From the NCBI RefSeq assembly GCF_029212645.1, contig NZ_JARGND010000010.1, positions 1-64,000 of the forward strand: a stretch of 64,000 nt of DNA, in the 5' to 3' direction. The notes under the pieces were generated by a model that was not told the origin of the DNA, did no database searches, and saw nothing but the letters and a program-made list of their open reading frames with translations. The stretch is from Vannielia sp. (GTDB lineage: Bacteria > Pseudomonadota > Alphaproteobacteria > Rhodobacterales > Rhodobacteraceae). The position numbers and the translations under genes were made by a program. This document shows, one piece after another, positions 1 to 64,000 of the stretch. Position 1 is the first letter of the stretch. Each line of letters starts with the position of its first letter.

Positions 1-386
1 AGCCAAAGAAGAAGCCCGCGCCATTCTCCTTGCGCCTGACTTTCGAGGAGAGAAGCCGTCTAGAAGAGCTCGCGGGCGATGAGCCGCTCGGCAGCTACAT
101 CAAGCGCAAGCTCTTCGATGGGAATGGTGCATCGCACAAACGTGCCCGCTCGAAGCTTCGACGGCCCGTGAAAGACGATGCCAGCCTGGCCAATGTACTA
201 GCCTTGCTTGGAGGCTCACGGATCGCCAACAACCTTAACCAGCTCGCCAAAGCCGTGAATATCGGTTCCTTGCCGGTCGTTGCTGAAACAGAACACGATA
301 TCCGCCGCGCCTGCGCGGATGTTGCTGCCATGCGGGAAGAGCTTCTGCGTGCCCTCGGTCAACGTAGTGATCTGGGGTCGTCATGA
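1..386 (+). CDS. MobC-like mobilization protein (5' end outside window)
   Basis: The reading frame is open from base 3, so the gene starts left of the window; 127 codons are visible. After a Lys/Pro-rich stretch comes a helix-rich region beginning RLTFEERSRLEELA, then a conserved ANNLNQLAKA segment. This is the pattern of MobC/RHH-type accessory proteins that help a relaxase at oriT. Its stop overlaps the start of the relaxase gene (ATGA), so the two are translationally coupled. An internal TTG at 30 is a possible start, but the open frame upstream argues for a longer protein. Family assignment is by motif and neighbour, so it is good but not certain. Confidence 0.75.
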   Translation, partial: PKKKPAPFSLRLTFEERSRLEELAGDEPLGSYIKRKLFDGNGASHKRARSKLRRPVKDDASLANVLALLGGSRIANNLNQLAKAVNIGSLPVVAETEHDIRRACADVAAMREELLRALGQRSDLGSS

Positions 387-2011
387 TCTTGAAAGGCTCT
401 CAGCGCGGCGGTGCCAAGCAACTCGGGCTTCATCTTTTAAAGACTGCCGAGAACGAGCATGTCGAAATCCACGATGTTAGAGGTTTCATGACCGACGATG
501 TTGTCGGCGCGCTCCGCGAAGCTGAAGCCGTTTCGAAAGGGACGAAGTGCCGTCAGTTTCTGTTTTCGGTCTCACTCAATCCGCCTGAGACCGAATCCGT
601 GCGTATCGAGGCCTTCGAACAGGCGATTGCAGCCATCGAAGAAAAGCACGGTCTAACCGACCAACCCCGTTTGATCGTCTTTCACGAAAAGGAAGGACGG
701 CGGCATTGTCATGCCGTTTGGAGTCGGATTGATGCCGAGACCATGACGGCCAAGCCTCTTCCGTTCTTCAAGAATAAGCTGATGGAAGTCTCCAAACAGC
801 TCTATCTTGAGCATGGCTGGCAGATGCCGCGAGGCTTGGCCAACGCGAAAGATCGCGATCCGCGTAACTTCACCTTGGCAGAATGGCAGCAAGCCAAACG
901 TGTTGGACGGCATGCCGGAGACCTCAAGGCCGATATTCAAGAAGCGTGGGCGATATCCGACAGCCGCAGTAGTTTTTCGCATGCGCTCGAAGAACGCGGG
1001 CTGTTCCTAGCGCGCGGTGATCGACGCGGACACGTTGCGGTGACGTATGAGGGGGAAGCGATCTCCATCCCCCGTGCCATTGGCAAGAAGTCTAAGGACG
1101 TGACAACGCGCCTGGGCAAGCCGCAGGAGCTGAAGAGCGTCAGTGAAACCCGCCAGCGCATCGCGAAAGACATCGCCCCGAAGCTCGCTTCATACATCAC
1201 CAAAGCCCGCGCCGACGCGAACGCAGAAAAATCTGCCCTCGAGAGACGCCGTCAGTACATGCAAGCGCAGCAAAAGGCAGAGCGCGCCACGCTCGATGCC
1301 GGTCAAAAGGCACGGGCTGAACAGGAAGCCGCGGCTCGATCCGCTCGCTTGCGAAAAGGCCTGCGCGGACTGCTTGACCGCGTAACCGGCAAGCGCGCCG
1401 CCCTTGAAAAACAGAACGAGATGGAAGCGATATGGTCCCTTCAGCGTGACCGAGAACAGCGTCATGCCCTTGTCGATGCGCAGCTCAAGGACAGGCAAAG
1501 CCTTCAAGCCGAGATTGTTTCCGCCCGCAACCGTCACGCTGAGGTGCTGCGAAGCTTACACCACGACCGGACAAACAACCGCCTGATGATGCGTGGTTTG
1601 GAACCCATGGCTAAGAATGGCTTCTCGCCGTTGAAAAGGGGCATTGATGAAGCGGCTAGGGTCGAGCTTTCGGCAAAGCCAGTGACCGATATCGGCAAGA
1701 AAAAGATTGCGGCTCCCGCACGCGGCATCGGGGCGCGGGATACGACCGCAGAAAAAGCGCCGCGTGCTCAGAGCTCCAAGGTCGAAGCGCGATCCGTCAA
1801 GCAGGCCTATATCGAAAGCCAAAAGAAGATGTCGGCTGAGCGGGTAAAAGCCGCCCAAGAACGCCTCGCAAAATTGCGGAACGAACAGCAGCAAAAACCT
1901 ACCGTCCGAGTTCGTCAGGCCGGACGAGACACGGTATCGCCGCAAGATCGTCTTCCACGCCTGCGAGAAGGTCAAACGCGGAAACCACGCGGCCCGGATC
2001 TCGACAGATAG
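383..2011 (+). CDS. Relaxase / mobilization nuclease (MobA-VirD2 type)
   Basis: This 542-residue protein should nick oriT and pilot the transferred strand of element A. The N-terminal ~250 residues form the relaxase domain, with a candidate metal-binding histidine cluster at H101, H108 and H110 (EGRRHCHAVWSRID). A catalytic Tyr is not certain from reading alone. The C-terminal half (about 270-540) is Lys/Arg/Glu/Gln-rich and probably coiled coil, as is common in relaxases. It overlaps mobC by 4 bases. A VirD4-like coupling protein lies 19 kb downstream, but no VirB genes are visible. The element is therefore probably mobilizable through another plasmid's channel. Confidence 0.85.
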   Translation: MILKGSQRGGAKQLGLHLLKTAENEHVEIHDVRGFMTDDVVGALREAEAVSKGTKCRQFLFSVSLNPPETESVRIEAFEQAIAAIEEKHGLTDQPRLIVFHEKEGRRHCHAVWSRIDAETMTAKPLPFFKNKLMEVSKQLYLEHGWQMPRGLANAKDRDPRNFTLAEWQQAKRVGRHAGDLKADIQEAWAISDSRSSFSHALEERGLFLARGDRRGHVAVTYEGEAISIPRAIGKKSKDVTTRLGKPQELKSVSETRQRIAKDIAPKLASYITKARADANAEKSALERRRQYMQAQQKAERATLDAGQKARAEQEAAARSARLRKGLRGLLDRVTGKRAALEKQNEMEAIWSLQRDREQRHALVDAQLKDRQSLQAEIVSARNRHAEVLRSLHHDRTNNRLMMRGLEPMAKNGFSPLKRGIDEAARVELSAKPVTDIGKKKIAAPARGIGARDTTAEKAPRAQSSKVEARSVKQAYIESQKKMSAERVKAAQERLAKLRNEQQQKPTVRVRQAGRDTVSPQDRLPRLREGQTRKPRGPDLDR

Positions 2012-2202
2012 AGCAGAAGCCTCCTTCCAAGAACGTCAATTTTTCAGTCCAGCAGGAAATTGCTGCACCAATCGAGTGCCTTTGTTTGTGTGAATCCTCA
2101 CTGCCTCGACAAGCAGACCGACCAAACCATCAAGGGCCTTGATGGGGGTGTGGGCCGAAAGGCCCTGAGTGGTTTGGGGCCTCCCTGACGATGGAGGATC
2201 AC

Positions 2203-2382
2203 ATGAAACTCGTCACTCGATTTGAAGCAGCATCCCGCAGCACTGAGCAATTGCACGGTCTTTTCACAGAAGCTTTCAACGCTTTTTCTGTTGCGTCGCG
2301 CGGTTCGCAAGAACGCCGCGATGCTCTGGCTTCCCTTGAAAATATCGAGGCTGAATTGGCATCAAGAATGCCAGGTCTTTGA
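2203..2382 (+). CDS. Small conserved-looking protein of the mobilization region
   Basis: This is a 59-residue, mostly helical, charged protein with no recognised motif. The start is the ATG at 2203 because GGAGG sits 5 bases upstream; the in-frame ATG at 2191 lacks this spacing. It ends just before a strong hairpin terminator shared with the convergent ardC-like gene. Function is unknown; the position suggests an accessory of the relaxase or antirestriction region. Confidence 0.6.
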   Translation: MKLVTRFEAASRSTEQLHGLFTEAFNAFSVASRGSQERRDALASLENIEAELASRMPGL

Positions 2383-2389
2383 GCCTCGC

Positions 2390-2424
2390 GCGGTGGGCCG
2401 AAAGGCCCACCGCAATTTTCTTTT
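2390..2424. terminator. Hairpin terminator between converging genes
   Basis: A perfect 10-bp stem (GCGGTGGGCC / GGCCCACCGC) is closed by a GAAA loop and followed on the plus strand by aattttctttt. It ends the small gene at 2203-2382 and may slow the opposing ardC transcript. A shorter hairpin with the same core (GGGCC-GAAA-GGCCC) lies at 2152-2165. Confidence 0.8.
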
Positions 2425-2438
2425 GCTGCTTGGAGCGG

Positions 2439-3338
2439 CTATGCCGCCGCTCCTGCTTCTTTCTCTTCGACCTGAAATCCATGAAGGAAATCTGCTGCGC
2501 GCTGCGCATGAGCTGCTGCGCTGAAGATGGCGCGCTTGTCTTCCTTCAAAACCTTCAACCAGCTTTGAATGTATGCTGCATGGTCGGTGCCGGGTTCCGG
2601 CGTTAGGGCCAGATCGGCGCAAAGGAATGCTGCGCCAAGTTCGGCAACCAACTCTTCGCGGGCATAGCCTTCATCGCCCCATTTCTTGCGGCCAAAGTCC
2701 CGGTCTAGGCGCTTCGGGTGCTTCGTCCAGTGCGTCAGCTCGTGCGCAAGCGTGGCATAGTAGGCCTCGGGGCTGCGGAAGCTCTCAAAATGCGGCATCT
2801 GCACATGGTCCGTCCCGCCGCTGTAATGGGCGGAGGTCCCGCCGTGCCGAATGTTTGCCCCGCTTGCCGCAAAGAATTGGTCTGCATGCTCGATCCGCTG
2901 CGCAGGGTCGATGATCGGCTCTGGCTTGGCATAGAAATGCTCGGGCAAGCCTTCGATCTGCTCGACGTTGAACACGCTATAGCCTTTCATAAATGGAATT
3001 TTTCGCTCTTCCTCGATGCCGTCGTCCTGCTCTTCGGTCTTGGTGATGGTGTTCACATAGACGACAAGGTTCCCGCGCTCGCCCTTGCGAACGTGTGCGC
3101 CATATTCCTTGGCTTGGCGGTAGGTCATCCAGAACGGCGAGAGATAGCCGCCTTCTATGGTTGCGCCCCAGAGCATCAGCACGTTGATTCCGCTGTAGGC
3201 CATGCCATTATGGCGTAGCGGTTTGATGATCCGTCCGTCCATGTTTCCGGCGGACCACGGCTTAAGCCATGTCAGTTCACCTTTCTCCAGATCGGCAATG
3301 ATCTTGTCTGTTACTTTCTGATAAATGTCCCGTGTCAT
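2439..3338 (-). CDS. ardC: ArdC-type antirestriction protein (zincin-like)
   Basis: This 299-residue protein has an N-terminal ssDNA-binding-like domain (roughly 1-130) and a C-terminal zinc-peptidase domain with HELTH at 199-203 and a downstream REELVAELGAAF segment holding the third ligand. This is the ArdC/DUF1738 family, whose members bind single-stranded DNA and protect incoming conjugative DNA from restriction. The start (base 3338) follows an AAAGG site. Longer in-frame starts upstream run into low-complexity sequence. It is notable that the same element also carries a restriction system. Confidence 0.85.
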   Translation of the reverse strand: MTRDIYQKVTDKIIADLEKGELTWLKPWSAGNMDGRIIKPLRHNGMAYSGINVLMLWGATIEGGYLSPFWMTYRQAKEYGAHVRKGERGNLVVYVNTITKTEEQDDGIEEERKIPFMKGYSVFNVEQIEGLPEHFYAKPEPIIDPAQRIEHADQFFAASGANIRHGGTSAHYSGGTDHVQMPHFESFRSPEAYYATLAHELTHWTKHPKRLDRDFGRKKWGDEGYAREELVAELGAAFLCADLALTPEPGTDHAAYIQSWLKVLKEDKRAIFSAAAHAQRAADFLHGFQVEEKEAGAAA

Positions 3339-3729
3339 TGGCCTTTTCTCCTTTGTTCGGTTGCGCATGCAACCGAACTGCCCCTCTGGCGAAGAGAGGG
3401 GGGAGACCGTCCAGACCGAAGGCCATGGTGGGTGGTGCGGGCGCAGCCAAAGGCGAGCCACGGCCCATGGCCTTCGCCCGAAGCCATAGCGAAGGGCTTG
3501 GTCTTGACGGGTGATGGGCCATCAGGCCCCAATGAAAGAGGAGGATGTCAGCCGTTCACGGCTGGCGATTGCCGCGCAAGGGATCGACGCCGGATGGTGG
3601 AGACTGACCTATCAGGCTCCATTCACGAGAGCCCGGCCCGGACGGGTGCGCAAGTATTGTTGTGGATCAAATCGGTTTCCAGAGGCGCAGAATATCGCCA
3701 AGGATGCCGAAACCAAGGTATTGTGAATC
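3339..3729. other. 391-bp intergenic region with dyads
   Basis: No convincing gene is seen. There is a 7-bp hairpin at 3381-3401 (CCCCTCT / AGAGGGG) and a perfect 12-bp inverted repeat, CGAAGGCCATGG at 3417-3428 with its complement at 3465-3476. A 71-codon open frame at 3511-3726 ends just before the next gene. It may be a small real protein or a decayed one, but I could not support it. The region should hold the divergent promoters of ardC and the nuclease-helicase. Confidence 0.5.
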
Positions 3730-6700
3730 ATGAAAAAGTTAGATGGCGAACTTATTCTCAGCGCATCCGATCTCGTCGGCCACTTGAACTGCAATCATTT
3801 GACGGCACTCGACGTTCAAGTCGCCGCTGGCAGCATGGCAAAGCCGGATCGTTACGACCCGTTGCTCGAAATCCTGCGCGAGCGGGGTCAAAGACACGAG
3901 GCAGCGTATATCGATCACTTGAAAGAGAACGGCTATGAGATAGCGGCCATTGACGGTGTGGATATCACAGCGCAGGCCGTTCAGGCCACACGCGAAGCCA
4001 TGAGCGAAGGCAAGCAGATCATCATACAGGCCGCGCTGAGCAATAATCGCTGGCGCGGACGCGCCGACATACTCCGCCGTGTTAGCAAGCCGAGCCAGCT
4101 GGGCGAATATTCCTACGAAGTCATCGACACAAAACTCGCGCGCGAGACCAAGGGCGGAACGGTCCTCCAGCTCTGCCTATATGCCGATCTCCTGGAGGCT
4201 ATGCAGGGTATTGCGCCGGAATATGTGCATGTGGTTGCGCCTTGGTCAGACTTCGAACCTCAAAGCTTTCGCTACGCTGACTACGCGGCTTATTATCGCC
4301 GTGTGAAGAGTGCGGCTGAGCATGCCGCTTCGGAAGAAAACGGAGCTGAGACCTATCCCGAACCCAAATCTCACTGTGATATCTGCCGATGGGAAAACCA
4401 GTGCGATGCGCGCAGGCGGCAAGATGATCATTTGTGTTTGGTGGCTGGGATCACAAAGAACCAAATAGCGGAACTGAAGGAAAACGGCTTCGGGACAACT
4501 GAGGCACTCGCCGAGATGCCATTACCTGTCCCATTCAAGCCCAAGCGCGGTTCGGCACAATCCTTCGAGAAAGCGCGGGACCAAGCCGCGATCCAGGTAG
4601 AAGGACGACGCACGGGCCAGTACAGATACACGCTATTGGATGTTGTTCCTGAATTCGGTCTCGCGGCCATTCCCGAACCCTCAGAGGGCGACGTCTTCTT
4701 TGATATCGAAGGTGATGAATTCGTCGGCGAGCACGGCCTCGAATATCTTTTCGGGTACAGCTACGTAGATGAAACGGGCGCGAGCGCATACATCGCCGAT
4801 TGGGCCTTTGACCGCGACGGCGAAAAGCTGATCTTCGAGCGCTTCATCGATTTTGTTACGGCGCGACGGCAGACATACCCCGATATGCACATTTATCACT
4901 TTGGGGGATATGAGCCTGGAGCGCTCAAGCGCTTGATGGGACGCTATGCAACCCGTGAGGACGAGGTGGACAACCTCCTTCGCGGCCTTGTTTTAGTCGA
5001 CCTGTTGAGTGTGACCCGCAATGCCTTGCGGGCCAGCGTAGAAAGCTATTCGCTTAAATCGTTGGAACCGTTCTTCGGATTTACGCGCGCAACCGCTCTG
5101 CGCGACGCCAACATTGCCCTCACCAGAGTTTCGGCGGGTCTGGAACTGAATGATGTCCCATCCATCGACGACGAGACCAAACAGACGGTCGCCGCCTATA
5201 ACAAAGATGACTGTCTGGCGACGGCAGGCCTAAGAGATTGGTTAGATAACCTGCGCTCGGAATTGATAGCGGCAGGCACTGACGTTCCCAGGCCAGCGCC
5301 AGGGCAAGATGGTCCAAGCGAAGAACTCGATGAAAGGCAAAAACGCGTTCAGGAGCTCATTGAGCGACTTACGCATGACGTGCCCGTCGATCCTGAAGCA
5401 CGGACGAGCGAGCAGCAGGCACGCTGGATTTTAGCCTACATCATTGATTGGCACCGCCGCGAAAACAAGGCCACTTGGTGGGAGTATTTCCGCCTGAAGG
5501 ACCTGAGCGCGGAGGAGCTCTTAGAAGAAAAAGCGGCCATTGGCCGTCTTCAATACGTTGAAACGATTGAGCGCTCGAAACAAGGCATTCCAACGGATCG
5601 CTACCGTTTCGAGCCGCAAGATACAGACATCAGAGGGGACGAGAACCTTCACAATGTCGGAGGCGATAAACTCGGCACGGCGCTCGCCGTTTCGCCGGAC
5701 ACCAATACCATCGACATCAAGAAATCCAAGGCAACCGCAAACATACACCCCGACGCCGTCTACGCGCACAAGTTCATCGACCCGAAAGAACAGGCCGCTG
5801 CTCTCTTCCGCCTTGGCGAGTACGTCGCCGAACATGGCATCAGCGGTGATGGCGAGTACCAGGCTGCAAGGGAAATCCTGCTGCGCAAACCGATGGATGC
5901 AGGCGGACAAGCGTTTCAAGAAGATGGAGAAACGACCCTCGATGCAGCGCTGCGCTTGACCGGCCTCATGAAAGGAGGCGTGCTACCGGTCCAAGGGCCA
6001 CCCGGAACCGGCAAATCCTATACAGGCGCGCGCATGATTTGCGAGCTGATCAAGCAGGGCAAGACGGTTGGCATCACGGCCAATAGCCACAAGGTGATCC
6101 GGGGCCTCGTCGACAAGACCATCAAGGCCGCTCCGGAACGTGGCGCAAACTTCGTCTGCATCCAGAAACCCGAGAGCGGTCACAAGGAAGACCCGACCGA
6201 TCATCTGACCTTCGCCAAAACCAATGACGATGTCATCAGCGCCATCCGCTCCGGCGCAGCGCAGTTGGCAGCGGCAACACCATTTTTCTGGGCCACAGAA
6301 AACGCTAAGAACCTGGTAGACGTTCTCATCATCGACGAAGCTGGACAGATGTCACTTGCCAACGCTCTAGCCGTCTCACAGGCAGCGCCTACAGTTGTCA
6401 TGCTCGGCGACCCTCAACAGCTGGAACAACCAACGCAGGGAACACACCCGGATGGAACCGGCGTATCGGCGCTAGATCACCTGCTCGGCGGAGCCCAGAC
6501 GATCACAAAAGAGCAAGGCCTTTTCCTTGCAACCACCTACCGCCTGCATCCGGAAATCTGCGCCTTCAATTCCGAGCTCTTCTACGAAGGCAAGTTGGAG
6601 GCCGAAGAAGATTGCGAGCGTCAGCTCATCACGGCGGACGGTCCGATATCCGGCACTGGCTTGCGATATCTACCGATCAAGCATGAAGGCAACACAAGCG

Positions 6701-7146
6701 CATCCATCGAAGAGGCGGACGCGGTCGCCAACCTCGTCGAACAAATCCTCGCCAGCGGCGCTCAATGGACAGACCGCGATGGCGTCGTGCGAGATGTCAC
6801 CAAAGACGATATACTCATCATCGCGCCCTACAATGCGCAGGTATTCGAGATTCAGCAGCGCCTTCCAGACGCGCGAGTTGGGACCGTGGACAAGTTCCAG
6901 GGACAGGAAGCCCCGATAACGATCTACTCGATGGCAACGTCCAGCCACACAGACGCCCCGCGTGGTATGGAGTTTCTATACAGCGGCAACCGTCTCAACG
7001 TCGCAATATCACGCGCTCAGTGCGTCGCCATACTTGTGGCATCGCCCGACGTGTTTGAAGCGGAGTGTAAGACACCGTGGCAGATGCAACTCGCGAACTC
7101 GTTTTGCCGATACCTTGAAATCGCCGAAAAAATTTCGCTGCTTTGA
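3730..7146 (+). CDS. TM0106-type RecB-like nuclease fused to superfamily 1 helicase
   Basis: This 1138-residue multidomain protein begins with a RecB/Cas4-like PD-(D/E)XK region ending in a Cys cluster at about 214-229 (HCDICRWENQCDARR), the iron-sulphur-like signature of this group. An RNase H-like exonuclease segment starts near residue 320 (VFFDIEGDEF). The C-terminal half is a Dna2/Upf1-type helicase with Walker A (QGPPGTGKS, about 755-763), Walker B (LIIDEAGQMS, about 868) and a terminal GTVDKFQGQE motif. It resembles TIGR03491 proteins with added helicase. It precedes the restriction operon and may act in defence or element repair. The biochemical role is inferred only. Confidence 0.8.
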   Translation: MKKLDGELILSASDLVGHLNCNHLTALDVQVAAGSMAKPDRYDPLLEILRERGQRHEAAYIDHLKENGYEIAAIDGVDITAQAVQATREAMSEGKQIIIQAALSNNRWRGRADILRRVSKPSQLGEYSYEVIDTKLARETKGGTVLQLCLYADLLEAMQGIAPEYVHVVAPWSDFEPQSFRYADYAAYYRRVKSAAEHAASEENGAETYPEPKSHCDICRWENQCDARRRQDDHLCLVAGITKNQIAELKENGFGTTEALAEMPLPVPFKPKRGSAQSFEKARDQAAIQVEGRRTGQYRYTLLDVVPEFGLAAIPEPSEGDVFFDIEGDEFVGEHGLEYLFGYSYVDETGASAYIADWAFDRDGEKLIFERFIDFVTARRQTYPDMHIYHFGGYEPGALKRLMGRYATREDEVDNLLRGLVLVDLLSVTRNALRASVESYSLKSLEPFFGFTRATALRDANIALTRVSAGLELNDVPSIDDETKQTVAAYNKDDCLATAGLRDWLDNLRSELIAAGTDVPRPAPGQDGPSEELDERQKRVQELIERLTHDVPVDPEARTSEQQARWILAYIIDWHRRENKATWWEYFRLKDLSAEELLEEKAAIGRLQYVETIERSKQGIPTDRYRFEPQDTDIRGDENLHNVGGDKLGTALAVSPDTNTIDIKKSKATANIHPDAVYAHKFIDPKEQAAALFRLGEYVAEHGISGDGEYQAAREILLRKPMDAGGQAFQEDGETTLDAALRLTGLMKGGVLPVQGPPGTGKSYTGARMICELIKQGKTVGITANSHKVIRGLVDKTIKAAPERGANFVCIQKPESGHKEDPTDHLTFAKTNDDVISAIRSGAAQLAAATPFFWATENAKNLVDVLIIDEAGQMSLANALAVSQAAPTVVMLGDPQQLEQPTQGTHPDGTGVSALDHLLGGAQTITKEQGLFLATTYRLHPEICAFNSELFYEGKLEAEEDCERQLITADGPISGTGLRYLPIKHEGNTSASIEEADAVANLVEQILASGAQWTDRDGVVRDVTKDDILIIAPYNAQVFEIQQRLPDARVGTVDKFQGQEAPITIYSMATSSHTDAPRGMEFLYSGNRLNVAISRAQCVAILVASPDVFEAECKTPWQMQLANSFCRYLEIAEKISLL

Positions 7147-7232
7147 ACTCTCCGGACTTCACATCCCTTCAGGGCTGGCCTTACCGCGGATGATAAAAGA
7201 GGGTTCTAGGCTGACCAAGTGAGCACGTTTAT

Positions 7233-7260
7233 TTCTGCAGTAGAATTATGTACTGCAGAA
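7233..7260. promoter_or_regulatory. 10-bp perfect palindrome, candidate operator
   Basis: TTCTGCAGTA at 7233-7242 and TACTGCAGAA at 7251-7260 are exact inverted repeats around an 8-base AT-rich spacer. It lies 8 bp upstream of the -35 box of the restriction operon promoter, so it is placed for a dimeric regulator. Each arm itself contains CTGCAG. No dedicated regulator gene lies next to it. Confidence 0.6.
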
Positions 7261-7267
7261 AATTAAG

Positions 7268-7297
7268 TTGACAGCCCTTGGGTTGGGCTGTTATAGC
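7268..7297 (+). promoter_or_regulatory. Sigma-70-type promoter of the restriction operon
   Basis: TTGACA at 7268-7273 and TTATAG at 7291-7296 are separated by 17 bp. The expected transcription start (about 7302-7304) falls on or next to the ATG at 7304, which has no ribosome binding site. The first gene may therefore be translated from a leaderless mRNA. Confidence 0.65.
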
Positions 7298-7303
7298 TGT
7301 AGC

Positions 7304-7960
7304 ATGATCTACAGACAAAAATATGTCCCTCTTGCGGACGTGTGTGACATTCAGAGCGGCTTTACGGCGCGGTCAGCGCTTGTCGAGGATAGGGTTGGGG
7401 GGATTCCGGCTGTTCAGCTTGGTGACCTGCGCGGCGATATCGAGGTTCCGCTGGCGTCGGCCTCGCGCTTCAAGTTGGATGGAAAGTTGGACCGCTATCT
7501 AGTCTCACCTGGCGATGTCCTTTTTCGCTCGCGCGGCGAAAAAAACACGGCGGTCATCGCTGTCGGTGATGCAGGCGACCAGGCCATTGCCCTCTTGCCC
7601 TTGATCGTTCTTCGTGCGCACGCCGATGTTGTGTTGCCCGAGTTTCTGATGTGGCTGATTAATCAACCTGAAGCGCAGCGCTACCTGGACTCGTGCGCGC
7701 GCGGCACGAATCTGAGAATGATCCCGCGCGACTGCCTGGACAAGTTGCCAGTCAGCATACCTGACTTGGTGATCCAGAAATTAGTGGTTGAGGTGAGTCG
7801 GCTTGCGGCAAAGGAAGCAAGCTTGCTGCGCGAACTCGCGCAAAAGAAAGAAGAATTCACGAGCTTCGCCCTGCTTAGACAGGTGCGAAACGCCCAGCTT
7901 CACGGCAATGAAGCTGGGCATCCTGTCGCCCGTCAGCCGTCTAAGCATGCGGGCAAGTAG
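7304..7960 (+). CDS. HsdS-like protein with one target recognition domain
   Basis: This 218-residue protein reads like half of a type I specificity subunit. It has one recognition domain (about 1-160: LADVCDIQSGFTAR, LVSPGDVLFRSRG, CARGTNLRMI, LDKLPVSIPD) followed by a helical spacer to about residue 200. A full HsdS has two such halves, and a full one is present downstream at 9864. The protein could dimerise to form a second specificity, modulate the main HsdS, or be the S part of a BcgI-like arrangement. The ATG at 7304 is chosen because the longer TTG start at 7268 is the -35 box itself. Confidence 0.75.
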   Translation: MIYRQKYVPLADVCDIQSGFTARSALVEDRVGGIPAVQLGDLRGDIEVPLASASRFKLDGKLDRYLVSPGDVLFRSRGEKNTAVIAVGDAGDQAIALLPLIVLRAHADVVLPEFLMWLINQPEAQRYLDSCARGTNLRMIPRDCLDKLPVSIPDLVIQKLVVEVSRLAAKEASLLRELAQKKEEFTSFALLRQVRNAQLHGNEAGHPVARQPSKHAGK

Positions 7961-7985
7961 CAACGGACAAACTCATGAGGTGAAC

Positions 7986-8291
7986 ATGTCCATTAACATT
8001 GGAAACTACCACGCCGAGGGCCCCTTCGGCAACGAGAACTACCTGCAAGCCCGTTCGGGGGTCTATGTGATCCTTGGGCGCAAGCAGACCGCTACCAACT
8101 GGAGTGTCGTCGATATCGGCGAGTCGCGAGACATTCGCGAGCGTGTCGGAAATCATGATCGCGCGCTCTGTTGGCGCGGACAGGGGCATGCAGAGCTTGC
8201 GGTGGCCGCCATCTACGCCGATGCGCAAAATCGGATGGTGATCGAACGCCAACTTCGCACGCAGTTCAACCCGCCCTGTGGATTGATTTGA
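7986..8291 (+). CDS. Small GIY-YIG nuclease-like protein
   Basis: This 101-residue protein has the elements of a GIY-YIG domain: GVYVILG near residue 26, VVDIGES near 41, a DIRERV helix with Arg, and a late Glu (VIERQL) and Asn (FNPPCG). The start is the ATG at 7986, with GAGGTGA 4-10 bases before it. It lies between the half-HsdS and HsdM genes in the same orientation, so it is probably part of the restriction operon. GIY-YIG proteins cut DNA; whether this one is active, and on which DNA, is unknown. A single-domain GIY-YIG protein is not a standard type I subunit. Confidence 0.65.
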   Translation: MSINIGNYHAEGPFGNENYLQARSGVYVILGRKQTATNWSVVDIGESRDIRERVGNHDRALCWRGQGHAELAVAAIYADAQNRMVIERQLRTQFNPPCGLI

Positions 8292-8350
8292 GAAACAGTT
8301 TGGGGCGGGCACCTGTCCCGCCCCACAATGATACGCAAAAGGATTTGAAA

Positions 8351-9871
8351 ATGAACGATAAACTAACACAGGCGGAAGTGAACAACGCAGCATGGGCTGC
8401 CTGCGACACCTTCCGTGGCGCGGTCGATCCCGCGCAATACAAGGACTACATCCTAGTGATGTTGTTCCTGAAGTACATCACGGACAACTGGAACGACCAC
8501 TTCGAGACCTACCGCAAGCAGTACGGTGACGATGATGTCCGCATCCGTCGCCGCATGGAGCGTGAGCGCTTCTATCTGCCGGAGGGCGCGAGCTTCTATG
8601 ACCTCTACGAGCAGCGCAACGAGCCCAATATCGGCGAGCTAATCAACATTGCGCTCGAAGACATTGAGGACAAGAACCGCTCCAAGCTCGAAGGCGTGTT
8701 CCGCAACATCGACTTCAACTCGGAATCGAACCTTGGCCGCACCAAGGATCGCAACCGCCGCCTGAAGCACCTCCTCGAAGACTTCAACAAGCCCGCCCTC
8801 GACCTGCGTCCGTCGCGGGTGAAGGAAGACATCATCGGGGAGACCTACATCTACCTGATTTCCCGTTTTGCCTCGGACGCGGGTAAGAAGGCAGGCGAGT
8901 TCTTTACCCCAGCCCCCGTCTCCGGCTTGCTGGCGAAACTCGTTGCGCCAAAGGAAGGCGACACGATCTGTGACCCCGCCTGTGGCTCTGGTTCGCTGCT
9001 GATCAAGGCTTCTGAAATGGTCGGCTCGAACAACTTCGCCCTCTACGGGCAGGAGGTGAATGGCGCGACCTGGGCTCTGGCGCGGATGAACATGTTTTTG
9101 CACGCCAAGGATGCCGCGCGCATCGAATGGTGTGACACCCTGAACAGCCCCGCGCTGATCGAGGGCGACCACCTTCAGAAGTTCGATGTCGTCCTCGCCA
9201 ACCCACCGTTCTCGCTCGACAAGTGGGGCGCGGATGACGCGGACACAGACCAGTATAACCGCTACTGGCGGGGCATTCCGCCTAAGTCCAAGGGCGATTA
9301 TGCTTTCATCACGCATATGATCGAGATCGCCAAGCGCCAGTCAGGCCGCGTGGCGGTGATCGTCCCGCATGGCGTTCTGTTCCGAGGCGGCGCTGAGGGC
9401 AAAATTCGCCGGCAGCTGATCGAGGAAAACTTGCTCGACGCCGTTGTCGGCCTCCCTGCCAACCTCTTCACCACCACTGGCATCCCCGTTGCTATTCTGG
9501 TTTTTGACCGTTCCCGCGAAGAAGGCGGCGCAAACGCGGATCGCAAGGACGTGCTCTTCATCGACGCCAGCAAGGAGTTCACGGCTGGCAAAGCGCAGAA
9601 CGTGATGGACGAGGACACACACATCAAGCGGGTGCTGGACACCTACAGCGCCCGCGAGGAGATCGAGAAGTATTCCCACCTCGCCAGCACCGATGAGATC
9701 GCCGAGAACGGCTATAACCTCAACATCCCGCGCTACGTGGACACCTTCGAACCGGAGGAAGAGATCGACGTCGCCGCCGTGCAAGTGGACATCGTGCGGA
9801 TCGAGAGCGAGCTGGCAGACGTTCGCGCGAAGATGTCGGGCTATTTGAAGGAGCTCGGGATTGATGCGTGA
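8351..9871 (+). CDS. hsdM: Type I restriction-modification methyltransferase subunit
   Basis: This 506-residue adenine methyltransferase of the HsdM family is complete. The N-terminal helical domain spans about 1-150. The catalytic domain has the SAM-binding motif DPACGSGSLL and the N6-adenine motif NPPF (VVLANPPFSLDKWG). The C-terminal helices contact HsdS. Start at ATG 8351, 59 bp after the GIY-YIG gene, although an earlier in-frame extension exists. Its end overlaps hsdS by 8 bases, which fits coupled translation of the M2S core. Confidence 0.95.
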   Translation: MNDKLTQAEVNNAAWAACDTFRGAVDPAQYKDYILVMLFLKYITDNWNDHFETYRKQYGDDDVRIRRRMERERFYLPEGASFYDLYEQRNEPNIGELINIALEDIEDKNRSKLEGVFRNIDFNSESNLGRTKDRNRRLKHLLEDFNKPALDLRPSRVKEDIIGETYIYLISRFASDAGKKAGEFFTPAPVSGLLAKLVAPKEGDTICDPACGSGSLLIKASEMVGSNNFALYGQEVNGATWALARMNMFLHAKDAARIEWCDTLNSPALIEGDHLQKFDVVLANPPFSLDKWGADDADTDQYNRYWRGIPPKSKGDYAFITHMIEIAKRQSGRVAVIVPHGVLFRGGAEGKIRRQLIEENLLDAVVGLPANLFTTTGIPVAILVFDRSREEGGANADRKDVLFIDASKEFTAGKAQNVMDEDTHIKRVLDTYSAREEIEKYSHLASTDEIAENGYNLNIPRYVDTFEPEEEIDVAAVQVDIVRIESELADVRAKMSGYLKELGIDA

Positions 9872-11030
9872 AGGATGGACACCAACGGCTTTTGCGGACA
9901 TCGCCGAATTCCGCAATGGCCTCAACTTTGTGCGTGGAGAGAGTGGCCATACGGTGAAGGTTGTCGGTGTGGGAGATTTTCAGCGGCATGAGACGCTTGC
10001 AGATTTCTCTGATACTGCCTCTGTGACCATTTCCAACCGCATCGCGCAGAAAGACCTTCTCCGCGACAATGACCTTTTGTTTGTCAGATCAAATGGCAAC
10101 AAAGCGCTCGTAGGCCGCTGCGTACTCATTTCTGGGATTAAGGAACCAGTCACGTTCTCGGGGTTCACCATCCGGGCACGAGTCAAATGCCCCAATGTTG
10201 ACCACAGCTACCTTTCCAAGTTGGTGCGGTCACCACTGTTTCTTGAGCACCTGTATCGAAGGGGTGGAGGCTCTAGCATCAGCAATCTTAGCCAAGATGC
10301 GCTTGCCGAGTTCACCTTTGGCCTGCCTCCGCTTCCCGAACAGCGCAAAATCGCGGTGATCCTGCGGACCTGGGACGAGGCGCTCGAAAAGCTCACCGCG
10401 CTGCGGGCCACGAAGGCGCGGCAGCTTGTGGGACTGGGCCTCGCTCTTATTGATCGGGCGGCGAACGAACCGGCTACAGTATCAAGGCCGCTTGCTGACC
10501 TTGTGCGCATCATAAAGGGCAAGCAGCTTAACAAGCTCGACATCGCATCGGGCGAGTATCCTGTCTGGAATGGTGGCATCAGCCCTTCTGGTTTTCATGA
10601 CGAATGGAACACCGAGGGCGGAACAATCACCATCAGCGAGGGAGGCAACTCCTGCGGATTCGTCAACGTGTCCGAAACGCGCTTCTGGCTTGGAGGGCAT
10701 TGCTATGCCTTGCAAGAACTTTCGAACATGATCGAAAGGGATTTCCTCTTTCACGCGCTGAAATCGCGAGAGGCTGAGATCATGCGGCTTCGCGTTGGCT
10801 CTGGCCTCCCGAACATTCAACGCGGTGACCTTGAGCGTCTGCAAGTGGTTGTTCCTGCTCGCGATCTCCAGAAAAAGATTGCCCTTGCCCTCACAGCTGG
10901 GAACGAGGAACTCACTCTTCTCGACACAGAGATTAAAGCCTTGAACGACCAGAAGCGCGGTCTGATGCAGAAGCTCCTGACGGGCGAATGGCGTGTCGAG
11001 GTTTCGGACGATGAGGAGGCAGCGGCATGA
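9864..11030 (+). CDS. hsdS: Type I restriction specificity subunit
   Basis: This 388-residue protein has the normal two-domain HsdS layout. Recognition domain 1 (about 5-155) ends in FGLPPLPEQRKIAVIL and is followed by a long conserved helix (TWDEALEKLTALRATKARQL). Domain 2 (about 205-350) is followed by a second helix (LNDQKRGLMQKLLTGEWRV). The first domain sets one half-site and the second the other; the bipartite sequence cannot be predicted here. The ATG at 9864 overlaps hsdM. The 3' end overlaps the next gene by 4 bases (ATGA). Confidence 0.95.
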   Translation: MREGWTPTAFADIAEFRNGLNFVRGESGHTVKVVGVGDFQRHETLADFSDTASVTISNRIAQKDLLRDNDLLFVRSNGNKALVGRCVLISGIKEPVTFSGFTIRARVKCPNVDHSYLSKLVRSPLFLEHLYRRGGGSSISNLSQDALAEFTFGLPPLPEQRKIAVILRTWDEALEKLTALRATKARQLVGLGLALIDRAANEPATVSRPLADLVRIIKGKQLNKLDIASGEYPVWNGGISPSGFHDEWNTEGGTITISEGGNSCGFVNVSETRFWLGGHCYALQELSNMIERDFLFHALKSREAEIMRLRVGSGLPNIQRGDLERLQVVVPARDLQKKIALALTAGNEELTLLDTEIKALNDQKRGLMQKLLTGEWRVEVSDDEEAAA

Positions 11031-12694
11031 CAGGTAATACACAAAAGCTGTCGATCCGCCTTCTCAAGGATGGTCTTGAACCAAAGGACGGCGCGCGCGA
11101 CGGAGTTGATCTCGAAGCTTGGGACAAGCTCGAAGGCGCTTTGATCGTGCTCGACACAATGGGCGGTGCTGCACCGAAGTGGTCGAAGTTCCTTGAGCTG
11201 TCCGACGAGCAAAAGAAGAAGGTTTACAACAACACAGCCTTTGGACTTGTTTTTATCCCTGCCGCAGGCCGCTGGTTTGCTGTCTCTTTTGGCATGGGGC
11301 ATGTAAAGCTCGACCCTACGAAGTTCGAGCAGGATTTTGGGCTGAGGATCGTTCTCAATTCAGTCGATCCGAACCAGCTCAAAAGCGCTGACGTACGTAC
11401 GCCCGATGAAAATACGCTCTCTCGTCGCTCCCAGACAAGCCGAGGATCGGACCAAACCGCTTTTTTGATCGACGTGGAACGTGACATTGTTCGGGGACTC
11501 GCAGGTACGCCAAAGGACAAGAACTTTGCCTCCCGCGTGGCCGGAACAGACTCGCTTTCAATGGATCGGAAAGTGACGGTAGCTGATCTTCCTGCCGTGT
11601 GCACAGAGACTTTAGCATCTTACCAAAAAGACGACTACAAAGAGCATTTTTCTTGGATCGACCAGATCAAGCATGTTCGTGAAAACGAAATTATCGAGAA
11701 TCTGAACGCGGCGGCGGTAGCCGTAATTGATGCGGCGCTGAAAGGTAGTGAGCCGGAGGGTCTCCATCTTGCTTTCCCGGTCATATACGATCCTGAGAAA
11801 AGCAATCAGCTGCGCTACAAGGGCTTTCGCAGCAGTCAGATTTATCCTGATCTAGACCTTGACGGGTATCTTGAAGCCCTCCAGGAGCGCGGCAAGACTG
11901 ACTATGGGCTCGACGATTTTGGTAGCCACACCGTGCACGAAGTCGATGACGAAGGGCGTGATTGCGGCGGCAAGTGGAAGATCTCTGAGTGTCTGGTATG
12001 CGAAGTCGAGCACGACGGTCGCACCTATGTGCTATCTGGCGGGCGATGGTACGAAGTAGAAAGCGACCTCGCCAAGCAGGTTCAAGAGTTCTTTGAGAAG
12101 CTGGATCGGTATGAACTGCCTGATGCCAAAGCTGAGGAGAATGAGCAGAAGTACAATGCGCGGCTCAAGGTCGAAGAACCCGATCTGCTTTGCCTGGACG
12201 CGCAGTTGGTGAAGCCCACGGGCTCGGCGACCACGATTGAAGTCTGCGATTTTTTGAGCAAAGACAACAGGCTGATCCACATAAAAGATAAGACGTCCTC
12301 TTCACGGTTGAGCCACCTGTTTAGTCAGGGCACTGTGTCTGGTCGTGTACTCATTCTTGATGGTCCATGCCGCGATAAAACACGCGTTAAAGTGGGTGCC
12401 ATACAGGCTCAGACAGGACAGACGGGATTTGAAACGATAATCTGTGCGGATGGCGAAGATTTCCGTCCTCAGGATTTCACAGTCGTTTACGCTGTAATTG
12501 GCACTGGCGAGACACCCAAGCTCCCATTCTTTAGCATGATCACGCTGCGCCAAGCAGCCCGAGAGTTGAAGGCTCTGGGCTATAGCTACGAGTTCGCTTG
12601 GATTAAGAAACCAGCGGCGGTTGGTGTAAAAAAGAAGAAAGCGACGAAGAGTGATGAGGATGACGAAGTGATCGAGGAGGCTCTCGATGCTTGA
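11027..12694 (+). CDS. DUF6119 (TIGR04141) sporadically distributed protein
   Basis: This 555-residue soluble protein sits between hsdS and hsdR, overlapping both by a few bases, so it is made as part of the operon. It matches the DUF6119/TIGR04141 pattern as I know it: an N-terminal SIRLLKDG start, a KWSKFL segment, a conserved core around GLVFIPAAGRWFAVSFGMGH, and a C-terminal region with SRLSHLFSQG. Such proteins are patchily distributed and often found beside restriction or defence genes. No enzymatic motif is clear. The Lys/Asp-rich tail is low complexity. The function is unknown; a regulator or accessory effector of the type I enzyme is the simplest idea. Confidence 0.75.
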   Translation: MTGNTQKLSIRLLKDGLEPKDGARDGVDLEAWDKLEGALIVLDTMGGAAPKWSKFLELSDEQKKKVYNNTAFGLVFIPAAGRWFAVSFGMGHVKLDPTKFEQDFGLRIVLNSVDPNQLKSADVRTPDENTLSRRSQTSRGSDQTAFLIDVERDIVRGLAGTPKDKNFASRVAGTDSLSMDRKVTVADLPAVCTETLASYQKDDYKEHFSWIDQIKHVRENEIIENLNAAAVAVIDAALKGSEPEGLHLAFPVIYDPEKSNQLRYKGFRSSQIYPDLDLDGYLEALQERGKTDYGLDDFGSHTVHEVDDEGRDCGGKWKISECLVCEVEHDGRTYVLSGGRWYEVESDLAKQVQEFFEKLDRYELPDAKAEENEQKYNARLKVEEPDLLCLDAQLVKPTGSATTIEVCDFLSKDNRLIHIKDKTSSSRLSHLFSQGTVSGRVLILDGPCRDKTRVKVGAIQAQTGQTGFETIICADGEDFRPQDFTVVYAVIGTGETPKLPFFSMITLRQAARELKALGYSYEFAWIKKPAAVGVKKKKATKSDEDDEVIEEALDA

Positions 12695-15600
12695 TGGCTT
12701 TGATCCGAGTGAAAAGTACCAATCCCAGATACCTGCGATCCAGACGTTGGTGGCGCTTGGCTTCCAGCCCTTGTCACAGGCGCAGGCAGATCAGCTGCGG
12801 GGTAAAACCCGCAGCGTGATCCTCGACGACATCGTTGTGGAGCAGATGCTGAAGCTCAACAGCTACAGCTATCGCGGCAAGAGCTATGCCTTCGACTTGG
12901 AGGACGCGCATGAAGCGCTACGCCGCCTCAAGCCCACCCCTGACAAGCTCAAGGGGCTGAAGGGCACGAACCAGGATATCTATGATCTCTTGGTTCTGGG
13001 CACGACGATTTCAAAGGCGATTGAAGGCGACAGCAAAAGCTATTCCTTCAAGTACATCGACTGGGAGACGCCTGAAAACAACGTCTTCCATGTGACGGCG
13101 GAGATGAGTGTCGAGCGGACGGCAAGCACCGCGACACGGCGCTGCGATATCGTCTGTTTCGTGAACGGCATCCCGGTCATCGTGATCGAGAACAAGCGTC
13201 CCACAGAGTCGCTCAAGAAGGCTGATAGCCAGCTAATCGGGTATCAGTTTGAGGACAACATCCCGCAGCTCTTCCACTACGCGCAGCTCTTGATGAGCAT
13301 GAAGCGCCAGGAAGCCCGCTACGCCACCGTGGGCACGCCGCGTAAGTTCTGGCAAATCTGGCGCGATGAAGAAGATCAGGATGCGGATATCTCCGCCGCG
13401 ATCAATCGACCTCTGACAGCAGAGGAAAAGAACGCTGTCTTCTCTGGCGACCTGGCCGATGCGCGCGTCTTCTTCGAGGAGCTGGCAGCGGGAGGGGAGA
13501 GGTCGATCAGTGAGCAGGATCGCGCCATCTATGCGATGTGCCGTCCAGAACGCCTTCTCGACCTTGTGCGCCGGTTCACGGTCTTCGATGGAGGGGTGCG
13601 CAAGATCGCCCGCCATCAGCAGTTCTTCAGCATCAGAATAGCTCTCGCCCGCCTGAAAAGCTTTGATCTGGAAAGCCGTCGCAAAGGCGGCGTGATCTGG
13701 CACACGCAAGGCTCAGGCAAGAGCCTGACCATGGTGATGCTCGGGCGTGCTCTTGCTCTCGACAAGGACGTGAAGAACCCCCGTATCCTGATCGTCACGG
13801 ATCGCGATGACCTGGACAAGCAGATCAAGGGCACGTTCAAGTCCTGCGACCTTGAACCCGTGCGGGCAGCCACGGGGGCAAATCTGATCGAGCTGATCAG
13901 AAACCGCAAACCTTTGGTCACGACGATCATCAACAAGTTCGATACCGCCATGAAGACGGGCGACTTCAAGGACGACAGCGCTGACATCTTCGTTCTCGTC
14001 GATGAAAGCCACCGCAGCCAGACAGGTCGCTATGGTGGACACGGCAAGTTTGCCTTGAAGATGCGGCGCATCTTACCGAACGCCTGTTATCTCGGCTTCA
14101 CCGGCACACCGCTTCTGAAGAAGGACAAGAATACCCTCGATACGTTCGGGGGGCTGATTCACAAATATACGATTGATCAGGCAGTGAAGGACGAGGCTGT
14201 TGTCCCGTTGCTCTACGAAGGGCGCTTGGTTGAGCAGCAGGTTAGTGGCGGTGTCGTCGATACCTGGTTCGACAAGATCAGCGAGGGGCTGACGGAAAAG
14301 CAGAAAGCCGATCTGAAGCGGAAATTCTCGCGCATGGATGCCTTGTCCAAGACTAGCCAAGCCATCCGCGCAAAGGCGTTCGATATCTCAGAGCACTTCC
14401 GCCAGTATTGGCAGGGCACGGGCTTCAAGGCGCAACTCGTGGCACCCTCAAAAGCCGCTGCGGTCCGCTTCAAAGAGGTTCTCGACGAAATAGGCCATGT
14501 GACGAGCGAGATCATCATCTCCGCCCCTGACGACAAGGAAGGGAACGAGGAGGTCGATCAGGAATCCAAGGACTTGGTGCGCAAGTTCTGGGACAAGATG
14601 ATGGCCAGGCACAAAACCGAGGACGAGTACAATCGCCAGATCATCGATGCCTTCAAGGGCTCAGGCGATCCCGAAATCCTGATTGTCGTCTCGAAGCTTT
14701 TGACTGGCTTCGACGCCCCGCGCAACACGGTGCTCTACGTGTGCAAGCCGTTGCGGGAACACAATCTTCTTCAAGCCATTGCCCGTGTGAACCGTCTCTA
14801 TGAGGATGACGACAAGGAGAAGCAGTTCGGCTTCATCGTCGATTATGAAGGGCTGCTTGGCGAGCTCGATGCGGCACTGACGACCTATAGCGCGTTTGAG
14901 GGTTTCGACGGCGAGGATGTTGCCGGATCGCTGCACGACATTCGCGAGGAAATCCGCAGGCTGCCGCAGCTGCATAACCAGCTATGGGATGTCTTTAAGG
15001 AGGTTCGCAACAAGAAGGACATGGAGCAGTTCGAACAGCTCTTGGCGGACGATGCCAAGCGCGAAGACTTCTATTCTCGATTGAAGGACTATGGTCGCTG
15101 CCTGCACATCTCGCTGTCCTCCGAGAAGTTTTATGACGTGTTCGACGAGGCGGCGGTCGCCACCTTCACGAAAGATTGGAAAGCTTTCTCAGAGCTGAAG
15201 CGTTCCGTTCAGTTGCGCTATCAGGAAACCGTCGATGTGAAGGAGTTCGAGCCCAAGATTCAGAAGTTGCTCGACGATCATGTCACGGCGAAACCTGCCG
15301 AGGTCATCATCGACCTGGTGAACATCAATGATCCTGACGCTTTGAACGCCGTGATCGAAGAAGAGGGCACGACCGCCGCTTCCAAGGCGGATCGCATTGC
15401 AAGCGCCACCAAACGCACGATCACGGAAAAGATGGAGGAAGACCCTTCCTTCTACAGGCAGTTCTCCGAGATGCTGGCGGAGACGATCCGCGATTACCGG
15501 GAGAAGCGAATTTCGGAGAAGGATTACCTCAAGACAGTTATGGACTTGGCGGGGCGCGTTGCGCGCCGTGATCATGGCCGAGACATGCCCGAAAGCATCA

Positions 15601-15902
15601 AGGGCGACACGGACGCTCAAGCCGTCTTCGGCGTCCTTGAGCCTATCATGAAGGAGATCAACGCAGGCGTTGAGGATACTGTGACAGCCGATGTCGCGCA
15701 GTCGATCATCGGGATCGTCAAGGATCACCACATTGTCGATGTCTGGTCGAACGAGATGGCGCAGAACAACATGCGCAACGCCATCGACGACTACTTCTTC
15801 GATGTTGTGCGCGACGAGAAGGGCATCAAGATTCCCCTCGACCTTCTCGACGACATCGAGTTGCGGATCATGGATATCGCACGGGCGAGGTTCCCCGGGT
15901 GA
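12687..15902 (+). CDS. hsdR: Type I restriction endonuclease/translocase subunit
   Basis: This 1071-residue HsdR has an N-terminal PD-(D/E)XK nuclease domain (about 60-250, with CDIVCFVNGIPVIVIENK carrying the catalytic residues). SF2 translocase domains follow, with Walker A HTQGSGKSLT at about 338-347 and a DEAD-type box VDESHRS near 435. A C-terminal helical region binds the HsdM/S core. All expected motifs are intact, so the enzyme looks functional. It is coupled to the DUF6119 gene (ATG inside the previous gene's end) and to the peptidase gene downstream (GTGA overlap). Confidence 0.95.
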   Translation: MLDGFDPSEKYQSQIPAIQTLVALGFQPLSQAQADQLRGKTRSVILDDIVVEQMLKLNSYSYRGKSYAFDLEDAHEALRRLKPTPDKLKGLKGTNQDIYDLLVLGTTISKAIEGDSKSYSFKYIDWETPENNVFHVTAEMSVERTASTATRRCDIVCFVNGIPVIVIENKRPTESLKKADSQLIGYQFEDNIPQLFHYAQLLMSMKRQEARYATVGTPRKFWQIWRDEEDQDADISAAINRPLTAEEKNAVFSGDLADARVFFEELAAGGERSISEQDRAIYAMCRPERLLDLVRRFTVFDGGVRKIARHQQFFSIRIALARLKSFDLESRRKGGVIWHTQGSGKSLTMVMLGRALALDKDVKNPRILIVTDRDDLDKQIKGTFKSCDLEPVRAATGANLIELIRNRKPLVTTIINKFDTAMKTGDFKDDSADIFVLVDESHRSQTGRYGGHGKFALKMRRILPNACYLGFTGTPLLKKDKNTLDTFGGLIHKYTIDQAVKDEAVVPLLYEGRLVEQQVSGGVVDTWFDKISEGLTEKQKADLKRKFSRMDALSKTSQAIRAKAFDISEHFRQYWQGTGFKAQLVAPSKAAAVRFKEVLDEIGHVTSEIIISAPDDKEGNEEVDQESKDLVRKFWDKMMARHKTEDEYNRQIIDAFKGSGDPEILIVVSKLLTGFDAPRNTVLYVCKPLREHNLLQAIARVNRLYEDDDKEKQFGFIVDYEGLLGELDAALTTYSAFEGFDGEDVAGSLHDIREEIRRLPQLHNQLWDVFKEVRNKKDMEQFEQLLADDAKREDFYSRLKDYGRCLHISLSSEKFYDVFDEAAVATFTKDWKAFSELKRSVQLRYQETVDVKEFEPKIQKLLDDHVTAKPAEVIIDLVNINDPDALNAVIEEEGTTAASKADRIASATKRTITEKMEEDPSFYRQFSEMLAETIRDYREKRISEKDYLKTVMDLAGRVARRDHGRDMPESIKGDTDAQAVFGVLEPIMKEINAGVEDTVTADVAQSIIGIVKDHHIVDVWSNEMAQNNMRNAIDDYFFDVVRDEKGIKIPLDLLDDIELRIMDIARARFPG

Positions 15903-16615
15903 GCGCTGAGGTTCTTGAGGCAAGCTTCGGCAGCGAGACAATCCGTTTTTCTGTCGTCAGGCGGGTTCGAAAAACCCTGTCCATAAGCGTCTTGCCTGAC
16001 CAGCAGGTCGAGGTTGTCGCGCCCGAAGACGCGAGCTCTGAACGTATCATCGATAAAGTGCGCAAACGCGCGCCGTGGATATGCAAGCAGCTGCGCTACT
16101 ACGACCAGTTCCAACCAAAAACGCCGGAACGGCGCTACATCGGCGGTGAGACCCACCTGTATTTGGGTCGCCAATATAAACTCAAGGTGATCCCCGGCAT
16201 ACAGAACATCGTCAAAATGCAGCGCGGTCAGCTGGTGGTTTGGAGTACGAAGCCAGGTCGCACCGCCCAGACCCGCGAGCTTGTCCGAGACTGGATGTTA
16301 CAGCGTGCCCAGATCAAATTTGCGGAGCGTTTGGACATCTGTCGAGGGCGCTTTCCAGACCCTGAGAAGGTCGTTCCGAATAGCATCATCATTCGAGAGC
16401 TGAGCCTTCGGTGGGGCTCAATGACAGGGCGGCGGAATTTGGTGCTCAATCGCGCACTGATCGGTGCCTCCACCGAAGCTATTGACTATGTGATCACTCA
16501 CGAGCTGTGCCACATCGACCACCCAAATCACGGGACAGCTTTTTTTGAATCTTTGAGACGCGTTATGCCGGATTGGGAAAAGCGCAAGCTGAGACTGGAG
16601 CGCCAGATGGCGTAG
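15899..16615 (+). CDS. DUF45 / YgjP-like zinc metallopeptidase
   Basis: This 238-residue protein has the C-terminal HELCHIDHPNHGTAF motif, i.e. HExxH with a further His, typical of the DUF45 (M48-like) family. The central RELSLRWGSM segment is also characteristic. Members very often follow hsdR in type I operons, and their substrate is not known. It starts at a GTG overlapping hsdR by 4 bases. It is the last gene of the restriction operon; the hairpin-rich region follows at once. Confidence 0.9.
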   Translation: MSAEVLEASFGSETIRFSVVRRVRKTLSISVLPDQQVEVVAPEDASSERIIDKVRKRAPWICKQLRYYDQFQPKTPERRYIGGETHLYLGRQYKLKVIPGIQNIVKMQRGQLVVWSTKPGRTAQTRELVRDWMLQRAQIKFAERLDICRGRFPDPEKVVPNSIIIRELSLRWGSMTGRRNLVLNRALIGASTEAIDYVITHELCHIDHPNHGTAFFESLRRVMPDWEKRKLRLERQMA

Positions 16616-17020
16616 TGGAGCCACCTATCCAAGCCGAATGAAAGGTCAGTCTCCATGAAATGGTCTGGATGAAGTCCTCATGGGGGTATCGGTGGGAGCT
16701 CGAAGGCTCCCCTGATTGGTGATCGAACGGCCATTCGTTTGTGCATGGTTCGGTGCAGGTGGAGAGGCATGTCTCCAAGTCCTGTGAGTGGGTTTCAAGG
16801 GGCACGATAGCCCCTGATCTTCCTGAAAGGATCGATGGGTGCAGGGAGAGCGAAGTCTCCCGCGAGTGTTTGACCGGCGATACGGTCTGCTGGCTCTGAA
16901 ATGGGTTCAACACCCTGAAAAAGCCATGGCCGGAGGGATGCAACGGGAGCGCGCAGCGGGCTCCCTTGCCAAGATGCGGTGTACTACACCGCACATCTTG
17001 CGGGTGGTAGATAATTGAAA
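16616..17020. ncRNA. Hairpin array, candidate structured noncoding RNA
   Basis: There is no supported gene here, but there is a dense series of perfect hairpins: 16694-16711 (6 bp), 16761-16776 (5 bp, inside an outer CAGG/CCTG stem), 16798-16815 (6 bp), 16844-16861 (6 bp), 16872-16887 (5 bp), 16903-16915 inside an outer stem TGGCT/AGCCA (16891-16926), 16945-16965 (6 bp), and 16970-17000 (6+6 bp with a 2-base bulge). Four loops are alike (TCGAAG, ACGATA, GCGAAG, GCGATA). CCACC near 16621 and GGTGG near 17004 could close the whole. The strand is undetermined; plus is likelier because it follows the plus-strand operon. I could not match it to a known RNA family. Confidence 0.45.
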
Positions 17021-17493
17021 ATCACTTGGATATTTGTGCGACGCAGAACGAACGGCTGCCTCGAAGCGAAATAAGGACACCCGCCAAAATCGAGGCTTTC
17101 AACAGGTGCCGGTGCAAACATCATTGGTCCGCGCTCTCGGAAGGCCGAAGTGATCTGCGATGAGTTGAATGATTACACGTTCGCGATGGAACAGGCGTTG
17201 GGCCTACGGACGTCATCTTGCGACAACAAGGTCGGTTTTCCGAACCTACTGCCGCGTTCACGAGCCTGCCGATGAGCTCTTCCTCATGTACCGTGGACCA
17301 ACTCGCGCTTGCAAACCGCAGAGTGTTTGTCGAGCATTCGTGAGACGTGCTACAAGAGCTGAGCGCTGGCAGGCGGATGTCCCGACGACCCCGTTCAATC
17401 CGATGAATCTTCGTTAGGAGCATCCCTATAACTGTTCATCAGAAATAAGCCGGATTGTCGGCTATAACCGCTCAAGAGTTTCGAGGTCAAGAT
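17021..17493. other. Stretch without a clear gene
   Basis: Several short open frames exist on both strands (for example 17169-17417 plus), but none has a ribosome binding site and recognisable protein character together. It may contain a decayed gene and the promoter for the cold-shock-like/HTH gene that follows. Confidence 0.4.
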
Positions 17494-18309
17494 TTGACTG
17501 ATCAGGAAAAAGACACAGCATCAGTTGGCTCAGAATCAGACACGGAGTTGCTCCGCGAAGCTGGTCGGTTATTTGATGAGGGGCATGCCTCTTCCGAGGT
17601 GGAAAAAAATCTAGCGCTGCACAGCAATATAAGCCGCATGAAGGCTAGAGAAATAATCATTAAATATCATAATAAAAACCCACCAGATCGCAATTCTGAC
17701 GCCAAGCGAAAGCATCGGGCTAGAGTTGTCAATCGTGAAAGGGCTAAAGCCTGGCGAACAGTAAAGGCGGCAGTCGGTGAACTTGGTTTGGTGTCTGGTA
17801 CATTATCATTTTTCGACGCCAAGCGTGGAAAGGGACTTATTGATTTTGGCGCTCCTGCTTTGTCAACAATGTTCGACAGGTCTAATTTGTCTGCAAGCAC
17901 AGACGCATCCGATCTTGTTGAGGGGGTATTGTTATTGGCAATTCTTGAATTAGACGCGGATGATCGGCCAATTCTAAATAGTATTCAAATATTTGATAGA
18001 GAAGAAAAGTATGTTACGATTGGAAATAGGATAATAAAAACAGATGTGGAGCGTCATACAGCTTCAAAATATTTGAAAGATGAAAAATTTAGAGCAGCAG
18101 CAGAAGCGAAAGCCGTAGGGGCAATGTTTGCTAATGCGCGCGGAGAAACCAGTCAGCGTGCCACGGCCAAGGCATCGGGTATCGATCCTAAGAACCTTCG
18201 ACAGATTGAGAGTGGTGATACTGACCCTAGTCTAAGGACAATGCGGAAGATTGCCGAAAGTATCGGCTATGATGTTGAAATATCGTTGGTTCCGAAGGAC
18301 AAAGGCTGA
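17494..18309 (+). CDS. Cold-shock-like plus XRE-type HTH protein
   Basis: This 271-residue protein has an N-terminal charged helical part (1-95) and a segment at about 99-168 with the layout of a cold-shock OB fold (GTLSFFDAKRGKGLIDF, then MFDRSNL, then EGVLLLAILELDADDRP). The C-terminal HTH (about 215-265) contains RATAKASGIDPKNLRQIE. It may bind RNA or DNA and regulate nearby genes. I chose the TTG at 17494 because GAGGT precedes it; a TTG at 17455 is possible. The gene is clearly richer in A/T than its neighbours, which suggests separate acquisition. The fold call is from pattern only. Confidence 0.55.
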   Translation: MTDQEKDTASVGSESDTELLREAGRLFDEGHASSEVEKNLALHSNISRMKAREIIIKYHNKNPPDRNSDAKRKHRARVVNRERAKAWRTVKAAVGELGLVSGTLSFFDAKRGKGLIDFGAPALSTMFDRSNLSASTDASDLVEGVLLLAILELDADDRPILNSIQIFDREEKYVTIGNRIIKTDVERHTASKYLKDEKFRAAAEAKAVGAMFANARGETSQRATAKASGIDPKNLRQIESGDTDPSLRTMRKIAESIGYDVEISLVPKDKG

Positions 18310-18326
18310 TCACACTCACACGGTTG

Positions 18327-18356
18327 TTGACATGAGGGTAAATATACCCCCATAGT
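18327..18356 (+). promoter_or_regulatory. Promoter with dyad upstream of transfer block
   Basis: TTGACA at 18327-18332 is followed 18 bp later by CATAGT (18351-18356). Between them is a 14-bp dyad, GGGTA at 18336-18340 and TACCC at 18345-18349, where a repressor could block the promoter. The HTH protein encoded just upstream is a candidate binder. Confidence 0.45.
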
Positions 18357-18559
18357 GGCTTTACCAGCTTAGCCTGGTGAGTCGTTACCTTGCGGTGACG
18401 TGGCCACGGCTCCGCCCCAGCCAAAAAGGGGCAAGAAGTGCAGTTGTTTCGTTCGATCCCTTCAAGAATGCTTGAAGAGGGATTCCCAAAACTTGTTACT
18501 AACGTCGGAACACACCTACGAACGAAGTTCGTTGCATGTATTGCATCGGGGTTCGCGTC

Positions 18560-19822
18560 ATGAGTGCGCGCCCGATCTTCAGCCGAGACGCCGACCTGGA
18601 AACCATCCGGCATTTGGATCGTACTGGTCTCATTCTCCTTAGTGCGATGGCCATCGTAACCGCGATCCTCTCGGGCGTTGGTTTCGTCAATCAGTTCCCC
18701 AACGCAGGCCTGTTCGAATTCTCAATGGCCGTGTTGTTCGGCTTTAGCGTCTGGCTCATCGCCAAGATGTTCTGGATGGGGGCATGGATACTGCCCCAGT
18801 TCATGCTCGGTGGGAGCTTACTTGCTGCTTACATCGTGGTCGCCGTGATCGGCTTTCTGGCGTTTGGGACAGTATCCTACTTTGGCAATCAGCGCGCTAT
18901 CGCCGGAGACATTAGCCAGTCGCTTTCCCAAGAAGCGCGAATCGATGAGTTGGAGAACGCGGCGTCCGCCGCTGTTGCATATGCGGATAGCCTTCGCGCG
19001 ATAGAGGCTGAGCTTTCAGCCCAAGCGGGGCAATCGCAGGCGGCTGCGAACGCGGAACTGTCTGGAACTGGCCCGACAGGTGTCGGCGGCAGCGGTCCCG
19101 TCCATCGTTCATTGCTGGCGGCGACCAATCGGTATCGCGAAGCTACGCGGTTGGTCAGCGGCAAACTTGCTGACTCGGAGCGGATAGCGTCTTCGGTTAC
19201 AGAGCTTCTGAGGGACATGCGCGCTGCGCGCGAAGACACGAGCCTAGGCCCGTCAGAATTGAGCTCGGAACTCAAGGCCCTCAGCGGGCAGATCATCGTC
19301 GCGGTCAATCAAATCCGTTCGCTCGACGTGGCTGGCACAGCCAGAAGTGCCGCGCAGATCATCGCGCAGGGCGTCCCGAACCAAAGCGGGGCACCGGCGT
19401 TCTCGCAAGCGCGCATTTCTGAAATCCGTTCTGAGATGGCGTCTTTCGCCCGTTCACTTGAAGGCCAGGCTGACAGCTTGGCTGGCAGCGTCCCAGATTC
19501 CTCTCGGGCATACACTCTGAGCCAAGAAGAGCACTTGATAAACAACTTCTTGCGCATGCCTGGCCTTTCCATGGCCGCGCTCTTCTTCGATTTCTGCGGC
19601 TGGGTGGTCATAGGCTTCCGGTTTGTCGCCTATCGGGCGCTGCGCCGCCGCGATGAAGAAGCCCATGCGTACCAGTATGATGCGTATCTCACGCGTGCTG
19701 ATCTGAACCGGGTCGCTGCGATGGCTCACCATGTCAGCGAAACGCACCGCATGCTCGAAACCATGCGGGAAGTCTCTACTGCATTTCCGCAAATCGACAA
19801 GCCCAAGAACGAGGATCAGTGA
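18560..19822 (+). CDS. Membrane protein with coiled-coil domain, transfer block
   Basis: This is a roughly 420-residue protein. Three or four hydrophobic segments lie in the first ~120 residues (LILLSAMAIVTAILSGVGFV and two or three more). A long Ala/Ser/Glu-rich helical region follows, probably coiled coil, to about 330. One more membrane segment (MAALFFDFCGWVVIGFRFV) and a cytoplasmic tail complete it. The start is taken at ATG 18560; an ATG at 18536 is also possible. It is 1 base from the protease gene, in what looks like one operon with the coupling ATPase. I recognise no family. It could be an inner-membrane partner of the VirD4-like protein. Confidence 0.6.
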   Translation: MSARPIFSRDADLETIRHLDRTGLILLSAMAIVTAILSGVGFVNQFPNAGLFEFSMAVLFGFSVWLIAKMFWMGAWILPQFMLGGSLLAAYIVVAVIGFLAFGTVSYFGNQRAIAGDISQSLSQEARIDELENAASAAVAYADSLRAIEAELSAQAGQSQAAANAELSGTGPTGVGGSGPVHRSLLAATNRYREATRLVSGKLADSERIASSVTELLRDMRAAREDTSLGPSELSSELKALSGQIIVAVNQIRSLDVAGTARSAAQIIAQGVPNQSGAPAFSQARISEIRSEMASFARSLEGQADSLAGSVPDSSRAYTLSQEEHLINNFLRMPGLSMAALFFDFCGWVVIGFRFVAYRALRRRDEEAHAYQYDAYLTRADLNRVAAMAHHVSETHRMLETMREVSTAFPQIDKPKNEDQ

Positions 19823-19823
19823 C

Positions 19824-20828
19824 ATGCGAAACCCGTTCGCAATATTTGATCATTGGCCGACGTTCTTTGCACTTGGTCTCTCCACGGTCGTCGGTGTTGT
19901 GACGCTTGAAGAGAAGCTGGGCGTTGAGTTGGAACTCGCGCGTCTGCGGCCCGACGCCAAAGCACCAGAAACCGCCAAGCCGCTGCCGCCTGAGCCCGCC
20001 GTACCACTCGGTCAAAACCCTGGCTGGGACGACAGAACCCCTCTGGAGTACATGTCCCTCTACTTCGAGATTGACGATCCGTATCTTGTCGAAAAGCTGT
20101 CGGGGTTCGGTACCGTCTATTGGGTTGGCCGTTACTCGGGAACAGGCGCGCTGATCGCCCCGGATGTCATCCTTTCAACGGGGCATGCCTTCGCGAAAGC
20201 CGGTCAATGGTTGACCAATAGCGGGCATCACACTCCGACGCACAATCCGTCCGAAGGCTCGATCTATCTCGCCGCTTGCGGTCGCAGCTACGAATTCGTC
20301 CACATCGAATTGGGCAGCATGTCGCCCCGCCAGAACCTTGGCAAAGACTATGCCGTTGCGCGCCTTGCCGAACCGGCTTGCGCTGCTGCGCAGCCGCTGC
20401 GAGCAGAAGAGCTCAGCGACAGGGCGATTGAAGAGCACGATCCAAACGAAGAAATCCTGATCAGCTTGGGCAGCTATCCTTTCGCTTCCCTGCCGCGCTA
20501 TGCAAACCATCCATTCTTTACCCAGAACCCGTCTCAACACCGCAATCATCTGTTTGGGACCCGCTGCAAAATGGTGGGGCACCGTGACACTGGCGATGAT
20601 GCGGGATTGATCATGACCGACGGGTGCTGGGGCAGACCTGGCTCGTCTGGGGCTCCCCTCATTTTGTCGCGCGATGGCGGCGAGAGCTACAGGATCATTG
20701 GGGTGGCGAACAGCTACAGCAAGTCTGACAGCGAATTCAACAACTTCACGCGCGTCACAGGGCGTTTCTCGTCCCACCTGATGCGCTTCGTTCCCGACAT
20801 CTTCAATCCATCAGCAGCAGGAGAATAA
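19824..20828 (+). CDS. Membrane-anchored trypsin-like serine protease
   Basis: This 334-residue protein has a hydrophobic N-terminal segment (about 8-27), then a Pro-rich linker and a chymotrypsin-fold domain. The triad is visible: His in LSTGHAF, Asp in GKDYAVARL, Ser in GRPGSSGAPL. Cys pairs in the domain (AACGRS, EPACAA, TRCKM, DGCWG) could form disulphides, so it should work outside the cytoplasm. It lies between two membrane-protein genes and the coupling ATPase. A trypsin-like enzyme is unusual in a DNA transfer operon. Its target is unknown; it might process a neighbour or another surface protein. Confidence 0.7.
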   Translation: MRNPFAIFDHWPTFFALGLSTVVGVVTLEEKLGVELELARLRPDAKAPETAKPLPPEPAVPLGQNPGWDDRTPLEYMSLYFEIDDPYLVEKLSGFGTVYWVGRYSGTGALIAPDVILSTGHAFAKAGQWLTNSGHHTPTHNPSEGSIYLAACGRSYEFVHIELGSMSPRQNLGKDYAVARLAEPACAAAQPLRAEELSDRAIEEHDPNEEILISLGSYPFASLPRYANHPFFTQNPSQHRNHLFGTRCKMVGHRDTGDDAGLIMTDGCWGRPGSSGAPLILSRDGGESYRIIGVANSYSKSDSEFNNFTRVTGRFSSHLMRFVPDIFNPSAAGE

Positions 20829-20831
20829 GCC

Positions 20832-21131
20832 ATGTGGCCACGTAAAAACTCAGGGCATGGTTCCCAAGCGGGATCGATGTGGGGAAGCGCGGACGGTTTT
20901 TCGAAAGTCGCAGCGGGCATTGTCGCTGTCTTTGCCGTGCCGCCGATCTGGAACATGGCGGATGGTTACATCATCGAAAAGCTCTTTGAGCTTTATGACG
21001 ATGGGCTTGTGCCCATTCTCTATTACGGGCTGATGATCGCAGCATATCCGCTTGTGTATTTCGCGATCCGCATGAGCCTTGTGAGCATTGCCGTAACCGG
21101 ACTGCTTGGCTTTGCCATGCGCTACGTTTGA
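20832..21131 (+). CDS. Small membrane protein of the transfer block
   Basis: This 99-residue protein has hydrophobic segments around residues 25-45 and two more between about 60 and 98. No family is recognised. It starts 3 bases after the protease gene and runs into the coupling-protein gene, so it is co-translated with both. A structural or anchoring role for the VirD4-like ATPase, which itself lacks an obvious N-terminal membrane domain, is an inference. Confidence 0.6.
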   Translation: MWPRKNSGHGSQAGSMWGSADGFSKVAAGIVAVFAVPPIWNMADGYIIEKLFELYDDGLVPILYYGLMIAAYPLVYFAIRMSLVSIAVTGLLGFAMRYV

Positions 21132-21142
21132 GGGCTGCGGAA

Positions 21143-22750
21143 ATGTTCAACAATGAAACATTCCGCTTTGGCTCTGCTGATAGTTCCGATGCTCTGGCGA
21201 TTGAAGATGCTGGCATGTTCGAGCAAACTCCATCGTCCATTTTTATCGGTTACTTCCAAGGTCGCCCGATATTTTACAATTCACCAGCAGGCATGGTCGT
21301 GACCGGCGGTGCTCGCTCAGGCAAGATGACGACGTTTCTAGCAAAGAATTTGCTCCCTGGCACGTGCAAGCAAACCCTCTTGGTCCTCGATCCAAAAGGG
21401 GAAGGCGCGTATCTGAGTCAGGACCAGACACCGGATCAAAAGTTCTGCGCTTATTGGAACCCGGCGGCGCTCCACGGGCTTCCCGAAGATCGCATCAATC
21501 CTTTTGGACATCTGCGGATCGATAGCCCAACTTTGGTTTCTGATACCAAAGTAACGTGTGAGAATTTCACGCCAAATTCGGGCTCGCCTCAAGGCGCGTA
21601 TTTTGAGGGACGTGCCCGCGAAGTGGGTGAAGCGTTCTGCCTGTTCCTCGCTGAAATCAACGGTGTTGTTACGCCGCCCGATCTTTATCTGCTCATCAAT
21701 CTCATCGCCCTGAACAATGATGCGTGGCTGGATTTTGCTTTTGCCATGAGCGAGTCGCGGTTTCCGCTGGTTCGGCGGATCGAAGAAGAAATCGCTGCAA
21801 GCCGCGAAAACCCTGGAGCTGGCTGGCAAGGCATTCTCGGCGAACTCTACAAGTCATTTTCCTGCTTGTCCGATCCTATCCTTATGGAGTCGGTGTCACC
21901 GCCCTACACAATGTCGCTGGATCAGCTCTGTGACAGTGATCAGGCGTGGCAGGTCTACTTGATGCCGCCCGCAGAGTTCATCTCTGCGTGGTCGCCGATC
22001 ATCAAGTCCATCTTTGTCTGCGCCATGGCGCATAAATCGCGAGCGCCATCCGCGCCGCGACAAGTTTGGTTCTTGGATGAATGCGGTCAGTTGGCCAACG
22101 GTGTTTCTGGTGGGTTTCCGCTTGTGCCGCTCATGTTCACCTACGGTGCTGGAATCGGGATAACGCCGGTTTGTCTGTTCCAGACAAACGAGCAAATGAA
22201 CGGGCTGGCGAAAAACGCATCCGCTTTGATCAGTTCCAGTGCTGGCTGCCGGTTGATGTTTGCGATCCGCGACATGCCCAGCGCGCAGGAAGCCAGTCGT
22301 ATGCTGGGCAAGCAAACGCTCGTCTACGACGATACGCTGAGGCAATCTCAGGCTGCGCACGAACGGCGCAGCGCTCTGCTCGGTCTGCTCGCTGGCCGTG
22401 ACCCCGTATCGTCGATCCTCTCGATGGCTCAAAAACGCAACGAAACAGCGCATCAGGCAAAGCAGCAGCGTGATTTGATGACGCCTGACGAAGTCATGCG
22501 CATGCCTGCCGACAAAGCGCTCCTGTTCGCCGATGGTCTCCGCCATCCAGCTCAGATTGATCGTAGGCCTTACTGGACTGAGCTAGGGCAAAACTTCCAT
22601 CCGAACCCTTACCATCCGCCCTTGGATCGCGTGCAGCTCATGACCAAGCGCGGCCCAGCAACACGCCGCATCATTCGTGAGCCGGTTCCCAAGCGCTTTG
22701 AGCACTACCCGCAGTATCGCGACGGATTCTGGTCGCGGGTTGAGGAATAG
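21143..22750 (+). CDS. VirD4/TraG-type coupling ATPase
   Basis: This 535-residue protein belongs to the type IV coupling group. It has a P-loop (TGGARSGKMTTF, about residue 55), a Walker B-like WFLDECGQL near 310, and the LFQTNEQM segment typical of TraG/VirD4 after it. Unlike classic VirD4 it has no clear N-terminal transmembrane helices. The small membrane protein encoded just before may supply them. ATG 21143 is preferred over a TTG at 21128 that overlaps the previous gene. It should deliver the relaxase-DNA complex to a secretion channel. As no VirB genes are present, the channel must come from elsewhere. Confidence 0.8.
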   Translation: MFNNETFRFGSADSSDALAIEDAGMFEQTPSSIFIGYFQGRPIFYNSPAGMVVTGGARSGKMTTFLAKNLLPGTCKQTLLVLDPKGEGAYLSQDQTPDQKFCAYWNPAALHGLPEDRINPFGHLRIDSPTLVSDTKVTCENFTPNSGSPQGAYFEGRAREVGEAFCLFLAEINGVVTPPDLYLLINLIALNNDAWLDFAFAMSESRFPLVRRIEEEIAASRENPGAGWQGILGELYKSFSCLSDPILMESVSPPYTMSLDQLCDSDQAWQVYLMPPAEFISAWSPIIKSIFVCAMAHKSRAPSAPRQVWFLDECGQLANGVSGGFPLVPLMFTYGAGIGITPVCLFQTNEQMNGLAKNASALISSSAGCRLMFAIRDMPSAQEASRMLGKQTLVYDDTLRQSQAAHERRSALLGLLAGRDPVSSILSMAQKRNETAHQAKQQRDLMTPDEVMRMPADKALLFADGLRHPAQIDRRPYWTELGQNFHPNPYHPPLDRVQLMTKRGPATRRIIREPVPKRFEHYPQYRDGFWSRVEE

Positions 22751-22755
22751 AGTCG

Positions 22756-23277
22756 ATGGTAAAGCAACCCCGATCAAGACTGTCTTATGCGCACGAAAGC
22801 CCTGAGCTACGCGCGCAGAGCGCTCTGTACAGGCAGACTGATCCCGTCGCCCAGTACTTCAATGCAGCGAGCGATGATCGCGAGGCGCGGCGCGAAGCGT
22901 TCAAGGCAAGGCGGCGCGGTGAAACCATGGTTGAGCGAGAGCGCCCGATGCCAGAGCTCAAGCCATCGCCTGAGCTCGCCGCCGATGTTGATCGCCAGGC
23001 TTACCTTTCGAAGCTTTCTGCCGAACATGTGCGCTCAGAACATGCAGCCCTGCTTCTCGAAGCGCGGCGCGCTAAGGCTGATCTCCTGCGTGATGATGAC
23101 AAGAACAAGTCGCTTCAGGCGGATTTACAGGCAGTCGGTGCTGACCCGCAGAAGAACATGAAGGCGCTGTTCAAGCTCCATCGCCGTTTCAAAGAGAATA
23201 TCCGAGACTTTGAGCCGCATAAGCAAAACGCCCGCGCGATTGGGAGAAAAGCCCAACAAATCACACGAAGCCAATAA
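22756..23277 (+). CDS. Uncharacterised helical protein, transfer block
   Basis: This is a 173-residue, highly charged, mostly helical protein (ERERPMPELKPSPELAAD and a Lys/Arg-rich C-terminus). It has no membrane segment and no recognised domain. It starts 5 bases after the coupling-ATPase stop and so belongs to the same operon. It may be an accessory DNA-binding or adaptor protein. Confidence 0.6.
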   Translation: MVKQPRSRLSYAHESPELRAQSALYRQTDPVAQYFNAASDDREARREAFKARRRGETMVERERPMPELKPSPELAADVDRQAYLSKLSAEHVRSEHAALLLEARRAKADLLRDDDKNKSLQADLQAVGADPQKNMKALFKLHRRFKENIRDFEPHKQNARAIGRKAQQITRSQ

Positions 23278-23297
23278 ACCAGAAGGAGAGCAATGGC

Positions 23298-23609
23298 ATG
23301 TCTGAACAGCCCAAAGAACAAAACCGTCCAATCGACAAACACCGTGACGGAGCCATCGAGGTTGCGATTTGGCGGCGTGAGACCGAAAAGGGATTTGTCT
23401 TCAATACCGAACGAACACGATCTTATCTCGATCAGGATGGCAACTGGCAGAAGACCAACGTGATCCCTGAACGCGATCTATTGAAGGCGGCGCGTCTGGA
23501 TGAAAAAGCCTATGAGACCATCCAAAACTTGCGCGAGCGGGAGCGCGATGAGGCGCAAACCCGCTCGCCAAGCCGCAAACGCCAACGGTCACAGGACTAT
23601 GATCGATGA
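23298..23609 (+). CDS. Small conserved-type element protein
   Basis: This is a 103-residue soluble protein. Its N-terminal half (GAIEVAIWRRETEKGFVF, YLDQDGNWQKT) looks like a compact beta domain, and its C-terminus is Arg/Ser-rich. Proteins with this look are common on alphaproteobacterial mobile elements beside relaxase or coupling genes, but no function is known to me. AAGGAGAG precedes the start by 6-8 bases. Confidence 0.6.
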   Translation: MSEQPKEQNRPIDKHRDGAIEVAIWRRETEKGFVFNTERTRSYLDQDGNWQKTNVIPERDLLKAARLDEKAYETIQNLRERERDEAQTRSPSRKRQRSQDYDR

Positions 23610-23610
23610 G

Positions 23611-23712
23611 GCGTTTTTTGCGAAGGAATTGGAATCCGTGATATAATTAGGGAATAGCGATCATTGGAAAGCCGCTCTCAGCGTGCCTTTCAGGTGTATC
23701 GCAAAAAAACGC
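23611..23712. promoter_or_regulatory. Promoter bracketed by a 13-bp inverted repeat
   Basis: GCGTTTTTTGCGA at 23611-23623 and its near-exact complement at 23699-23712 enclose 75 bp. TTGCGA (23618-23623), 18 bp, then TATAAT (23642-23647) make a good sigma-70 promoter reading right. The right arm could form a terminator-like structure with the left, or the unit could be a tiny mobile repeat. It probably drives the 23826 gene and the recombinase. Confidence 0.45.
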
Positions 23713-23825
23713 GGACTGACCGGTGGTTGGTCGCGTCAACATCTCAGACACGCACGTGCCCGAACGTTCCACAGCCCTGTGAGAGCGAACCGACAAGTCT
23801 TGCCTGCAATACAAGGATCGAAACA

Positions 23826-24155
23826 ATGAAACATAGCAAAAACATCGACGCTCCCGATCTGTCTGAGGCATTGGACAGGGCCGTTGGTCTTGGCCATGGA
23901 AGTCACCTGGAGATCGATCTCGACCACTATCAAAGCTACCTCGATGATCCGTCCTTGTCGGCTGATCAGAAGGAGGAGATCATCGGCGCGTTGTGGATGA
24001 TCATCAGCGCCTTTGTGGAACTTGGCTTTGGCGTGCATCCTGCCCAACAAGCCTGTGGAAAACCACAATCAAACCTTGATCGGGTGGCAAAATCGGAGTC
24101 CACTAAACATAAGCAAGACAAGAACAACCCAGACACAGACGCGCCCGCCATTTAG
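23826..24155 (+). CDS. Small acidic protein preceding the recombinase
   Basis: This is a 109-residue protein of no recognised family. The middle (LSADQKEEIIGALWMIISAFVELGFGVHPAQQACG) is helical, and the ends are polar. The start at ATG 23826 follows AAGGATC. It lies 26 bp before the serine recombinase gene in the same direction. A role as partner or directionality factor for the recombinase is possible but only inferred from position. Confidence 0.55.
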   Translation: MKHSKNIDAPDLSEALDRAVGLGHGSHLEIDLDHYQSYLDDPSLSADQKEEIIGALWMIISAFVELGFGVHPAQQACGKPQSNLDRVAKSESTKHKQDKNNPDTDAPAI

Positions 24156-24181
24156 CGAGAGGTGCGAGAAAGAGAGGATTC

Positions 24182-25726
24182 ATGGGTATCCCAAAAATAG
24201 AAACGCAGCAGGTCTCAGCGCTCATCTATTGCCGCGTCTCGACAACCAAGCAAAAGCTGACCGGATCAGGCCTCGACAGCCAGGAACACCGCTGCCGCCA
24301 ATACGCGGAGAGCAAGGGCTATAACGTCGAGATGGTCTTTCCTGATGACGCGTCGGGCGGTGGAGACTTCCTCAAACGCCCCGGCATGTGCGGGATGCTG
24401 GCCTATCTCGATGCGCAGCGCGGCAAAGATTACGTCGTCATCTTTGATGATCTGAAACGCTTTGCCCGCGACGTTGAATTTCACATTAAGCTGCGCCGTG
24501 AATTCGCCAATCGCGGTGCAAAGATCGAATGCCTGAACTTTTCTTTCGAAGATACGCCTGAAGGAAAATTCATTGAAACGATCATCGCCGCACAAGGCGA
24601 GCTTGAGCGCGATCAAAATCGCCGCCAAGTCAAACAGAAGATGACCGCGCGCGTAGAGAAAGGCTATTGGGTCTTTCACGCGCCAACGGGGTATAAATTC
24701 ACTACGGATCGTATCCATGGAAAACTACTCGCGCCGGATGAACCGATTGCGGACTATCTGCGCGAAGCCCTGACCGGATATGCCAATGGTCGCTTCCGGT
24801 CTCAGGCCGAAGTTCAGCGCTTTCTTGAAAGCAAGCCCGATTTCCCGAAAGACCTGCCGAACGGCAAGATCAGGGCCTGGAAGGTCACCAAGATACTCAA
24901 GAACCCGATCTATGCGGGGTATGTGCAGGCCAAGAAGTGGGGCGTATCGCTGCGGCGGGGTCATCATGAGCCGCTGATCAGCTTCGCCACCTACGAGAAG
25001 ATTCAGAAGAATCTGGAGGAAGGCGCGCGCGGACCTGCACGCGCTGACTTCAGTGAAGACTTCCCCTTGCGCGGTTTCGTCACCTGTAGCGAGTGCGGGA
25101 ACCACATGACCGGCGCATGGTCGAAGGGCAAGTACAAGCATTACGCCTACTACCGCTGCATGACACGCGGCTGCTCTCAGAAGAGCAAGTCGGTTGCACG
25201 CGCCAAGCTGGAAGGCGGCTTCGAGGATATCCTCAAGCGCCTACAGCCGAGCAATCGGCTGCTCGATCTGGCCATCGCCATGTTCAAAGACGCCTGGAAC
25301 AGCCGCCTAGAGTTGGCCCAGGCTGAACGGGATGAGTGGCAGCGTCAGGCCGAGGCTGCTGACAAGAGTTTGTTGGAACTCATTGACCGCATGGTCGAGA
25401 CCAAGAACGCCACAGTCATCAAGGCCATAGAATCCAAGATCGAAAAGCTCGAACGGGAGAAGATCGCGCTTGTCGAAAAGGCCTCTGAGCCGCTGCCAAA
25501 TGCGGGCAAATTCGAAGAGTGTATTGAACTCTCTTTGCGATTCCTCTCAAGGCCTTGGGATATATACAAAAATGGAAGCTATGCGGTCCGTCAGACAGTG
25601 CTGAGACTGGCTTTTTCTGATCCGCTGACATTCACGCCAGAAGGTGTGTATGGAACTCCAAAAACGACCTTACCTTTCAAGGTGTTAGGAGGGTTATCCG
25701 GAAAAAAGTGTGAGATGGTGCTGTGA
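24182..25726 (+). CDS. Large serine recombinase, likely integrase of element A
   Basis: This is a 514-residue protein. The N-terminal catalytic domain (11-150) holds the nucleophile Ser20 in ALIYCRVSTTKQ, and the DDLKRFARDV and GELERDQNRRQVKQKM segments follow. Then come a recombinase domain (about 160-280), a zinc ribbon with CSECG and two later Cys residues (about 303-345), and a C-terminal coiled coil (375-440). All are standard for large serine integrases. Its last codons (Met-Val-Leu-stop) fall inside the 3' end of the host tRNA-Thr remnant, so the element boundary is at or very near 25716. This suggests the attachment site lies here. Confidence 0.85.
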   Translation: MGIPKIETQQVSALIYCRVSTTKQKLTGSGLDSQEHRCRQYAESKGYNVEMVFPDDASGGGDFLKRPGMCGMLAYLDAQRGKDYVVIFDDLKRFARDVEFHIKLRREFANRGAKIECLNFSFEDTPEGKFIETIIAAQGELERDQNRRQVKQKMTARVEKGYWVFHAPTGYKFTTDRIHGKLLAPDEPIADYLREALTGYANGRFRSQAEVQRFLESKPDFPKDLPNGKIRAWKVTKILKNPIYAGYVQAKKWGVSLRRGHHEPLISFATYEKIQKNLEEGARGPARADFSEDFPLRGFVTCSECGNHMTGAWSKGKYKHYAYYRCMTRGCSQKSKSVARAKLEGGFEDILKRLQPSNRLLDLAIAMFKDAWNSRLELAQAERDEWQRQAEAADKSLLELIDRMVETKNATVIKAIESKIEKLEREKIALVEKASEPLPNAGKFEECIELSLRFLSRPWDIYKNGSYAVRQTVLRLAFSDPLTFTPEGVYGTPKTTLPFKVLGGLSGKKCEMVL

Positions 25727-25763
25727 GAGAGGATTGAACTCTCGACCTCACCCTTACCAAGGG
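25716..25763 (-). pseudogene. 3' half of split host tRNA-Thr(GGT); left junction of element B
   Basis: Read on the minus strand this gives the 3' side of a tRNA-Thr: the end of the anticodon stem-loop, T arm (GAGAG-TTCAATC-CTCTC), acceptor strand TCACAGC, discriminator A and encoded CCA. The 13-bp core CCCTTACCAAGGG (25751-25763) recurs at 38239-38251, where the matching 5' half lies. Joining the halves gives a perfect cloverleaf (GCTGTGG with TCACAGC; CACCC with GGGTG). The half alone cannot be functional. Confidence 0.9.
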
Positions 25764-25892
25764 CCGGGCCGACAGTTTCCCACGGTATCCGGCGGGCTCT
25801 GCGCATAACCTAAACCCCTTTCTTTGCAGGCACTTGGACGCTATAATCGGCTCCGGTGGTATCGGCCCGTAAAGTCGAATAGCCCACTGATC

Positions 25893-25912
25893 CGTTACCC
25901 GAGCGTTACCCC
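25893..25912. promoter_or_regulatory. Left integrase arm-type repeats
   Basis: CGTTACCC (25893-25900) and GCGTTACCCC (25903-25912) lie just before the integrase gene. The same sequence occurs near the right end of the element (37999-38018 inverted twice, and 38170-38179 direct). Repeats near both ends but off the core are what arm-type sites of a tyrosine integrase look like. Confidence 0.55.
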
Positions 25913-25922
25913 GGAGCCGCAG

Positions 25923-27098
25923 ATGAAGAAGAAGCTGACTGAGATGGCCGTGTCCAAGATCGCACCAGAGGCGGGGCGGCGGCTTGAGGTGTTCGACACG
26001 CTGACGCCGGGGCTCGCCCTGCGCGTGACCGAGCGCGGCAAAAAGAGCTGGTCTGTCATGTATCGGGTCGCGGGCCGGGGGCGTGAGGGCAACAGGGGAC
26101 CGCTCCGCCGGATGACCCTCGGGGCCTATCCCCTGATCGACCTCAAGGCGGCGCGCGAGAGGGCGCGGGCCGCAATCGACCTTGCCGACCGGGGCGACGA
26201 TCCGGCGGACAAGCGCAAGGATGAGATGCGCCAGAAGGGCGAGCGGGTGTTCGAGGTGATCTGCGCCCGGTTCATCGAGCTTCACGCGAAGGCGCACACC
26301 GTCAAGTGGCGCGACACCGAGCGGCTTCTGGACACCTACGCGGTCCCGGCGTGGCGCGGCAAACCCATCGACCAGATTGACCGGGCGGCGGCGCACGAGC
26401 TGCTGGACGACATTGCGATGGAACACGGCACCGGCGCGGCGCGCGAGGTGCGGAAGCACATCACCAAGCTGTTCAACTGGTCGGTGGACCGGGGACTGCT
26501 GGCTGCGAGCCCGGTGGCCGGGATGCGCCGCCCCGAGCTGGGCTACACGCCGCGCGAGCGGGTGCTGTCGATGGACGAGCTGCGCGCCGTCTGGGCAGCG
26601 GCGGGAAAGATGGGATACCCGTTCGGGCCGATGGTGCGGCTGCTGATCCTGACCGCGCAGCGCCGGGCGGAGGTCGCCAACCTTGAGCGCGGATGGCTGC
26701 TGCCCGACCAGCAGGCATTCGAGGTCCCGGCCAGCCACTACAAGACCGACCGCCCGCAGGTGGTGCCGCTTTCAGCGCCCGCGTTGGCCATTGTCGAGGG
26801 TCTGCCCAAGTGGAACAGCGGGGACTTCATGCTGTCCACCACGGCGGGCAAGCGGCCCGTCTCCGGCTTCTCCAAGGCCAAGGCCCGGCTCGATAAGCTG
26901 TCCGAGGTGGAGGGCTGGACGCTGCACGACCTGCGCCGCTCCGCCGCAACGCACATGGCGCGCCTCGGGGTGGCGCAGGAACACATCGAGCGCGTCCTGG
27001 GCCATGCGATTGAAGGCGTGGCGGGGACCTACAACCGATACAGCTACCTGCCGGAGAAGCGGGCGGCGCTGGACGCATGGGGGCAGGAATGGGTGTGA
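25923..27098 (+). CDS. int: P4-type tyrosine integrase of element B
   Basis: This 391-residue protein has an N-terminal DUF4102 arm-binding domain (about 1-90, KLTEMAVSKI, GLALRVTERGKKSW) and a core-binding domain (95-190). The catalytic domain has Arg in LLILTAQRRAEVANLE, HDLRRSAATHMARLG and the LGHAIEGVAGTYNRY box with the nucleophile Tyr. The start at ATG 25923 follows CCGGAG. It is transcribed away from the left junction, 160 bp inside it. It should recombine a 13-bp core in the anticodon arm of tRNA-Thr. Codon use is strongly GC-rich, unlike element A. Confidence 0.95.
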   Translation: MKKKLTEMAVSKIAPEAGRRLEVFDTLTPGLALRVTERGKKSWSVMYRVAGRGREGNRGPLRRMTLGAYPLIDLKAARERARAAIDLADRGDDPADKRKDEMRQKGERVFEVICARFIELHAKAHTVKWRDTERLLDTYAVPAWRGKPIDQIDRAAAHELLDDIAMEHGTGAAREVRKHITKLFNWSVDRGLLAASPVAGMRRPELGYTPRERVLSMDELRAVWAAAGKMGYPFGPMVRLLILTAQRRAEVANLERGWLLPDQQAFEVPASHYKTDRPQVVPLSAPALAIVEGLPKWNSGDFMLSTTAGKRPVSGFSKAKARLDKLSEVEGWTLHDLRRSAATHMARLGVAQEHIERVLGHAIEGVAGTYNRYSYLPEKRAALDAWGQEWV

Positions 27099-27685
27099 AA
27101 CCGAGGCTGACCAAGGCAGACGTGGCGAAGGCCCGGCAAGCGTTCCATTCGGTCGCTGACATCCCGGAGTGGGAGCGGATCGCAGCCGCCACGTTCGGTG
27201 ACGATGCAATCGCGCCCGCGACTGCCGCTGGGGCAGCCGCTAAGATTGCGGCGATCTGGTCCAACATGACGCCTGCCGAGCGTGACGAATTCAACCGTGT
27301 CCTGTCAGCGCAGGTCGGAGAGATACCGGACACGCTGGCAATCGACGTTGGCGCGGCGGCGCAGATGATTGTCGAGAACGCGAGGGGGCGTGAGGGCAAC
27401 CCGCCGGATTTCCCCGGATTGCGAGAGGCGGTCCAGACCTTGATGCAGGCTTGGAAGAACCAAGGCGGGACGGTCCAGCCGGGCAGGCTCTACACCACGG
27501 ATGGCCGACAGCATCCGGGGGAACGGCCCATGCGCCCTACACCGACTGTGCGGTTTGTCGCCGCCGGTGTCTTGCGGGCAATCCCCGAACACTACCGCAT
27601 GATGAAGTGGCCGGACGCAAAGCGCCGTCTGTTGCATGATTGCTGGCGCCAAGTTGACCAGCTTCATCGAGCGCGGTCGCGCTAA
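27089..27685 (+). CDS. Uncharacterised protein overlapping int
   Basis: This is a roughly 198-residue soluble protein that I cannot assign. The N-terminal part (LTKADVAKARQAFHSVADIPEWERIAA) and middle are helical; the C-terminal third (VRFVAAGVLRAIPEHYRMM) is basic. It overlaps the integrase end by about 10 bases. The exact start is open: ATG 27077, ATG 27089, or GTG 27095, which has the best AGGA spacing. As a partner of the integrase operon it might act in excision, but nothing in the sequence shows this. Confidence 0.5.
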   Translation: MGVKPRLTKADVAKARQAFHSVADIPEWERIAAATFGDDAIAPATAAGAAAKIAAIWSNMTPAERDEFNRVLSAQVGEIPDTLAIDVGAAAQMIVENARGREGNPPDFPGLREAVQTLMQAWKNQGGTVQPGRLYTTDGRQHPGERPMRPTPTVRFVAAGVLRAIPEHYRMMKWPDAKRRLLHDCWRQVDQLHRARSR

Positions 27686-27780
27686 TGTCGAGCGTTTCCA
27701 CCCCCGATTGGCGCGACCGACCTATGGTCTAGGCCCCCGTAGTCTCTCCCCAGATGACGCCATATCCGGGGATAAAGACC

Positions 27781-27978
27781 ATGCCAGACGCAGACACACT
27801 GCTGACGATTGAGGAGGTTGCCGTGCGCACCCGCCTCTCCAAGCCCACCATCTACAAGCTGATCCGGCAGGGGGACTTTCCCCGCCAGCTCCGCCTCTGC
27901 GCCAACAAGGTTGCGTGGCTTGAGCGCGAGGTCAGCGCATGGGTCGCGGCCCGAGCTGAGGCGAGGACTGCGGTATGA
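27781..27978 (+). CDS. AlpA-like regulator / excisionase
   Basis: This 65-residue protein has a winged-helix MerR/AlpA pattern: LLTIEEVAVRTRLSKPTIYKLIRQGDFP, then LCANKVAWLEREVSAWV. AlpA proteins on P4-type elements control integrase expression or act as excisionases. The start is ATG 27781. Its stop overlaps the ATG of the primase-helicase gene, so the two are coupled. Together with the integrase type this places element B in the P4-like satellite style. Confidence 0.85.
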   Translation: MPDADTLLTIEEVAVRTRLSKPTIYKLIRQGDFPRQLRLCANKVAWLEREVSAWVAARAEARTAV

Positions 27979-30467
27979 GGGGAGATGAAGAAAACGCCCC
28001 CGGCGCGGGACAGCAGACCGGGGGCGAAGGGGAGCATGTCGAAGACAACCCTGACATCATCGGGGATAGTATAGCCCCGGATGGCACCGGAGCCGACCAT
28101 AAAGACTTGTTGCCTGACGCCGATGCGGCGGTGGGCTTCCTTGAGGCGTGGCGTCCCGGTGGGCCTTGGGTCCTGACCGCGATTGAGGTGGACCCGCCCA
28201 AGGGCAGGGACGGCGAGTCCAAGCAACCCCGCATCCCGACCGTGACCCTGACCACGGCTGACGAGGTGCGGCGCTGGGTCCTAGATCACAGCGGCGGGCG
28301 CTGGAACCTCTACTTCACCGTGAACGTGACGCGCAAGCCGGTCAGCAAGAAGCCGACCAAGGACGATTTGGCGTCAGCAACGGGCCTCCATGTGGACGTG
28401 GACCCGAGGCCGGGAGAGGACTTCGACAGCGAGCGCACCCGGGCGGAGAAGGTGCTGAGGGAATACAGCCCTGCGGCCACGGTCATCATCGACAGCGGGG
28501 GCGGGTTCCAAGGCTTCTGGCGGCTGGGCGGGGAGCTGGACCTGCCGGGCGAGCCCAGTGACGAGGCCCGCCACCTGCCCGTTGAAGAGCGGAACCTCAA
28601 GATTGAGACGGCCTTGCAGGGTGATAGCTGCCACAACATCGACCGCATTATGCGGCTGCCCGGGACCGTCAACTGGCCCGGGGAAAAGAAGCGTAAGAAG
28701 GGGCGCACGCCCGCGCTGGCGCGGGTGGTGTCGGCGGACTGGTCGCGGTCCTACACGCTGGAGGACTTCGAGCGGAGCCAGATGGTGGCGGCGGGCGCTG
28801 CCAGTGGCACTGCACGGGTCAGCCTGTCGCAGGACCTGCCCAAGGTGGAGGGGCTCGAAAGCCTGCCCGCCGCCGTCAGTGACCGGACCAAGATGCTGAT
28901 CACGAATGGCGACGACCCGGACGACCCGACCAAGTATCCGAGCCGGTCTGAGGTCCTGTTCGCCGTGCTGTGTGAACTGGTCAGGGCGGAGGTGCCCGAC
29001 GATGTGATTGCTGCGGTGATCCTTGACCCGGACCACGGCATAAGCGCCCACGTGCTCGAACAGCCCAACCCGCGCCGATACGCCCAGAGGCAGATCCAGC
29101 GCGCGCACGACCATGCGATTGACCCCGCGCTGCGCGAGCTGAACGACCAGTTCACGGTTCTTGAGAACGAGGGCGGCAAGTGCCGCATCCTTGAGTTTGT
29201 CGAGATGCCGACTGGCGTGAAGGGCAAGACCCGATCCGTGGTGACGCTCCAGAGCTTCGAGGACTTCCGCAACCGCTTCCTGAACCGCAGCGTGGTGGTC
29301 GGACGGGACAAGGACGGCAACGATGTGAAGATGGCCCTCGGCAAGTGGTGGTTACAGAATGCGGCCCGGCGGCAGTTCCACTCTCTGACGTTCCGGCCCC
29401 GCGATGGCGAGGAGGTCGGCACCGGCGCAACCCGCCAGTTGAACCTCTGGCAGGGCTTCACCGTCCGGCCCGCGCCGGGCGACTGGTCCCTGATGCGCGC
29501 CCACATCCGCGATGTGCTGGCCAGCGGTGACGAGGCGTCCGACAGCTACATCATCCGGTGGATGGCGTGGACCCTACAGAACCCGGATGAACCGGCGGAG
29601 GTCGCGCTGACCTTCCGGGGCGAGCCCGGGACCGGCAAGGGCGTGTTCGGCAGGACGATGGCGCAGCTCTTTGGGCAGCACGGCCTGCACACCGGCGGCA
29701 GTGAGATGATCACGGGCCGCTTCAACAAGCACTTCCGCGACTGCTGCCTGCTGTTCGCTGACGAGGTGGTTTGGGACGGTGACAGGAAGGCGGAGGCCAA
29801 GGTCAAGACCTTCCTGACCGAACCAACGCTTATGATTGAGGGCAAGGGCGTGGACGCGGTGACGTGGCCGAATATGCTGCACGTCATCATTTCGAGCAAC
29901 AGCGAGTGGGTTGTCCCTGCCGGTCCATTCGAGCGCCGCTATGCCGTGTTTGACGTGTCGGCCACCCAGCGCCAGAGGCGAGACTACTTTGCGCCGCTCT
30001 TTGCCGAGCTTGAATCCGGCGGGCTGGCGGCGATGCTGCATGACCTGCTGGAGATGGACCTAGGGCGCTGGCACCCGCGCGAGGACGTGCCGAAGACTGA
30101 CGCGCTGAACGACCAGAAGTCGCGCGGCCTTGATCCCGTCCACGCGGCGGCGCTCGACATGTTGCGCGAGGGGGCGCTGCCGTCCGACATATCCGCCGAC
30201 GCGCGAGGAACCGACGCCCGACCCTTTGTCGCCACCGGTGAGCTGGCAGCATTCGTTCAGCGCCAGACCCGGGCCGTGATAACCTCCGTCGAGGTGTCGA
30301 AGGTGCTGGACAAGATCGGCGCGGAGAAGAACCGCAAGCGTCGCCCCTCGGGCTACGTCCTGCCGCTGTTGAGCGATGCGCGCGCGACATGGGATGCGCA
30401 GCCGGACCTGCCTGCCCAGATTTGGGATGATGCTGCTGACTGGGCTGGGGGAGGTGAGCCGTGGTGA
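27975..30467 (+). CDS. Replication primase-helicase (SF3)
   Basis: This 830-residue protein has an N-terminal region (about 45-290) that resembles a RepB/primase fold, with DVDPRPGEDF and VIIDSGGGFQGFW holding likely metal and nucleotide ligands. The C-terminal D5/DUF5906-type superfamily 3 helicase has Walker A GEPGTGKG near 548, Walker B LLFADE near 592 and the sensor SSN near 636. It should start and drive replication of the excised element. The cluster of short repeats directly downstream is a plausible origin for it. Length and layout are normal for satellite primases. Confidence 0.85.
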   Translation: MRGDEENAPGAGQQTGGEGEHVEDNPDIIGDSIAPDGTGADHKDLLPDADAAVGFLEAWRPGGPWVLTAIEVDPPKGRDGESKQPRIPTVTLTTADEVRRWVLDHSGGRWNLYFTVNVTRKPVSKKPTKDDLASATGLHVDVDPRPGEDFDSERTRAEKVLREYSPAATVIIDSGGGFQGFWRLGGELDLPGEPSDEARHLPVEERNLKIETALQGDSCHNIDRIMRLPGTVNWPGEKKRKKGRTPALARVVSADWSRSYTLEDFERSQMVAAGAASGTARVSLSQDLPKVEGLESLPAAVSDRTKMLITNGDDPDDPTKYPSRSEVLFAVLCELVRAEVPDDVIAAVILDPDHGISAHVLEQPNPRRYAQRQIQRAHDHAIDPALRELNDQFTVLENEGGKCRILEFVEMPTGVKGKTRSVVTLQSFEDFRNRFLNRSVVVGRDKDGNDVKMALGKWWLQNAARRQFHSLTFRPRDGEEVGTGATRQLNLWQGFTVRPAPGDWSLMRAHIRDVLASGDEASDSYIIRWMAWTLQNPDEPAEVALTFRGEPGTGKGVFGRTMAQLFGQHGLHTGGSEMITGRFNKHFRDCCLLFADEVVWDGDRKAEAKVKTFLTEPTLMIEGKGVDAVTWPNMLHVIISSNSEWVVPAGPFERRYAVFDVSATQRQRRDYFAPLFAELESGGLAAMLHDLLEMDLGRWHPREDVPKTDALNDQKSRGLDPVHAAALDMLREGALPSDISADARGTDARPFVATGELAAFVQRQTRAVITSVEVSKVLDKIGAEKNRKRRPSGYVLPLLSDARATWDAQPDLPAQIWDDAADWAGGGEPW

Positions 30468-30497
30468 ACGGGCCTGATTGCCGAGTTCGTGCCGCTG

Positions 30498-30750
30498 ATT
30501 ACCGGGTCGGGGCTGTATCCGGTGAGCCCGGTAATGCCTTTCTGTTCGAGAACAAGCCATTAACCGGGTTAGCCGGGTTAGCCGTCCCATTTCCGTTCCC
30601 CCAGCTCGCGGGGCCTCTATGCCCAGAGGGCGAGACAATCCGGCGGTTCTGTTTCCGAACTTTATTCCCGGTTAACTCGGTTAACCCGGTTAAGTATAAG
30701 AGAGATAAGGGAAAAGTGATTACCGGGTTTAACCGGGTTTACCGGGTTCG
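30498..30750. repeat. Iteron-like repeat cluster, candidate replication origin
   Basis: About ten copies of a TTA(A/G)CCGGGTT-type repeat occur. Direct copies start near 30498, 30560, 30569, 30719, 30730 and 30740, and inverted ones lie near 30527, 30666, 30675 and 30683. Adjacent copies are spaced about 10 bp, one helical turn. The AT-richer spacer 30688-30720 (taagtataagagagataagg) could be the melting site. It follows directly after the primase-helicase gene. A 141-codon open frame crossing it has protein content dictated by the repeats and is not called. Confidence 0.65.
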
Positions 30751-31045
30751 TGCCTCGCTGGCCCCTCTGGGCAGTTTGCGTGTGGCATGGGCCGTCGTGG
30801 CCGAAACACCGAAACCCGCGTTGTGCGCCCCTCTTAAAAGGCTGCTCCTGATCCTGCGCCCCGCCGAGTTGGTCTTGGTGCTGTGATCCGCGATCCGCCG
30901 CGCCGATCCCCTTAGCCTGATCTTGCTGGGCAATGGCCACCCCGCAAGGGTCGCGCGATCTGGCCCCCTGAAAGCCCATATTCGCAGGCGTCTATCCCCG
31001 CCTAGAAAGCCACCCCCGGACCGACCGGCAGGGGGTGGCCTGCGC
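30751..31045. other. Region without gene; terminator at its right end
   Basis: No supported gene is seen. TGCCCAGAGGG near 30620 recurs inverted near 30762-30772, flanking the right part of the iterons. At 31009-31039 a 9-bp perfect stem (GCCACCCCC / GGGGGTGGC), read on the minus strand, is followed by TTTCT. It is the likely terminator of the minus-strand gene 31046-31447. Confidence 0.55.
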
Positions 31046-31447
31046 TTATCGCAGTTCCGCGATTGACCGCTGGGTGCCATCTGTTCCGAGAAACTTCCAG
31101 TTCCCATTCCAGACGTTTTCGTTGCCATCCACTATCGACTGGTTGAGCTGGTTGAGCGTCGGAAAGCGTTCTCCGGTATCCGGTCTGATCCACTGGCCGC
31201 CTTCGACCACGCCGGTGTAATGTTTGCGCTTGTAGTTGCGGAAAACCTCGAAGCCTTCTGCGAAATGGACGCCGCTTCGCCTATCCGTGAGGCCGTTGCC
31301 CTTCGGTGTGTCTTTGTTCTGCATCGGTGCGGGTTCGCCGCATTTGAGCAATCGGTTGAGGATGGCGTCCTCCGTGTCTTCCCCCGCCTGCCGCTGTGCC
31401 CAGATTGCCGCGAAAACCGCCGTCGATACTGAGATGGTCCTATTCAT
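31046..31447 (-). CDS. Small protein with RAMA-like C-terminal domain
   Basis: This is a 133-residue protein. The first ~35 residues (ISVSTAVFAAIWAQRQAGEDTEDAILNRLL) look like a short ribbon/helix DNA-binding start, as in SeqA-like N-termini. The C-terminal half (FRNYKRKHYTGVV, GGQWIRPDTGERFPTLNQLN, NGNWKFLG) fits the RAMA domain found with restriction and modification enzymes. It may sense DNA or act in regulation of the resolvase, which is divergent from it by 69 bp. The assignment is by pattern and moderately sure. Confidence 0.55.
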   Translation of the reverse strand: MNRTISVSTAVFAAIWAQRQAGEDTEDAILNRLLKCGEPAPMQNKDTPKGNGLTDRRSGVHFAEGFEVFRNYKRKHYTGVVEGGQWIRPDTGERFPTLNQLNQSIVDGNENVWNGNWKFLGTDGTQRSIAELR

Positions 31448-31516
31448 AGCTTTCTCCGATTCTGCTTACCGTCTATAAATAGCTAATAGTGCTAATTACT
31501 GCAAGAGGAGATTTTG

Positions 31517-32113
31517 ATGAGGAAGGCTGCGATCTATGCCCGGGTATCGACCGGCGAACAGACGCCCGAAAACCAGCTTATCCGCCTGCGAGAGGTGGCG
31601 GAGCGCGCGGGGTGGGCCATAGTCTGCGAATATGTCGAGACGGCATCCGGGGCCAGCCGCGCGCGGCCCGGACTGGACACGATGGTGAAGGACGCCGCGC
31701 GCCGCCGGTTCGACGTGGTGATGGCTTGGGATGTATCGCGCCTCGGGCGATCCCTGCGCGATCTGGTGGACCTATTCGAGACGCTGCGCAGCGTCGGCTG
31801 CGACCTCTTTCTGGAACAGCAGGCGCTCGACACCTCGACACCGGCGGGCCGCGCGCTCCTGCAAATGTCGGGCGTGTTCGCTGAGTTTGAGCGGGCGATG
31901 ATCGTGGAGCGCACGAAAGCCGGGATGGCCCGCGCCCGGGCGCGCGGCAAGCAGATCGGTCGCGCCCCGGCCTCTGACGCGCTGATCGACGCGATCCGCG
32001 CCCTGCGCGCGGACGGAATGGGGATGGACCGGATCGCGCGCAACCTGAAATGCGGCAAGGGCCTGAGCCAGAGGGTTTGCCAAGAGTTTGACAAGGAGAC
32101 GGCAGATGGATGA
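31517..32113 (+). CDS. Small serine recombinase (resolvase/invertase type)
   Basis: This 198-residue protein has the resolvase catalytic domain: nucleophile Ser in AAIYARVSTGEQTPENQ, then VMAWDVSRLGRSL and FAEFERAMIVERTKAGM. A short C-terminal HTH (ALRADGMGMDRIARNLKCG) follows. The ATG at 31517 has GAGGAG 7-12 bases before it. It might resolve multimers of the element or invert DNA; no obvious paired crossover sites were seen. It overlaps the next gene by 8 bases. Confidence 0.9.
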   Translation: MRKAAIYARVSTGEQTPENQLIRLREVAERAGWAIVCEYVETASGASRARPGLDTMVKDAARRRFDVVMAWDVSRLGRSLRDLVDLFETLRSVGCDLFLEQQALDTSTPAGRALLQMSGVFAEFERAMIVERTKAGMARARARGKQIGRAPASDALIDAIRALRADGMGMDRIARNLKCGKGLSQRVCQEFDKETADG

Positions 32114-32645
32114 AGACAGTTTTGACGCGGTGGCGCGCCGCGTGTCGGACGGCACCCCCGGCGGTCCGGCCTATCGCGTCGGCAAGCGTGGATTGGAGAT
32201 CGTGGAAGAGCTTGCCGCGCGCGGCGTTGCCGAGGCGACGATGGCCAAGGCCCTGCGGATGGGCAAGGATGCCTTTCGCGCTGCGAAGCGGCGCGATCCT
32301 GCGGTGCAGGAGGCAATCGACCGGGGCCGCGCGACCGAACACGACAAGCTCGTGGGTGTCCTGCATGATCTGGCGATGGCGGGCCAGTATGTCCCGGCGA
32401 TGTTCCTCTTGAAGGCCCGCCACGGATACCGCGAGGGCGAGCAGGCCGGAGCGAATGTGAACGTGAACATCGACACCGGCGGCGTTCTGGTGGTGCCGAA
32501 CAAGATGACGATGGAGGAGTTCCTTGAGGCCCAGCGGCAGGCGGGCTTGTATGACAGCCCAGTCCGGCCCGACACCGTGGAGCGCATCCCCGGACAGCGC
32601 ACCATCGAGGCGGTGCTGGACCCTGAGACCAAACGGGGTGACTGA
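32106..32645 (+). CDS. Small-terminase-like DNA-binding protein
   Basis: This is a 179-residue protein. An N-terminal HTH (about 25-65: EIVEELAARGVAEATMAKALRMGKDAFRAAKRRDPAVQ) is followed by a helical segment (MAGQYVPAMFLLKARHGYREG) as in small terminase subunits, then a variable tail. AAGGAG lies 8 bases before ATG 32106. In a satellite lacking capsid genes, a small terminase could redirect a helper phage's packaging to its own DNA. This is inferred from similar elements. A plain regulator is the alternative. Confidence 0.6.
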   Translation: MDEDSFDAVARRVSDGTPGGPAYRVGKRGLEIVEELAARGVAEATMAKALRMGKDAFRAAKRRDPAVQEAIDRGRATEHDKLVGVLHDLAMAGQYVPAMFLLKARHGYREGEQAGANVNVNIDTGGVLVVPNKMTMEEFLEAQRQAGLYDSPVRPDTVERIPGQRTIEAVLDPETKRGD

Positions 32646-32658
32646 CTATCGGGAAAAG

Positions 32659-33768
32659 CTAGTCGGGTTGCGAAGACGGGGTCGCAACAATACCTTCTAA
32701 CGCTTCTATGATAGCCTGATCCCGCGCCTGTTGCTGCCGGAGCAATTGCTCGATTGTTGCTAGTAGGGCAGCATTGGTTTCGCCGGTTGCCTGAACCGCA
32801 TCCGCAACGGCGGCGGAAACGCTCTCTATTGCGGCTTGAGAAGTGCCTAAGTCGTTTCCCAATGCCGTTTGCAGTTCGTCTATCTCGCCTCGGATACTTT
32901 CGAGAGCCGCGTCCATGACCGCAGAATCCTGCGGAACTCGCCAATACTCAGTATAGGCGATTTGCGCGACCGAGAAGACAACTGCGAAGATGCCGACGAG
33001 GATAGCCTTATTGGCGGCCTTGCTGTTCTTCTCTGCTTCTGTCGAGAAATTATCGAGGAACTCTGCCGCCGCAACTTGTAGACCATTCATGATCCTAAGC
33101 GCGTTCTCCCCGAAGCCAACGAGATTTTCGAGCCGATCTGTCATGTCGCCCAAACGCTCGTTCGTCTCGTGAGCCGGGTGCGGCGGGAAATCCATTGGCT
33201 CAAATGTCGCGGGTGAGGGGGCCCATATACTTGGTTTCGGGCCATAGATGCTCTCAAGGCCCTCGCTCTGTTTGAGAAGGTCTTCGCTGACGCTCCTAAT
33301 GCCAAGATTCTTGCTGCCGAGAAGACCGCCAAGTGAGCCTTTTAGGCCTGCGAACATGTCGGCCATCTTCGCGCTTTGCTTCTTGTTCTCCGCCTCTAGC
33401 ACCTTGAGCAAGAAATCCGAATCTGACTGATCTTCGCTTCTTTCGATCTCAGTTTCCTGCTCGAACGACTTGTCATTCGCGAGAAACTCGTGCGCGAATC
33501 TATTTACGTCTTCGTCGGTGAACGCGGCAAGTTCGCCTTCTGTCGGTTCGCTCGACTTTTCGCCGTCTCCTTGATCCTGATCTTCGACGTGGCTCTTGAG
33601 CATTATTCCCATAAGCGCTCGGATTGCGTCTATTGAGTTCGGCTGATCGCTCTCAAGGTGCTTCTCGATGGCTACGGCAGCGTTGACAGAATAGAAATAT
33701 ACGTCCCAATCTCCGTTATCCTCTGAACGGAAAACCCACTGGGGTTTTATGAGTTCTGACAAGTCCAT
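32659..33768 (-). CDS. Membrane protein with coiled coil, element B cargo
   Basis: This 369-residue protein starts at base 33768; a longer in-frame extension to 35487 runs antisense through other genes and is not used. Residues 1-150 are acidic and helical. About 200-260 is a linker with predicted coiled coil (MTDRLENLVGFGENALRIMN). One membrane segment (AILVGIFAVVFSVAQIAY) lies near 275-295, and the C-terminal 70 residues are heptad-like. The base composition is more AT-rich than the element core, which points to inserted cargo. No family is recognised. Membrane/coiled-coil cargo in satellites is often antiviral, but that is speculation here. Confidence 0.6.
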   Translation of the reverse strand: MDLSELIKPQWVFRSEDNGDWDVYFYSVNAAVAIEKHLESDQPNSIDAIRALMGIMLKSHVEDQDQGDGEKSSEPTEGELAAFTDEDVNRFAHEFLANDKSFEQETEIERSEDQSDSDFLLKVLEAENKKQSAKMADMFAGLKGSLGGLLGSKNLGIRSVSEDLLKQSEGLESIYGPKPSIWAPSPATFEPMDFPPHPAHETNERLGDMTDRLENLVGFGENALRIMNGLQVAAAEFLDNFSTEAEKNSKAANKAILVGIFAVVFSVAQIAYTEYWRVPQDSAVMDAALESIRGEIDELQTALGNDLGTSQAAIESVSAAVADAVQATGETNAALLATIEQLLRQQQARDQAIIEALEGIVATPSSQPD

Positions 33769-33960
33769 TCGTAAACTTCGCCTTTTGGGTTGCTTATGTC
33801 TGCCGCCTCTCTCTAGTTTACCCAGTCTTCCGAGATTGAACAGCAACGAATACCGCTCTGCCGCCCCAAGCGCTCGCGCTATAGTTGCGCATCCGGGGCG
33901 ATGGCGACCCTGACAGCGCAGTGGCAGCGCGTCGGCCCCCAAACCTGAGAGGACCGACCG

Positions 33961-34713
33961 ATGACCGCAACGCTTTCCCCCGACGACACGCCCCCGACCT
34001 TGCCCGGCGCCGGGACGCTCTATGGCCTGCCCGAACTGGCCGAGGCAGTCGCCACCGCGATCCAGATGGAAGAGAAGCACCGCGCGATGATCGAACGGCT
34101 TGAGGCCGCGATCTTGAAGCAGGCGCAGGATGCCGCCAACAGTGCGCGCCGCGCGGGTTTTGGCAAGCTCGACGCCCAGAACGCCGAAACCAAGATGGCC
34201 GCGAAGGCCCGCAATGACGTGCGCGCCGCGTCTGACGATGACCGCTGGGCGATCCTGCGCCAGCTCGACGCGCTGGCCTCGGGTCTGTCCGCCTCGGATG
34301 TTCTCTGGGCTTCGCCGGTGGTCGCTCTGGCCCGCGCCGGGATGGGCAGCGACAAGCGCACGAACCATATGGCGCAGCTTTCGGGCGCTGGCCCGGCGGA
34401 GTTGCGCACGGCGGCTGCGCTGGCCGCCGCCACGCTGGACAGGGTTCTGGGCGCCAGTGTAGCGGCCCTGCTGGACCGGATGCACGCAAAGCAGCGGATC
34501 GTGTCGCCGCAGGAACTGGCCGAACGCTTGATCGGTGACGATGTGCGGCAGGCCCGCGCGGCCATCGCGGCGGTGAAACAGGCGCACCAGCGCGCCCTGA
34601 ACGCTGACCGCGAGTTTGCGTCTGGCCGCCGCAACGCCACCGCCCGGATCGCATCGGCGCTGGCCGACCGGGACGCGGCGAAGAACGCAGGCGCGGCTGT
34701 GGAGTTGGGGTGA
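33961..34713 (+). CDS. Uncharacterised alanine-rich helical protein
   Basis: This is a 250-residue, Ala-rich, almost entirely helical protein without membrane segments or known motifs. GAGAGGA lies 7-13 bases before the ATG. Its stop overlaps the start of the following gene by one base, so the two form a pair. Phage-element helical proteins of this type can be scaffolding-like or regulatory, but I cannot assign it. Confidence 0.5.
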   Translation: MTATLSPDDTPPTLPGAGTLYGLPELAEAVATAIQMEEKHRAMIERLEAAILKQAQDAANSARRAGFGKLDAQNAETKMAAKARNDVRAASDDDRWAILRQLDALASGLSASDVLWASPVVALARAGMGSDKRTNHMAQLSGAGPAELRTAAALAAATLDRVLGASVAALLDRMHAKQRIVSPQELAERLIGDDVRQARAAIAAVKQAHQRALNADREFASGRRNATARIASALADRDAAKNAGAAVELG

Positions 34714-35090
34714 TGGATTTGGTCTGGTCGCGGCGGATCGCAGAAGCATACCCGACCCTTTTCCCGTGCCGCCTTCGTCAGGCCCATATGGCGCTTGTCG
34801 CCTGGGCCGAGGAGGCCAGCCCTGACGGCTGGCCCACACCCTCGGATGTGGAACGGTTCTCGCGGCTCTACGGTGTGCCGCGCGGCCCACTCGGGGCCTT
34901 GGTTGGAATGTTGTCGCGCCAGCCGGTGGCGGACCGGCGCGCGGTCTGGGTCGATGCTGTCCGTGAACCAGACAAGGCCACGCCGCACCTGATCCGCCAG
35001 CACGACCACAAGGTGGTCCGGGCCTTCGGATGGTTCTGCGCCACGACCGATCTGGGCTGGCTTCGCCTGCGCTCCCCGGTCCTGCACTGA
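34713..35090 (+). CDS. Uncharacterised protein, coupled to upstream gene
   Basis: This is a 125-residue protein with several Trp residues (LVWSRRIAEAYPTLFP, ALVAWAEEASPDGWPT, FGWFCATTDLGWLRL). It may be a small helical/HTH-like domain (PSDVERFSRLYGVPRGPLGALVGML). It is translated immediately after the helical protein gene. The function is unknown. Confidence 0.5.
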   Translation: MDLVWSRRIAEAYPTLFPCRLRQAHMALVAWAEEASPDGWPTPSDVERFSRLYGVPRGPLGALVGMLSRQPVADRRAVWVDAVREPDKATPHLIRQHDHKVVRAFGWFCATTDLGWLRLRSPVLH

Positions 35091-35194
35091 CCCTCAAACC
35101 GACCGCTTTCAGCGGTGGCGACCTTGCCCCGCCGTGAATCCAAGGAAACAGGGACGCGCAGGTCGTCCCCGGCGCGGCCCTTTCGGGGTGACCG

Positions 35195-35557
35195 TCAATG
35201 CAGGACGCGCTGCGCTGGGGCTGGTGCTGCCTCAGTCCAGCCATCCTGCTCCACATCATCCCACTCGCAGTCACGCTGGCCGTTGCGCCCGGCTTGGGCA
35301 AGTGCCCGCGCGGGACCTTCAATCCGGCCAATCCAGCGCTCCGGCCCAGTGTGCGCCGCCTCCGCCATCGCATCACCCAAGATCGCCGCCGCATGGTCAA
35401 CCGGCCAGAGGTCATCGCGCATTGCAGCCAAGGCAAGCTCCGCGACCTCCAGCCCGGCCAGCGCCAGAAAGTGGTAGTCGATGCCATCGTGTTCCGGCGC
35501 GGCCTTGATCTGCTCCATCAGCCGGGCAATGGCCTGCTCATGCTCCTTCATATCCAC
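35195..35557 (-). CDS. Uncharacterised small helical protein
   Basis: This is a 120-residue protein. I place the start at the GTG at 35557 because AGGA lies 8 bases upstream; a longer frame begins further up without such a site. The sequence (EHEQAIARLMEQIKAAPEHDGIDY, AALAAMRDDLWPVDHAAAILG-like helices) is rich in Ala and acidic residues. It resembles small proteins seen on other mobile elements, with no known role. It is convergent with the gene pair at 33961-35090. Confidence 0.55.
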   Translation of the reverse strand: MDMKEHEQAIARLMEQIKAAPEHDGIDYHFLALAGLEVAELALAAMRDDLWPVDHAAAILGDAMAEAAHTGPERWIGRIEGPARALAQAGRNGQRDCEWDDVEQDGWTEAAPAPAQRVLH

Positions 35558-35620
35558 GGGAGTGTTCCTTTCGTGTTTGGGCGGAGCGCCGCCCGACACC
35601 GCGCCGGGCGGCGCGGGGCT

Positions 35621-35917
35621 TCAGGCTGACTTGAAATTGAAAGTCACGCGCTCGCCGTCCATCGACACGCGGACGCTCGGATTGTCGGCTGTCGCGGCAT
35701 TCAGCACCGCGACAGCCTCGTTCATCCGTTCAATTGCGCGGGTGAGGTATGGGTCGCCTTCGGGTGACTTCTCGGGCGTGGCCCAGAAAGTGGACCCTTC
35801 CTTGCTGTCCATATGAAGCGTGCAATGTCCCGCGAGGCGTCTGGAATATTGATCGACCCGCCTTGCCGCTTCGATGACCTCTGCGAAGGTCAGTTCGCGT
35901 TTGGTGTTCTCTCCCAT
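35621..35917 (-). CDS. Uncharacterised small protein, element B
   Basis: This is a 98-residue protein starting at 35917, with AAGGAGA 4-10 bases upstream. It has an N-terminal helix (RELTFAEVIEAARRVDQYSRRL), a beta-rich middle, and a C-terminal beta segment (SVRVSMDGERVTFNF). It is transcribed leftward, with the next gene at 35557 in the same orientation, and divergent from the XRE/ImmA pair. The function is unknown. Confidence 0.55.
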   Translation of the reverse strand: MGENTKRELTFAEVIEAARRVDQYSRRLAGHCTLHMDSKEGSTFWATPEKSPEGDPYLTRAIERMNEAVAVLNAATADNPSVRVSMDGERVTFNFKSA

Positions 35918-36076
35918 TGATCTTCTCCTTTTCCATCCGGCCCCATTGGCCAGTGGAAGGAGAATTGCCACACCGCGCGCCCCGTGTCGGTCGCGCCAAT
36001 CGGGCGCGGTTCCGGCGGGGATTAGTGCGACGGTTGGGCTGTTAACCTCTTGGGGAGGAAAAATTAACCAACAAGG

Positions 36077-36112
36077 TTGACAGCTCCGCGCGGACACCAC
36101 ATATTGGGTGTC
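36077..36112 (+). promoter_or_regulatory. Promoter and operator of the XRE/ImmA pair
   Basis: TTGACA at 36077-36082 and CATATT at 36100-36105 are 17 bp apart. The dyad GACACC (36093-36098) / GGTGTC (36107-36112) straddles the -10 box, so bound repressor would block polymerase. Binding by the HTH protein encoded 21 bp downstream (autoregulation) is the natural reading. Confidence 0.65.
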
Positions 36113-36132
36113 GAACCACCAGGAGACCAACC

Positions 36133-36489
36133 ATGACCACAGAAATCGGGAAGGAGCTGCGGAAACTGCGAATTGATGAGGATGAACGACTGTTGGATAT
36201 GGCCGCAAGGCTTGAGAAGTCCTCCGCGTTCATCTCCGCCGTAGAGCGGGGGACTAAGACCCCGCCCGAAGGCTTTGTTGAGCTTGTGATCCGGGCCTAC
36301 AGGCTGGCTGAGGATGCCGCAGCATCTCTCCGCCGGGCCGCCGACAGATCACGCAAAAACTTTACTCTGGAGGCAGACAGCCTCTTGGCGAGGGACACCG
36401 CAGGGCTGATGGCCCGCCGGATGAATTCGCTGTCCGAGGATGAGCTCAACAACATCTTCCAAATCCTCAGCAAGAAGGACGCGAAATGA
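36133..36489 (+). CDS. XRE-family HTH repressor of element B
   Basis: This 118-residue protein has a classical HTH at about 5-60 (GKELRKLRIDEDERLLDMAARLEKSSAFISAVERG). CAGGAG precedes the start. The stop overlaps the start of the ImmA-like peptidase gene by 4 bases. In mobile elements such pairs form a switch: the repressor keeps the element silent and the peptidase cleaves it upon DNA damage or helper signals. The dyad over its own promoter supports autoregulation. Confidence 0.85.
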   Translation: MTTEIGKELRKLRIDEDERLLDMAARLEKSSAFISAVERGTKTPPEGFVELVIRAYRLAEDAAASLRRAADRSRKNFTLEADSLLARDTAGLMARRMNSLSEDELNNIFQILSKKDAK

Positions 36490-37025
36490 CTGAGACGAAT
36501 GACTTCATTGTGCCGCCGCGCCGCTGGGCGGAAATCGGCGGCATCGCGGACAACCTCCGCCACCAACTCGGGCAGGCACAAACGCCCTGTGTGCCGGTGA
36601 TCGAGATCATTGAGCGCGTGCTGGACCAGCGGCTCGGGCTCCTCAACTTTGAGGTTGGGAGCCAAAAGGAAATGGGCCGTGCGGAGGGCTACACCTGCCC
36701 CAAGGGCGAATTCATTATGCTCCGCGAGGATGTTTATGAGGGTGTCTGGGCGGGTGAGGGTCGCGCACGGTTCACCACCGCCCATGAGTTGGGCCACTGG
36801 GCGATGCATACCAACATCCCGCTCGCCCGGGCGCGGAGGGGGGATGGCACCCCGTCCTTCCGTCTGGCCGAGCCGCAGGCGAACCAGTTTGCCGCAGAGT
36901 TCCTGATGCCGGAGTGCTTCATTGACGCTCTGGACGATGAGGATGACCTGATACAGCGCTTCGGCGTCTCGTGGGAGGCGGCGCGCAACCGGCTGCGCTA
37001 CCTCCACAAAAACGGGAGGCTCTAA
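36486..37025 (+). CDS. ImmA/IrrE-type metallopeptidase
   Basis: This 179-residue protein has the HExxH zinc motif in FTTAHELGHWAMH (about 100-104). Downstream, FAAEFLMPE provides the third ligand, as in ImmA/IrrE (DUF955) proteins. It is translationally coupled to the XRE repressor. ImmA proteins inactivate their cognate repressor by cleavage and so derepress the element; I infer the same here. Confidence 0.9.
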   Translation: MTETNDFIVPPRRWAEIGGIADNLRHQLGQAQTPCVPVIEIIERVLDQRLGLLNFEVGSQKEMGRAEGYTCPKGEFIMLREDVYEGVWAGEGRARFTTAHELGHWAMHTNIPLARARRGDGTPSFRLAEPQANQFAAEFLMPECFIDALDDEDDLIQRFGVSWEAARNRLRYLHKNGRL

Positions 37026-37194
37026 CGAAAGAAGGCTCAGGTTGGCGCCCGAGCCTCCTCGCAGATTTCTTCATCGTGCATCAGGGGCTTGACGATGCAG
37101 AGCCTCCCGGAAGCGCAAATCAGTCTCCTAAGCAAGACTGCACATAGCGCAATCTGGGTCTAAAGGCAAGATACGCCCCGAAGTGGAGAGTGTA

Positions 37195-37332
37195 ATGACC
37201 AAGCGTCACACACCCCCTCCGCCGGGATACCGGTATGTCTTCCGCCCTTGGCGGACATGCCCAAAGACCGGCACCCGGCTCTACGCGAAAGCGTTTGGGC
37301 TGCGGGCGTGGCCTATTCTGATCCCGGAATAG
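37195..37332 (+). CDS. 45-residue basic protein
   Basis: This is a small protein (MTKRHTPPPPGYRYVFRPWR at the N-terminus) ending AWPILIPE. GGAGAG sits 5-10 bases before the ATG. The YRYVFRPWRTCPKTGTRLYAK stretch has the look of small conserved proteins on phage-type elements of this bacterial family. No function is known. Confidence 0.55.
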   Translation: MTKRHTPPPPGYRYVFRPWRTCPKTGTRLYAKAFGLRAWPILIPE

Positions 37333-37406
37333 ACACCCCACCCAGATCAACGGGAGGCGCGATTAGCGTGCCTCCCACCCACCATGCACTAATGAAAGCA
37401 GAATAG

Positions 37407-37523
37407 ATGAAATCGAAATCGTTCAAAGTTGGCCGCAGCGCCAAGACTGGCCGCTTCACCACGGTCAAGAAGGCCACGCAACGCAAGTCCACCCACGTGG
37501 TGGAGACCATCAAGAAGAAGTGA
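37407..37523 (+). CDS. 38-residue Lys-rich protein
   Basis: This very short, very basic protein (VGRSAKTGRFTTVKKATQ core) has 10 Lys residues and is probably a nucleic-acid binder. It has a weak ribosome site. I have a sense that peptides with a 'GRSAKTGRFTTV' core are common small annotated proteins in proteobacteria, but this is recollection and not shown by the sequence. Confidence 0.5.
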   Translation: MKSKSFKVGRSAKTGRFTTVKKATQRKSTHVVETIKKK

Positions 37524-37584
37524 CGGCCATCGTCGTGCCCTGCGACAGAGCTTCGCGGGGCACGACAGTTCACAGGAGATAAGC

Positions 37585-37989
37585 ATGGTAGAATACACTG
37601 ACCTGCCGCCCGAGGCGGCTGAGCTGATCCAGCGCCAGTATGACATTGACCGCGCCGACGCCGGACCAAAGGCCCCGGTTTCCAGCTTCCGCTACCGGGG
37701 CGTCCAGATTGAGAGCCGGTGGGCGGTCATGGCAGAGCTGGACACCATGCGCCGGATCATCGACGCGATGCCCGAGCTTATGGCGCGCCGTCTCGAAACA
37801 ATCTGGTGCGATTCAAATGCCGGGGCTTGTTACACGGTGACCGTCCGGCCCGGCCTCTGGCTGCCCGACCTCCGCTGGGCAATCGCTGACGCTGTGATGG
37901 AGGCTGGGGGCGGCCACAACGGCATCATGGTCGAGGCGGACGGCGGCAATGGCTGCGACATCGACCCTGACTGGGGCGAGGTGGCGTGA
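37585..37989 (+). CDS. Uncharacterised protein near right end of element B
   Basis: This is a 134-residue protein with AGGAG 7-11 bases before ATG 37585. It is helical in the first 90 residues (EAAELIQRQYDIDRADA, AELDTMRRIIDAMPELMARRL), then beta-like with a Gly/Asn-rich end. It is the last gene before the integrase arm repeats and the carried tRNA. No family is recognised. Confidence 0.5.
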   Translation: MVEYTDLPPEAAELIQRQYDIDRADAGPKAPVSSFRYRGVQIESRWAVMAELDTMRRIIDAMPELMARRLETIWCDSNAGACYTVTVRPGLWLPDLRWAIADAVMEAGGGHNGIMVEADGGNGCDIDPDWGEVA

Positions 37990-37998
37990 GTCGCCTCC

Positions 37999-38018
37999 GG
38001 GTAACGCTGGGGTAACGC
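37999..38018. promoter_or_regulatory. Right integrase arm-type repeats
   Basis: GGGTAACGC (37999-38007) and GGGGTAACGC (38009-38018) are inverted copies of the left-end GCGTTACCCC. A direct copy lies at 38170-38179, between the carried tRNA and the right core. Their placement fits arm sites for the element B integrase. Confidence 0.55.
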
Positions 38019-38067
38019 AGAATTGACCCGTTGCCGGTCCCGTAAGTGCTTGATTTCGTGGGGTGGG

Positions 38068-38142
<75 letters not shown>

Positions 38143-38238
38143 CCGCTGTTTTCCAGATAGCTACCCCGGGCGTTACCCCGGATCAAGCGGGCTCTGGAAA
38201 AGCCCTTCAGTATCAGCCGCCTCTGCGCCCGGAGCCTC

Positions 38239-38278
38239 CCCTTACCAAGGGTGTGCTCTACCACTGAGCTACCACAGC
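38239..38278 (-). pseudogene. 5' half of split host tRNA-Thr(GGT); right junction of element B
   Basis: On the minus strand this is the 5' side of the host tRNA: acceptor GCTGTGG, D arm, and anticodon stem-loop up to the core CCCTTACCAAGGG (38239-38251). The sequence continuing into the element does not supply a matching T arm or acceptor, so the gene is not rebuilt at the junction. The partner half is at 25716-25763. Confidence 0.9.
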
Positions 38279-38394
38279 ATCCGTTCCGCCACCTCTGCGG
38301 ATGCAGCGCGCGGCGTGAGGGGCCTTTTACATCAGTCCTGTTGAAGTGCAAGCCTTCTCTATGGCATTTTCGGTGGCTTTCGCAGCTTCCCGCG

Positions 38395-39330
38395 TCAGCC
38401 AAATGCCGCGCGCAGATCAATCCGCCCGGTCCCGGCGCCTTGTCGCGCCAGATCGGCCAGCGACTCGTGCAGGCGGGTCTCGATCCAGGCGCTGGTTTTC
38501 AGGCGATTCGGATCTGGATGGTTGCGAACTGCGCGGATGTAGGGGTTGGTGTTCAGCTCGAACACCGCGTGCCCGCTTTGCGACGCGGCAAAATCCACCC
38601 GGCCAAACTCCATTCCGGTAACGGCCATCACCCGGCGCACCAGCCCGTCATGCGGCCATGGCTCCAGGGCGGCGTGATCGGCGGCATAGGCCTCGGCCCC
38701 GGCCGCTCCCTCCACGCCGGATTTCGCCACCCAGTGATGATCGCTCACCGTCAGCCCCGGGATGATCGCATCGCCAACGCCATAGCCCGACAGCTTGCGA
38801 AACACCCCGTTCTGCTCCGCCACTCCAGTATATTCGATGAAGGCCAGATCGCTCAGCGTGTGCCCCTCCTCCAGGGCGCTTTTCAATGCCGCAGCGGCGG
38901 CGTCCGGGCCTTCCAACAGGTCTCCGATCACCCCGCGATGCGCCCAGAGCGTCCGCAGAAAAACCGGAAACCGCTCTGGCACCTCGCCCAAGGCTGGCAA
39001 CCAGCAGGTAAAGCGGTTGATGCCCTCCCGGTGCAGCGCTTTCAACAAGGCCGCGCGCGGCAGGAACCGCGTTGGATCGTTCAGGACAGGTGCGCCCGCC
39101 GCCTTGACCCGCGCATGCAAGCGGGCGGCCACCTCAAGCCAGGGCGGCGACATCCGCTCGAAGTCGGTAAATATCGCCGCGCCCCCCGGCAGATGCCAGC
39201 GCCGCACCGCCTGTTCATAGCCGATCAGCTCGATCCGATAGCCATGTCGCCCGGCCCCTGCCCGCATCGCGCGAAAGGTGTTGCGCCGCTGCCGAGTGGT
39301 GAAAATCAGGAGGCGGGGCAGGGCTGGCAT
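38395..39330 (-). CDS. ATP-grasp-type protein, divergent from peptide gene
   Basis: This is a 311-residue soluble protein. The N-terminal half (LLIFTTRQRRNTFRAM, GAAIFTDFERMSPPW, LNDPTRFLPRAALLKAL) matches the pre-ATP-grasp and ATP-grasp layout. The C-terminal MEFGRVDFAASQSGHAVFELNTNPYI region carries the metal-binding Asp/Glu/Asn set. Such enzymes join carboxylates to amines, for example in peptide modification. It is divergent by 74 bp from a 50-residue Lys/Gly-rich peptide gene and a coupled HExxH gene. This suggests a joint peptide-tailoring role. The specific reaction is unknown. Confidence 0.65.
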   Translation of the reverse strand: MPALPRLLIFTTRQRRNTFRAMRAGAGRHGYRIELIGYEQAVRRWHLPGGAAIFTDFERMSPPWLEVAARLHARVKAAGAPVLNDPTRFLPRAALLKALHREGINRFTCWLPALGEVPERFPVFLRTLWAHRGVIGDLLEGPDAAAAALKSALEEGHTLSDLAFIEYTGVAEQNGVFRKLSGYGVGDAIIPGLTVSDHHWVAKSGVEGAAGAEAYAADHAALEPWPHDGLVRRVMAVTGMEFGRVDFAASQSGHAVFELNTNPYIRAVRNHPDPNRLKTSAWIETRLHESLADLARQGAGTGRIDLRAAFG

Positions 39331-39404
39331 TGGGTTATCCTTGACAGAACGTGGTGAATCGGCGTTACTTTTCGCACGTTAACCCAAAATGCAGGACCGA
39401 TAAC

Positions 39405-39557
39405 ATGACCAAGATTGACCCTTCCAAGCTGCTCGGCTTCAAACTCGATTCGGCAGAAGCCGAAGGCCTCAAGATGGGCAAAAAGGCTGGCATTAAACTT
39501 GGCGGTAAAGTCGGCGCCAAGGCAGGTGTGAAATCCGTCGCTGCCCCCCGGTCGTAA
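39405..39557 (+). CDS. 50-residue Lys/Gly-rich peptide, candidate modified-peptide precursor
   Basis: This short protein has an N-terminal part resembling a leader (MTKIDPSKLLGFKLDSAEAE) and a C-terminal part of near-regular Gly/Lys spacing (KMGKKAGIKLGGKVGAKAG) ending in VAAPRS. Its TAA stop directly abuts the ATG of the HExxH gene, so the two are translationally coupled. TTGACA at 39341-39346 with GTTACT 17 bp later is a possible promoter. A precursor peptide role is inferred from size, composition and neighbours. Confidence 0.65.
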   Translation: MTKIDPSKLLGFKLDSAEAEGLKMGKKAGIKLGGKVGAKAGVKSVAAPRS

Positions 39558-40568
39558 ATGAGCGGCCTTTCGGGCGTGGCACCAGCACCGCCCTCTGATG
39601 ACATCCTCTACGGCTTCGTTCCAGACCCGGCGCGAGGCCGCTTCCTTGATGCGCGGATGCATCACGAGCTCGCCGCCAGCTTGAGCCATTTGGCCGAAGC
39701 CAGCGCCGCAACGCCGGATGTCGCCGCCCCGCTCGCTGACGCCGCGCAACGCCTCGCGGCGGGCCAGCTTGTTGGCCCCGAAGCCTTCGCCCGCTACTTC
39801 CAGATCGCTGCCCAGCTCCTCGCGGACGAACCGAGCGGCCTGCCCGAACACCTCGCCGCGCTGACCCGCGAAATTGCCACGCCGCGCGGGGGCCTCACCG
39901 TCGTGCCACGCGGCGGCGCGGGCGAGCTTGATGCGTTGATGGAGCTGCGCATGGGCGCAGAAGCCGCCGATTTTGCCCTCTCCAGTGCGGCCAAGGCCGA
40001 AGCCCTCAAGGCCCGCCTCGCCGAAGCCTTCGCGCTGATGAAACAAGCGCTGCCGGATCTGCATGGCGAGTTGACCGCAATCACCCACAGGGTCGTCGCT
40101 GCAGAAGGGCGCAAGGACAGCAAGTTCCAGTTCGATGGCGCATCGCACTACCAGTTCTGGGGCATGTTGCTGCTGAACCCGGCCTTCCACCCCACCCGCC
40201 TCGCACTGGCCGAGGTGCTGACTCATGAAATCTCGCACAGCCTGCTCTTTGGGCTAACCATCGACGCACCGCTGGTGTTCAACCCGGACGACGCGCTTTA
40301 CCCGTCGCCGCTGCGCGCCGATGATCGCCCGATGGATGGCATCTACCACGCCGCCTATGTCTCCGCCCGCATGGCCTGGGCGATGGAAAATCTGGCCGCC
40401 TCGCCGCACCTTACCCCCGAAGAACGCACCGACGCGCTGAACCGCGCGGCAGAAGACCGTGCGAACTTTGCCGCAGGGTATTCGGTGGTTGAAGCCCATG
40501 GTGACCTCTCCGATGCGGGCGCCGCAATCATGTCTCGCGCCGCCGCATGGATTGCCGCCCCGCACTGA
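39558..40568 (+). CDS. HExxH-motif putative peptide-modification protein
   Basis: This is a 336-residue protein. The HEISH motif (LAEVLTHEISHSLLFGL, about 215-232) followed by PLRADDRPMDGIYHAAYVSARM fits the HExxH putative peptide-modification family (TIGR04267). Members sit next to small peptides in gene clusters. The N-terminal ~200 residues are helical. The coupling to the 50-residue peptide and the divergent ATP-grasp gene support a peptide-modification locus. No radical SAM enzyme is nearby, so it would be of a different build from the better-known clusters. Confidence 0.7.
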   Translation: MSGLSGVAPAPPSDDILYGFVPDPARGRFLDARMHHELAASLSHLAEASAATPDVAAPLADAAQRLAAGQLVGPEAFARYFQIAAQLLADEPSGLPEHLAALTREIATPRGGLTVVPRGGAGELDALMELRMGAEAADFALSSAAKAEALKARLAEAFALMKQALPDLHGELTAITHRVVAAEGRKDSKFQFDGASHYQFWGMLLLNPAFHPTRLALAEVLTHEISHSLLFGLTIDAPLVFNPDDALYPSPLRADDRPMDGIYHAAYVSARMAWAMENLAASPHLTPEERTDALNRAAEDRANFAAGYSVVEAHGDLSDAGAAIMSRAAAWIAAPH

Positions 40569-40613
40569 CGCCAGACTCTGGACGCGCCAAGCCCCATGCC
40601 TTATGGGGAGCGC

Positions 40614-40784
40614 ATGGCGAAGACCCAAAAGCCCTCGCGCGAAGACCGGCTGAAACAGGCGCTCAAGGCAAATATGGCGCGCCGTAAGGCACAGGCTCGC
40701 GCACGCGCCGCACCGGATGATGCGGGGCAGCGGGCCACGAGTAGTAAAGAGGGCAGTGATGGACAGGATTCTGGTCAAAGGTAA
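40614..40784 (+). CDS. Small basic protein upstream of murA
   Basis: This is a 56-residue Lys/Arg/Ala-rich protein ([20 protein letters not shown]). GGGGAG is 3-8 bases before ATG 40614. It overlaps the start of murA by 26 bases. Small proteins like this occur before murA in related genomes as far as I recall. The function is unknown. Confidence 0.6.
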
Positions 40785-42027
40785 CGGCGCGCTTTCGGGA
40801 GAAATTCCGATTTCGGGGGCAAAGAACGCCTGCCTTACCCTCATGCCCGCAACGCTCCTTTCGGATGAGCCGCTTACCCTCACCAACGCGCCCCGCCTGT
40901 CGGATATCGCGACGATGACCGAGCTTTTGCAGTCGCTCGGCTGCGAGGTAACCTCGCTTCAGGCCGGGCAGGTGCAGGCGATGTCTTCGCATGATCTGAA
41001 CAACCACAAGGCCGATTATGACATCGTGCGCAAGATGCGCGCTTCCAACCTGGTGCTTGGCCCGATGATCGCGCGGCTGGGCCATGCGGTTGTATCCTTG
41101 CCCGGCGGCTGCGCCATTGGCGCCCGCCCGATGGACATTCACATCCACGGCCTTGAGGCCCTTGGCGCCCAGATCGAGCTGAAAGAGGGCTACCTGCACG
41201 CCAAGGCCCCCTCGGGCCTCAAAGGCGCTGTGGTTGATTTCCCCTTTGCCTCGGTCGGCGCGACCGAAAACATCATGATGGCCGCCACGCTGGCCAAGGG
41301 CACCACCGTTCTCAAAAATGCCGCCCGCGAGCCAGAGATCGTGGACCTGGCCGATTGCCTGCGCAAGATGGGCGCGCAGATCGAGGGTGACGGCACCTCT
41401 GAAATCACCATTCAGGGCGTTGACAGCCTGCACGGCGCGACCCACCCCGTTGTCTCCGACCGGATCGAGCTTGGCACCTATATGCTGGCCCCGGTGATCG
41501 CCGGCGGCGAGGTTGAGTGCCTCGGCGGCAAGCTCTCGCTGGTGCAAAGCTTCGCCAACAAGCTTGAAGAGGCGGGCGTTGAAGTCACCGAAACCGCCCG
41601 TGGCCTCAAGGTCAAGCGCACCACCGACCGGGTGAAATCGGTTGATGTGGTGACAGAGCCGTTCCCCGGTTTCCCGACCGATCTGCAAGCGCAGATGATG
41701 GCGCTGATGTGCACCGCCGAGGGCGAGAGCGTGCTCGAAGAGAAGATCTTTGAAAACCGCTTCATGCACGCCCCTGAACTCACCCGCATGGGTGCCGAGA
41801 TCGAGGTTCAGGGCGGCACCGCCACCGTCAAGGGCGTGGCGCGGCTGAAAGGCGCCCCTGTTATGGCGACCGACCTGCGCGCCTCGGTCTCGCTCATCCT
41901 CGCGGGCCTTGCCGCCGAAGGCGAAACCGTTGTCAGCCGCGTCTACCACCTTGATCGCGGCTACGAGCACGTGGTGCGCAAACTCTCCGGCATCGGCGCA
42001 AATATCGAGCGGATCAGCGGCGAATAA
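40759..42027 (+). CDS. murA: UDP-N-acetylglucosamine 1-carboxyvinyltransferase
   Basis: This 422-residue enzyme makes the first committed step of peptidoglycan synthesis: it transfers enolpyruvate from PEP to UDP-GlcNAc in the cytoplasm. It begins [28 protein letters not shown] holds Lys22/Asn23. The catalytic loop [11 protein letters not shown] is at about 114-124; the Cys is the fosfomycin target. The length is normal. It starts the conserved murA-DUF2948-hisD run. Confidence 0.97.
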
Positions 42028-42343
42028 TTGCCCGCCAGGTCGCGGGAGCAATCAACCGGACACAAAACCCCACGCGCCTCGCGCTCCGCGCTCCTGCCGC
42101 TGGCCTGTGGCGGAGGCTCCGGCAAGCATCCTTGCCACTCCCCTGCGGCACCGCCCGCCGCCTTCACCATGAAATGTCGCAAATGTCGCCCATATGGGGT
42201 GTGCATCCCTTGTGCATCGCTTGTGGCCCCCACAATCCTCCCCCTTTGTTCCGATCTTAACCCGCCTGTCCGCTTGAGACCGGGGCGCTTAGCGCCTATG
42301 TCTTTGACAACGTGACCCATCCCATCCCGCCCGGAGGCCCGCT
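42028..42343. other. Intergenic region with tandem TGTGCATC motif
   Basis: No gene is seen. A 27-bp segment near 42199-42226 holds two direct copies of TGTGCATC one helical turn apart. It matches, on the other strand, the motif at 59851-59877 (24 of 27 bases). GGAGG at 42333 serves the TTG start of the next gene. Confidence 0.6.
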
Positions 42344-42826
42344 TTGTCTGACGATGCCAAATTTGAAGACGGCGACGAACGCCCGATCTATATCGCCGCG
42401 ATGGATGCAGGCTCTGTGCCGATCGTTGCGTCACTGGTGCAGGATGCAATCTTTCCCATCACCGAGATGAAATGGGATCGCGCGCACCGCGAATTTGCCC
42501 TTCTTCTCAATCGCTTCCGCTGGGAAGACAAGCCCCGCGCCGAGGCCAGTGGCCGCCCCTACGAGCGGGTTCAATCGGTGCTGCGGCTGGGCGATGTAAC
42601 AGGCGTTTCCACGATGGGGATTGACCGGCACGATAGTGAAACCATCCTCTCCCTGCTCGATATCACGTGGCAGGAGGGCGAAGATGGCACCGGGGTTGTG
42701 GTGCTCACACTGGCAGGCGACGGCGCGATCAAGCTCACCGTGGAATGCCTTGATATCGTGTTAAAAGATGTCACCCGCCCCTACATCGCCCCCTCCGGCC
42801 ACGCCCCCACCCACCCCGCCGTGTGA
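42344..42826 (+). CDS. DUF2948 family protein
   Basis: This 160-residue protein fits the DUF2948 family found between murA and hisD in Rhodobacterales. No catalytic motif is known; segments like VLRLGDVTGVSTMGI and VVLTLAGDGAIKLTVECL form a likely beta sandwich. The start is a TTG at 42344 with GGAGG 6-10 bases upstream. It overlaps the GNAT gene by 4 bases (GTGA). Confidence 0.85.
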   Translation: MSDDAKFEDGDERPIYIAAMDAGSVPIVASLVQDAIFPITEMKWDRAHREFALLLNRFRWEDKPRAEASGRPYERVQSVLRLGDVTGVSTMGIDRHDSETILSLLDITWQEGEDGTGVVVLTLAGDGAIKLTVECLDIVLKDVTRPYIAPSGHAPTHPAV

Positions 42827-43329
42827 GCCAGCCGCGCCGCACCACCCGCGACGGCGAAGCCGTTAGCGCGCGGCGGCGTGAGGCCCAGCGCCATTTCCCC
42901 CCAGCCATTGGCGACTCTTACGATGAGGCCCGCCGCCTGCCGCTGTCGCACTTCGTCAACCGCTTGGAAATGCTCACCTTCTTCGGGGCCTTTTCTGCGG
43001 GCAAGCTCACGGGCTTCCTCGCCTATGTCCGCGAAGACGGCCTCAAGATTGACCATCGCGCCTGGATCATGTCGGCCTATGTCAGCCCTGCCCATCGCGG
43101 CACCGGCGCGGCCGATGCGCTGATGCAGGCCGCGCTTGCCCAGGCCCGCGCGGATGGCGTGCTTCAGGCAGAGCTTTATGTCTCCTCCGCCGCCCCCCGC
43201 GCCCAGGCGTTTTATGCCCGGCACAGCTTTGAGAGGGTGGGCGTGGCCCCCCGTGCGCTGCGCGTTAACGATATGTTTCACGATGAATGGCATATGATAC
43301 GGCGTCTTGATGGTGATCTCACCGCTTGA
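42823..43329 (+). CDS. GNAT family acetyltransferase
   Basis: This is a 168-residue protein with the GNAT fold. A central beta strand (WIMSAYVSPAHRGTGAADALMQAALAQA) gives the acetyl-CoA loop (RGTGAA), followed by AELYVSSAAPRAQAFYARHSFERVG. The start is a GTG overlapping the DUF2948 gene. The substrate is unknown. It is part of the murA-hisD operon. Confidence 0.85.
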   Translation: MSQPRRTTRDGEAVSARRREAQRHFPPAIGDSYDEARRLPLSHFVNRLEMLTFFGAFSAGKLTGFLAYVREDGLKIDHRAWIMSAYVSPAHRGTGAADALMQAALAQARADGVLQAELYVSSAAPRAQAFYARHSFERVGVAPRALRVNDMFHDEWHMIRRLDGDLTA

Positions 43330-43372
43330 GCGCATTCCGCAGGGCGGGTAAGAGGCGGGCAAAGGAGTTGCC

Positions 43373-44674
43373 ATGCCCGTCTATCTCGACAGCAGCGAAC
43401 CCGGCTTCGAGGCCGCTTTCACCGCCCTGCTGGGGGCCAAGCGCGAAGATGCGCCGGATGTCGATGATATCGTCGCCGGGATCATTGCCGATGTGCGCGC
43501 CCGTGGGGATGCAGCGGTGATCGAGTTGACGGCAAAGTTCGATAAGCTCGATCTCACGCCTGAGACGCTGGCCTTTTCCGAGGCCGAGATCGAGGCGCAT
43601 TGCGCCCGCGTCCCCCCGGCAGAGGCCGAGGCGCTGGAACTCGCGGCAGAGCGCATCCGCGCCTATCACGTTCGCCAAATGCCCGAAAATGCCCAGTGGA
43701 CCGATCCCGAGGGCGCAACCCTTGGCTGGCGCTGGGGTGCGGTTTCGGCGGCGGGCCTCTATGTGCCCGGCGGGCTGGCCAGCTACCCCTCCTCGGTGTT
43801 GATGAACGCCGTGCCCGCGCAGGTTGCCGGGGTGGAGCGGCTGGTGGTGGCCTGCCCCACGCCGGGCGGTGTGGTGAACCCGCTGGTGCTCTACGCCGCC
43901 CGTTTGGCCGGGGTGGAAACGGTTTACCGCATCGGCGGCGCCCAGGCGATTGCGGCCCTGGCTTATGGCACGCAAGCCATTGATCCAGTGGATAAAATCA
44001 CAGGCCCCGGCAATGCCTTCGTGGCCGCCGCCAAGCGCCGGGTGTTTGGCCGCGTCGGGATTGATATGATCGCCGGTCCCTCCGAGATTCTCGTGATCGC
44101 CGATGCCGAGAATGACCCGGATTGGCTCGCCCTTGATCTGCTTTCGCAGGCCGAGCACGATGAAAGCGCGCAATCCATCCTCATCACCACCGACGCCGCT
44201 TTTGGCCGCAAGGTGGCCGAAGCGGTTGAGAAACGGCTGAAAACGCTGGAGCGCCGCGAGATCGCTGGCAAAAGCTGGCGCGATTTCGGGGCGGTCATTA
44301 CCGTGCAAACCCTTGAAGAAGCTGCCAAACTCTCTGATCGCATCGCCCCCGAACACCTGGAGCTTTGCGTAGCCGACCCCGAGCCATTGGCCGCCCGCAT
44401 CAAGCACGCGGGAGCGCTTTTCCTTGGTCAGTGGACCCCCGAAGCCATCGGCGATTACATCGGCGGCCCCAACCATGTGTTGCCCACCGCCCGCTCCGCC
44501 CGCTTCTCTTCTGGCTTGTCGGTGATGGACTTTCTCAAGCGCACCACCGTCGCCAGGATGACCCCCGAGGCGCTCGCCGCCATCGGCCCGGCGGCGGAAA
44601 CACTGGCAAAGTCGGAAAGCCTTGAAGCCCACGGGCTTTCGGTGCGTGCCCGGCTCGACAAGCTCAATCGCTAG
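43373..44674 (+). CDS. hisD: Histidinol dehydrogenase
   Basis: This 433-residue enzyme catalyses the last two oxidations of histidine synthesis (L-histidinol to L-histidine, using 2 NAD+ and Zn2+). Characteristic segments include the VPGGLASYPSSVLMN loop, IGGAQAIAALAYGT, the ITGPGNAFVA motif, a zinc-binding SQAEHDESAQS segment, and the C-terminal HVLPTARSARFSSGLSVMDFLK. AAGGAG precedes the ATG. Complete and normal in length. Confidence 0.97.
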   Translation: MPVYLDSSEPGFEAAFTALLGAKREDAPDVDDIVAGIIADVRARGDAAVIELTAKFDKLDLTPETLAFSEAEIEAHCARVPPAEAEALELAAERIRAYHVRQMPENAQWTDPEGATLGWRWGAVSAAGLYVPGGLASYPSSVLMNAVPAQVAGVERLVVACPTPGGVVNPLVLYAARLAGVETVYRIGGAQAIAALAYGTQAIDPVDKITGPGNAFVAAAKRRVFGRVGIDMIAGPSEILVIADAENDPDWLALDLLSQAEHDESAQSILITTDAAFGRKVAEAVEKRLKTLERREIAGKSWRDFGAVITVQTLEEAAKLSDRIAPEHLELCVADPEPLAARIKHAGALFLGQWTPEAIGDYIGGPNHVLPTARSARFSSGLSVMDFLKRTTVARMTPEALAAIGPAAETLAKSESLEAHGLSVRARLDKLNR

Positions 44675-44743
44675 GACTTCGCTGCATTGCAGTATGCGCC
44701 CAGCCGCGCTACTCCTTTGGCAACTGCTAAAGGACGTGCGCCC

Positions 44744-45223
44744 ATGAGTTGCATCTGCCGGATCGAGATCGACGACGCCAATCTGCCTCCGCCCACGCCG
44801 GAGATCGAGCAAGAGCGCAAGGTTGCGGTGTTTGACCTGCTGGAAAGCAATAGCTTCACGCCCGCGGCCCGCGATGGTGCAGACGTGCCCAAGGGCCCCT
44901 ATCAGCTTCACCTTTCTATCCGCGACCGTCGCCTTGTGTTTGATATCGCTGATGAAAGCGGCGCAAGGATTGGCGCGTTCCACCTTTCGCTGTCGCCTTT
45001 CAAGCAGGTCGTGAAGGACTATTGGCAAATCTGTGAAAGCTATTACGACGCTGTCAAAAAGCTGCCGCCGCATCAGATCGAGGCGATCGACATGGCCCGC
45101 CGTGGCATCCACGATGAGGGCGCGCGCGTGCTGCAAGAGCGCCTTGAAGGCAAGGCCGAGGTTGATACCGACACCGCCCGCCGGCTCTTTACTCTCATCT
45201 GCGTGTTGCACTTCGGGAGCTAG
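44744..45223 (+). CDS. UPF0262 family protein
   Basis: This 159-residue protein matches the UPF0262 family, which follows hisD in many Rhodobacterales and Rhizobiales. It begins SCICRIEIDD and has conserved EIEQERKVAVFDLLE and the long segment around QVVKDYWQICESYYDA. The function is unknown. Start at ATG 44744, with AAGGA 9-13 bases before it. It ends 3 bases before the phosphatase gene. Confidence 0.9.
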   Translation: MSCICRIEIDDANLPPPTPEIEQERKVAVFDLLESNSFTPAARDGADVPKGPYQLHLSIRDRRLVFDIADESGARIGAFHLSLSPFKQVVKDYWQICESYYDAVKKLPPHQIEAIDMARRGIHDEGARVLQERLEGKAEVDTDTARRLFTLICVLHFGS

Positions 45224-45226
45224 GGG

Positions 45227-45682
45227 TTGGGCAAAAACTTCCCTTCGTCAGTGCTTTTTTGCTGTGATCACAATGCCATACGCTCGCCTATGGCCGAAGG
45301 GCTGATGAAGAAGTTCTATGGCCACGATGCCTATGTGCAATCTGCCGGGGTGTATAACGACCTTGATATTGACGGCTTCGCCATTGCCGTCTGCGCCGAG
45401 ATCGGGGTGGAACTGGAGCGGCACAAATCGCGCAGTTTCGAAGAGATGCAGCAGTGGGGCGATGATCTTTCGGGGTTTGATCTGGTGGTCGCGCTCTCGC
45501 CCGCGTCACAGCGCCAAGTCCTTGAGTTGACACGGATCTACCACCTAGAGGTGGAGTATTGGCCGATCATGGACCCAAGCGGCCTGGGTGAAACCCGCGA
45601 TGCCAAGCTTTCCGTCTACCGGCAGGTGCGCGATCAACTCGTGGAGCGCATGAGGGCACGGTTCGGCCCGCCGACTCACTAG
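45227..45682 (+). CDS. Low-molecular-weight protein tyrosine phosphatase-like
   Basis: This 151-residue protein has the phosphatase P-loop C-x5-R-S (Cys13 to Arg19 in [13 protein letters not shown]) and the acid DPSG segment ([10 protein letters not shown]) as general acid. It could be a phosphatase or arsenate-reductase-like enzyme. Operon position next to UPF0262 is conserved in the family. The start is a TTG 3 bases after the previous stop. Confidence 0.85.
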
Positions 45683-45759
45683 CGCGCGCCACGCCAAGCT
45701 TTTGACGATCCCACCCGCCGCTGCCGCTTTTGCGCCCAGATGCGTCGACATTGCCGCAA

Positions 45760-45851
45760 TTTCCGCCTTGCGCCTCTGTGAAACCGGCTTTATGGGCGGG
45801 GGTGGGACACCCTTCCCCAACGAAGGGCATATATCTGTAAGGATACCATCA
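45760..45851 (+). ncRNA. Candidate serC leader RNA
   Basis: Just upstream of serC are two mutually exclusive hairpins. GGGT (45800-45803) can pair with ACCC (45809-45812), and the overlapping CCCTTC (45810-45815) pairs with GAAGGG (45822-45827). They are followed by GCATATATCTGTAAGGATACC-type sequence at 45828 to 45847. Alphaproteobacteria are known to carry a conserved 'serC' RNA element in this position. Alternative pairing is what a regulatory leader would need. Without a covariance search the identity is provisional. Confidence 0.5.
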
Positions 45852-46994
<1,143 letters not shown>

Positions 46995-47078
46995 GACCTC
47001 TGGTAGCCCGGACTGGCCTTGAGTCAGTTCTGGGCGAACAGGTCTAAATTAAATTATCCACTAAGGAGTTACAATAAA

Positions 47079-47486
47079 ATGACTTTTGGAGAAGCAATTT
47101 CTAACGGTTTCAGCAATTACACCAACTTTCGCGATCGCACGCCGCGGTCGGGTTTTTGGTGGTGGTTCCTATTTACACAGATTGTGAACATCGTCGCGCA
47201 GGTTCTCATGGGCGTTTTCGCTGCCATGGGCCAGACCGCAGCGCTCATTGGTGCCATCATCGTTCTGGTGGTGATCCTCGGGCTGCTGATCCCTGGTATC
47301 GCAGTCAGCGTGCGCCGTTTGCATGATCTCGACAAAAGCGGCTGGTGGCTGCTGATCTGTTTGATCCCGCTGGTTGGCGCGATCATTCTGATCGTGTGGT
47401 TCTGCACCAAGGGCACCGAAGGGCCAAACCGTTTTGGTCCCGACCCGCTGGCTGCCACGCCCCCGGCTCCTGTGCCAACCGTGTAA
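47079..47486 (+). CDS. DUF805 membrane protein
   Basis: This is a 135-residue protein with three or four hydrophobic helices (GFWWWFLFTQIVNIVAQVLM, ALIGAIIVLVVILGLLIPGIAV, WWLLICLIPLVGAIILIVWF) and the RRLHDLDKSGWW signature of DUF805. The N-terminal RTPRSGFWW and the C-terminal GTEGPNRFGPDP are also typical. AAGGAG lies 10-15 bases before ATG 47079. The function is unknown. It sits between serC and serA. Confidence 0.93.
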   Translation: MTFGEAISNGFSNYTNFRDRTPRSGFWWWFLFTQIVNIVAQVLMGVFAAMGQTAALIGAIIVLVVILGLLIPGIAVSVRRLHDLDKSGWWLLICLIPLVGAIILIVWFCTKGTEGPNRFGPDPLAATPPAPVPTV

Positions 47487-47494
47487 AACACGCG

Positions 47495-47516
47495 CCCTCC
47501 CCGCCACAGGGGAGGG
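47495..47516. terminator. Hairpin after DUF805 gene
   Basis: CCCTCCCC and GGGGAGGG form a perfect 8-bp stem around GCCACA, 9 bases after the stop. There is no T run on either side, so it may be a weak terminator or a stability element between the DUF805 gene and serA. Confidence 0.5.
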
Positions 47517-47599
47517 CACCCCGACCTGAAAGCCCGCGCGTGCTGACCCCACGCAAGGGACAGAACTGACCCCTGACTCAAAGCCGAGGACCACGCAAA

Positions 47600-49195
47600 A
47601 TGGCGCCTAAAGTACTCGTATCCGACAAACTTTCCGAAACCGCTGTGCAGATTTTTCGCGATCGCGGGATCGACGTTGATTTCATGCCCGAGCTGGGCAA
47701 AGACAAGGAAAAGCTCGCCGAAGTGATCGGCCAGTATGATGGCCTTGCCATCCGCTCCGCCACCAAGGTCACGCCCACGCTGCTGGAACATGCCGACAAG
47801 CTCAAGGTGGTGGGCCGTGCTGGCATCGGCACCGACAATGTCGATAAGGAAGCCGCCTCCAAGAAGGGCGTGATCGTGATGAACACGCCCTTCGGCAACA
47901 TGATCACCACCGCCGAACATGCCATCGCCATGATGTTCGCCGTCGCGCGCCAGCTCCCCGAGGCCTCTGCCTCGACCCATGCGGGCAAGTGGGAAAAGTC
48001 CAAGTTCATGGGGGTTGAGCTGACCGGCAAAACCCTTGGCGTGATCGGCGCGGGCAACATCGGTGGGATCGTCTGTGACCGCGCCCGTGGCCTGCACATG
48101 AAGGTTGTGGCCTTTGATCCGTTCCTCTCGGAAGAGAAGGCGCAAAAGATGCAGGTCGAGAAGGTTGAGCTTGATGAGCTTCTCCAGCGCGCCGATTTCA
48201 TCACCCTGCACGTCCCGCTCACCGATAGCACCCGCAATATCCTTTCGGCCGAGAACCTCGCCAAAACCAAGAAAGGCGTGCGGATCATCAACTGCGCCCG
48301 TGGTGGCCTTGTTGATGAGGTCGCTCTGGCCGAGCTGCTGAAATCCGGCCATGTGGCTGGCGCTGGCTTTGATGTGTTTTCCGAAGAGCCCGCCAAGGAG
48401 AACCCGCTGTTTGGCCTGCCCAACGTGGTTTGCACCCCGCACCTTGGGGCGGCCACCACCGAGGCGCAGGAAAACGTGGCGCTGCAAGTCGCGGAGCAGA
48501 TGTCGAACTACCTGCTCACCGGCGCTGTTGAAAACGCGCTCAACATGCCGTCGATGACCGCCGAAGAAGCCAAGGTCATGGGGCCGTGGGTCAAGCTTGC
48601 GGATCACCTCGGCAGCTTTATCGGCCAGCTGACCGATGATCCGATCAAGGCGATCAACATCCTCTATGATGGTGTGGCGTCCAAGATGAACCTTGAGGCG
48701 CTCAACTGCGCCGTGGTGGCGGGCATCATGAAGCGCTCGAACCCCGACGTGAACCTGGTGAGCGCACCGGTTATCGCCAAAGAGCGCGGTGTGCAGTTGT
48801 CGACCACCAACCAGGACCAGTCCGGCGTGTTCGAGGGCTACATCAAGGTGACGGTGGTGACCGAAACGCGTGAACGCTCAATCGCGGGCACGGTGTTTTC
48901 CGACAACAAGCCGCGCTTCATCCAGATCAAGGGCATCAACATCGACGCCGAGATCGGGGCGCATATGCTCTACACCACCAACAAGGACCAGCCGGGCATT
49001 ATCGGCACCTTGGGGCAAACCATGGGTGAAAACGGCGTGAACATCGCCAACTTTACGCTTGGCCGCTCCGATGTTGGCGGCGATGCGATTGCGCTGCTCT
49101 ACGTTGATGGGGTGATCTCGCCAGAGGTGCAGGGCAAGCTGCGCGATACCGGCCTGTTCCAGCAAATCAAGCCGCTTGCGTTCGACGTTTCGTAA
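47600..49195 (+). CDS. serA: D-3-phosphoglycerate dehydrogenase
   Basis: This 531-residue enzyme takes the first step of serine synthesis (3-phosphoglycerate to phosphohydroxypyruvate, NAD+). The N-terminal substrate domain is joined to a Rossmann domain with GVIGAGNIGG (about 150), the catalytic Arg in RIINCARGGLVDEVAL (about 230) and the His in VVCTPHLGAAT (about 280). An intervening domain and a C-terminal ACT domain (about 455-530) follow, so feedback control by serine is likely. It lies 100 bp downstream of the DUF805 gene, with serC just beyond. Confidence 0.97.
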   Translation: MAPKVLVSDKLSETAVQIFRDRGIDVDFMPELGKDKEKLAEVIGQYDGLAIRSATKVTPTLLEHADKLKVVGRAGIGTDNVDKEAASKKGVIVMNTPFGNMITTAEHAIAMMFAVARQLPEASASTHAGKWEKSKFMGVELTGKTLGVIGAGNIGGIVCDRARGLHMKVVAFDPFLSEEKAQKMQVEKVELDELLQRADFITLHVPLTDSTRNILSAENLAKTKKGVRIINCARGGLVDEVALAELLKSGHVAGAGFDVFSEEPAKENPLFGLPNVVCTPHLGAATTEAQENVALQVAEQMSNYLLTGAVENALNMPSMTAEEAKVMGPWVKLADHLGSFIGQLTDDPIKAINILYDGVASKMNLEALNCAVVAGIMKRSNPDVNLVSAPVIAKERGVQLSTTNQDQSGVFEGYIKVTVVTETRERSIAGTVFSDNKPRFIQIKGINIDAEIGAHMLYTTNKDQPGIIGTLGQTMGENGVNIANFTLGRSDVGGDAIALLYVDGVISPEVQGKLRDTGLFQQIKPLAFDVS

Positions 49196-49248
49196 CGGTT
49201 TTGTGGGATCAATCGCCTCGCGGTTGACCTCACAGCCAGGTGTGTTTT

Positions 49249-49287
49249 ATCGGGCGGTGTCGGTTGATCGGTGTCGCCCGATTTTTG
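49249..49287 (+). terminator. Terminator of serA
   Basis: ATCGGGCG (49249-49256) pairs with CGCCCGAT (49275-49282), followed by TTTTG. It lies just before the phosphoesterase gene. Confidence 0.75.
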
Positions 49288-49305
49288 TTGAAAGGTCAAA
49301 GCGGT

Positions 49306-50061
49306 ATGCGTGTCTATGCGATTGGGGATGTTCACGGACATCTCGATAAGCTCAAGGATATCCACGGCCGCATCGCGGCTGACAGGGCGCAGGTCAATGA
49401 CCCGAACGCCCTTGTGGTGCATGTCGGTGATCTTGTGGACCGTGGGCCTGATTCGGCGGGCGTGATCTCCTACCTTTTGGAAGGCATGAACGCAGGCAAA
49501 CCCTGGGAGGCGCTGAGAGGCAACCATGACAGGCTCATGAGCCGCTTCCTTGATCCTGCCCGCCTGCGGGACCAGCTGCGCACTGATCTGCATTGGCTGC
49601 AGTTCAGCATCGGTGGCAGCGAAACCCTGCAAAGCTATGGGGTGGATACCAACCCCGACCGTGGCAAGGAGGCAATCCACGCGGATGCCCTCGCCGCGGT
49701 GCCCCAAGAACACATCGCCTTTCTCACGGCCATGCCAAACGTCCTTGCGATGGAGGGCCTCTACTTTGTGCATGCAGGCATCCGCCCCGGCGTGCCGCTT
49801 GACGAGCAGGTTGAGGATGATCTGGTTTGGATTCGCGAGCCGTTCCTTTCGGACCCGCGCGACCATGGCCCGCTCATCGTGCACGGCCACTCGCCCGTGC
49901 GCAGCCCCGTTCATTACGGAAACCGCCTCAACATCGACAGCGCCGCCGCTTACGGCGGGCCGCTCTCTGGCGTGGTGATCGAAGACGGGCAGGTGTTTTT
50001 GCTCGGTGAAGAGGGCCGCGAAGAGCTGCGCCCGACGGCTGAAGCCTACGCCACCAGCTAG
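49306..50061 (+). CDS. Metallophosphoesterase (Ser/Thr phosphatase-like)
   Basis: This 251-residue calcineurin-type phosphoesterase has the motifs GDVHGH, VGDLVDRGPDS and GNHD, and His residues in HAGIRPG and HGHSPV. It resembles bacterial diadenosine tetraphosphatase/PrpE-like serine/threonine phosphatases. The substrate is unknown. AAAGG is 9-13 bases before ATG 49306. Confidence 0.9.
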   Translation: MRVYAIGDVHGHLDKLKDIHGRIAADRAQVNDPNALVVHVGDLVDRGPDSAGVISYLLEGMNAGKPWEALRGNHDRLMSRFLDPARLRDQLRTDLHWLQFSIGGSETLQSYGVDTNPDRGKEAIHADALAAVPQEHIAFLTAMPNVLAMEGLYFVHAGIRPGVPLDEQVEDDLVWIREPFLSDPRDHGPLIVHGHSPVRSPVHYGNRLNIDSAAAYGGPLSGVVIEDGQVFLLGEEGREELRPTAEAYATS

Positions 50062-50166
50062 AGCATGTTGCTCAAAAGTGGGAACCGGTTTTGAGCTTCT
50101 CGAACACGCGAAATCAATAAGTTAGAGCGTGTCTCGTGAATTCGAATGAACGCGGCACGCTCTAAC
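50062..50166. repeat. RIME-like palindromic intergenic repeat
   Basis: Starting at the stop codon of the phosphoesterase gene are AAAAGTGGGAACCGGTTTT (a near palindrome) and the exact 11-bp inverted repeat GTTAGAGCGTG (50121-50131) / CACGCTCTAAC (50156-50166). This is the arrangement of RIME-type mosaic repeats known in rhizobia and relatives. Only one copy was seen in this window. Confidence 0.6.
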
Positions 50167-50274
50167 CCCGCGCGCGTTGCCCGGGGCCGAGGGCGCGCGC
50201 TTCGCCGCTGATCCGTGCCAGCCCCCACGGACAGCCACAAACAGCCCGCACCCATGCATTCGCGCAAAGAAAAA

Positions 50275-50306
50275 CCCCGGGCACCATAGGCACCCGGGGC
50301 ATTTTT
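50275..50306. terminator. Bidirectional terminator of amtB
   Basis: CCCCGGG (50275-50281) pairs with CCCGGGG (50293-50299). Read leftward the stem is followed by T residues (TTTTTC) and read rightward by CATTTTTG, so it can stop transcription from either side. Confidence 0.75.
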
Positions 50307-50331
50307 GTTTGCTTTGGTTCGGTGGGGCGGA

Positions 50332-51855
50332 TCAGCCCTTTGCGAACTCGGGGTAGGCTTCCATGCCCAGCTCCGAAGTGTCGAGACCGTTGATCTCGTC
50401 TTCTTCGCTGCACCGCAGGCCCATCACGAGGTTCAGGATGAACCACACCAGACCGGAGGCGATCACGGTGAAGATACCCACCACAACGATGCCGTAAAGC
50501 TGTGCGCCAAACGAAGCGTCGCCGTTGGTGATCGGAACCGCGATGGTGCCCCAGATACCGGCCATCAGGTGCACCGGAATGGCGCCCACAACGTCGTCGA
50601 TCTTGAGCTTGTCGAGGAACGGCACCGCGAAGACCACGATGATACCACCGACCATGCCGATCAGCGTTGCCATGCCCAGAGAAGGCGTAAGCGGCTCGGC
50701 GGTGATCGAAACGAGGCCCGCGAGAGCGCCGTTGAGAACCATCGTCAGGTCGACCTTCTTGTAGAGGATCTGCGTCATCACCAGTGCGGCAATCGCGCCA
50801 CCCGCAGCAGCGGTGTTGGTGTTGGAGAAGATCCGGCTCACATCAGCCACATCGCCCACGGTACCCATGGCAAGCTGCGAGCCGCCATTGAAGCCAAACC
50901 AACCGAGCCACAGGATAAACGTACCAAGCGTGGCGAGTGTCAGGTTGGAGCCGGGCATCGGATGCACACGACCGTCCTTATACTTGCCAATCCGGGCGCC
51001 AAGGATGATCGCCCCTGTCAGAGCGGCCCAGCCACCCACAGAGTGCACAACCGTCGAGCCGGCGAAGTCCTGGAAGTTTGCCGCATCGAGGAAACCGCCG
51101 CCCCACTTCCAGGAAGCCTGAAGCGGGTAGATCACGGCTGTCAGCGCGATGGTGAACAGCAGGAAAGGCCACAGCTTGATACGCTCGGCCAGCGTGCCGG
51201 AAACGATCGAAGCGGTGGTGGCGCAGAACATCAACTGAAAGAAGAAGTCCGAGCCGGTGGAGGCATAGCCGATGTCGTCGGCATCTGCGGCCGAAACGCC
51301 CACAGCTTCCAGAACACCCGGGCCCCAAACGCCCGAAAACACACCATCAACCGACCATGTGCCCAACGGGTACATGAGGTTATAGCCGATCAGGTAATAG
51401 AAGATCGCAGCGAGCGAAAACAACGCCACGTTCTTGGTGAGCTGCATCGTCACGTTCTTCTGGCGCACAAGGCCCGCTTCGAGCATGGCAAAGCCAGCCG
51501 CCATCCAGAACACCAGGAAGCCTGCCACGAGGAACAGGAAGCTGGTGAGGATGAAGTCGCCGTTGATGAAGGGCTGATAGGTTGCCGACATCACACCAGC
51601 AGCGGCTTCGGCGGGGTCTTCACCCTCGTCGATCGCAGCCTGTGCAGCGGCGGCGGCCTTTGCTTTCAGCATCTCTTCGGGCGACACATAGGCCGCATCG
51701 GCAGCCGCAAGGGCCGCAGCAGAGGGGCCATCAGCCGCAGCTTCCGCAGCAGGCTCCTCGGTGGCTGTCTCTTGCGCAATCGCCACCGGGGCGCTCGCAA
51801 GGCTGGCAAATAGCGCAATCGCGCCACTGGCCATAAGGAGTTTGATCGCTTTCAT
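50332..51855 (-). CDS. amtB: Ammonium transporter
   Basis: This 507-residue transporter has a cleavable signal (about 1-27, MKAIKLLMASGAIALFASLA) and an Ala/Glu-rich periplasmic segment to about 90. About 11 membrane helices follow, with the Amt signatures DFAGSTVVHSVGGWAALTG and GAIPVHLMAGIWG carrying the conductance histidines. The Ala/Glu-rich N-terminal stretch is longer than in many Amt proteins. It follows glnK on the same strand, 32 bp downstream, a standard pair in which the PII protein gates the channel. Confidence 0.96.
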   Translation of the reverse strand: MKAIKLLMASGAIALFASLASAPVAIAQETATEEPAAEAAADGPSAAALAAADAAYVSPEEMLKAKAAAAAQAAIDEGEDPAEAAAGVMSATYQPFINGDFILTSFLFLVAGFLVFWMAAGFAMLEAGLVRQKNVTMQLTKNVALFSLAAIFYYLIGYNLMYPLGTWSVDGVFSGVWGPGVLEAVGVSAADADDIGYASTGSDFFFQLMFCATTASIVSGTLAERIKLWPFLLFTIALTAVIYPLQASWKWGGGFLDAANFQDFAGSTVVHSVGGWAALTGAIILGARIGKYKDGRVHPMPGSNLTLATLGTFILWLGWFGFNGGSQLAMGTVGDVADVSRIFSNTNTAAAGGAIAALVMTQILYKKVDLTMVLNGALAGLVSITAEPLTPSLGMATLIGMVGGIIVVFAVPFLDKLKIDDVVGAIPVHLMAGIWGTIAVPITNGDASFGAQLYGIVVVGIFTVIASGLVWFILNLVMGLRCSEEDEINGLDTSELGMEAYPEFAKG

Positions 51856-51887
51856 GGTTCTCGGTCTCTCCGTTGTCCCGTCGCGCC

Positions 51888-52226
51888 TTACAGCGCTTCT
51901 TCGTTCATTTCGCCGGTGCGCACGCGCACTGCTTGGTTGATGTCCAGCACGAAGATCTTGCCGTCGCCGATCTTGTCGGTTTTCGCGGTGGTCTGAATGG
52001 TCTCTACAACCTGGTCGGCCATCGAGGCCGCCACGGCGATTTCGAGCTTTACCTTGGGCACGAAGTTCACCGCGTATTCTGCGCCACGGTAGATTTCGGT
52101 ATGCCCTGATTGCGATCCGAAACCCTTGATCTCGGTCACCATCATCCCGCGCACGCCAATGGCGGTCAGGGCTTCCCGGACCTCCTCCAGCTTGAACGGC
52201 TTGATTGCTGCAATGATGAGTTTCAC
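51888..52226 (-). CDS. glnK: Nitrogen regulatory PII protein
   Basis: This 112-residue PII protein senses nitrogen, ATP/ADP and 2-oxoglutarate. The T-loop with the uridylylated Tyr is in GHTEIYRGAEYAVNFVPK, and the C-terminal DKIGDGKIFV is typical. It is transcribed before amtB in the same operon and should bind and close it when nitrogen is plentiful. Confidence 0.96.
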   Translation of the reverse strand: MKLIIAAIKPFKLEEVREALTAIGVRGMMVTEIKGFGSQSGHTEIYRGAEYAVNFVPKVKLEIAVAASMADQVVETIQTTAKTDKIGDGKIFVLDINQAVRVRTGEMNEEAL

Positions 52227-52338
52227 TGATGTCCCCTTCCAATTTGCCAGGCTCCCCCGGCGGGTTGACGGAGGTCAGTCACGCCGGGAAGGGGGGGAGC
52301 TTCAAGGAACGGGAGGGGGGAAAGGGGGCTGAATCTGG

Positions 52339-52362
52339 GTGCAGTTGCACAATTTTTGCACA
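52339..52362. promoter_or_regulatory. Candidate NtrC sites upstream of glnK-amtB
   Basis: GTGCA-GT-TGCAC (52339-52350) is a perfect dyad, and TTTGCACA (52355-52362) repeats the half-site. They lie about 113-136 bp upstream of the glnK start, in the range used by NtrC in Rhodobacter-type bacteria. No -24/-12 sigma-54 sequence was found nearby, so a sigma-70-dependent NtrC arrangement is possible. Confidence 0.4.
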
Positions 52363-52479
52363 AATTGATGGTCATGCATAAAAATTAAGCGAAGTTAAAA
52401 GAGGCCAGATCGCGCTGCTTTGTCTCCCCTTTTGGTGTTGGGGTCGCTATGGTGCGGCAAAAATGCGAACGAGGCACGC

Positions 52480-54726
52480 ATGAGCGGGAACGGAAACAAG
52501 AAGACGCCTTTGAGGGCGGATCGGCGCTATTCACGCGCGGCACCGGCCAAGACCAAGGCAAAACCCCCGAAGAAAAAGAGAGCACCGCGGGCCAAGCGCC
52601 CCGCGCCCAAGGGCTTTGCCGGATGGGTGCGCCGGGTGATCGGTTTCTTCGTGCGGCTGATCTGGGGCATTTCCTGGCGCGCCGGGGTGGTGACTGGCCT
52701 GATCGTGGCCGGGGCCGTTGCCTATTTTTACACCAAGCTTCCCGCAGATGTGAACGCGCTGCTTGATGCCCGCACCCGTGGCTCCGTGACCCTGCTTGAC
52801 CGGGAGAGCAAGGTTTTTGCCTGGCGCGGAGAAACCTTTGGCGGTGCCGTCACCGTTGATAATATCTCCCCCCACCTGAAAAACGCAGTGGTGGCCACCG
52901 AGGACAAGCGATTCTATCGCCACTTCGGCGTCAGCCCGCGCGGCATTGCCTCTGCCATCAAGATCAACCTGTCGGAGGGGCGCGGGCCGCTTTCGGGGCA
53001 CGGTGGCTCTACCCTCACCCAGCAAACCGCCAAACTGCTCTGCCTCGGCACCCCTTATGATCCCAGCGCATGGGAGAGCGAAGCCGCCTATGAGGCGGAT
53101 TGCCGGGAAACCACCCTGTGGCGCAAGCTGAAGGAAATGATCTACGCCATGGCGCTGGAAACCCGCTACACCAAGGATGAGGTGCTCGCGATTTACCTCA
53201 ACCGGGCGTATCTTGGGGCCTCGTCGCGTGGGTTTGCCGCCGCCTCGCAGCGCTACTTCGGCATCCCCGCCAAAGAGTTGAACCCGGCGCAAGCGGCCAT
53301 GCTGGCGGGCCTTCTGGTGGCCCCTACGCGCTATGCCCCAACCAACAATCTGGAGCGGTCACAGGCGCGTGCCGCAACCGTGCTCAAGCTGATGCAGGAG
53401 CAGGGCTATATCACCATGGACGAGCGCCAGAAAAACACCAACACCCCGGCAACCCTCAGCCAAGCGGCGCAAGCGCGGGCTGGCGGCTACTTTGCCGATT
53501 GGGTGATGGAGGCTGGTCCCGACTTTTTGACGAAAGACACCGCCGAGGACGTGATTCTCAAAACCACCCTCGACCAGCGGCTGCAAAAGGCTGCCGAGGC
53601 CGCGATGAAAGAGGTGTTTGCCACCAAGGTGCGCGAAGGCTCCAAGGCGCAGGCGGCAATTGTGGTGATGAGCGCCGATGGTGCCGTGCGCGCCATGGTC
53701 GGCGGGCGGCAAACCAAGGTCAGCGGTGCGTTCAACCGGGCCACCATGGCCAAGCGGCAAACCGGCTCCAGCTTCAAGCCCTTCGTTTACGCCGCCGCGC
53801 TTGATCTGGGCTATACCCCCAATGCGACGGTGGTGGATGAGCCGCTTACCATCAATGTGCCCGGCTCCGGCCCCTATAGCCCCAAGAACTATGACAAAAA
53901 GTTCCACGGCCGGGTCACGCTCACCGAGGCGCTGGCCCATAGCTACAATATCCCCGCCGTGAAGGTCTCTGAGGCTGTGGGGCGTGAAAACGTGCGCAAC
54001 ATTGCCGAGGACTTTGGCATCGAGAGTGATCTCGCCGCTGGCCCCGCGCTGGCTCTGGGCGCGTCCGAATCGTCGTTGCTGGAGATGTCTGGCGCCTATG
54101 CGGGCATTCTCAATGGCGGCCAGTCGGTTACGCCCTACGGGATCATCGAGTTGCGCATCAAGGGCGATGACGCCCCGCTGATGGGCCAGGGTGGCGGCAT
54201 TGGCGAGCGCGTCATCACCGATGAGGCGGCGCAATACCTGGTTTATATGATGAGCCAGGTGGTTGAGTCTGGCACCGGCAGGCGCGCCAAGATCGGCCGC
54301 CCCGCTGCTGGCAAAACCGGCACTACTTCGGCGGCGCGGGATGCCTGGTTCCTTGGGTTCACCGCCGATTACGTTGCAGGCGTGTGGATGGGATATGACG
54401 ATAACACCCCGCTCACCGGCGTCACCGGTGGCGGGCTGCCCGCCGAGATCTGGCGCGAAACCATGTTGCGGGTGAACGAGGGCCTGCCGGTGCGGGCGTT
54501 GCCGATGAAGGTGCCCGAGGCGGCAAAACCATCGGTTGCCGAAGCCCCCCAGCAATCCCGGCGGGAACAAACCGCCGCCGAGCGCCGCGCCGCAGAGCGT
54601 GCCCAGCGTCAGGCCGAACGGGATAAACGCCGACAGGAGCGCCAGCAACGCCGCAAGGAAAACGGCGATCTCGCAGAGCGGATTCTTGATGATGTGCTGA
54701 AAAACCTGCTGGGCGGCAATAACTGA
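52480..54726 (+). CDS. Class A penicillin-binding protein (PBP1-type)
   Basis: This is a 748-residue bifunctional peptidoglycan synthase. It has a basic cytoplasmic N-terminus (1-60) and a membrane anchor (about 63-88). A GT51 glycosyltransferase domain follows, with catalytic Glu in ATEDKRFYRHFG (about 139) and GGSTLTQQTAKLL. The transpeptidase domain has SSFK (about 428), SYN and KTGT (about 611). The C-terminal tail is Arg/Glu-rich. It belongs with PbpC/PBP1a enzymes. It is transcribed away from glnK. Confidence 0.94.
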   Translation: MSGNGNKKTPLRADRRYSRAAPAKTKAKPPKKKRAPRAKRPAPKGFAGWVRRVIGFFVRLIWGISWRAGVVTGLIVAGAVAYFYTKLPADVNALLDARTRGSVTLLDRESKVFAWRGETFGGAVTVDNISPHLKNAVVATEDKRFYRHFGVSPRGIASAIKINLSEGRGPLSGHGGSTLTQQTAKLLCLGTPYDPSAWESEAAYEADCRETTLWRKLKEMIYAMALETRYTKDEVLAIYLNRAYLGASSRGFAAASQRYFGIPAKELNPAQAAMLAGLLVAPTRYAPTNNLERSQARAATVLKLMQEQGYITMDERQKNTNTPATLSQAAQARAGGYFADWVMEAGPDFLTKDTAEDVILKTTLDQRLQKAAEAAMKEVFATKVREGSKAQAAIVVMSADGAVRAMVGGRQTKVSGAFNRATMAKRQTGSSFKPFVYAAALDLGYTPNATVVDEPLTINVPGSGPYSPKNYDKKFHGRVTLTEALAHSYNIPAVKVSEAVGRENVRNIAEDFGIESDLAAGPALALGASESSLLEMSGAYAGILNGGQSVTPYGIIELRIKGDDAPLMGQGGGIGERVITDEAAQYLVYMMSQVVESGTGRRAKIGRPAAGKTGTTSAARDAWFLGFTADYVAGVWMGYDDNTPLTGVTGGGLPAEIWRETMLRVNEGLPVRALPMKVPEAAKPSVAEAPQQSRREQTAAERRAAERAQRQAERDKRRQERQQRRKENGDLAERILDDVLKNLLGGNN

Positions 54727-54756
54727 TCGCCCACAGGGTCGCGAGGGTCGCCAAGC

Positions 54757-55188
54757 TTAATCGGCGGCTGTTTCAGGGCGCTCTTCGGCGCTGGCATCCT
54801 CGGCGCGCGTCTCTTCGGTGGCGGGTTCTTCGCTTGGCAGCGGGCACCGCTCATATCGAAAGGCGTAGCCGTTCCACGCGAGTATGAGGCCGCCCTCGGC
54901 CCCTTCCATGAACAGCGCGCGCTCTGTCCAAGTTTCGTTTTCGCCCTCACAGTGCATATCGAAAAGCTGGGCATTCATGCCCACCACGTTGACCGGATTG
55001 CGCATTTCGCAGCGTGAGCGGATGCCGCTGAAGATCCCGCCTTCGATGCGGATCAGCCCCTCGGCATCATCCGGCCCGGCACAATCGGCTTCCGGTGTGG
55101 CCTTGTAGCGGCCCTCCACCTCAAGCGCCGCAGCGGGGGCCGCGATGCCAAGCGCCAGAAACGCCGCCAGAAGCCGGTGCTTGCTCAC
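54757..55188 (-). CDS. Periplasmic protein of unknown function
   Basis: This is a 143-residue protein with a signal peptide (MSKHRLLAAFLALGIAAPAAA, cut after AAA). The mature part has four Cys (DCAGPDD, RCEMRN, HCEGEN, RCPLP) that may form two disulphides. A Glu-rich C-terminal tail is likely disordered. It overlaps the end of the mlaC gene by 4 bases, so it is co-translated with mlaA-mlaC. It may help lipid transport, but this is inferred only from position. Confidence 0.7.
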   Translation of the reverse strand: MSKHRLLAAFLALGIAAPAAALEVEGRYKATPEADCAGPDDAEGLIRIEGGIFSGIRSRCEMRNPVNVVGMNAQLFDMHCEGENETWTERALFMEGAEGGLILAWNGYAFRYERCPLPSEEPATEETRAEDASAEERPETAAD

Positions 55189-55802
55189 GCGCGTTTCAGG
55201 TCCTGGATCAGCGCATCCACGTTGCCGCCGCGTCTGTCCAGCATGGCCCCAACCTCGGTGCGCTCGGTCAAAAGCATGTTCACATCGGCAATGAACAGGT
55301 TGAAAAACTTGTGCTTGCCGCTCTTGTCACTCACGAGGAAGGTCACATCAAACGGCGCTTCGCCGCGCAGCCGTGCGGTGGTATCAACCTCGATCCAGCT
55401 TTTCACCGGACGCGCGCCATCAACCTCGATCTTGCCGCCGATCAACTCCCGGAAGCGACGGCCATACTTGCGGCTGACATAGGCGGTATAGGCCGGGACA
55501 TAGGCCCTCATCTGCGCTTTCGAGGCACTGCGAGCAGCCACGCCAAGCGACGAGTAGGCGATGAAATTCACATCCGAGTAGTTGATGAACAGGCGCTCGA
55601 AGTCGCCATACATCGCGCGCTCTGATTTGCCCGAGTTGATGACCTTGTTGATATCATCCACCGCGGCGCGCACCAGCTTTTCGGATGCGCCGGAGGAGAG
55701 CGCCATGGCGCTGCGCGGCAGGGCCAGCGTGGCGGCAGGAAGGGCGGCAAGGCCTGCCAGCAGGCTGCGGCGGCTCAGGAACGTGGGGTGACTAGTTGTC
55801 AT
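55185..55802 (-). CDS. mlaC: MlaC/Ttg2D-type phospholipid-binding protein
   Basis: This 205-residue periplasmic carrier of the Mla pathway moves phospholipids between the outer-membrane MlaA complex and the inner-membrane MlaFEDB pump. It has a Tat-type signal (SRRSLLAGLAALPA). The start at base 55802 overlaps mlaA by 11 bases. Conserved segments include VNFIAYSSLGVAARSAS and FVSD-like WIEVDT. No mlaFED genes are in the window, so the inner-membrane part lies elsewhere. Confidence 0.85.
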   Translation of the reverse strand: MTTSHPTFLSRRSLLAGLAALPAATLALPRSAMALSSGASEKLVRAAVDDINKVINSGKSERAMYGDFERLFINYSDVNFIAYSSLGVAARSASKAQMRAYVPAYTAYVSRKYGRRFRELIGGKIEVDGARPVKSWIEVDTTARLRGEAPFDVTFLVSDKSGKHKFFNLFIADVNMLLTERTEVGAMLDRRGGNVDALIQDLKRA

Positions 55803-56577
55803 AATAATCCTCATACGCGTCATAAACGTCGTCTGCTTCTACGTCGGATGCGGCTGTGTCACCCACCTCGCCCCTGCGGTTTTGCAGGTAGATGATGCGA
55901 GACTGCGCATAGCTGTCTGCACTGTCATATAGGACGGAATCGACCGTTTCCGAATAGCGGGCGCGATCACCTGCGCGTGCGGCGATCTTTACCCCGGTGA
56001 TGGTGCGCTGGTCTTCCGCGTCGATCACGCCTTGCAGCGGGTTCAGCACCGTATCCAGAATCCGCCCTCCCACATCGCGCTCGGTGGTCGGGCCAATGAA
56101 GGGAAGTTCCACATAGGCCCCCTCCGGCACGCCCCATTTGGCCAGCGTTACGCCAAAATCGGTGCGGTCATCGTGAAGGCCGATTTTACTCGCCGGGTCA
56201 AACAGCCCGCCAATGCCCACGGTCGTGTTCACCGCCACGCGCCAGAAGTTGCGCAGCGCGCTTTCCATATCCCCTTGGAATATATGGTTCATCATCGCGG
56301 CGGGCTGGTCGATATTGCTCGAAAAGTTGCTCAGCCCCTGGGTGACAGGGCGCGGAATGGCCTTGGCCACCCCACCCCCGTTGTCCTTGCCGCCGCCAAA
56401 GGCGCGATCAACGCTTTTGTTGAAGGCATGAACCTTGCGGTTACGATCCTCATAGGGATCAAAAATTGCCTCGCCGGTGGTGTTGGGCGTGCAGGCCGAG
56501 AGGGCCAGGGCAGTGAGGGCCAGTGCAATGAGGGCACGGGCCTGTCGTTTCTGTTGATGAAACAATGGTATTCCCAA
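55792..56577 (-). CDS. mlaA: MlaA (VacJ) outer-membrane lipoprotein
   Basis: This is a 261-residue protein. The lipobox LALSAC near residue 29 places it as an outer-membrane lipoprotein. Conserved MlaA parts are FDPYEDRNRKVHAFNKSVD, NFSSNIDQPAAMMNHI, TTVGIGGLFDPASKIGL and GVPEGAYVELPFIGPTT. It starts at a TTG (56577), as no ATG is available. It is the first gene of the mla operon. The acidic tail (DAYEDYYDN) is a likely family variant. Confidence 0.92.
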   Translation of the reverse strand: MGIPLFHQQKRQARALIALALTALALSACTPNTTGEAIFDPYEDRNRKVHAFNKSVDRAFGGGKDNGGGVAKAIPRPVTQGLSNFSSNIDQPAAMMNHIFQGDMESALRNFWRVAVNTTVGIGGLFDPASKIGLHDDRTDFGVTLAKWGVPEGAYVELPFIGPTTERDVGGRILDTVLNPLQGVIDAEDQRTITGVKIAARAGDRARYSETVDSVLYDSADSYAQSRIIYLQNRRGEVGDTAASDVEADDVYDAYEDYYDN

Positions 56578-56703
56578 TCAGTTCTTCATATCTTGCGCGC
56601 ATGGTGGACGGGCTGCCCCGCTTGGCCTTCCGACGCAAGATAACGATCCACGCGACAGGTCACAACAGGGGCTGGGTGCAGGTTTCCAAGGAGTGATGCA
56701 GCA

Positions 56704-58440
56704 ATGGTAGGGAATGACGCGGCCAAAGGCTTGGCAGAGCTGCGCGCTGCTCGGGCCAAAGCCCGTGGGCTTTTTCGCTCTGCCTTCCTTTTCTCGATAT
56801 TCGTCAACCTGTTGATGCTGACCGGCCCGCTTTTCATGCTGCAAATCTATGACCGGGTCCTTGGCTCGCGCTCCGAGGAAACGCTGGTCGCGCTTTTTGT
56901 GCTGGTCGCCTTTCTTTACTTGATGATGGGCCTGCTGGATTATGCGCGGGGCCGCGTGATGGCCCGCGTTGCGGCACGGTTTCAGGCGGCAATGGAGGGG
57001 CGGGTGTTTTCTGCGATGCTCAAGGCTGAGGGGCTTCAGCCGGGAAACGAGTTTTCCGCCAGTGGCTTGCGCGATCTGGATTCGGTGCAGCGCTTCCTTG
57101 GCTCGCCCGCCCTCATGGCGCTTTTCGATGTGCCGTGGACACCGCTTTTTCTGGCCGCGATCTTCATCTTTCACCCCTATCTTGGCGTGCTGGCGGTGGG
57201 GGGCGGGGCCTTGCTTATTGCGGTGGCGCTGCTCAACCAAAGGCGCACCCGCCGCCCGGCGCTGGAGGCCGCTGCCGGGGGCGAACGGGCGGAGCGGATG
57301 GCAGATCAGCTGCGCCACGAGGCCGAGGTGATCCAGTCGCTCGGGATGCGCGGAGCCACCTTCAACCGTTGGCAAAAGGCCCGCAGCGCGGCGCTGTTGC
57401 GCGGCATTGATGCCTCCGATCGGGCGGGCGGATATGCGACCCTTTCCAAGACCTTCCGCCTTTTTCTGCAATCCGCAATGCTCGCCCTTGGCGCCTACCT
57501 TGTGCTGCAAGGTCAGCTCACGGCGGGGGCGATGATTGCAGGCTCGATCATGCTGGGCCGGGCCTTGCAACCTGTTGAAATGCTGATCGGCCAGTGGGAG
57601 CTTGTGTCTCGCGCCTCGAAGGGCTGGAAAGCGATGAGCCACCTGCTCACCGCCGTGCAGCCCGAAGCGCCGCGCACCGCGCTGCCCGCGCCAAGGGCGC
57701 TGCTGGAGGGCAATCAGGTGACGGTGGTGCCACCGGGCGAAAGCCAGGCCTCGCTGCGGATGATCACGTTTCAGCTGAAACCGGGGCAGGCGATGGGGAT
57801 CATCGGGCCGTCTGGCGCTGGCAAATCCACCCTTGCGCGGGCCATTACCGGCACCTGGAAAATTGCCGGTGGCCAGATGCGCCTGGATGGGGCAACGCTG
57901 GATCAATACGACCCTGACGTGCTTGGCAGCTACATCGGCTACCTGCCGCAAAGGGTAACGCTGTTTGATGGCACCATCGCCGAAAACATCGCCCGCCTCG
58001 CCGAAGCGCCCAACGACGAAGCCGTTGTAACCGCTGCCAAAAAGGCCGCCGCTCACGAGATGATCCTGAAGCTCCCCGAGGGCTATGACACCCGCGTTGC
58101 CGCCGCCGGTGGCCGCCTTTCGGGCGGGCAGATGCAGCGGATCGGGCTGGCGCGGGCGCTTTACGGCGACCCGATCCTGCTGGTGCTGGATGAGCCAAAT
58201 TCGAACCTTGATAGCGAAGGCTCGATGGCGCTCAACCGGGCGATCCGGGGGATGAAGAATGAGGGCAAATCCGTGCTGATCATGGCCCACCGACCTGCCG
58301 CGATTCAGGAATGTGAGGTGCTGATGGTGCTTGATGGCGGCCTGAGAAAGGCCTTTGGGCCGCGCGATGAGGTGCTGAAGCAGATGGTGAAAAACCACGA
58401 GGAAATCACCCGCTCCACCGGGCAGGGGGCCCTCACATGA
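56704..58440 (+). CDS. Type I secretion ABC transporter (PrtD-type)
   Basis: This 578-residue inner-membrane exporter has a transmembrane domain (about 20-300, with [20 protein letters not shown] first). The ATPase domain has Walker [10 protein letters not shown] (about 368), signature [15 protein letters not shown] (about 471) and Walker [14 protein letters not shown]. It resembles the PrtD family of protease/lipase exporters. It is coupled to the HlyD-like gene downstream (ATGA overlap). A TolC partner and a secreted substrate are not in the window. Confidence 0.93.
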
Positions 58441-59735
58441 GCGCCGCCGGACCCTCGGCCAAGCGCCCGCTTATACTGGGATTTATCGCGCTGATCGTGC
58501 TGCTTGGCGGGTTTGGAACATGGGCGACGCTGGCCAATATCTCGGGCGCGATCGTGGCTTCCGGGGCGATTGAGGTCGACCAGAACCGGCAGGTTGTGCA
58601 GCACCCCTACGGCGGTGTGGTTGAGGCCGTGCTGGTGGATGAGGGGGACACGGTGGAGGCCGGGGCGGTATTGATCCGGCTGGACCCCAGCGAAACCCGC
58701 TCGGAACTGGCGATCGTGGAGGACCAGTTGTTTGAGGTCATGGCCCGTGGCGCGCGCCTGAAAGCCGAGCGGGATGAGGCGGAAGCCATTGTTTTCTCGG
58801 ATGAACTCCTTGCAGAGGCCAAGGCGCTGCCAGAAGTTGCGGAACTGGTCGAAGGCCAGCGGCAGCTTTTTGCGGCGCGCAATGTATCGCTTGCCAAGGA
58901 GGCCGAGCAGCTTGACAAGCGCAAGGCCCAGATCGGCAACCAGATCGAGGGCATTGACGCGCAGATGACCTCGCTCAACGACCAGCTCGCGCTGATCCGC
59001 CAGGAGCTTGAAAACCAGCGTAGCCTTTATGACCGGGGCCTTGTTTCCTATGACAATGTGCTTGGCCTTGAGCGTGAGCAGGCCAGCCTTGCGGGCGAAA
59101 TCGGCCAATTGACCGCCAGCCGTGCCGAGGCGGAGGGGCGCACCACGGAAATTGAGATCGAGGTGCTCAAGCTTGGCACCACGCGCCGGGAAGAGGCGAT
59201 CACCCAGTTGCGGGATCTCAGGGTGAACCAGGCGGAGCTGGAAGAACGCCGCTTTGCCCTGTCTGAGCGCTTGTCGCGCCTTGATATCCGCGCCCCGGTT
59301 TCGGGCATCGTTTATGACCTGACCGTTAACACCCCGCGCTCTGTTGTCCGCGCCGCCGAGCCGGTGCTTTACCTCGTGCCGCAAGACCGCCCGCTGGTGA
59401 TTGCGGCCCGCGTGGACCCGATCCATGTGGACGAGGTGCATGTGGGCCAGGAAGTGACCCTGCGCTTTACCGCGCTCGACACCCGGCACATGCCTGACAT
59501 CTTTGGCCAGGTGGTACAGGTGAGCGCCGACAGCTTTATCGACGAGCGCACCCAAGCCACCTATTACCGCGCCGAAATCCGGCTGGAACCCGGCGAGATG
59601 GGCAAGCTCGCGGGCCATGAGATTATCCCCGGGATGCCGGTGGAGAGTTTTATCCGCACCGCGGACCGCACGCCGCTAGCCTACCTTGTGAAACCGCTGG
59701 CTGATTATTTCAACCGGGCGTTTCGAGAGAGTTAA
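58437..59735 (+). CDS. HlyD-family membrane fusion protein
   Basis: This is a 432-residue protein. One membrane helix lies near the N-terminus ([21 protein letters not shown]), then a lipoyl domain ([19 protein letters not shown]) and a long coiled coil (about 100-260). The rest of the lipoyl/barrel region ([18 protein letters not shown]) and a membrane-proximal part follow. It should connect the ABC exporter to TolC. It follows the transporter gene with a 4-base overlap. Confidence 0.93.
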
Positions 59736-60110
59736 GCGGGCGTAAGGGTTTGAAAAGGCTGTTTTATTGGTGAGGCGATGGGGCCTGTGGCGCTTTGCAT
59801 TTTTGAATGGCATGGGCCGGAAAGCGGCGTTAACCGCAAAAAGATCACAGCCACAAGCGATGCACATGTGATGCACAACCTATGCATATGCAAATTTGCA
59901 GGGCTGGGTGGGGTTAACCGGCCGGTCGCTGCGGATTTTGGGCCGCAAAAGAGATTTGGGCCTCCGGCGGGGAAATTTAGGGGAGCATTGAGAGGGTGAA
60001 AGCGTTCCGCCAATAACCTCAATCACAGCTTTTGGCGGAGCGCAGTGCGAGGCGGGAATGGTGCGCGCGCCTCGCCCTTTTCTGATGTCTCAGGGTAAAG
60101 GCGTGGCCCT
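59736..60110. other. Intergenic region with GATGCACA motif and hairpins
   Basis: No gene is seen. The motif CCACAAGCGATGCACA (from 59851, then a second GATGCACA) is shared with 42199-42226 on the opposite strand. Further right, CGTTCCGCCAA / TTGGCGGAGCG (from about 60003 and 60031) form a long imperfect hairpin. GCGAGGCG (60047-60054) / CGCCTCGC (60068-60075) followed by CCTTTT looks like a terminator for rightward transcripts. Confidence 0.6.
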
Positions 60111-60368
60111 TTAGGTGAGGGCATCCATCTTGTGGGCGAGGGCGGTGTCTTTCTCGGTGAGGGCCTTGGCGCTGTGGGTGGTGAGGTGGACGGTCACGGT
60201 GTTGTAGCTGTTTGACCAATCGGGGTGGTGATCGGCCTTTTCGGCTTCGAGCGCCACGCTGCTCATCCAGCCGAAGGCCTGCACGAAGGTCTTGAATTTG
60301 AATTGTTTGACGAGGGTTTCGCCCTCAACACTCCAGCCGTTTTGCTCCAGATCGCTTGTGTTGGGCAT
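60111..60368 (-). CDS. phhB: 4a-hydroxytetrahydrobiopterin dehydratase
   Basis: This 85-residue pterin-4a-carbinolamine dehydratase has the conserved active-site segment KADHHPDWSNSYNTVTVHLTTH. It recycles the pterin cofactor of aromatic amino acid hydroxylases and may have other roles. The normal family length is about 90-100. It overlaps the upstream gene start by one base, so the genes are co-transcribed. Confidence 0.92.
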   Translation of the reverse strand: MPNTSDLEQNGWSVEGETLVKQFKFKTFVQAFGWMSSVALEAEKADHHPDWSNSYNTVTVHLTTHSAKALTEKDTALAHKMDALT

Positions 60369-61564
60369 CAGTCTTGCTCCTCCGGGTCGGGGCCGCGTTT
60401 GAACGGGCCGTAGCTGGTGAGAATGTCGATCTCTTCATCTACGGCGCGGGTTTCTTCATGGAGGTAGTCCTCGACCGCGCGGTGGAAACCCTTGTTTGCC
60501 AGCCAGTGCAGGGAGTGGGTTTCACGCGGCAGGTAGCCGCGGGCCAATTTGTGCTCGCCCTGAGCGCCAGCCTCCACGCGGGCGAGGCCACGAGCGATGG
60601 CCTCGTCGATGGCGGCGTAGTAGCAAAGCTCGAAGTGCAGGCAGGGGTGGTGCTCGGTGCAGCCCCAGTAGCGACCATAGAGCGCTTCGGCGCCGATGAA
60701 GTTCATCGCGCCGGCTACCCAAGCGCCCTCCCGCCGGGCGAGGACGAGCAGGATATCATCCCGCAGGGTGGCCTGGGCCTGCTCGAAGAAGGCGCGGGTG
60801 AGGTAGGGGGTGCCCCATTTGCGCGCGCCGGTATCCTGGTAGAAGCGCCAGAATGCCTCCCAGTGGGCGGGTTCGATCTGATCGCCGGTGAGGTGGAGGA
60901 TGTCGCCGCCAAAGCCCTGGGCCTGACGGCGCTCTTTGCGGATCATCTTGCGCTTGCGCGAGGACAGGGCGGCGAGGAAATCATCAAAGCTGTTGTAGCC
61001 GTCATTTTGCCAGTGAAACTGTTGGCCCCGGCGGTGCAGCAGGCCAAGCTTTTCGCCTGTGCTGGCCTCGGCGGTGGTGCAGAAGGTGGCGTGAACCCCC
61101 GAAAGCCCGGCCCGCTCGGCCACTTGCAGCGCGCCTTGCACCAGCGCGGGCATACCGATGTGCTCATAGCCCGGTTTCACCAGAAAGCGGCGGCCCGGAA
61201 CCGGGGTGAAGGGCACGGCGATTTGCAGCTTTGGGTAATAGTCGCCGCCCGCCTGCTCAAAGGCGTTGGCCCAGGCGTGATCGAACACATATTCGCCCTG
61301 GCTGTGGTATTTGCCATACATCGGCGCGCAGGCGATCAGCGTGCCCCCGGCGCGGGCGGTGAGATAGGTGGGTTGCCAGCCGGAGCGCCCGCCCACCGAG
61401 CCCGACGCCTCAAGCGCCAGCAGGAAGCGGTGGGTGGTGAAGGGATCAATCGGGCGGGTGCCATTGCTGGCTTCGGGGCAGGCGCAGGCATCCCATTCGC
61501 TGGCCGGGATATCGGCCAGCGAGGCGTGGGTTTCGATGGTGATCTGCTCTGCGGTATCGTCCAT
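60368..61564 (-). CDS. FemAB/GNAT-like acyltransferase (COG3146)
   Basis: This 398-residue protein has the COG3146 layout: LPASEWDACACPE at the N-terminus, HRFLLALEASGSVGGRSGW, then a duplicated acyltransferase fold with KRKMIRKERRQAQGFG, and the C-terminal HLARGYLPRETHSLHWLANK. It is probably a peptidoglycan- or peptide-acyltransferase. The substrate is unknown. It is followed by phhB. Confidence 0.85.
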   Translation of the reverse strand: MDDTAEQITIETHASLADIPASEWDACACPEASNGTRPIDPFTTHRFLLALEASGSVGGRSGWQPTYLTARAGGTLIACAPMYGKYHSQGEYVFDHAWANAFEQAGGDYYPKLQIAVPFTPVPGRRFLVKPGYEHIGMPALVQGALQVAERAGLSGVHATFCTTAEASTGEKLGLLHRRGQQFHWQNDGYNSFDDFLAALSSRKRKMIRKERRQAQGFGGDILHLTGDQIEPAHWEAFWRFYQDTGARKWGTPYLTRAFFEQAQATLRDDILLVLARREGAWVAGAMNFIGAEALYGRYWGCTEHHPCLHFELCYYAAIDEAIARGLARVEAGAQGEHKLARGYLPRETHSLHWLANKGFHRAVEDYLHEETRAVDEEIDILTSYGPFKRGPDPEEQD

Positions 61565-61599
61565 GGGCTTTGCCTAGGGTGGGGCGGCGGCGGGGGGCG

Positions 61600-62355
61600 T
61601 CAAGCGGCGTAGCCCTCGAAAGTGATGTTCTGGGCGATGGTGCTGGCTGTTGTGGCCTCGCTGCGGGATCGGACTGTCCAGCAGAGGATGGGCAGCCCCT
61701 CGGCGGCCAGCGCAGCAACGCGCGGGTTGGCCAGATCGGTGTGGCGGTGCGAGATGAAGCTGGCGCCGGTGCGCGCGACATCGGGGAGGGTGGCGAGTTC
61801 GGCGAGGCGGGTGGCGGGGATGGTGGCCCAATGGGCGGGATCAAAGCTGCATGTGGTGAGGCCGCGCGGGATATCGGGCGCGAGGGTGGCCAGGGCGGCC
61901 ACCGAATGCGGGTTGAAGGACATCAGCGCCACATCGCCACTGTAATCGGCCAGCGCGGCAACGGTGGCCTCTTCGAGCGCGCCGACATTGGGGCCGAGGA
62001 TGCCATCCTGATCCTTTAGTTCGATCAGCAGCGGCACCCGGCCTGCGACCAGCTTGAGCATTTCGGGCAGGGTCCAGATCGCATCATCGCCGCCGGTGAG
62101 GCCCATTTCGCCCAGTTGCGCGGCGCTGTGCTGGCGCACCGGGCCGCTTTCAGCCGTGAGGCGGCCAAGCGCGTAGTCATGAAACACCATCGCCGCCCCG
62201 TCGGAGGAAAGTTGAAGGTCACATTCCACCGGGTAGCCCGCGGCAATGGCCGCCGAAAAGGCGCTGGCAGAGTTTTCGACCCGCCCTGCCGCCTTTTCGT
62301 GGAAGGCGCGGTGGGCGATGGGGCGGGCGAGCAGGCTTTGGGGAAGTGCTGTCAT
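61600..62355 (-). CDS. Glycerophosphodiester phosphodiesterase
   Basis: This 251-residue GDPD enzyme has the catalytic start IAHRAFHEKAAGRVENS (His), the metal ligands ECDLQLSSDGAAMVFHD, and LLIELKD. It splits glycerophosphodiesters to glycerol-3-phosphate and an alcohol. It overlaps the RidA gene by 4 bases. The absence of a signal peptide suggests a cytoplasmic enzyme. Confidence 0.92.
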   Translation of the reverse strand: MTALPQSLLARPIAHRAFHEKAAGRVENSASAFSAAIAAGYPVECDLQLSSDGAAMVFHDYALGRLTAESGPVRQHSAAQLGEMGLTGGDDAIWTLPEMLKLVAGRVPLLIELKDQDGILGPNVGALEEATVAALADYSGDVALMSFNPHSVAALATLAPDIPRGLTTCSFDPAHWATIPATRLAELATLPDVARTGASFISHRHTDLANPRVAALAAEGLPILCWTVRSRSEATTASTIAQNITFEGYAA

Positions 62356-62816
62356 GCCAGCTCAAAGATCCCTTCGATCTCGACCGCCACGCCAAAGGGC
62401 AGCGAGGCGGCGCTGACGGCAGAGCGCGCGTGGCGGCCCTTGTCCCCCAGCGCCTCGACCAGAAAGTCAGAGGCGCCGTTGACCACCGCAGGCTGATCGC
62501 CAAAATCGGGCGTGGAGTTGACGAAGGCGGTGAGCTTGACCACCCGCTTCAGCCGATCAAGATCCCCGCCCGCAGCCGCCTTTACCTGAGACAGCAGGGC
62601 AATGGCGCAAAGCCGGGCGGCGGCGGCGCCTTCGGCCAGCTCCATCGTGTCCCCCAGTTTGCCCTTGACCAGCTCGCCGTTTGCCATGCTGACTTGCCCC
62701 GAGACATAGACCAGCCCGGCCGCTTCAACGTAAGACACATAGTTGGCCGCTGGGGCAGCGGCGGCGGGCAGGGTGACGCCAAGCTCGGCAAGGCGGCGCT
62801 CGATTTCGCCCGGCAT
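62352..62816 (-). CDS. RidA/YjgF family protein
   Basis: This 154-residue protein of the RidA group has segments YVSGQVSMANGELVKGKLGD and VKLTAFVNSTPDFGDQPAVVNGAS. The canonical RidA has an Arg in a C-terminal RSAVSAASLP motif, which is present here (HARSAVSAASLPFG). RidA removes reactive enamines. It starts one base after the peroxiredoxin gene's stop and overlaps GDPD. Confidence 0.9.
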   Translation of the reverse strand: MPGEIERRLAELGVTLPAAAAPAANYVSYVEAAGLVYVSGQVSMANGELVKGKLGDTMELAEGAAAARLCAIALLSQVKAAAGGDLDRLKRVVKLTAFVNSTPDFGDQPAVVNGASDFLVEALGDKGRHARSAVSAASLPFGVAVEIEGIFELA

Positions 62817-63305
62817 TCAGAGGCTCTCCAGTATGGCTTCGCCCGCCGAAATATTGCATTCGCCGGGGGTGTTTTCGATGTTGAGGGTTTGCACCACGTT
62901 GTCATAGACCACCATGGCATAGCGCTGCGAGCGATCGATCAGCCCCGCCGGAGGGGCGGAAAATGCCATGCCGATCTCCTTGGTGAAGGCGGCGTCAGCG
63001 TCGCTCAGCATTTGGATGCCTGCGGCTGTCGCGCCGGTTTCCCGGCCCCACGCGTCCAGCACGAAGGGGTCATTCACGGTGACGCAAATCACCTCGGCCA
63101 CGCCCGCGCCGCGCAGCGCGTCCATGTTTTTCACGAAGCTCGGCACATGGGCGGTGGAGCAAACGCCGGTATAGGCCCCCGGCAGCCCGAAAATGACGCA
63201 TTTCTTGCCGGTGGTGAGGTCTTTCAGGGCAATCTGCTCTGGCCCCTTTGCGCCCACCCGCAGCAGTGTTGCCGATGGGATCGTGTCGCCTTTTGAGATT
63301 TGCAT
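62817..63305 (-). CDS. Peroxiredoxin (Prx5-like)
   Basis: This is a 162-residue protein. The peroxidatic Cys is in GLPGAYTGVCSTAHVPSF, the Prx5/AhpE-like box with Gly in place of the usual Pro before Val-Cys. The conserved Arg is in DRSQRYAMVV. It reduces hydroperoxides with a thiol partner. It is divergent from the FAD reductase gene with 83 bp between them. Start at base 63305. Confidence 0.92.
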   Translation of the reverse strand: MQISKGDTIPSATLLRVGAKGPEQIALKDLTTGKKCVIFGLPGAYTGVCSTAHVPSFVKNMDALRGAGVAEVICVTVNDPFVLDAWGRETGATAAGIQMLSDADAAFTKEIGMAFSAPPAGLIDRSQRYAMVVYDNVVQTLNIENTPGECNISAGEAILESL

Positions 63306-63388
63306 GGGTCTCTTCCTTGTCCTATTTCCTGTTCCAGCGGTTGTGGCCATGAAATGCTTGGAATGAGCGAAAGGCAAGGGAGCCTGTG

Positions 63389-64000
63389 ATGGATATTGTG
63401 GTAATTGGCGCAGGGCAGGCGGGATCGTCCCTGGTGGCAAAGCTGAGGGCGCTTGGCCATGAGGGCAGCATCACCCTGATTGGCGAGGAGCCGGTGCCGC
63501 CCTATCAGCGCCCGCCCCTTTCAAAGGCCTATCTGTTGGGCGATATGGAGGAATCGCGCCTTTATCTGCGGCCAGAGGCGTTTTATGCCGATCAGGGCAT
63601 CACCCTGAGGCTGGGCGGCAAGGTGACGGCGATCGACCGGGAAAACCGCGAGGTGCATCTGGGCGATGAGCGGATCAGCTATGATGCGCTGGCGCTCACC
63701 ACCGGCTCACAGCCCCGCGCCCTGCCTGCGGCGATTGGCGGCGATCTTGAGGGCGTGTTCACCGTGCGCAGCCTGGCCGATATTGACCGGATGCAGCCGG
63801 AGCTGCGCGAGGGGCGCCGCGCGCTGATCATCGGCGGCGGCTACATTGGCCTTGAGGCGGCGGCGGTGTGCGCAAAGCTGGGGATGCAGGTGGTGCTGGT
63901 GGAAATGGCCGACCGGATCTTGCAGCGGGTCGCCGCGCTGCAAACCTCGGACTATTTCCGCGGTCTGCACCAGCGCCACGGGGTTGATATCCGCGAGGGC
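63389..64000 (+). CDS. FAD-dependent ferredoxin-type reductase (3' end outside window)
   Basis: The first 204 codons are visible. It starts VVIGAGQAGSSLVAKL (FAD-binding Rossmann) and has PPYQRPPLSKAYL, TTGSQPRALP and the NAD-binding GGGYIGLEAAAVCAKLG. This is the family of rubredoxin/putidaredoxin-type reductases, which move electrons from NAD(P)H to a small iron-sulphur protein for a monooxygenase. AAGG and GGGAG lie 10-17 bases before ATG 63389. Confidence 0.9.
   Translation, partial: MDIVVIGAGQAGSSLVAKLRALGHEGSITLIGEEPVPPYQRPPLSKAYLLGDMEESRLYLRPEAFYADQGITLRLGGKVTAIDRENREVHLGDERISYDALALTTGSQPRALPAAIGGDLEGVFTVRSLADIDRMQPELREGRRALIIGGGYIGLEAAAVCAKLGMQVVLVEMADRILQRVAALQTSDYFRGLHQRHGVDIREG

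Follow-up and report, generated by a model that had tools for sequence, protein, structure and literature searches.

A Lys-Gly repeat peptide encoded with a putative HExxH hydroxylase and an ATP-grasp ligase: a candidate minimal RiPP-type pathway in Vannielia and related bacteria

Does a gene for a 50-residue peptide, flanked by genes for an HExxH protein and an ATP-grasp protein, specify a peptide modification pathway, and which chemistry would the two enzymes perform? The question was raised by a 64,000-nucleotide stretch of Vannielia sp. DNA (contig NZ_JARGND010000010.1, positions 1 to 64,000; here called the window), in which a first-pass annotation had pointed out a RiPP-like locus. The gene content, namely the HExxH family, the leader/core anatomy of the peptide and the recurrence of the enzyme pair, supports this reading. 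The described layout is correct. The peptide gene (39405-39557, + strand, 50 aa plus stop) runs from ATG 39405 to TAA 39555-39557 and is followed with a gap of 0 bp by ATG 39558 of the HExxH gene (39558-40568, + strand, 336 aa). The ATP-grasp gene (38395-39330, - strand, 311 aa) is divergent, 74 bp (39331-39404) separating its start from that of the peptide gene. The neighbouring gene at 40759-42027 is murA, as had been proposed (TIGR01072, 557 bits, cutoff 393). On the other side, the three-gene set lies just to the right of a tRNA-Thr gene (38068-38142), which seems to mark the right-hand end of an integrative element. No sigma-70-like site was found in a scan of 38100-40800, the 74-bp divergent space included.

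The window peptide has an N-terminal leader (residues 1-14, 39405-39446, + strand) that contains IDPSKLLGFKL, with KLLGFKL at its end, and a C-terminal core with repeated K-x-G-x-K (residues 21-43, GLKMGKKAGIKLGGKVGAKAGVK, 39465-39533, + strand). We looked for similar peptides next to HExxH relatives, which a one-genome-per-species scan located at 89 places; the best 80 of these 89 were used. Among these 80 loci, 59 yielded 67 precursors, or 69 with those of the window and of locus L043. Both parts of the peptide first singled out in the window, the leader-like start and the Lys/Gly-spaced core, recur in this set: the common leader reads L-D-x-x-K-L-L-G-F-K/R-L/I and the cores are made of G-x-K-x-G-x-K repeats. 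Histidinibacterium lentulum carries six precursor genes in a row. The search pattern demanded the Gly, an aromatic residue or His, an acidic, amide or Ser residue and some core Lys-Gly, and conservation counts at these positions are partly built in. This applies to the leader Asp (65/69) and to Phe instead of Tyr, Trp or His (62/69), at forced or half-forced positions. Leu or Ile is found at two positions that the pattern left free, four residues before the leader Lys and directly after the leader's basic residue, each in 65 of the 69 precursors. The cores hold 405 Lys, 337 of them with a Gly two residues before or after and 193 with another Lys four residues on, a regularity far above that of shuffled sequences. 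The C-terminal half, whose lack of conservation would have refuted the first-pass annotation, is thus conserved in pattern. A single core has as many as nine K-x-G units, and it is the C-termini themselves that vary, not the internal repeats. Among core residues Gly is the most frequent (17.0%), followed by Lys (13.9%), and Asp and Glu together make up 6.2%.

Two controls were free of any demand on the core. In the first, the leader pattern was scanned on both strands of the 80 loci (best 80 of 89; 897,105 bases) and gave 63 matches, 61 of which lie just upstream of an HExxH gene on the same strand; the 2 found elsewhere are both precursor-like. In the second, KxG/GxK units were counted after the leader. 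At least two units were present in all 63 matches versus 298 of 8723 short ORFs from the same loci, and the 63 tails contained 502 units versus 130 on average after each tail had been shuffled. Since the leader pattern is nearly confined to the site upstream of the HExxH gene and is always followed by these units, the association is more than chance, and the putative precursors are the strongest evidence for the proposed pathway. When candidates were taken from both strands within 3 kb, the precursor was on the HExxH gene's strand in 58 of the 58 loci measured, at a median gap of 47.5 bp, with one located 1121 bp off. Leader-type precursors were absent, as judged by regular expressions, from 20 of the 80 loci (best 80 of 89). 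Several of these 20 loci encode different Lys-Val-Gly peptides whose start is of the PYGS type; these were not counted. Neither the six leader-type precursors scanned nor a PYGS-type peptide matched a precursor model in NCBIfam, apart from one chance-level match (E 0.034).

We then consider the partners of the HExxH gene. An ATP-grasp gene of the window type (type 1) was found within 4 kb in 43 of the 80 loci (best 80 of 89), 34 times divergent, 8 times downstream and co-directional and once in another arrangement. A second, cyanophycin-synthase-like ATP-grasp (type 2) was found within 4 kb in 25 of the same 80 (best 80 of 89); the profiles for both types derive from proteins of the loci themselves. 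L065, the sole type-2 protein checked against solved structures, matches cyanophycin synthase 7lgn (E 1.1e-47). The similarity is confined to residues 174-472, corresponding to a resemblance to the ATP-grasp domain of that enzyme, and the proteins differ in length (619 aa versus 909 aa for 7lgn); type 2 is absent from the window locus. In some type-2 loci, for example L055, L067, L078 and L080, the leader is retained (KLFGFKI or KLYGFKI) together with a GxKxGxK core; others, for example L065 and L081, carry GxKIGKxP units. Thus, ligases from two different ATP-grasp families would serve one precursor family.

Neither type was found within 4 kb in 12 of the 80 loci (best 80 of 89). Two of these, L037 and L098, end at a contig edge; L048 is an additional copy in Histidinibacterium, whose type-1 genes sit elsewhere; in L059 a type-1 fragment lies at the distal end of the stretch; L094 and L095 are tied to the type-2 cluster through BLAST alone. 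The remaining six (L052, L087, L090, L091, L097 and L105) have no ready excuse. On a quick tree of 79 HExxH proteins, from which L074 and L098 were omitted as cut off, 3 partner changes are needed when only type 1 and type 2 are considered, and 13 with 'none' as a third state, versus a mean of 30.4 after shuffling. Since these 3 changes leave precursors with the same leader and core on both sides, the ligase changed and the putative substrate stayed.

Among the ORF clusters built from these loci, no other gene accompanies the set regularly. The annotated peculiarity of this locus, the lack of a radical SAM enzyme, holds for the loci at large, a radical-SAM-like CxxxCxxC motif in a large ORF within 4 kb being present in only 3 of 79. 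Nor did a gene for an exporter, a protease, an immunity protein or a further enzyme turn up regularly. When ORFs of at least 80 aa were clustered by BLAST, only the HExxH gene, both ATP-grasp types and a frame antisense to the HExxH gene (cluster 3, 10 loci) occurred in more than 6 of the 80 loci. The ORFs were picked greedily within about 6 kb and linked by BLAST, a procedure that a rare or diverged partner would escape, and the family search named just a few neighbours. ABC-ATPase-like ORFs were seen by eye in six loci (cluster 7). The loci are spread over Pseudomonadota and scattered, mostly metagenome-assembled records of Verrucomicrobiota, Acidobacteriota, Planctomycetota and Cyanobacteriota.

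The window ATP-grasp protein has no Pfam match, nor has any of the nine ATP-grasp homologues scanned (window included), and no NCBIfam family is matched at E up to 1, the rimK/LysX models and the graspetide synthetase family TIGR04187 among them. For the homologue from L031, NCBIfam gave only D-Ala-D-Ala ligase models (E 0.058 and 0.093). The predicted structure of the window protein (mean pLDDT 95.2) has the ATP-grasp fold and is nearest to RimK (Z 19.8, 262 residues, 3.4 Å), followed by LysX (Z 18.2) and ArgX (Z 18.0), with 13-19% identity to these rows. RimK, LysX and ArgX are ligases whose substrates are small proteins or peptides. Glutathione synthetase, inositol-phosphate kinases and D-Ala-D-Ala ligases follow with Z of about 15 each, above the graspetide synthetase PsnB (Z 14.4). 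As judged by the model, the fold is closer to RimK/LysX amino-acid ligases than to graspetide macrocyclases; since enzymes as different as glutathione synthetase and inositol-phosphate kinases score about 15, the reaction cannot be read from the fold alone. E258 and N260 are invariant in a 9-row alignment, and R59, R244, D246, E258, N260, N262 and P263 in a 43-row alignment, which we take to be as expected of a working ATP-grasp enzyme.

The main rival to amino-acid ligation is ring closure of the graspetide kind, in which the ATP-grasp enzyme would join core Lys to Asp/Glu in lactam rings and the product would be hydroxylated by the HExxH enzyme, as with CorC in corallotide. In corallotide (PMC13097080), an ATP-grasp enzyme is coupled to an Fe/αKG oxygenase on repeated Lys motifs, which is the outline of the window locus. 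The Lys of our precursors are likewise repeated, and Asp or Glu occurs somewhere after the leader in 63 of the 69, including D15, E18 and E20 of the window peptide. These three all lie in the linker and none in the repeats, whereas the corallotide motif KxxxD supplies an acidic partner that the window repeats lack. Moreover, in 25 of the 69 precursors the stretch between the first repeat unit and the C-terminus, both included, is free of Asp and Glu, and six of the 69 (L039, L042, L049, L068, L081 and L088) are acid-free after the leader altogether. Asp/Glu rings therefore cannot be general, acidic acceptors for Ser, Thr or Lys donors in the core not being a general feature of the 69 precursors, and would be restricted to acid-bearing precursors, the window's included. 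The enzymes differ as well: according to the same text, CorB belongs to TIGR04187, which the window protein does not match, and CorC is a 2OG oxygenase of PF13640. Together with the fold, closer to RimK than to PsnB, these differences make the graspetide-like scheme unlikely, though it is the strongest competitor.

An improbable second alternative is assembly on a carrier peptide, in LysW/LysX or PEARL style, where a small molecule would be built on the C-terminus of the peptide, hydroxylated by the HExxH enzyme and released. It would agree with RimK, LysX and ArgX as the top structural matches, with the lack of a recurrent exporter among the neighbours and with the dimensions of LysW, which has about the same small size as the window peptide. 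Variable C-termini with conserved internal repeats are difficult to reconcile with it, and cores with as many as nine K-x-G units suggest repeated internal sites instead.

The HExxH gene had been annotated as a putative peptide-modification gene, and both family and fold bear this out. The protein matches TIGR04267, the αKG-HExxH-type peptide beta-hydroxylases, with 101.7 bits (E 4.5e-29, cutoff 40). At E 0.001 or better, the same model matched 44 of the 59 members of our alignment A3, exactly its number of HExxH rows (43 of the 61 listed relatives were included), the other 15 being precursors. The predicted structure superimposes on the HExxH domain of ChlH (Z 26.4, 310 residues, 3.6 Å) and on SjiH (Z 23.9); the next row has Z 10.2 over only 77 residues and zincin rows have Z of about 5. 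The HEISH motif (residues 223-227, 40224-40238, + strand) contributes H223, E224 and H227, which together with R253, R257, H264 and R271 are identical in 79 of the 79 proteins of the tree. His264 (codon 40347-40349, + strand) is aligned with a His in ChlH and with a Gln in SjiH and is possibly a further metal ligand. Because of the TIGR04267 match, the ChlH-type fold and the residues invariant in 79 of 79, oxygenase activity is more likely for the HExxH protein than protease activity, as judged from sequence and model. We also modelled a precursor-HExxH fusion (stop read as Gln). Ten-residue blocks from residue 61 onward had pLDDT of 95-99, while the precursor part (residues 1-50) was below 50 and was not placed.

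αKG-HExxH hydroxylases (ChlH, BpmH, PflC/PosC and PesO; TIGR04267 / IPR026337) resemble the window protein in family, fold, the HExxH motif with nearby conserved residues and a gene that adjoins a small precursor. In contrast, the window partner is an ATP-grasp protein and the window core consists of Lys-Gly repeats, whereas the members acting on RiPPs that are described in PMC12636437 and PMC13060819 work with radical SAM or MNIO enzymes. These sources report that the relatives PflC/PosC and PesO hydroxylate RiPP precursors, earlier members targeting His, Asp, Phe and Gln and PesO targeting Pro (PMC13060819). PMC12636437 further presents PflC as capable of both oxygenation and hydrolysis, the latter when the leader is absent from the substrate, and PflC/PosC as cleaving the backbone oxidatively, favoured by small residues. 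Cleavage at Gly is therefore a live alternative. In this view the HExxH protein would cleave the precursor hydrolytically, or oxidatively at Gly, which abounds in the cores, and free the repeats as short, perhaps amidated, peptides. With a fold so much nearer to ChlH than to the zincins, and with scanned homologues that match a hydroxylase family, we regard such cleavage as improbable too, and hydroxylation stays the preferred activity.

Are the three genes tied together across genomes? We surveyed 295 genomes of the window's family (Rhodobacteraceae), one per genus. The HExxH query matched in 12, the ATP-grasp profile in 12 and the precursor profile (A5) in 10. All three genes are found together in 8 of the 295 genomes, which are 8 of the 8 with a close HExxH gene. 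The first-pass annotation would have been refuted by a peptide widespread without either enzyme; instead, leader-bearing precursors were found only in these 8 two-enzyme genomes. The precursor-profile matches in G132 and G204 cover core positions only and lie, leaderless, in open frames of 661 and 540 aa. Four of the 12 HExxH-positive genomes have only a distant HExxH relative and no type-1 ATP-grasp; since the precursor profile has no match in these four, the co-occurrence result covers the close clade only. Conversely, 4 of the 12 ATP-grasp-positive genomes carry a distant ATP-grasp (best E 1e-51 to 1e-58) in varied surroundings and have no HExxH match. Pairwise distances between HExxH proteins correlate with those between type-1 ATP-grasp proteins (r 0.81 over the 37 rows common to A3 and the ATP-grasp alignment A4, window included, A4 holding 42 of 43), a value reached in 0 of 5000 permutations and to which common descent will contribute a part.

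A peptide that acts unmodified, as a regulator or antimicrobial, the enzymes working on another substrate, is very unlikely: modification is deduced from the genes and distant ATP-grasp relatives do occur without an HExxH gene, but the three genes stand together wherever the family survey found a close HExxH gene, and the leader pattern is near-confined to the site upstream of it. Two other candidates were rejected, viral spread with no relative in viral contigs or phage records, and an anti-phage defence system, as a PADLOC comparison at E up to 0.1 left the three window proteins and the L065 ATP-grasp unmatched. Four plasmid records contain distant HExxH relatives only (27-28% identity over less than half of the query).

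Taken together, the data are best read as a class of enzyme-modified peptide made by a minimal RiPP-type pathway, an interpretation that we favour with some reserve. A short gene with leader/core organization adjoins the gene of a tailoring enzyme, as in RiPP systems. In the proposed scheme, the 50-residue peptide would be the precursor, with IDPSKLLGFKL as the leader for recognition and K-x-G-x-K as the core, and it is very probably the substrate of the enzymes. The HExxH protein, as an iron/α-ketoglutarate dependent oxygenase, probably hydroxylates this peptide in its core. The simplest target would be the β-carbon of the conserved Lys, which is favoured since Lys and Gly are constant and the residues between them variable; we nevertheless see Lys as a plausible choice that falls somewhat short of an even one. 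It is likely that the ATP-grasp protein forms an amide bond on the core. This may be by adding an amino acid, and we put the chances of ligation instead of ring closure as evenly balanced. RimK/LysX and cyanophycin synthase share the ligation of an amino acid to a peptide as their reaction, and we prefer ligation because it would be common to both partner types. As no exporter was found as a regular neighbour, our guess is that the peptide acts inside the cell or exits by general routes. A more speculative version, which we put forward tentatively, is a new RiPP class in which an αKG-HExxH oxygenase hydroxylates a ribosomal Lys-Gly repeat template, whose repeated Lys side chains are aminoacylated by interchangeable RimK/LysX-like or cyanophycin-synthase-like ligases, giving branched peptides without a dedicated exporter.

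Both enzyme families are known, while the HExxH/ATP-grasp pairing and the precursor family appear to be new. The open-access literature contained no description of an HExxH and ATP-grasp pair or of these leader/core motifs, nor of RimK with a RiPP or of cyanophycin with precursors of this kind; subscription journals lie mostly outside this body, and a description there is possible. In a graspetide survey (PMC8939145), HExxH, lysine and cyanophycin are absent from the main text. Since a Lys-Gly peptide and two enzymes recur in many bacteria, the set probably represents a peptide class not yet described. The HExxH oxygenases have been recognised as an enzyme family only recently, and a compact three-gene system of this kind is amenable to expression and mass-spectrometric readout. 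The combination of LDxxKLLGFKL with GxKxGxK would provide a genome-mining signature for precursors that, in the six leader-type cases scanned, NCBIfam leaves unmatched. The HExxH/ATP-grasp pair would extend both HExxH and ATP-grasp peptide chemistry.

The peptide locus starts just beyond the edge of a probable integrative element, located at 25716-38142 of the window. About 48 bp of a tRNA-Thr gene (38068-38115) are repeated with 92% identity at 25716-25763, and an integrase-domain gene (25824-27098) adjoins this repeat copy. A pair formed by an HTH protein gene followed by an IrrE/M78-type metallopeptidase gene was observed at 36133-37025; such pairs are frequent in mobile-element regulation. 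Besides this element, positions 383-25726 constitute another mobile region, which includes genes for a TraI/MobP-like relaxase (383-2011), a VirD4-like coupling protein (21128-22750) and a XisF/Ccr-like serine recombinase (24182-25726), the NCBIfam score being below the curated cutoff for each of the three.

Among the related loci of other genomes, in Histidinibacterium lentulum, 6 consecutive precursor genes (locus L036, 4782-6016) are accompanied at the same single locus by 2 type-1 ATP-grasp genes, homologues of that of the window, and 2 additional copies of the HExxH gene are found outside it. Five loci (L081, L092, L102, L106 and L107) have in common a gene resembling prolyl-hydroxylase-type oxygenases, as named by eye (6999-7700 in L081). 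At the distant loci L092, L096, L101 and L104, which carry the type-2, cyanophycin-synthase-like ATP-grasp, small peptides display KVG units and a PYGS-like start, perhaps a second leader type.

Finally, ATP-grasp relatives were found at L125-L129 in differing surroundings, with no HExxH gene in the stretch retrieved. The ATP-grasp family therefore extends beyond the HExxH/precursor pathway.
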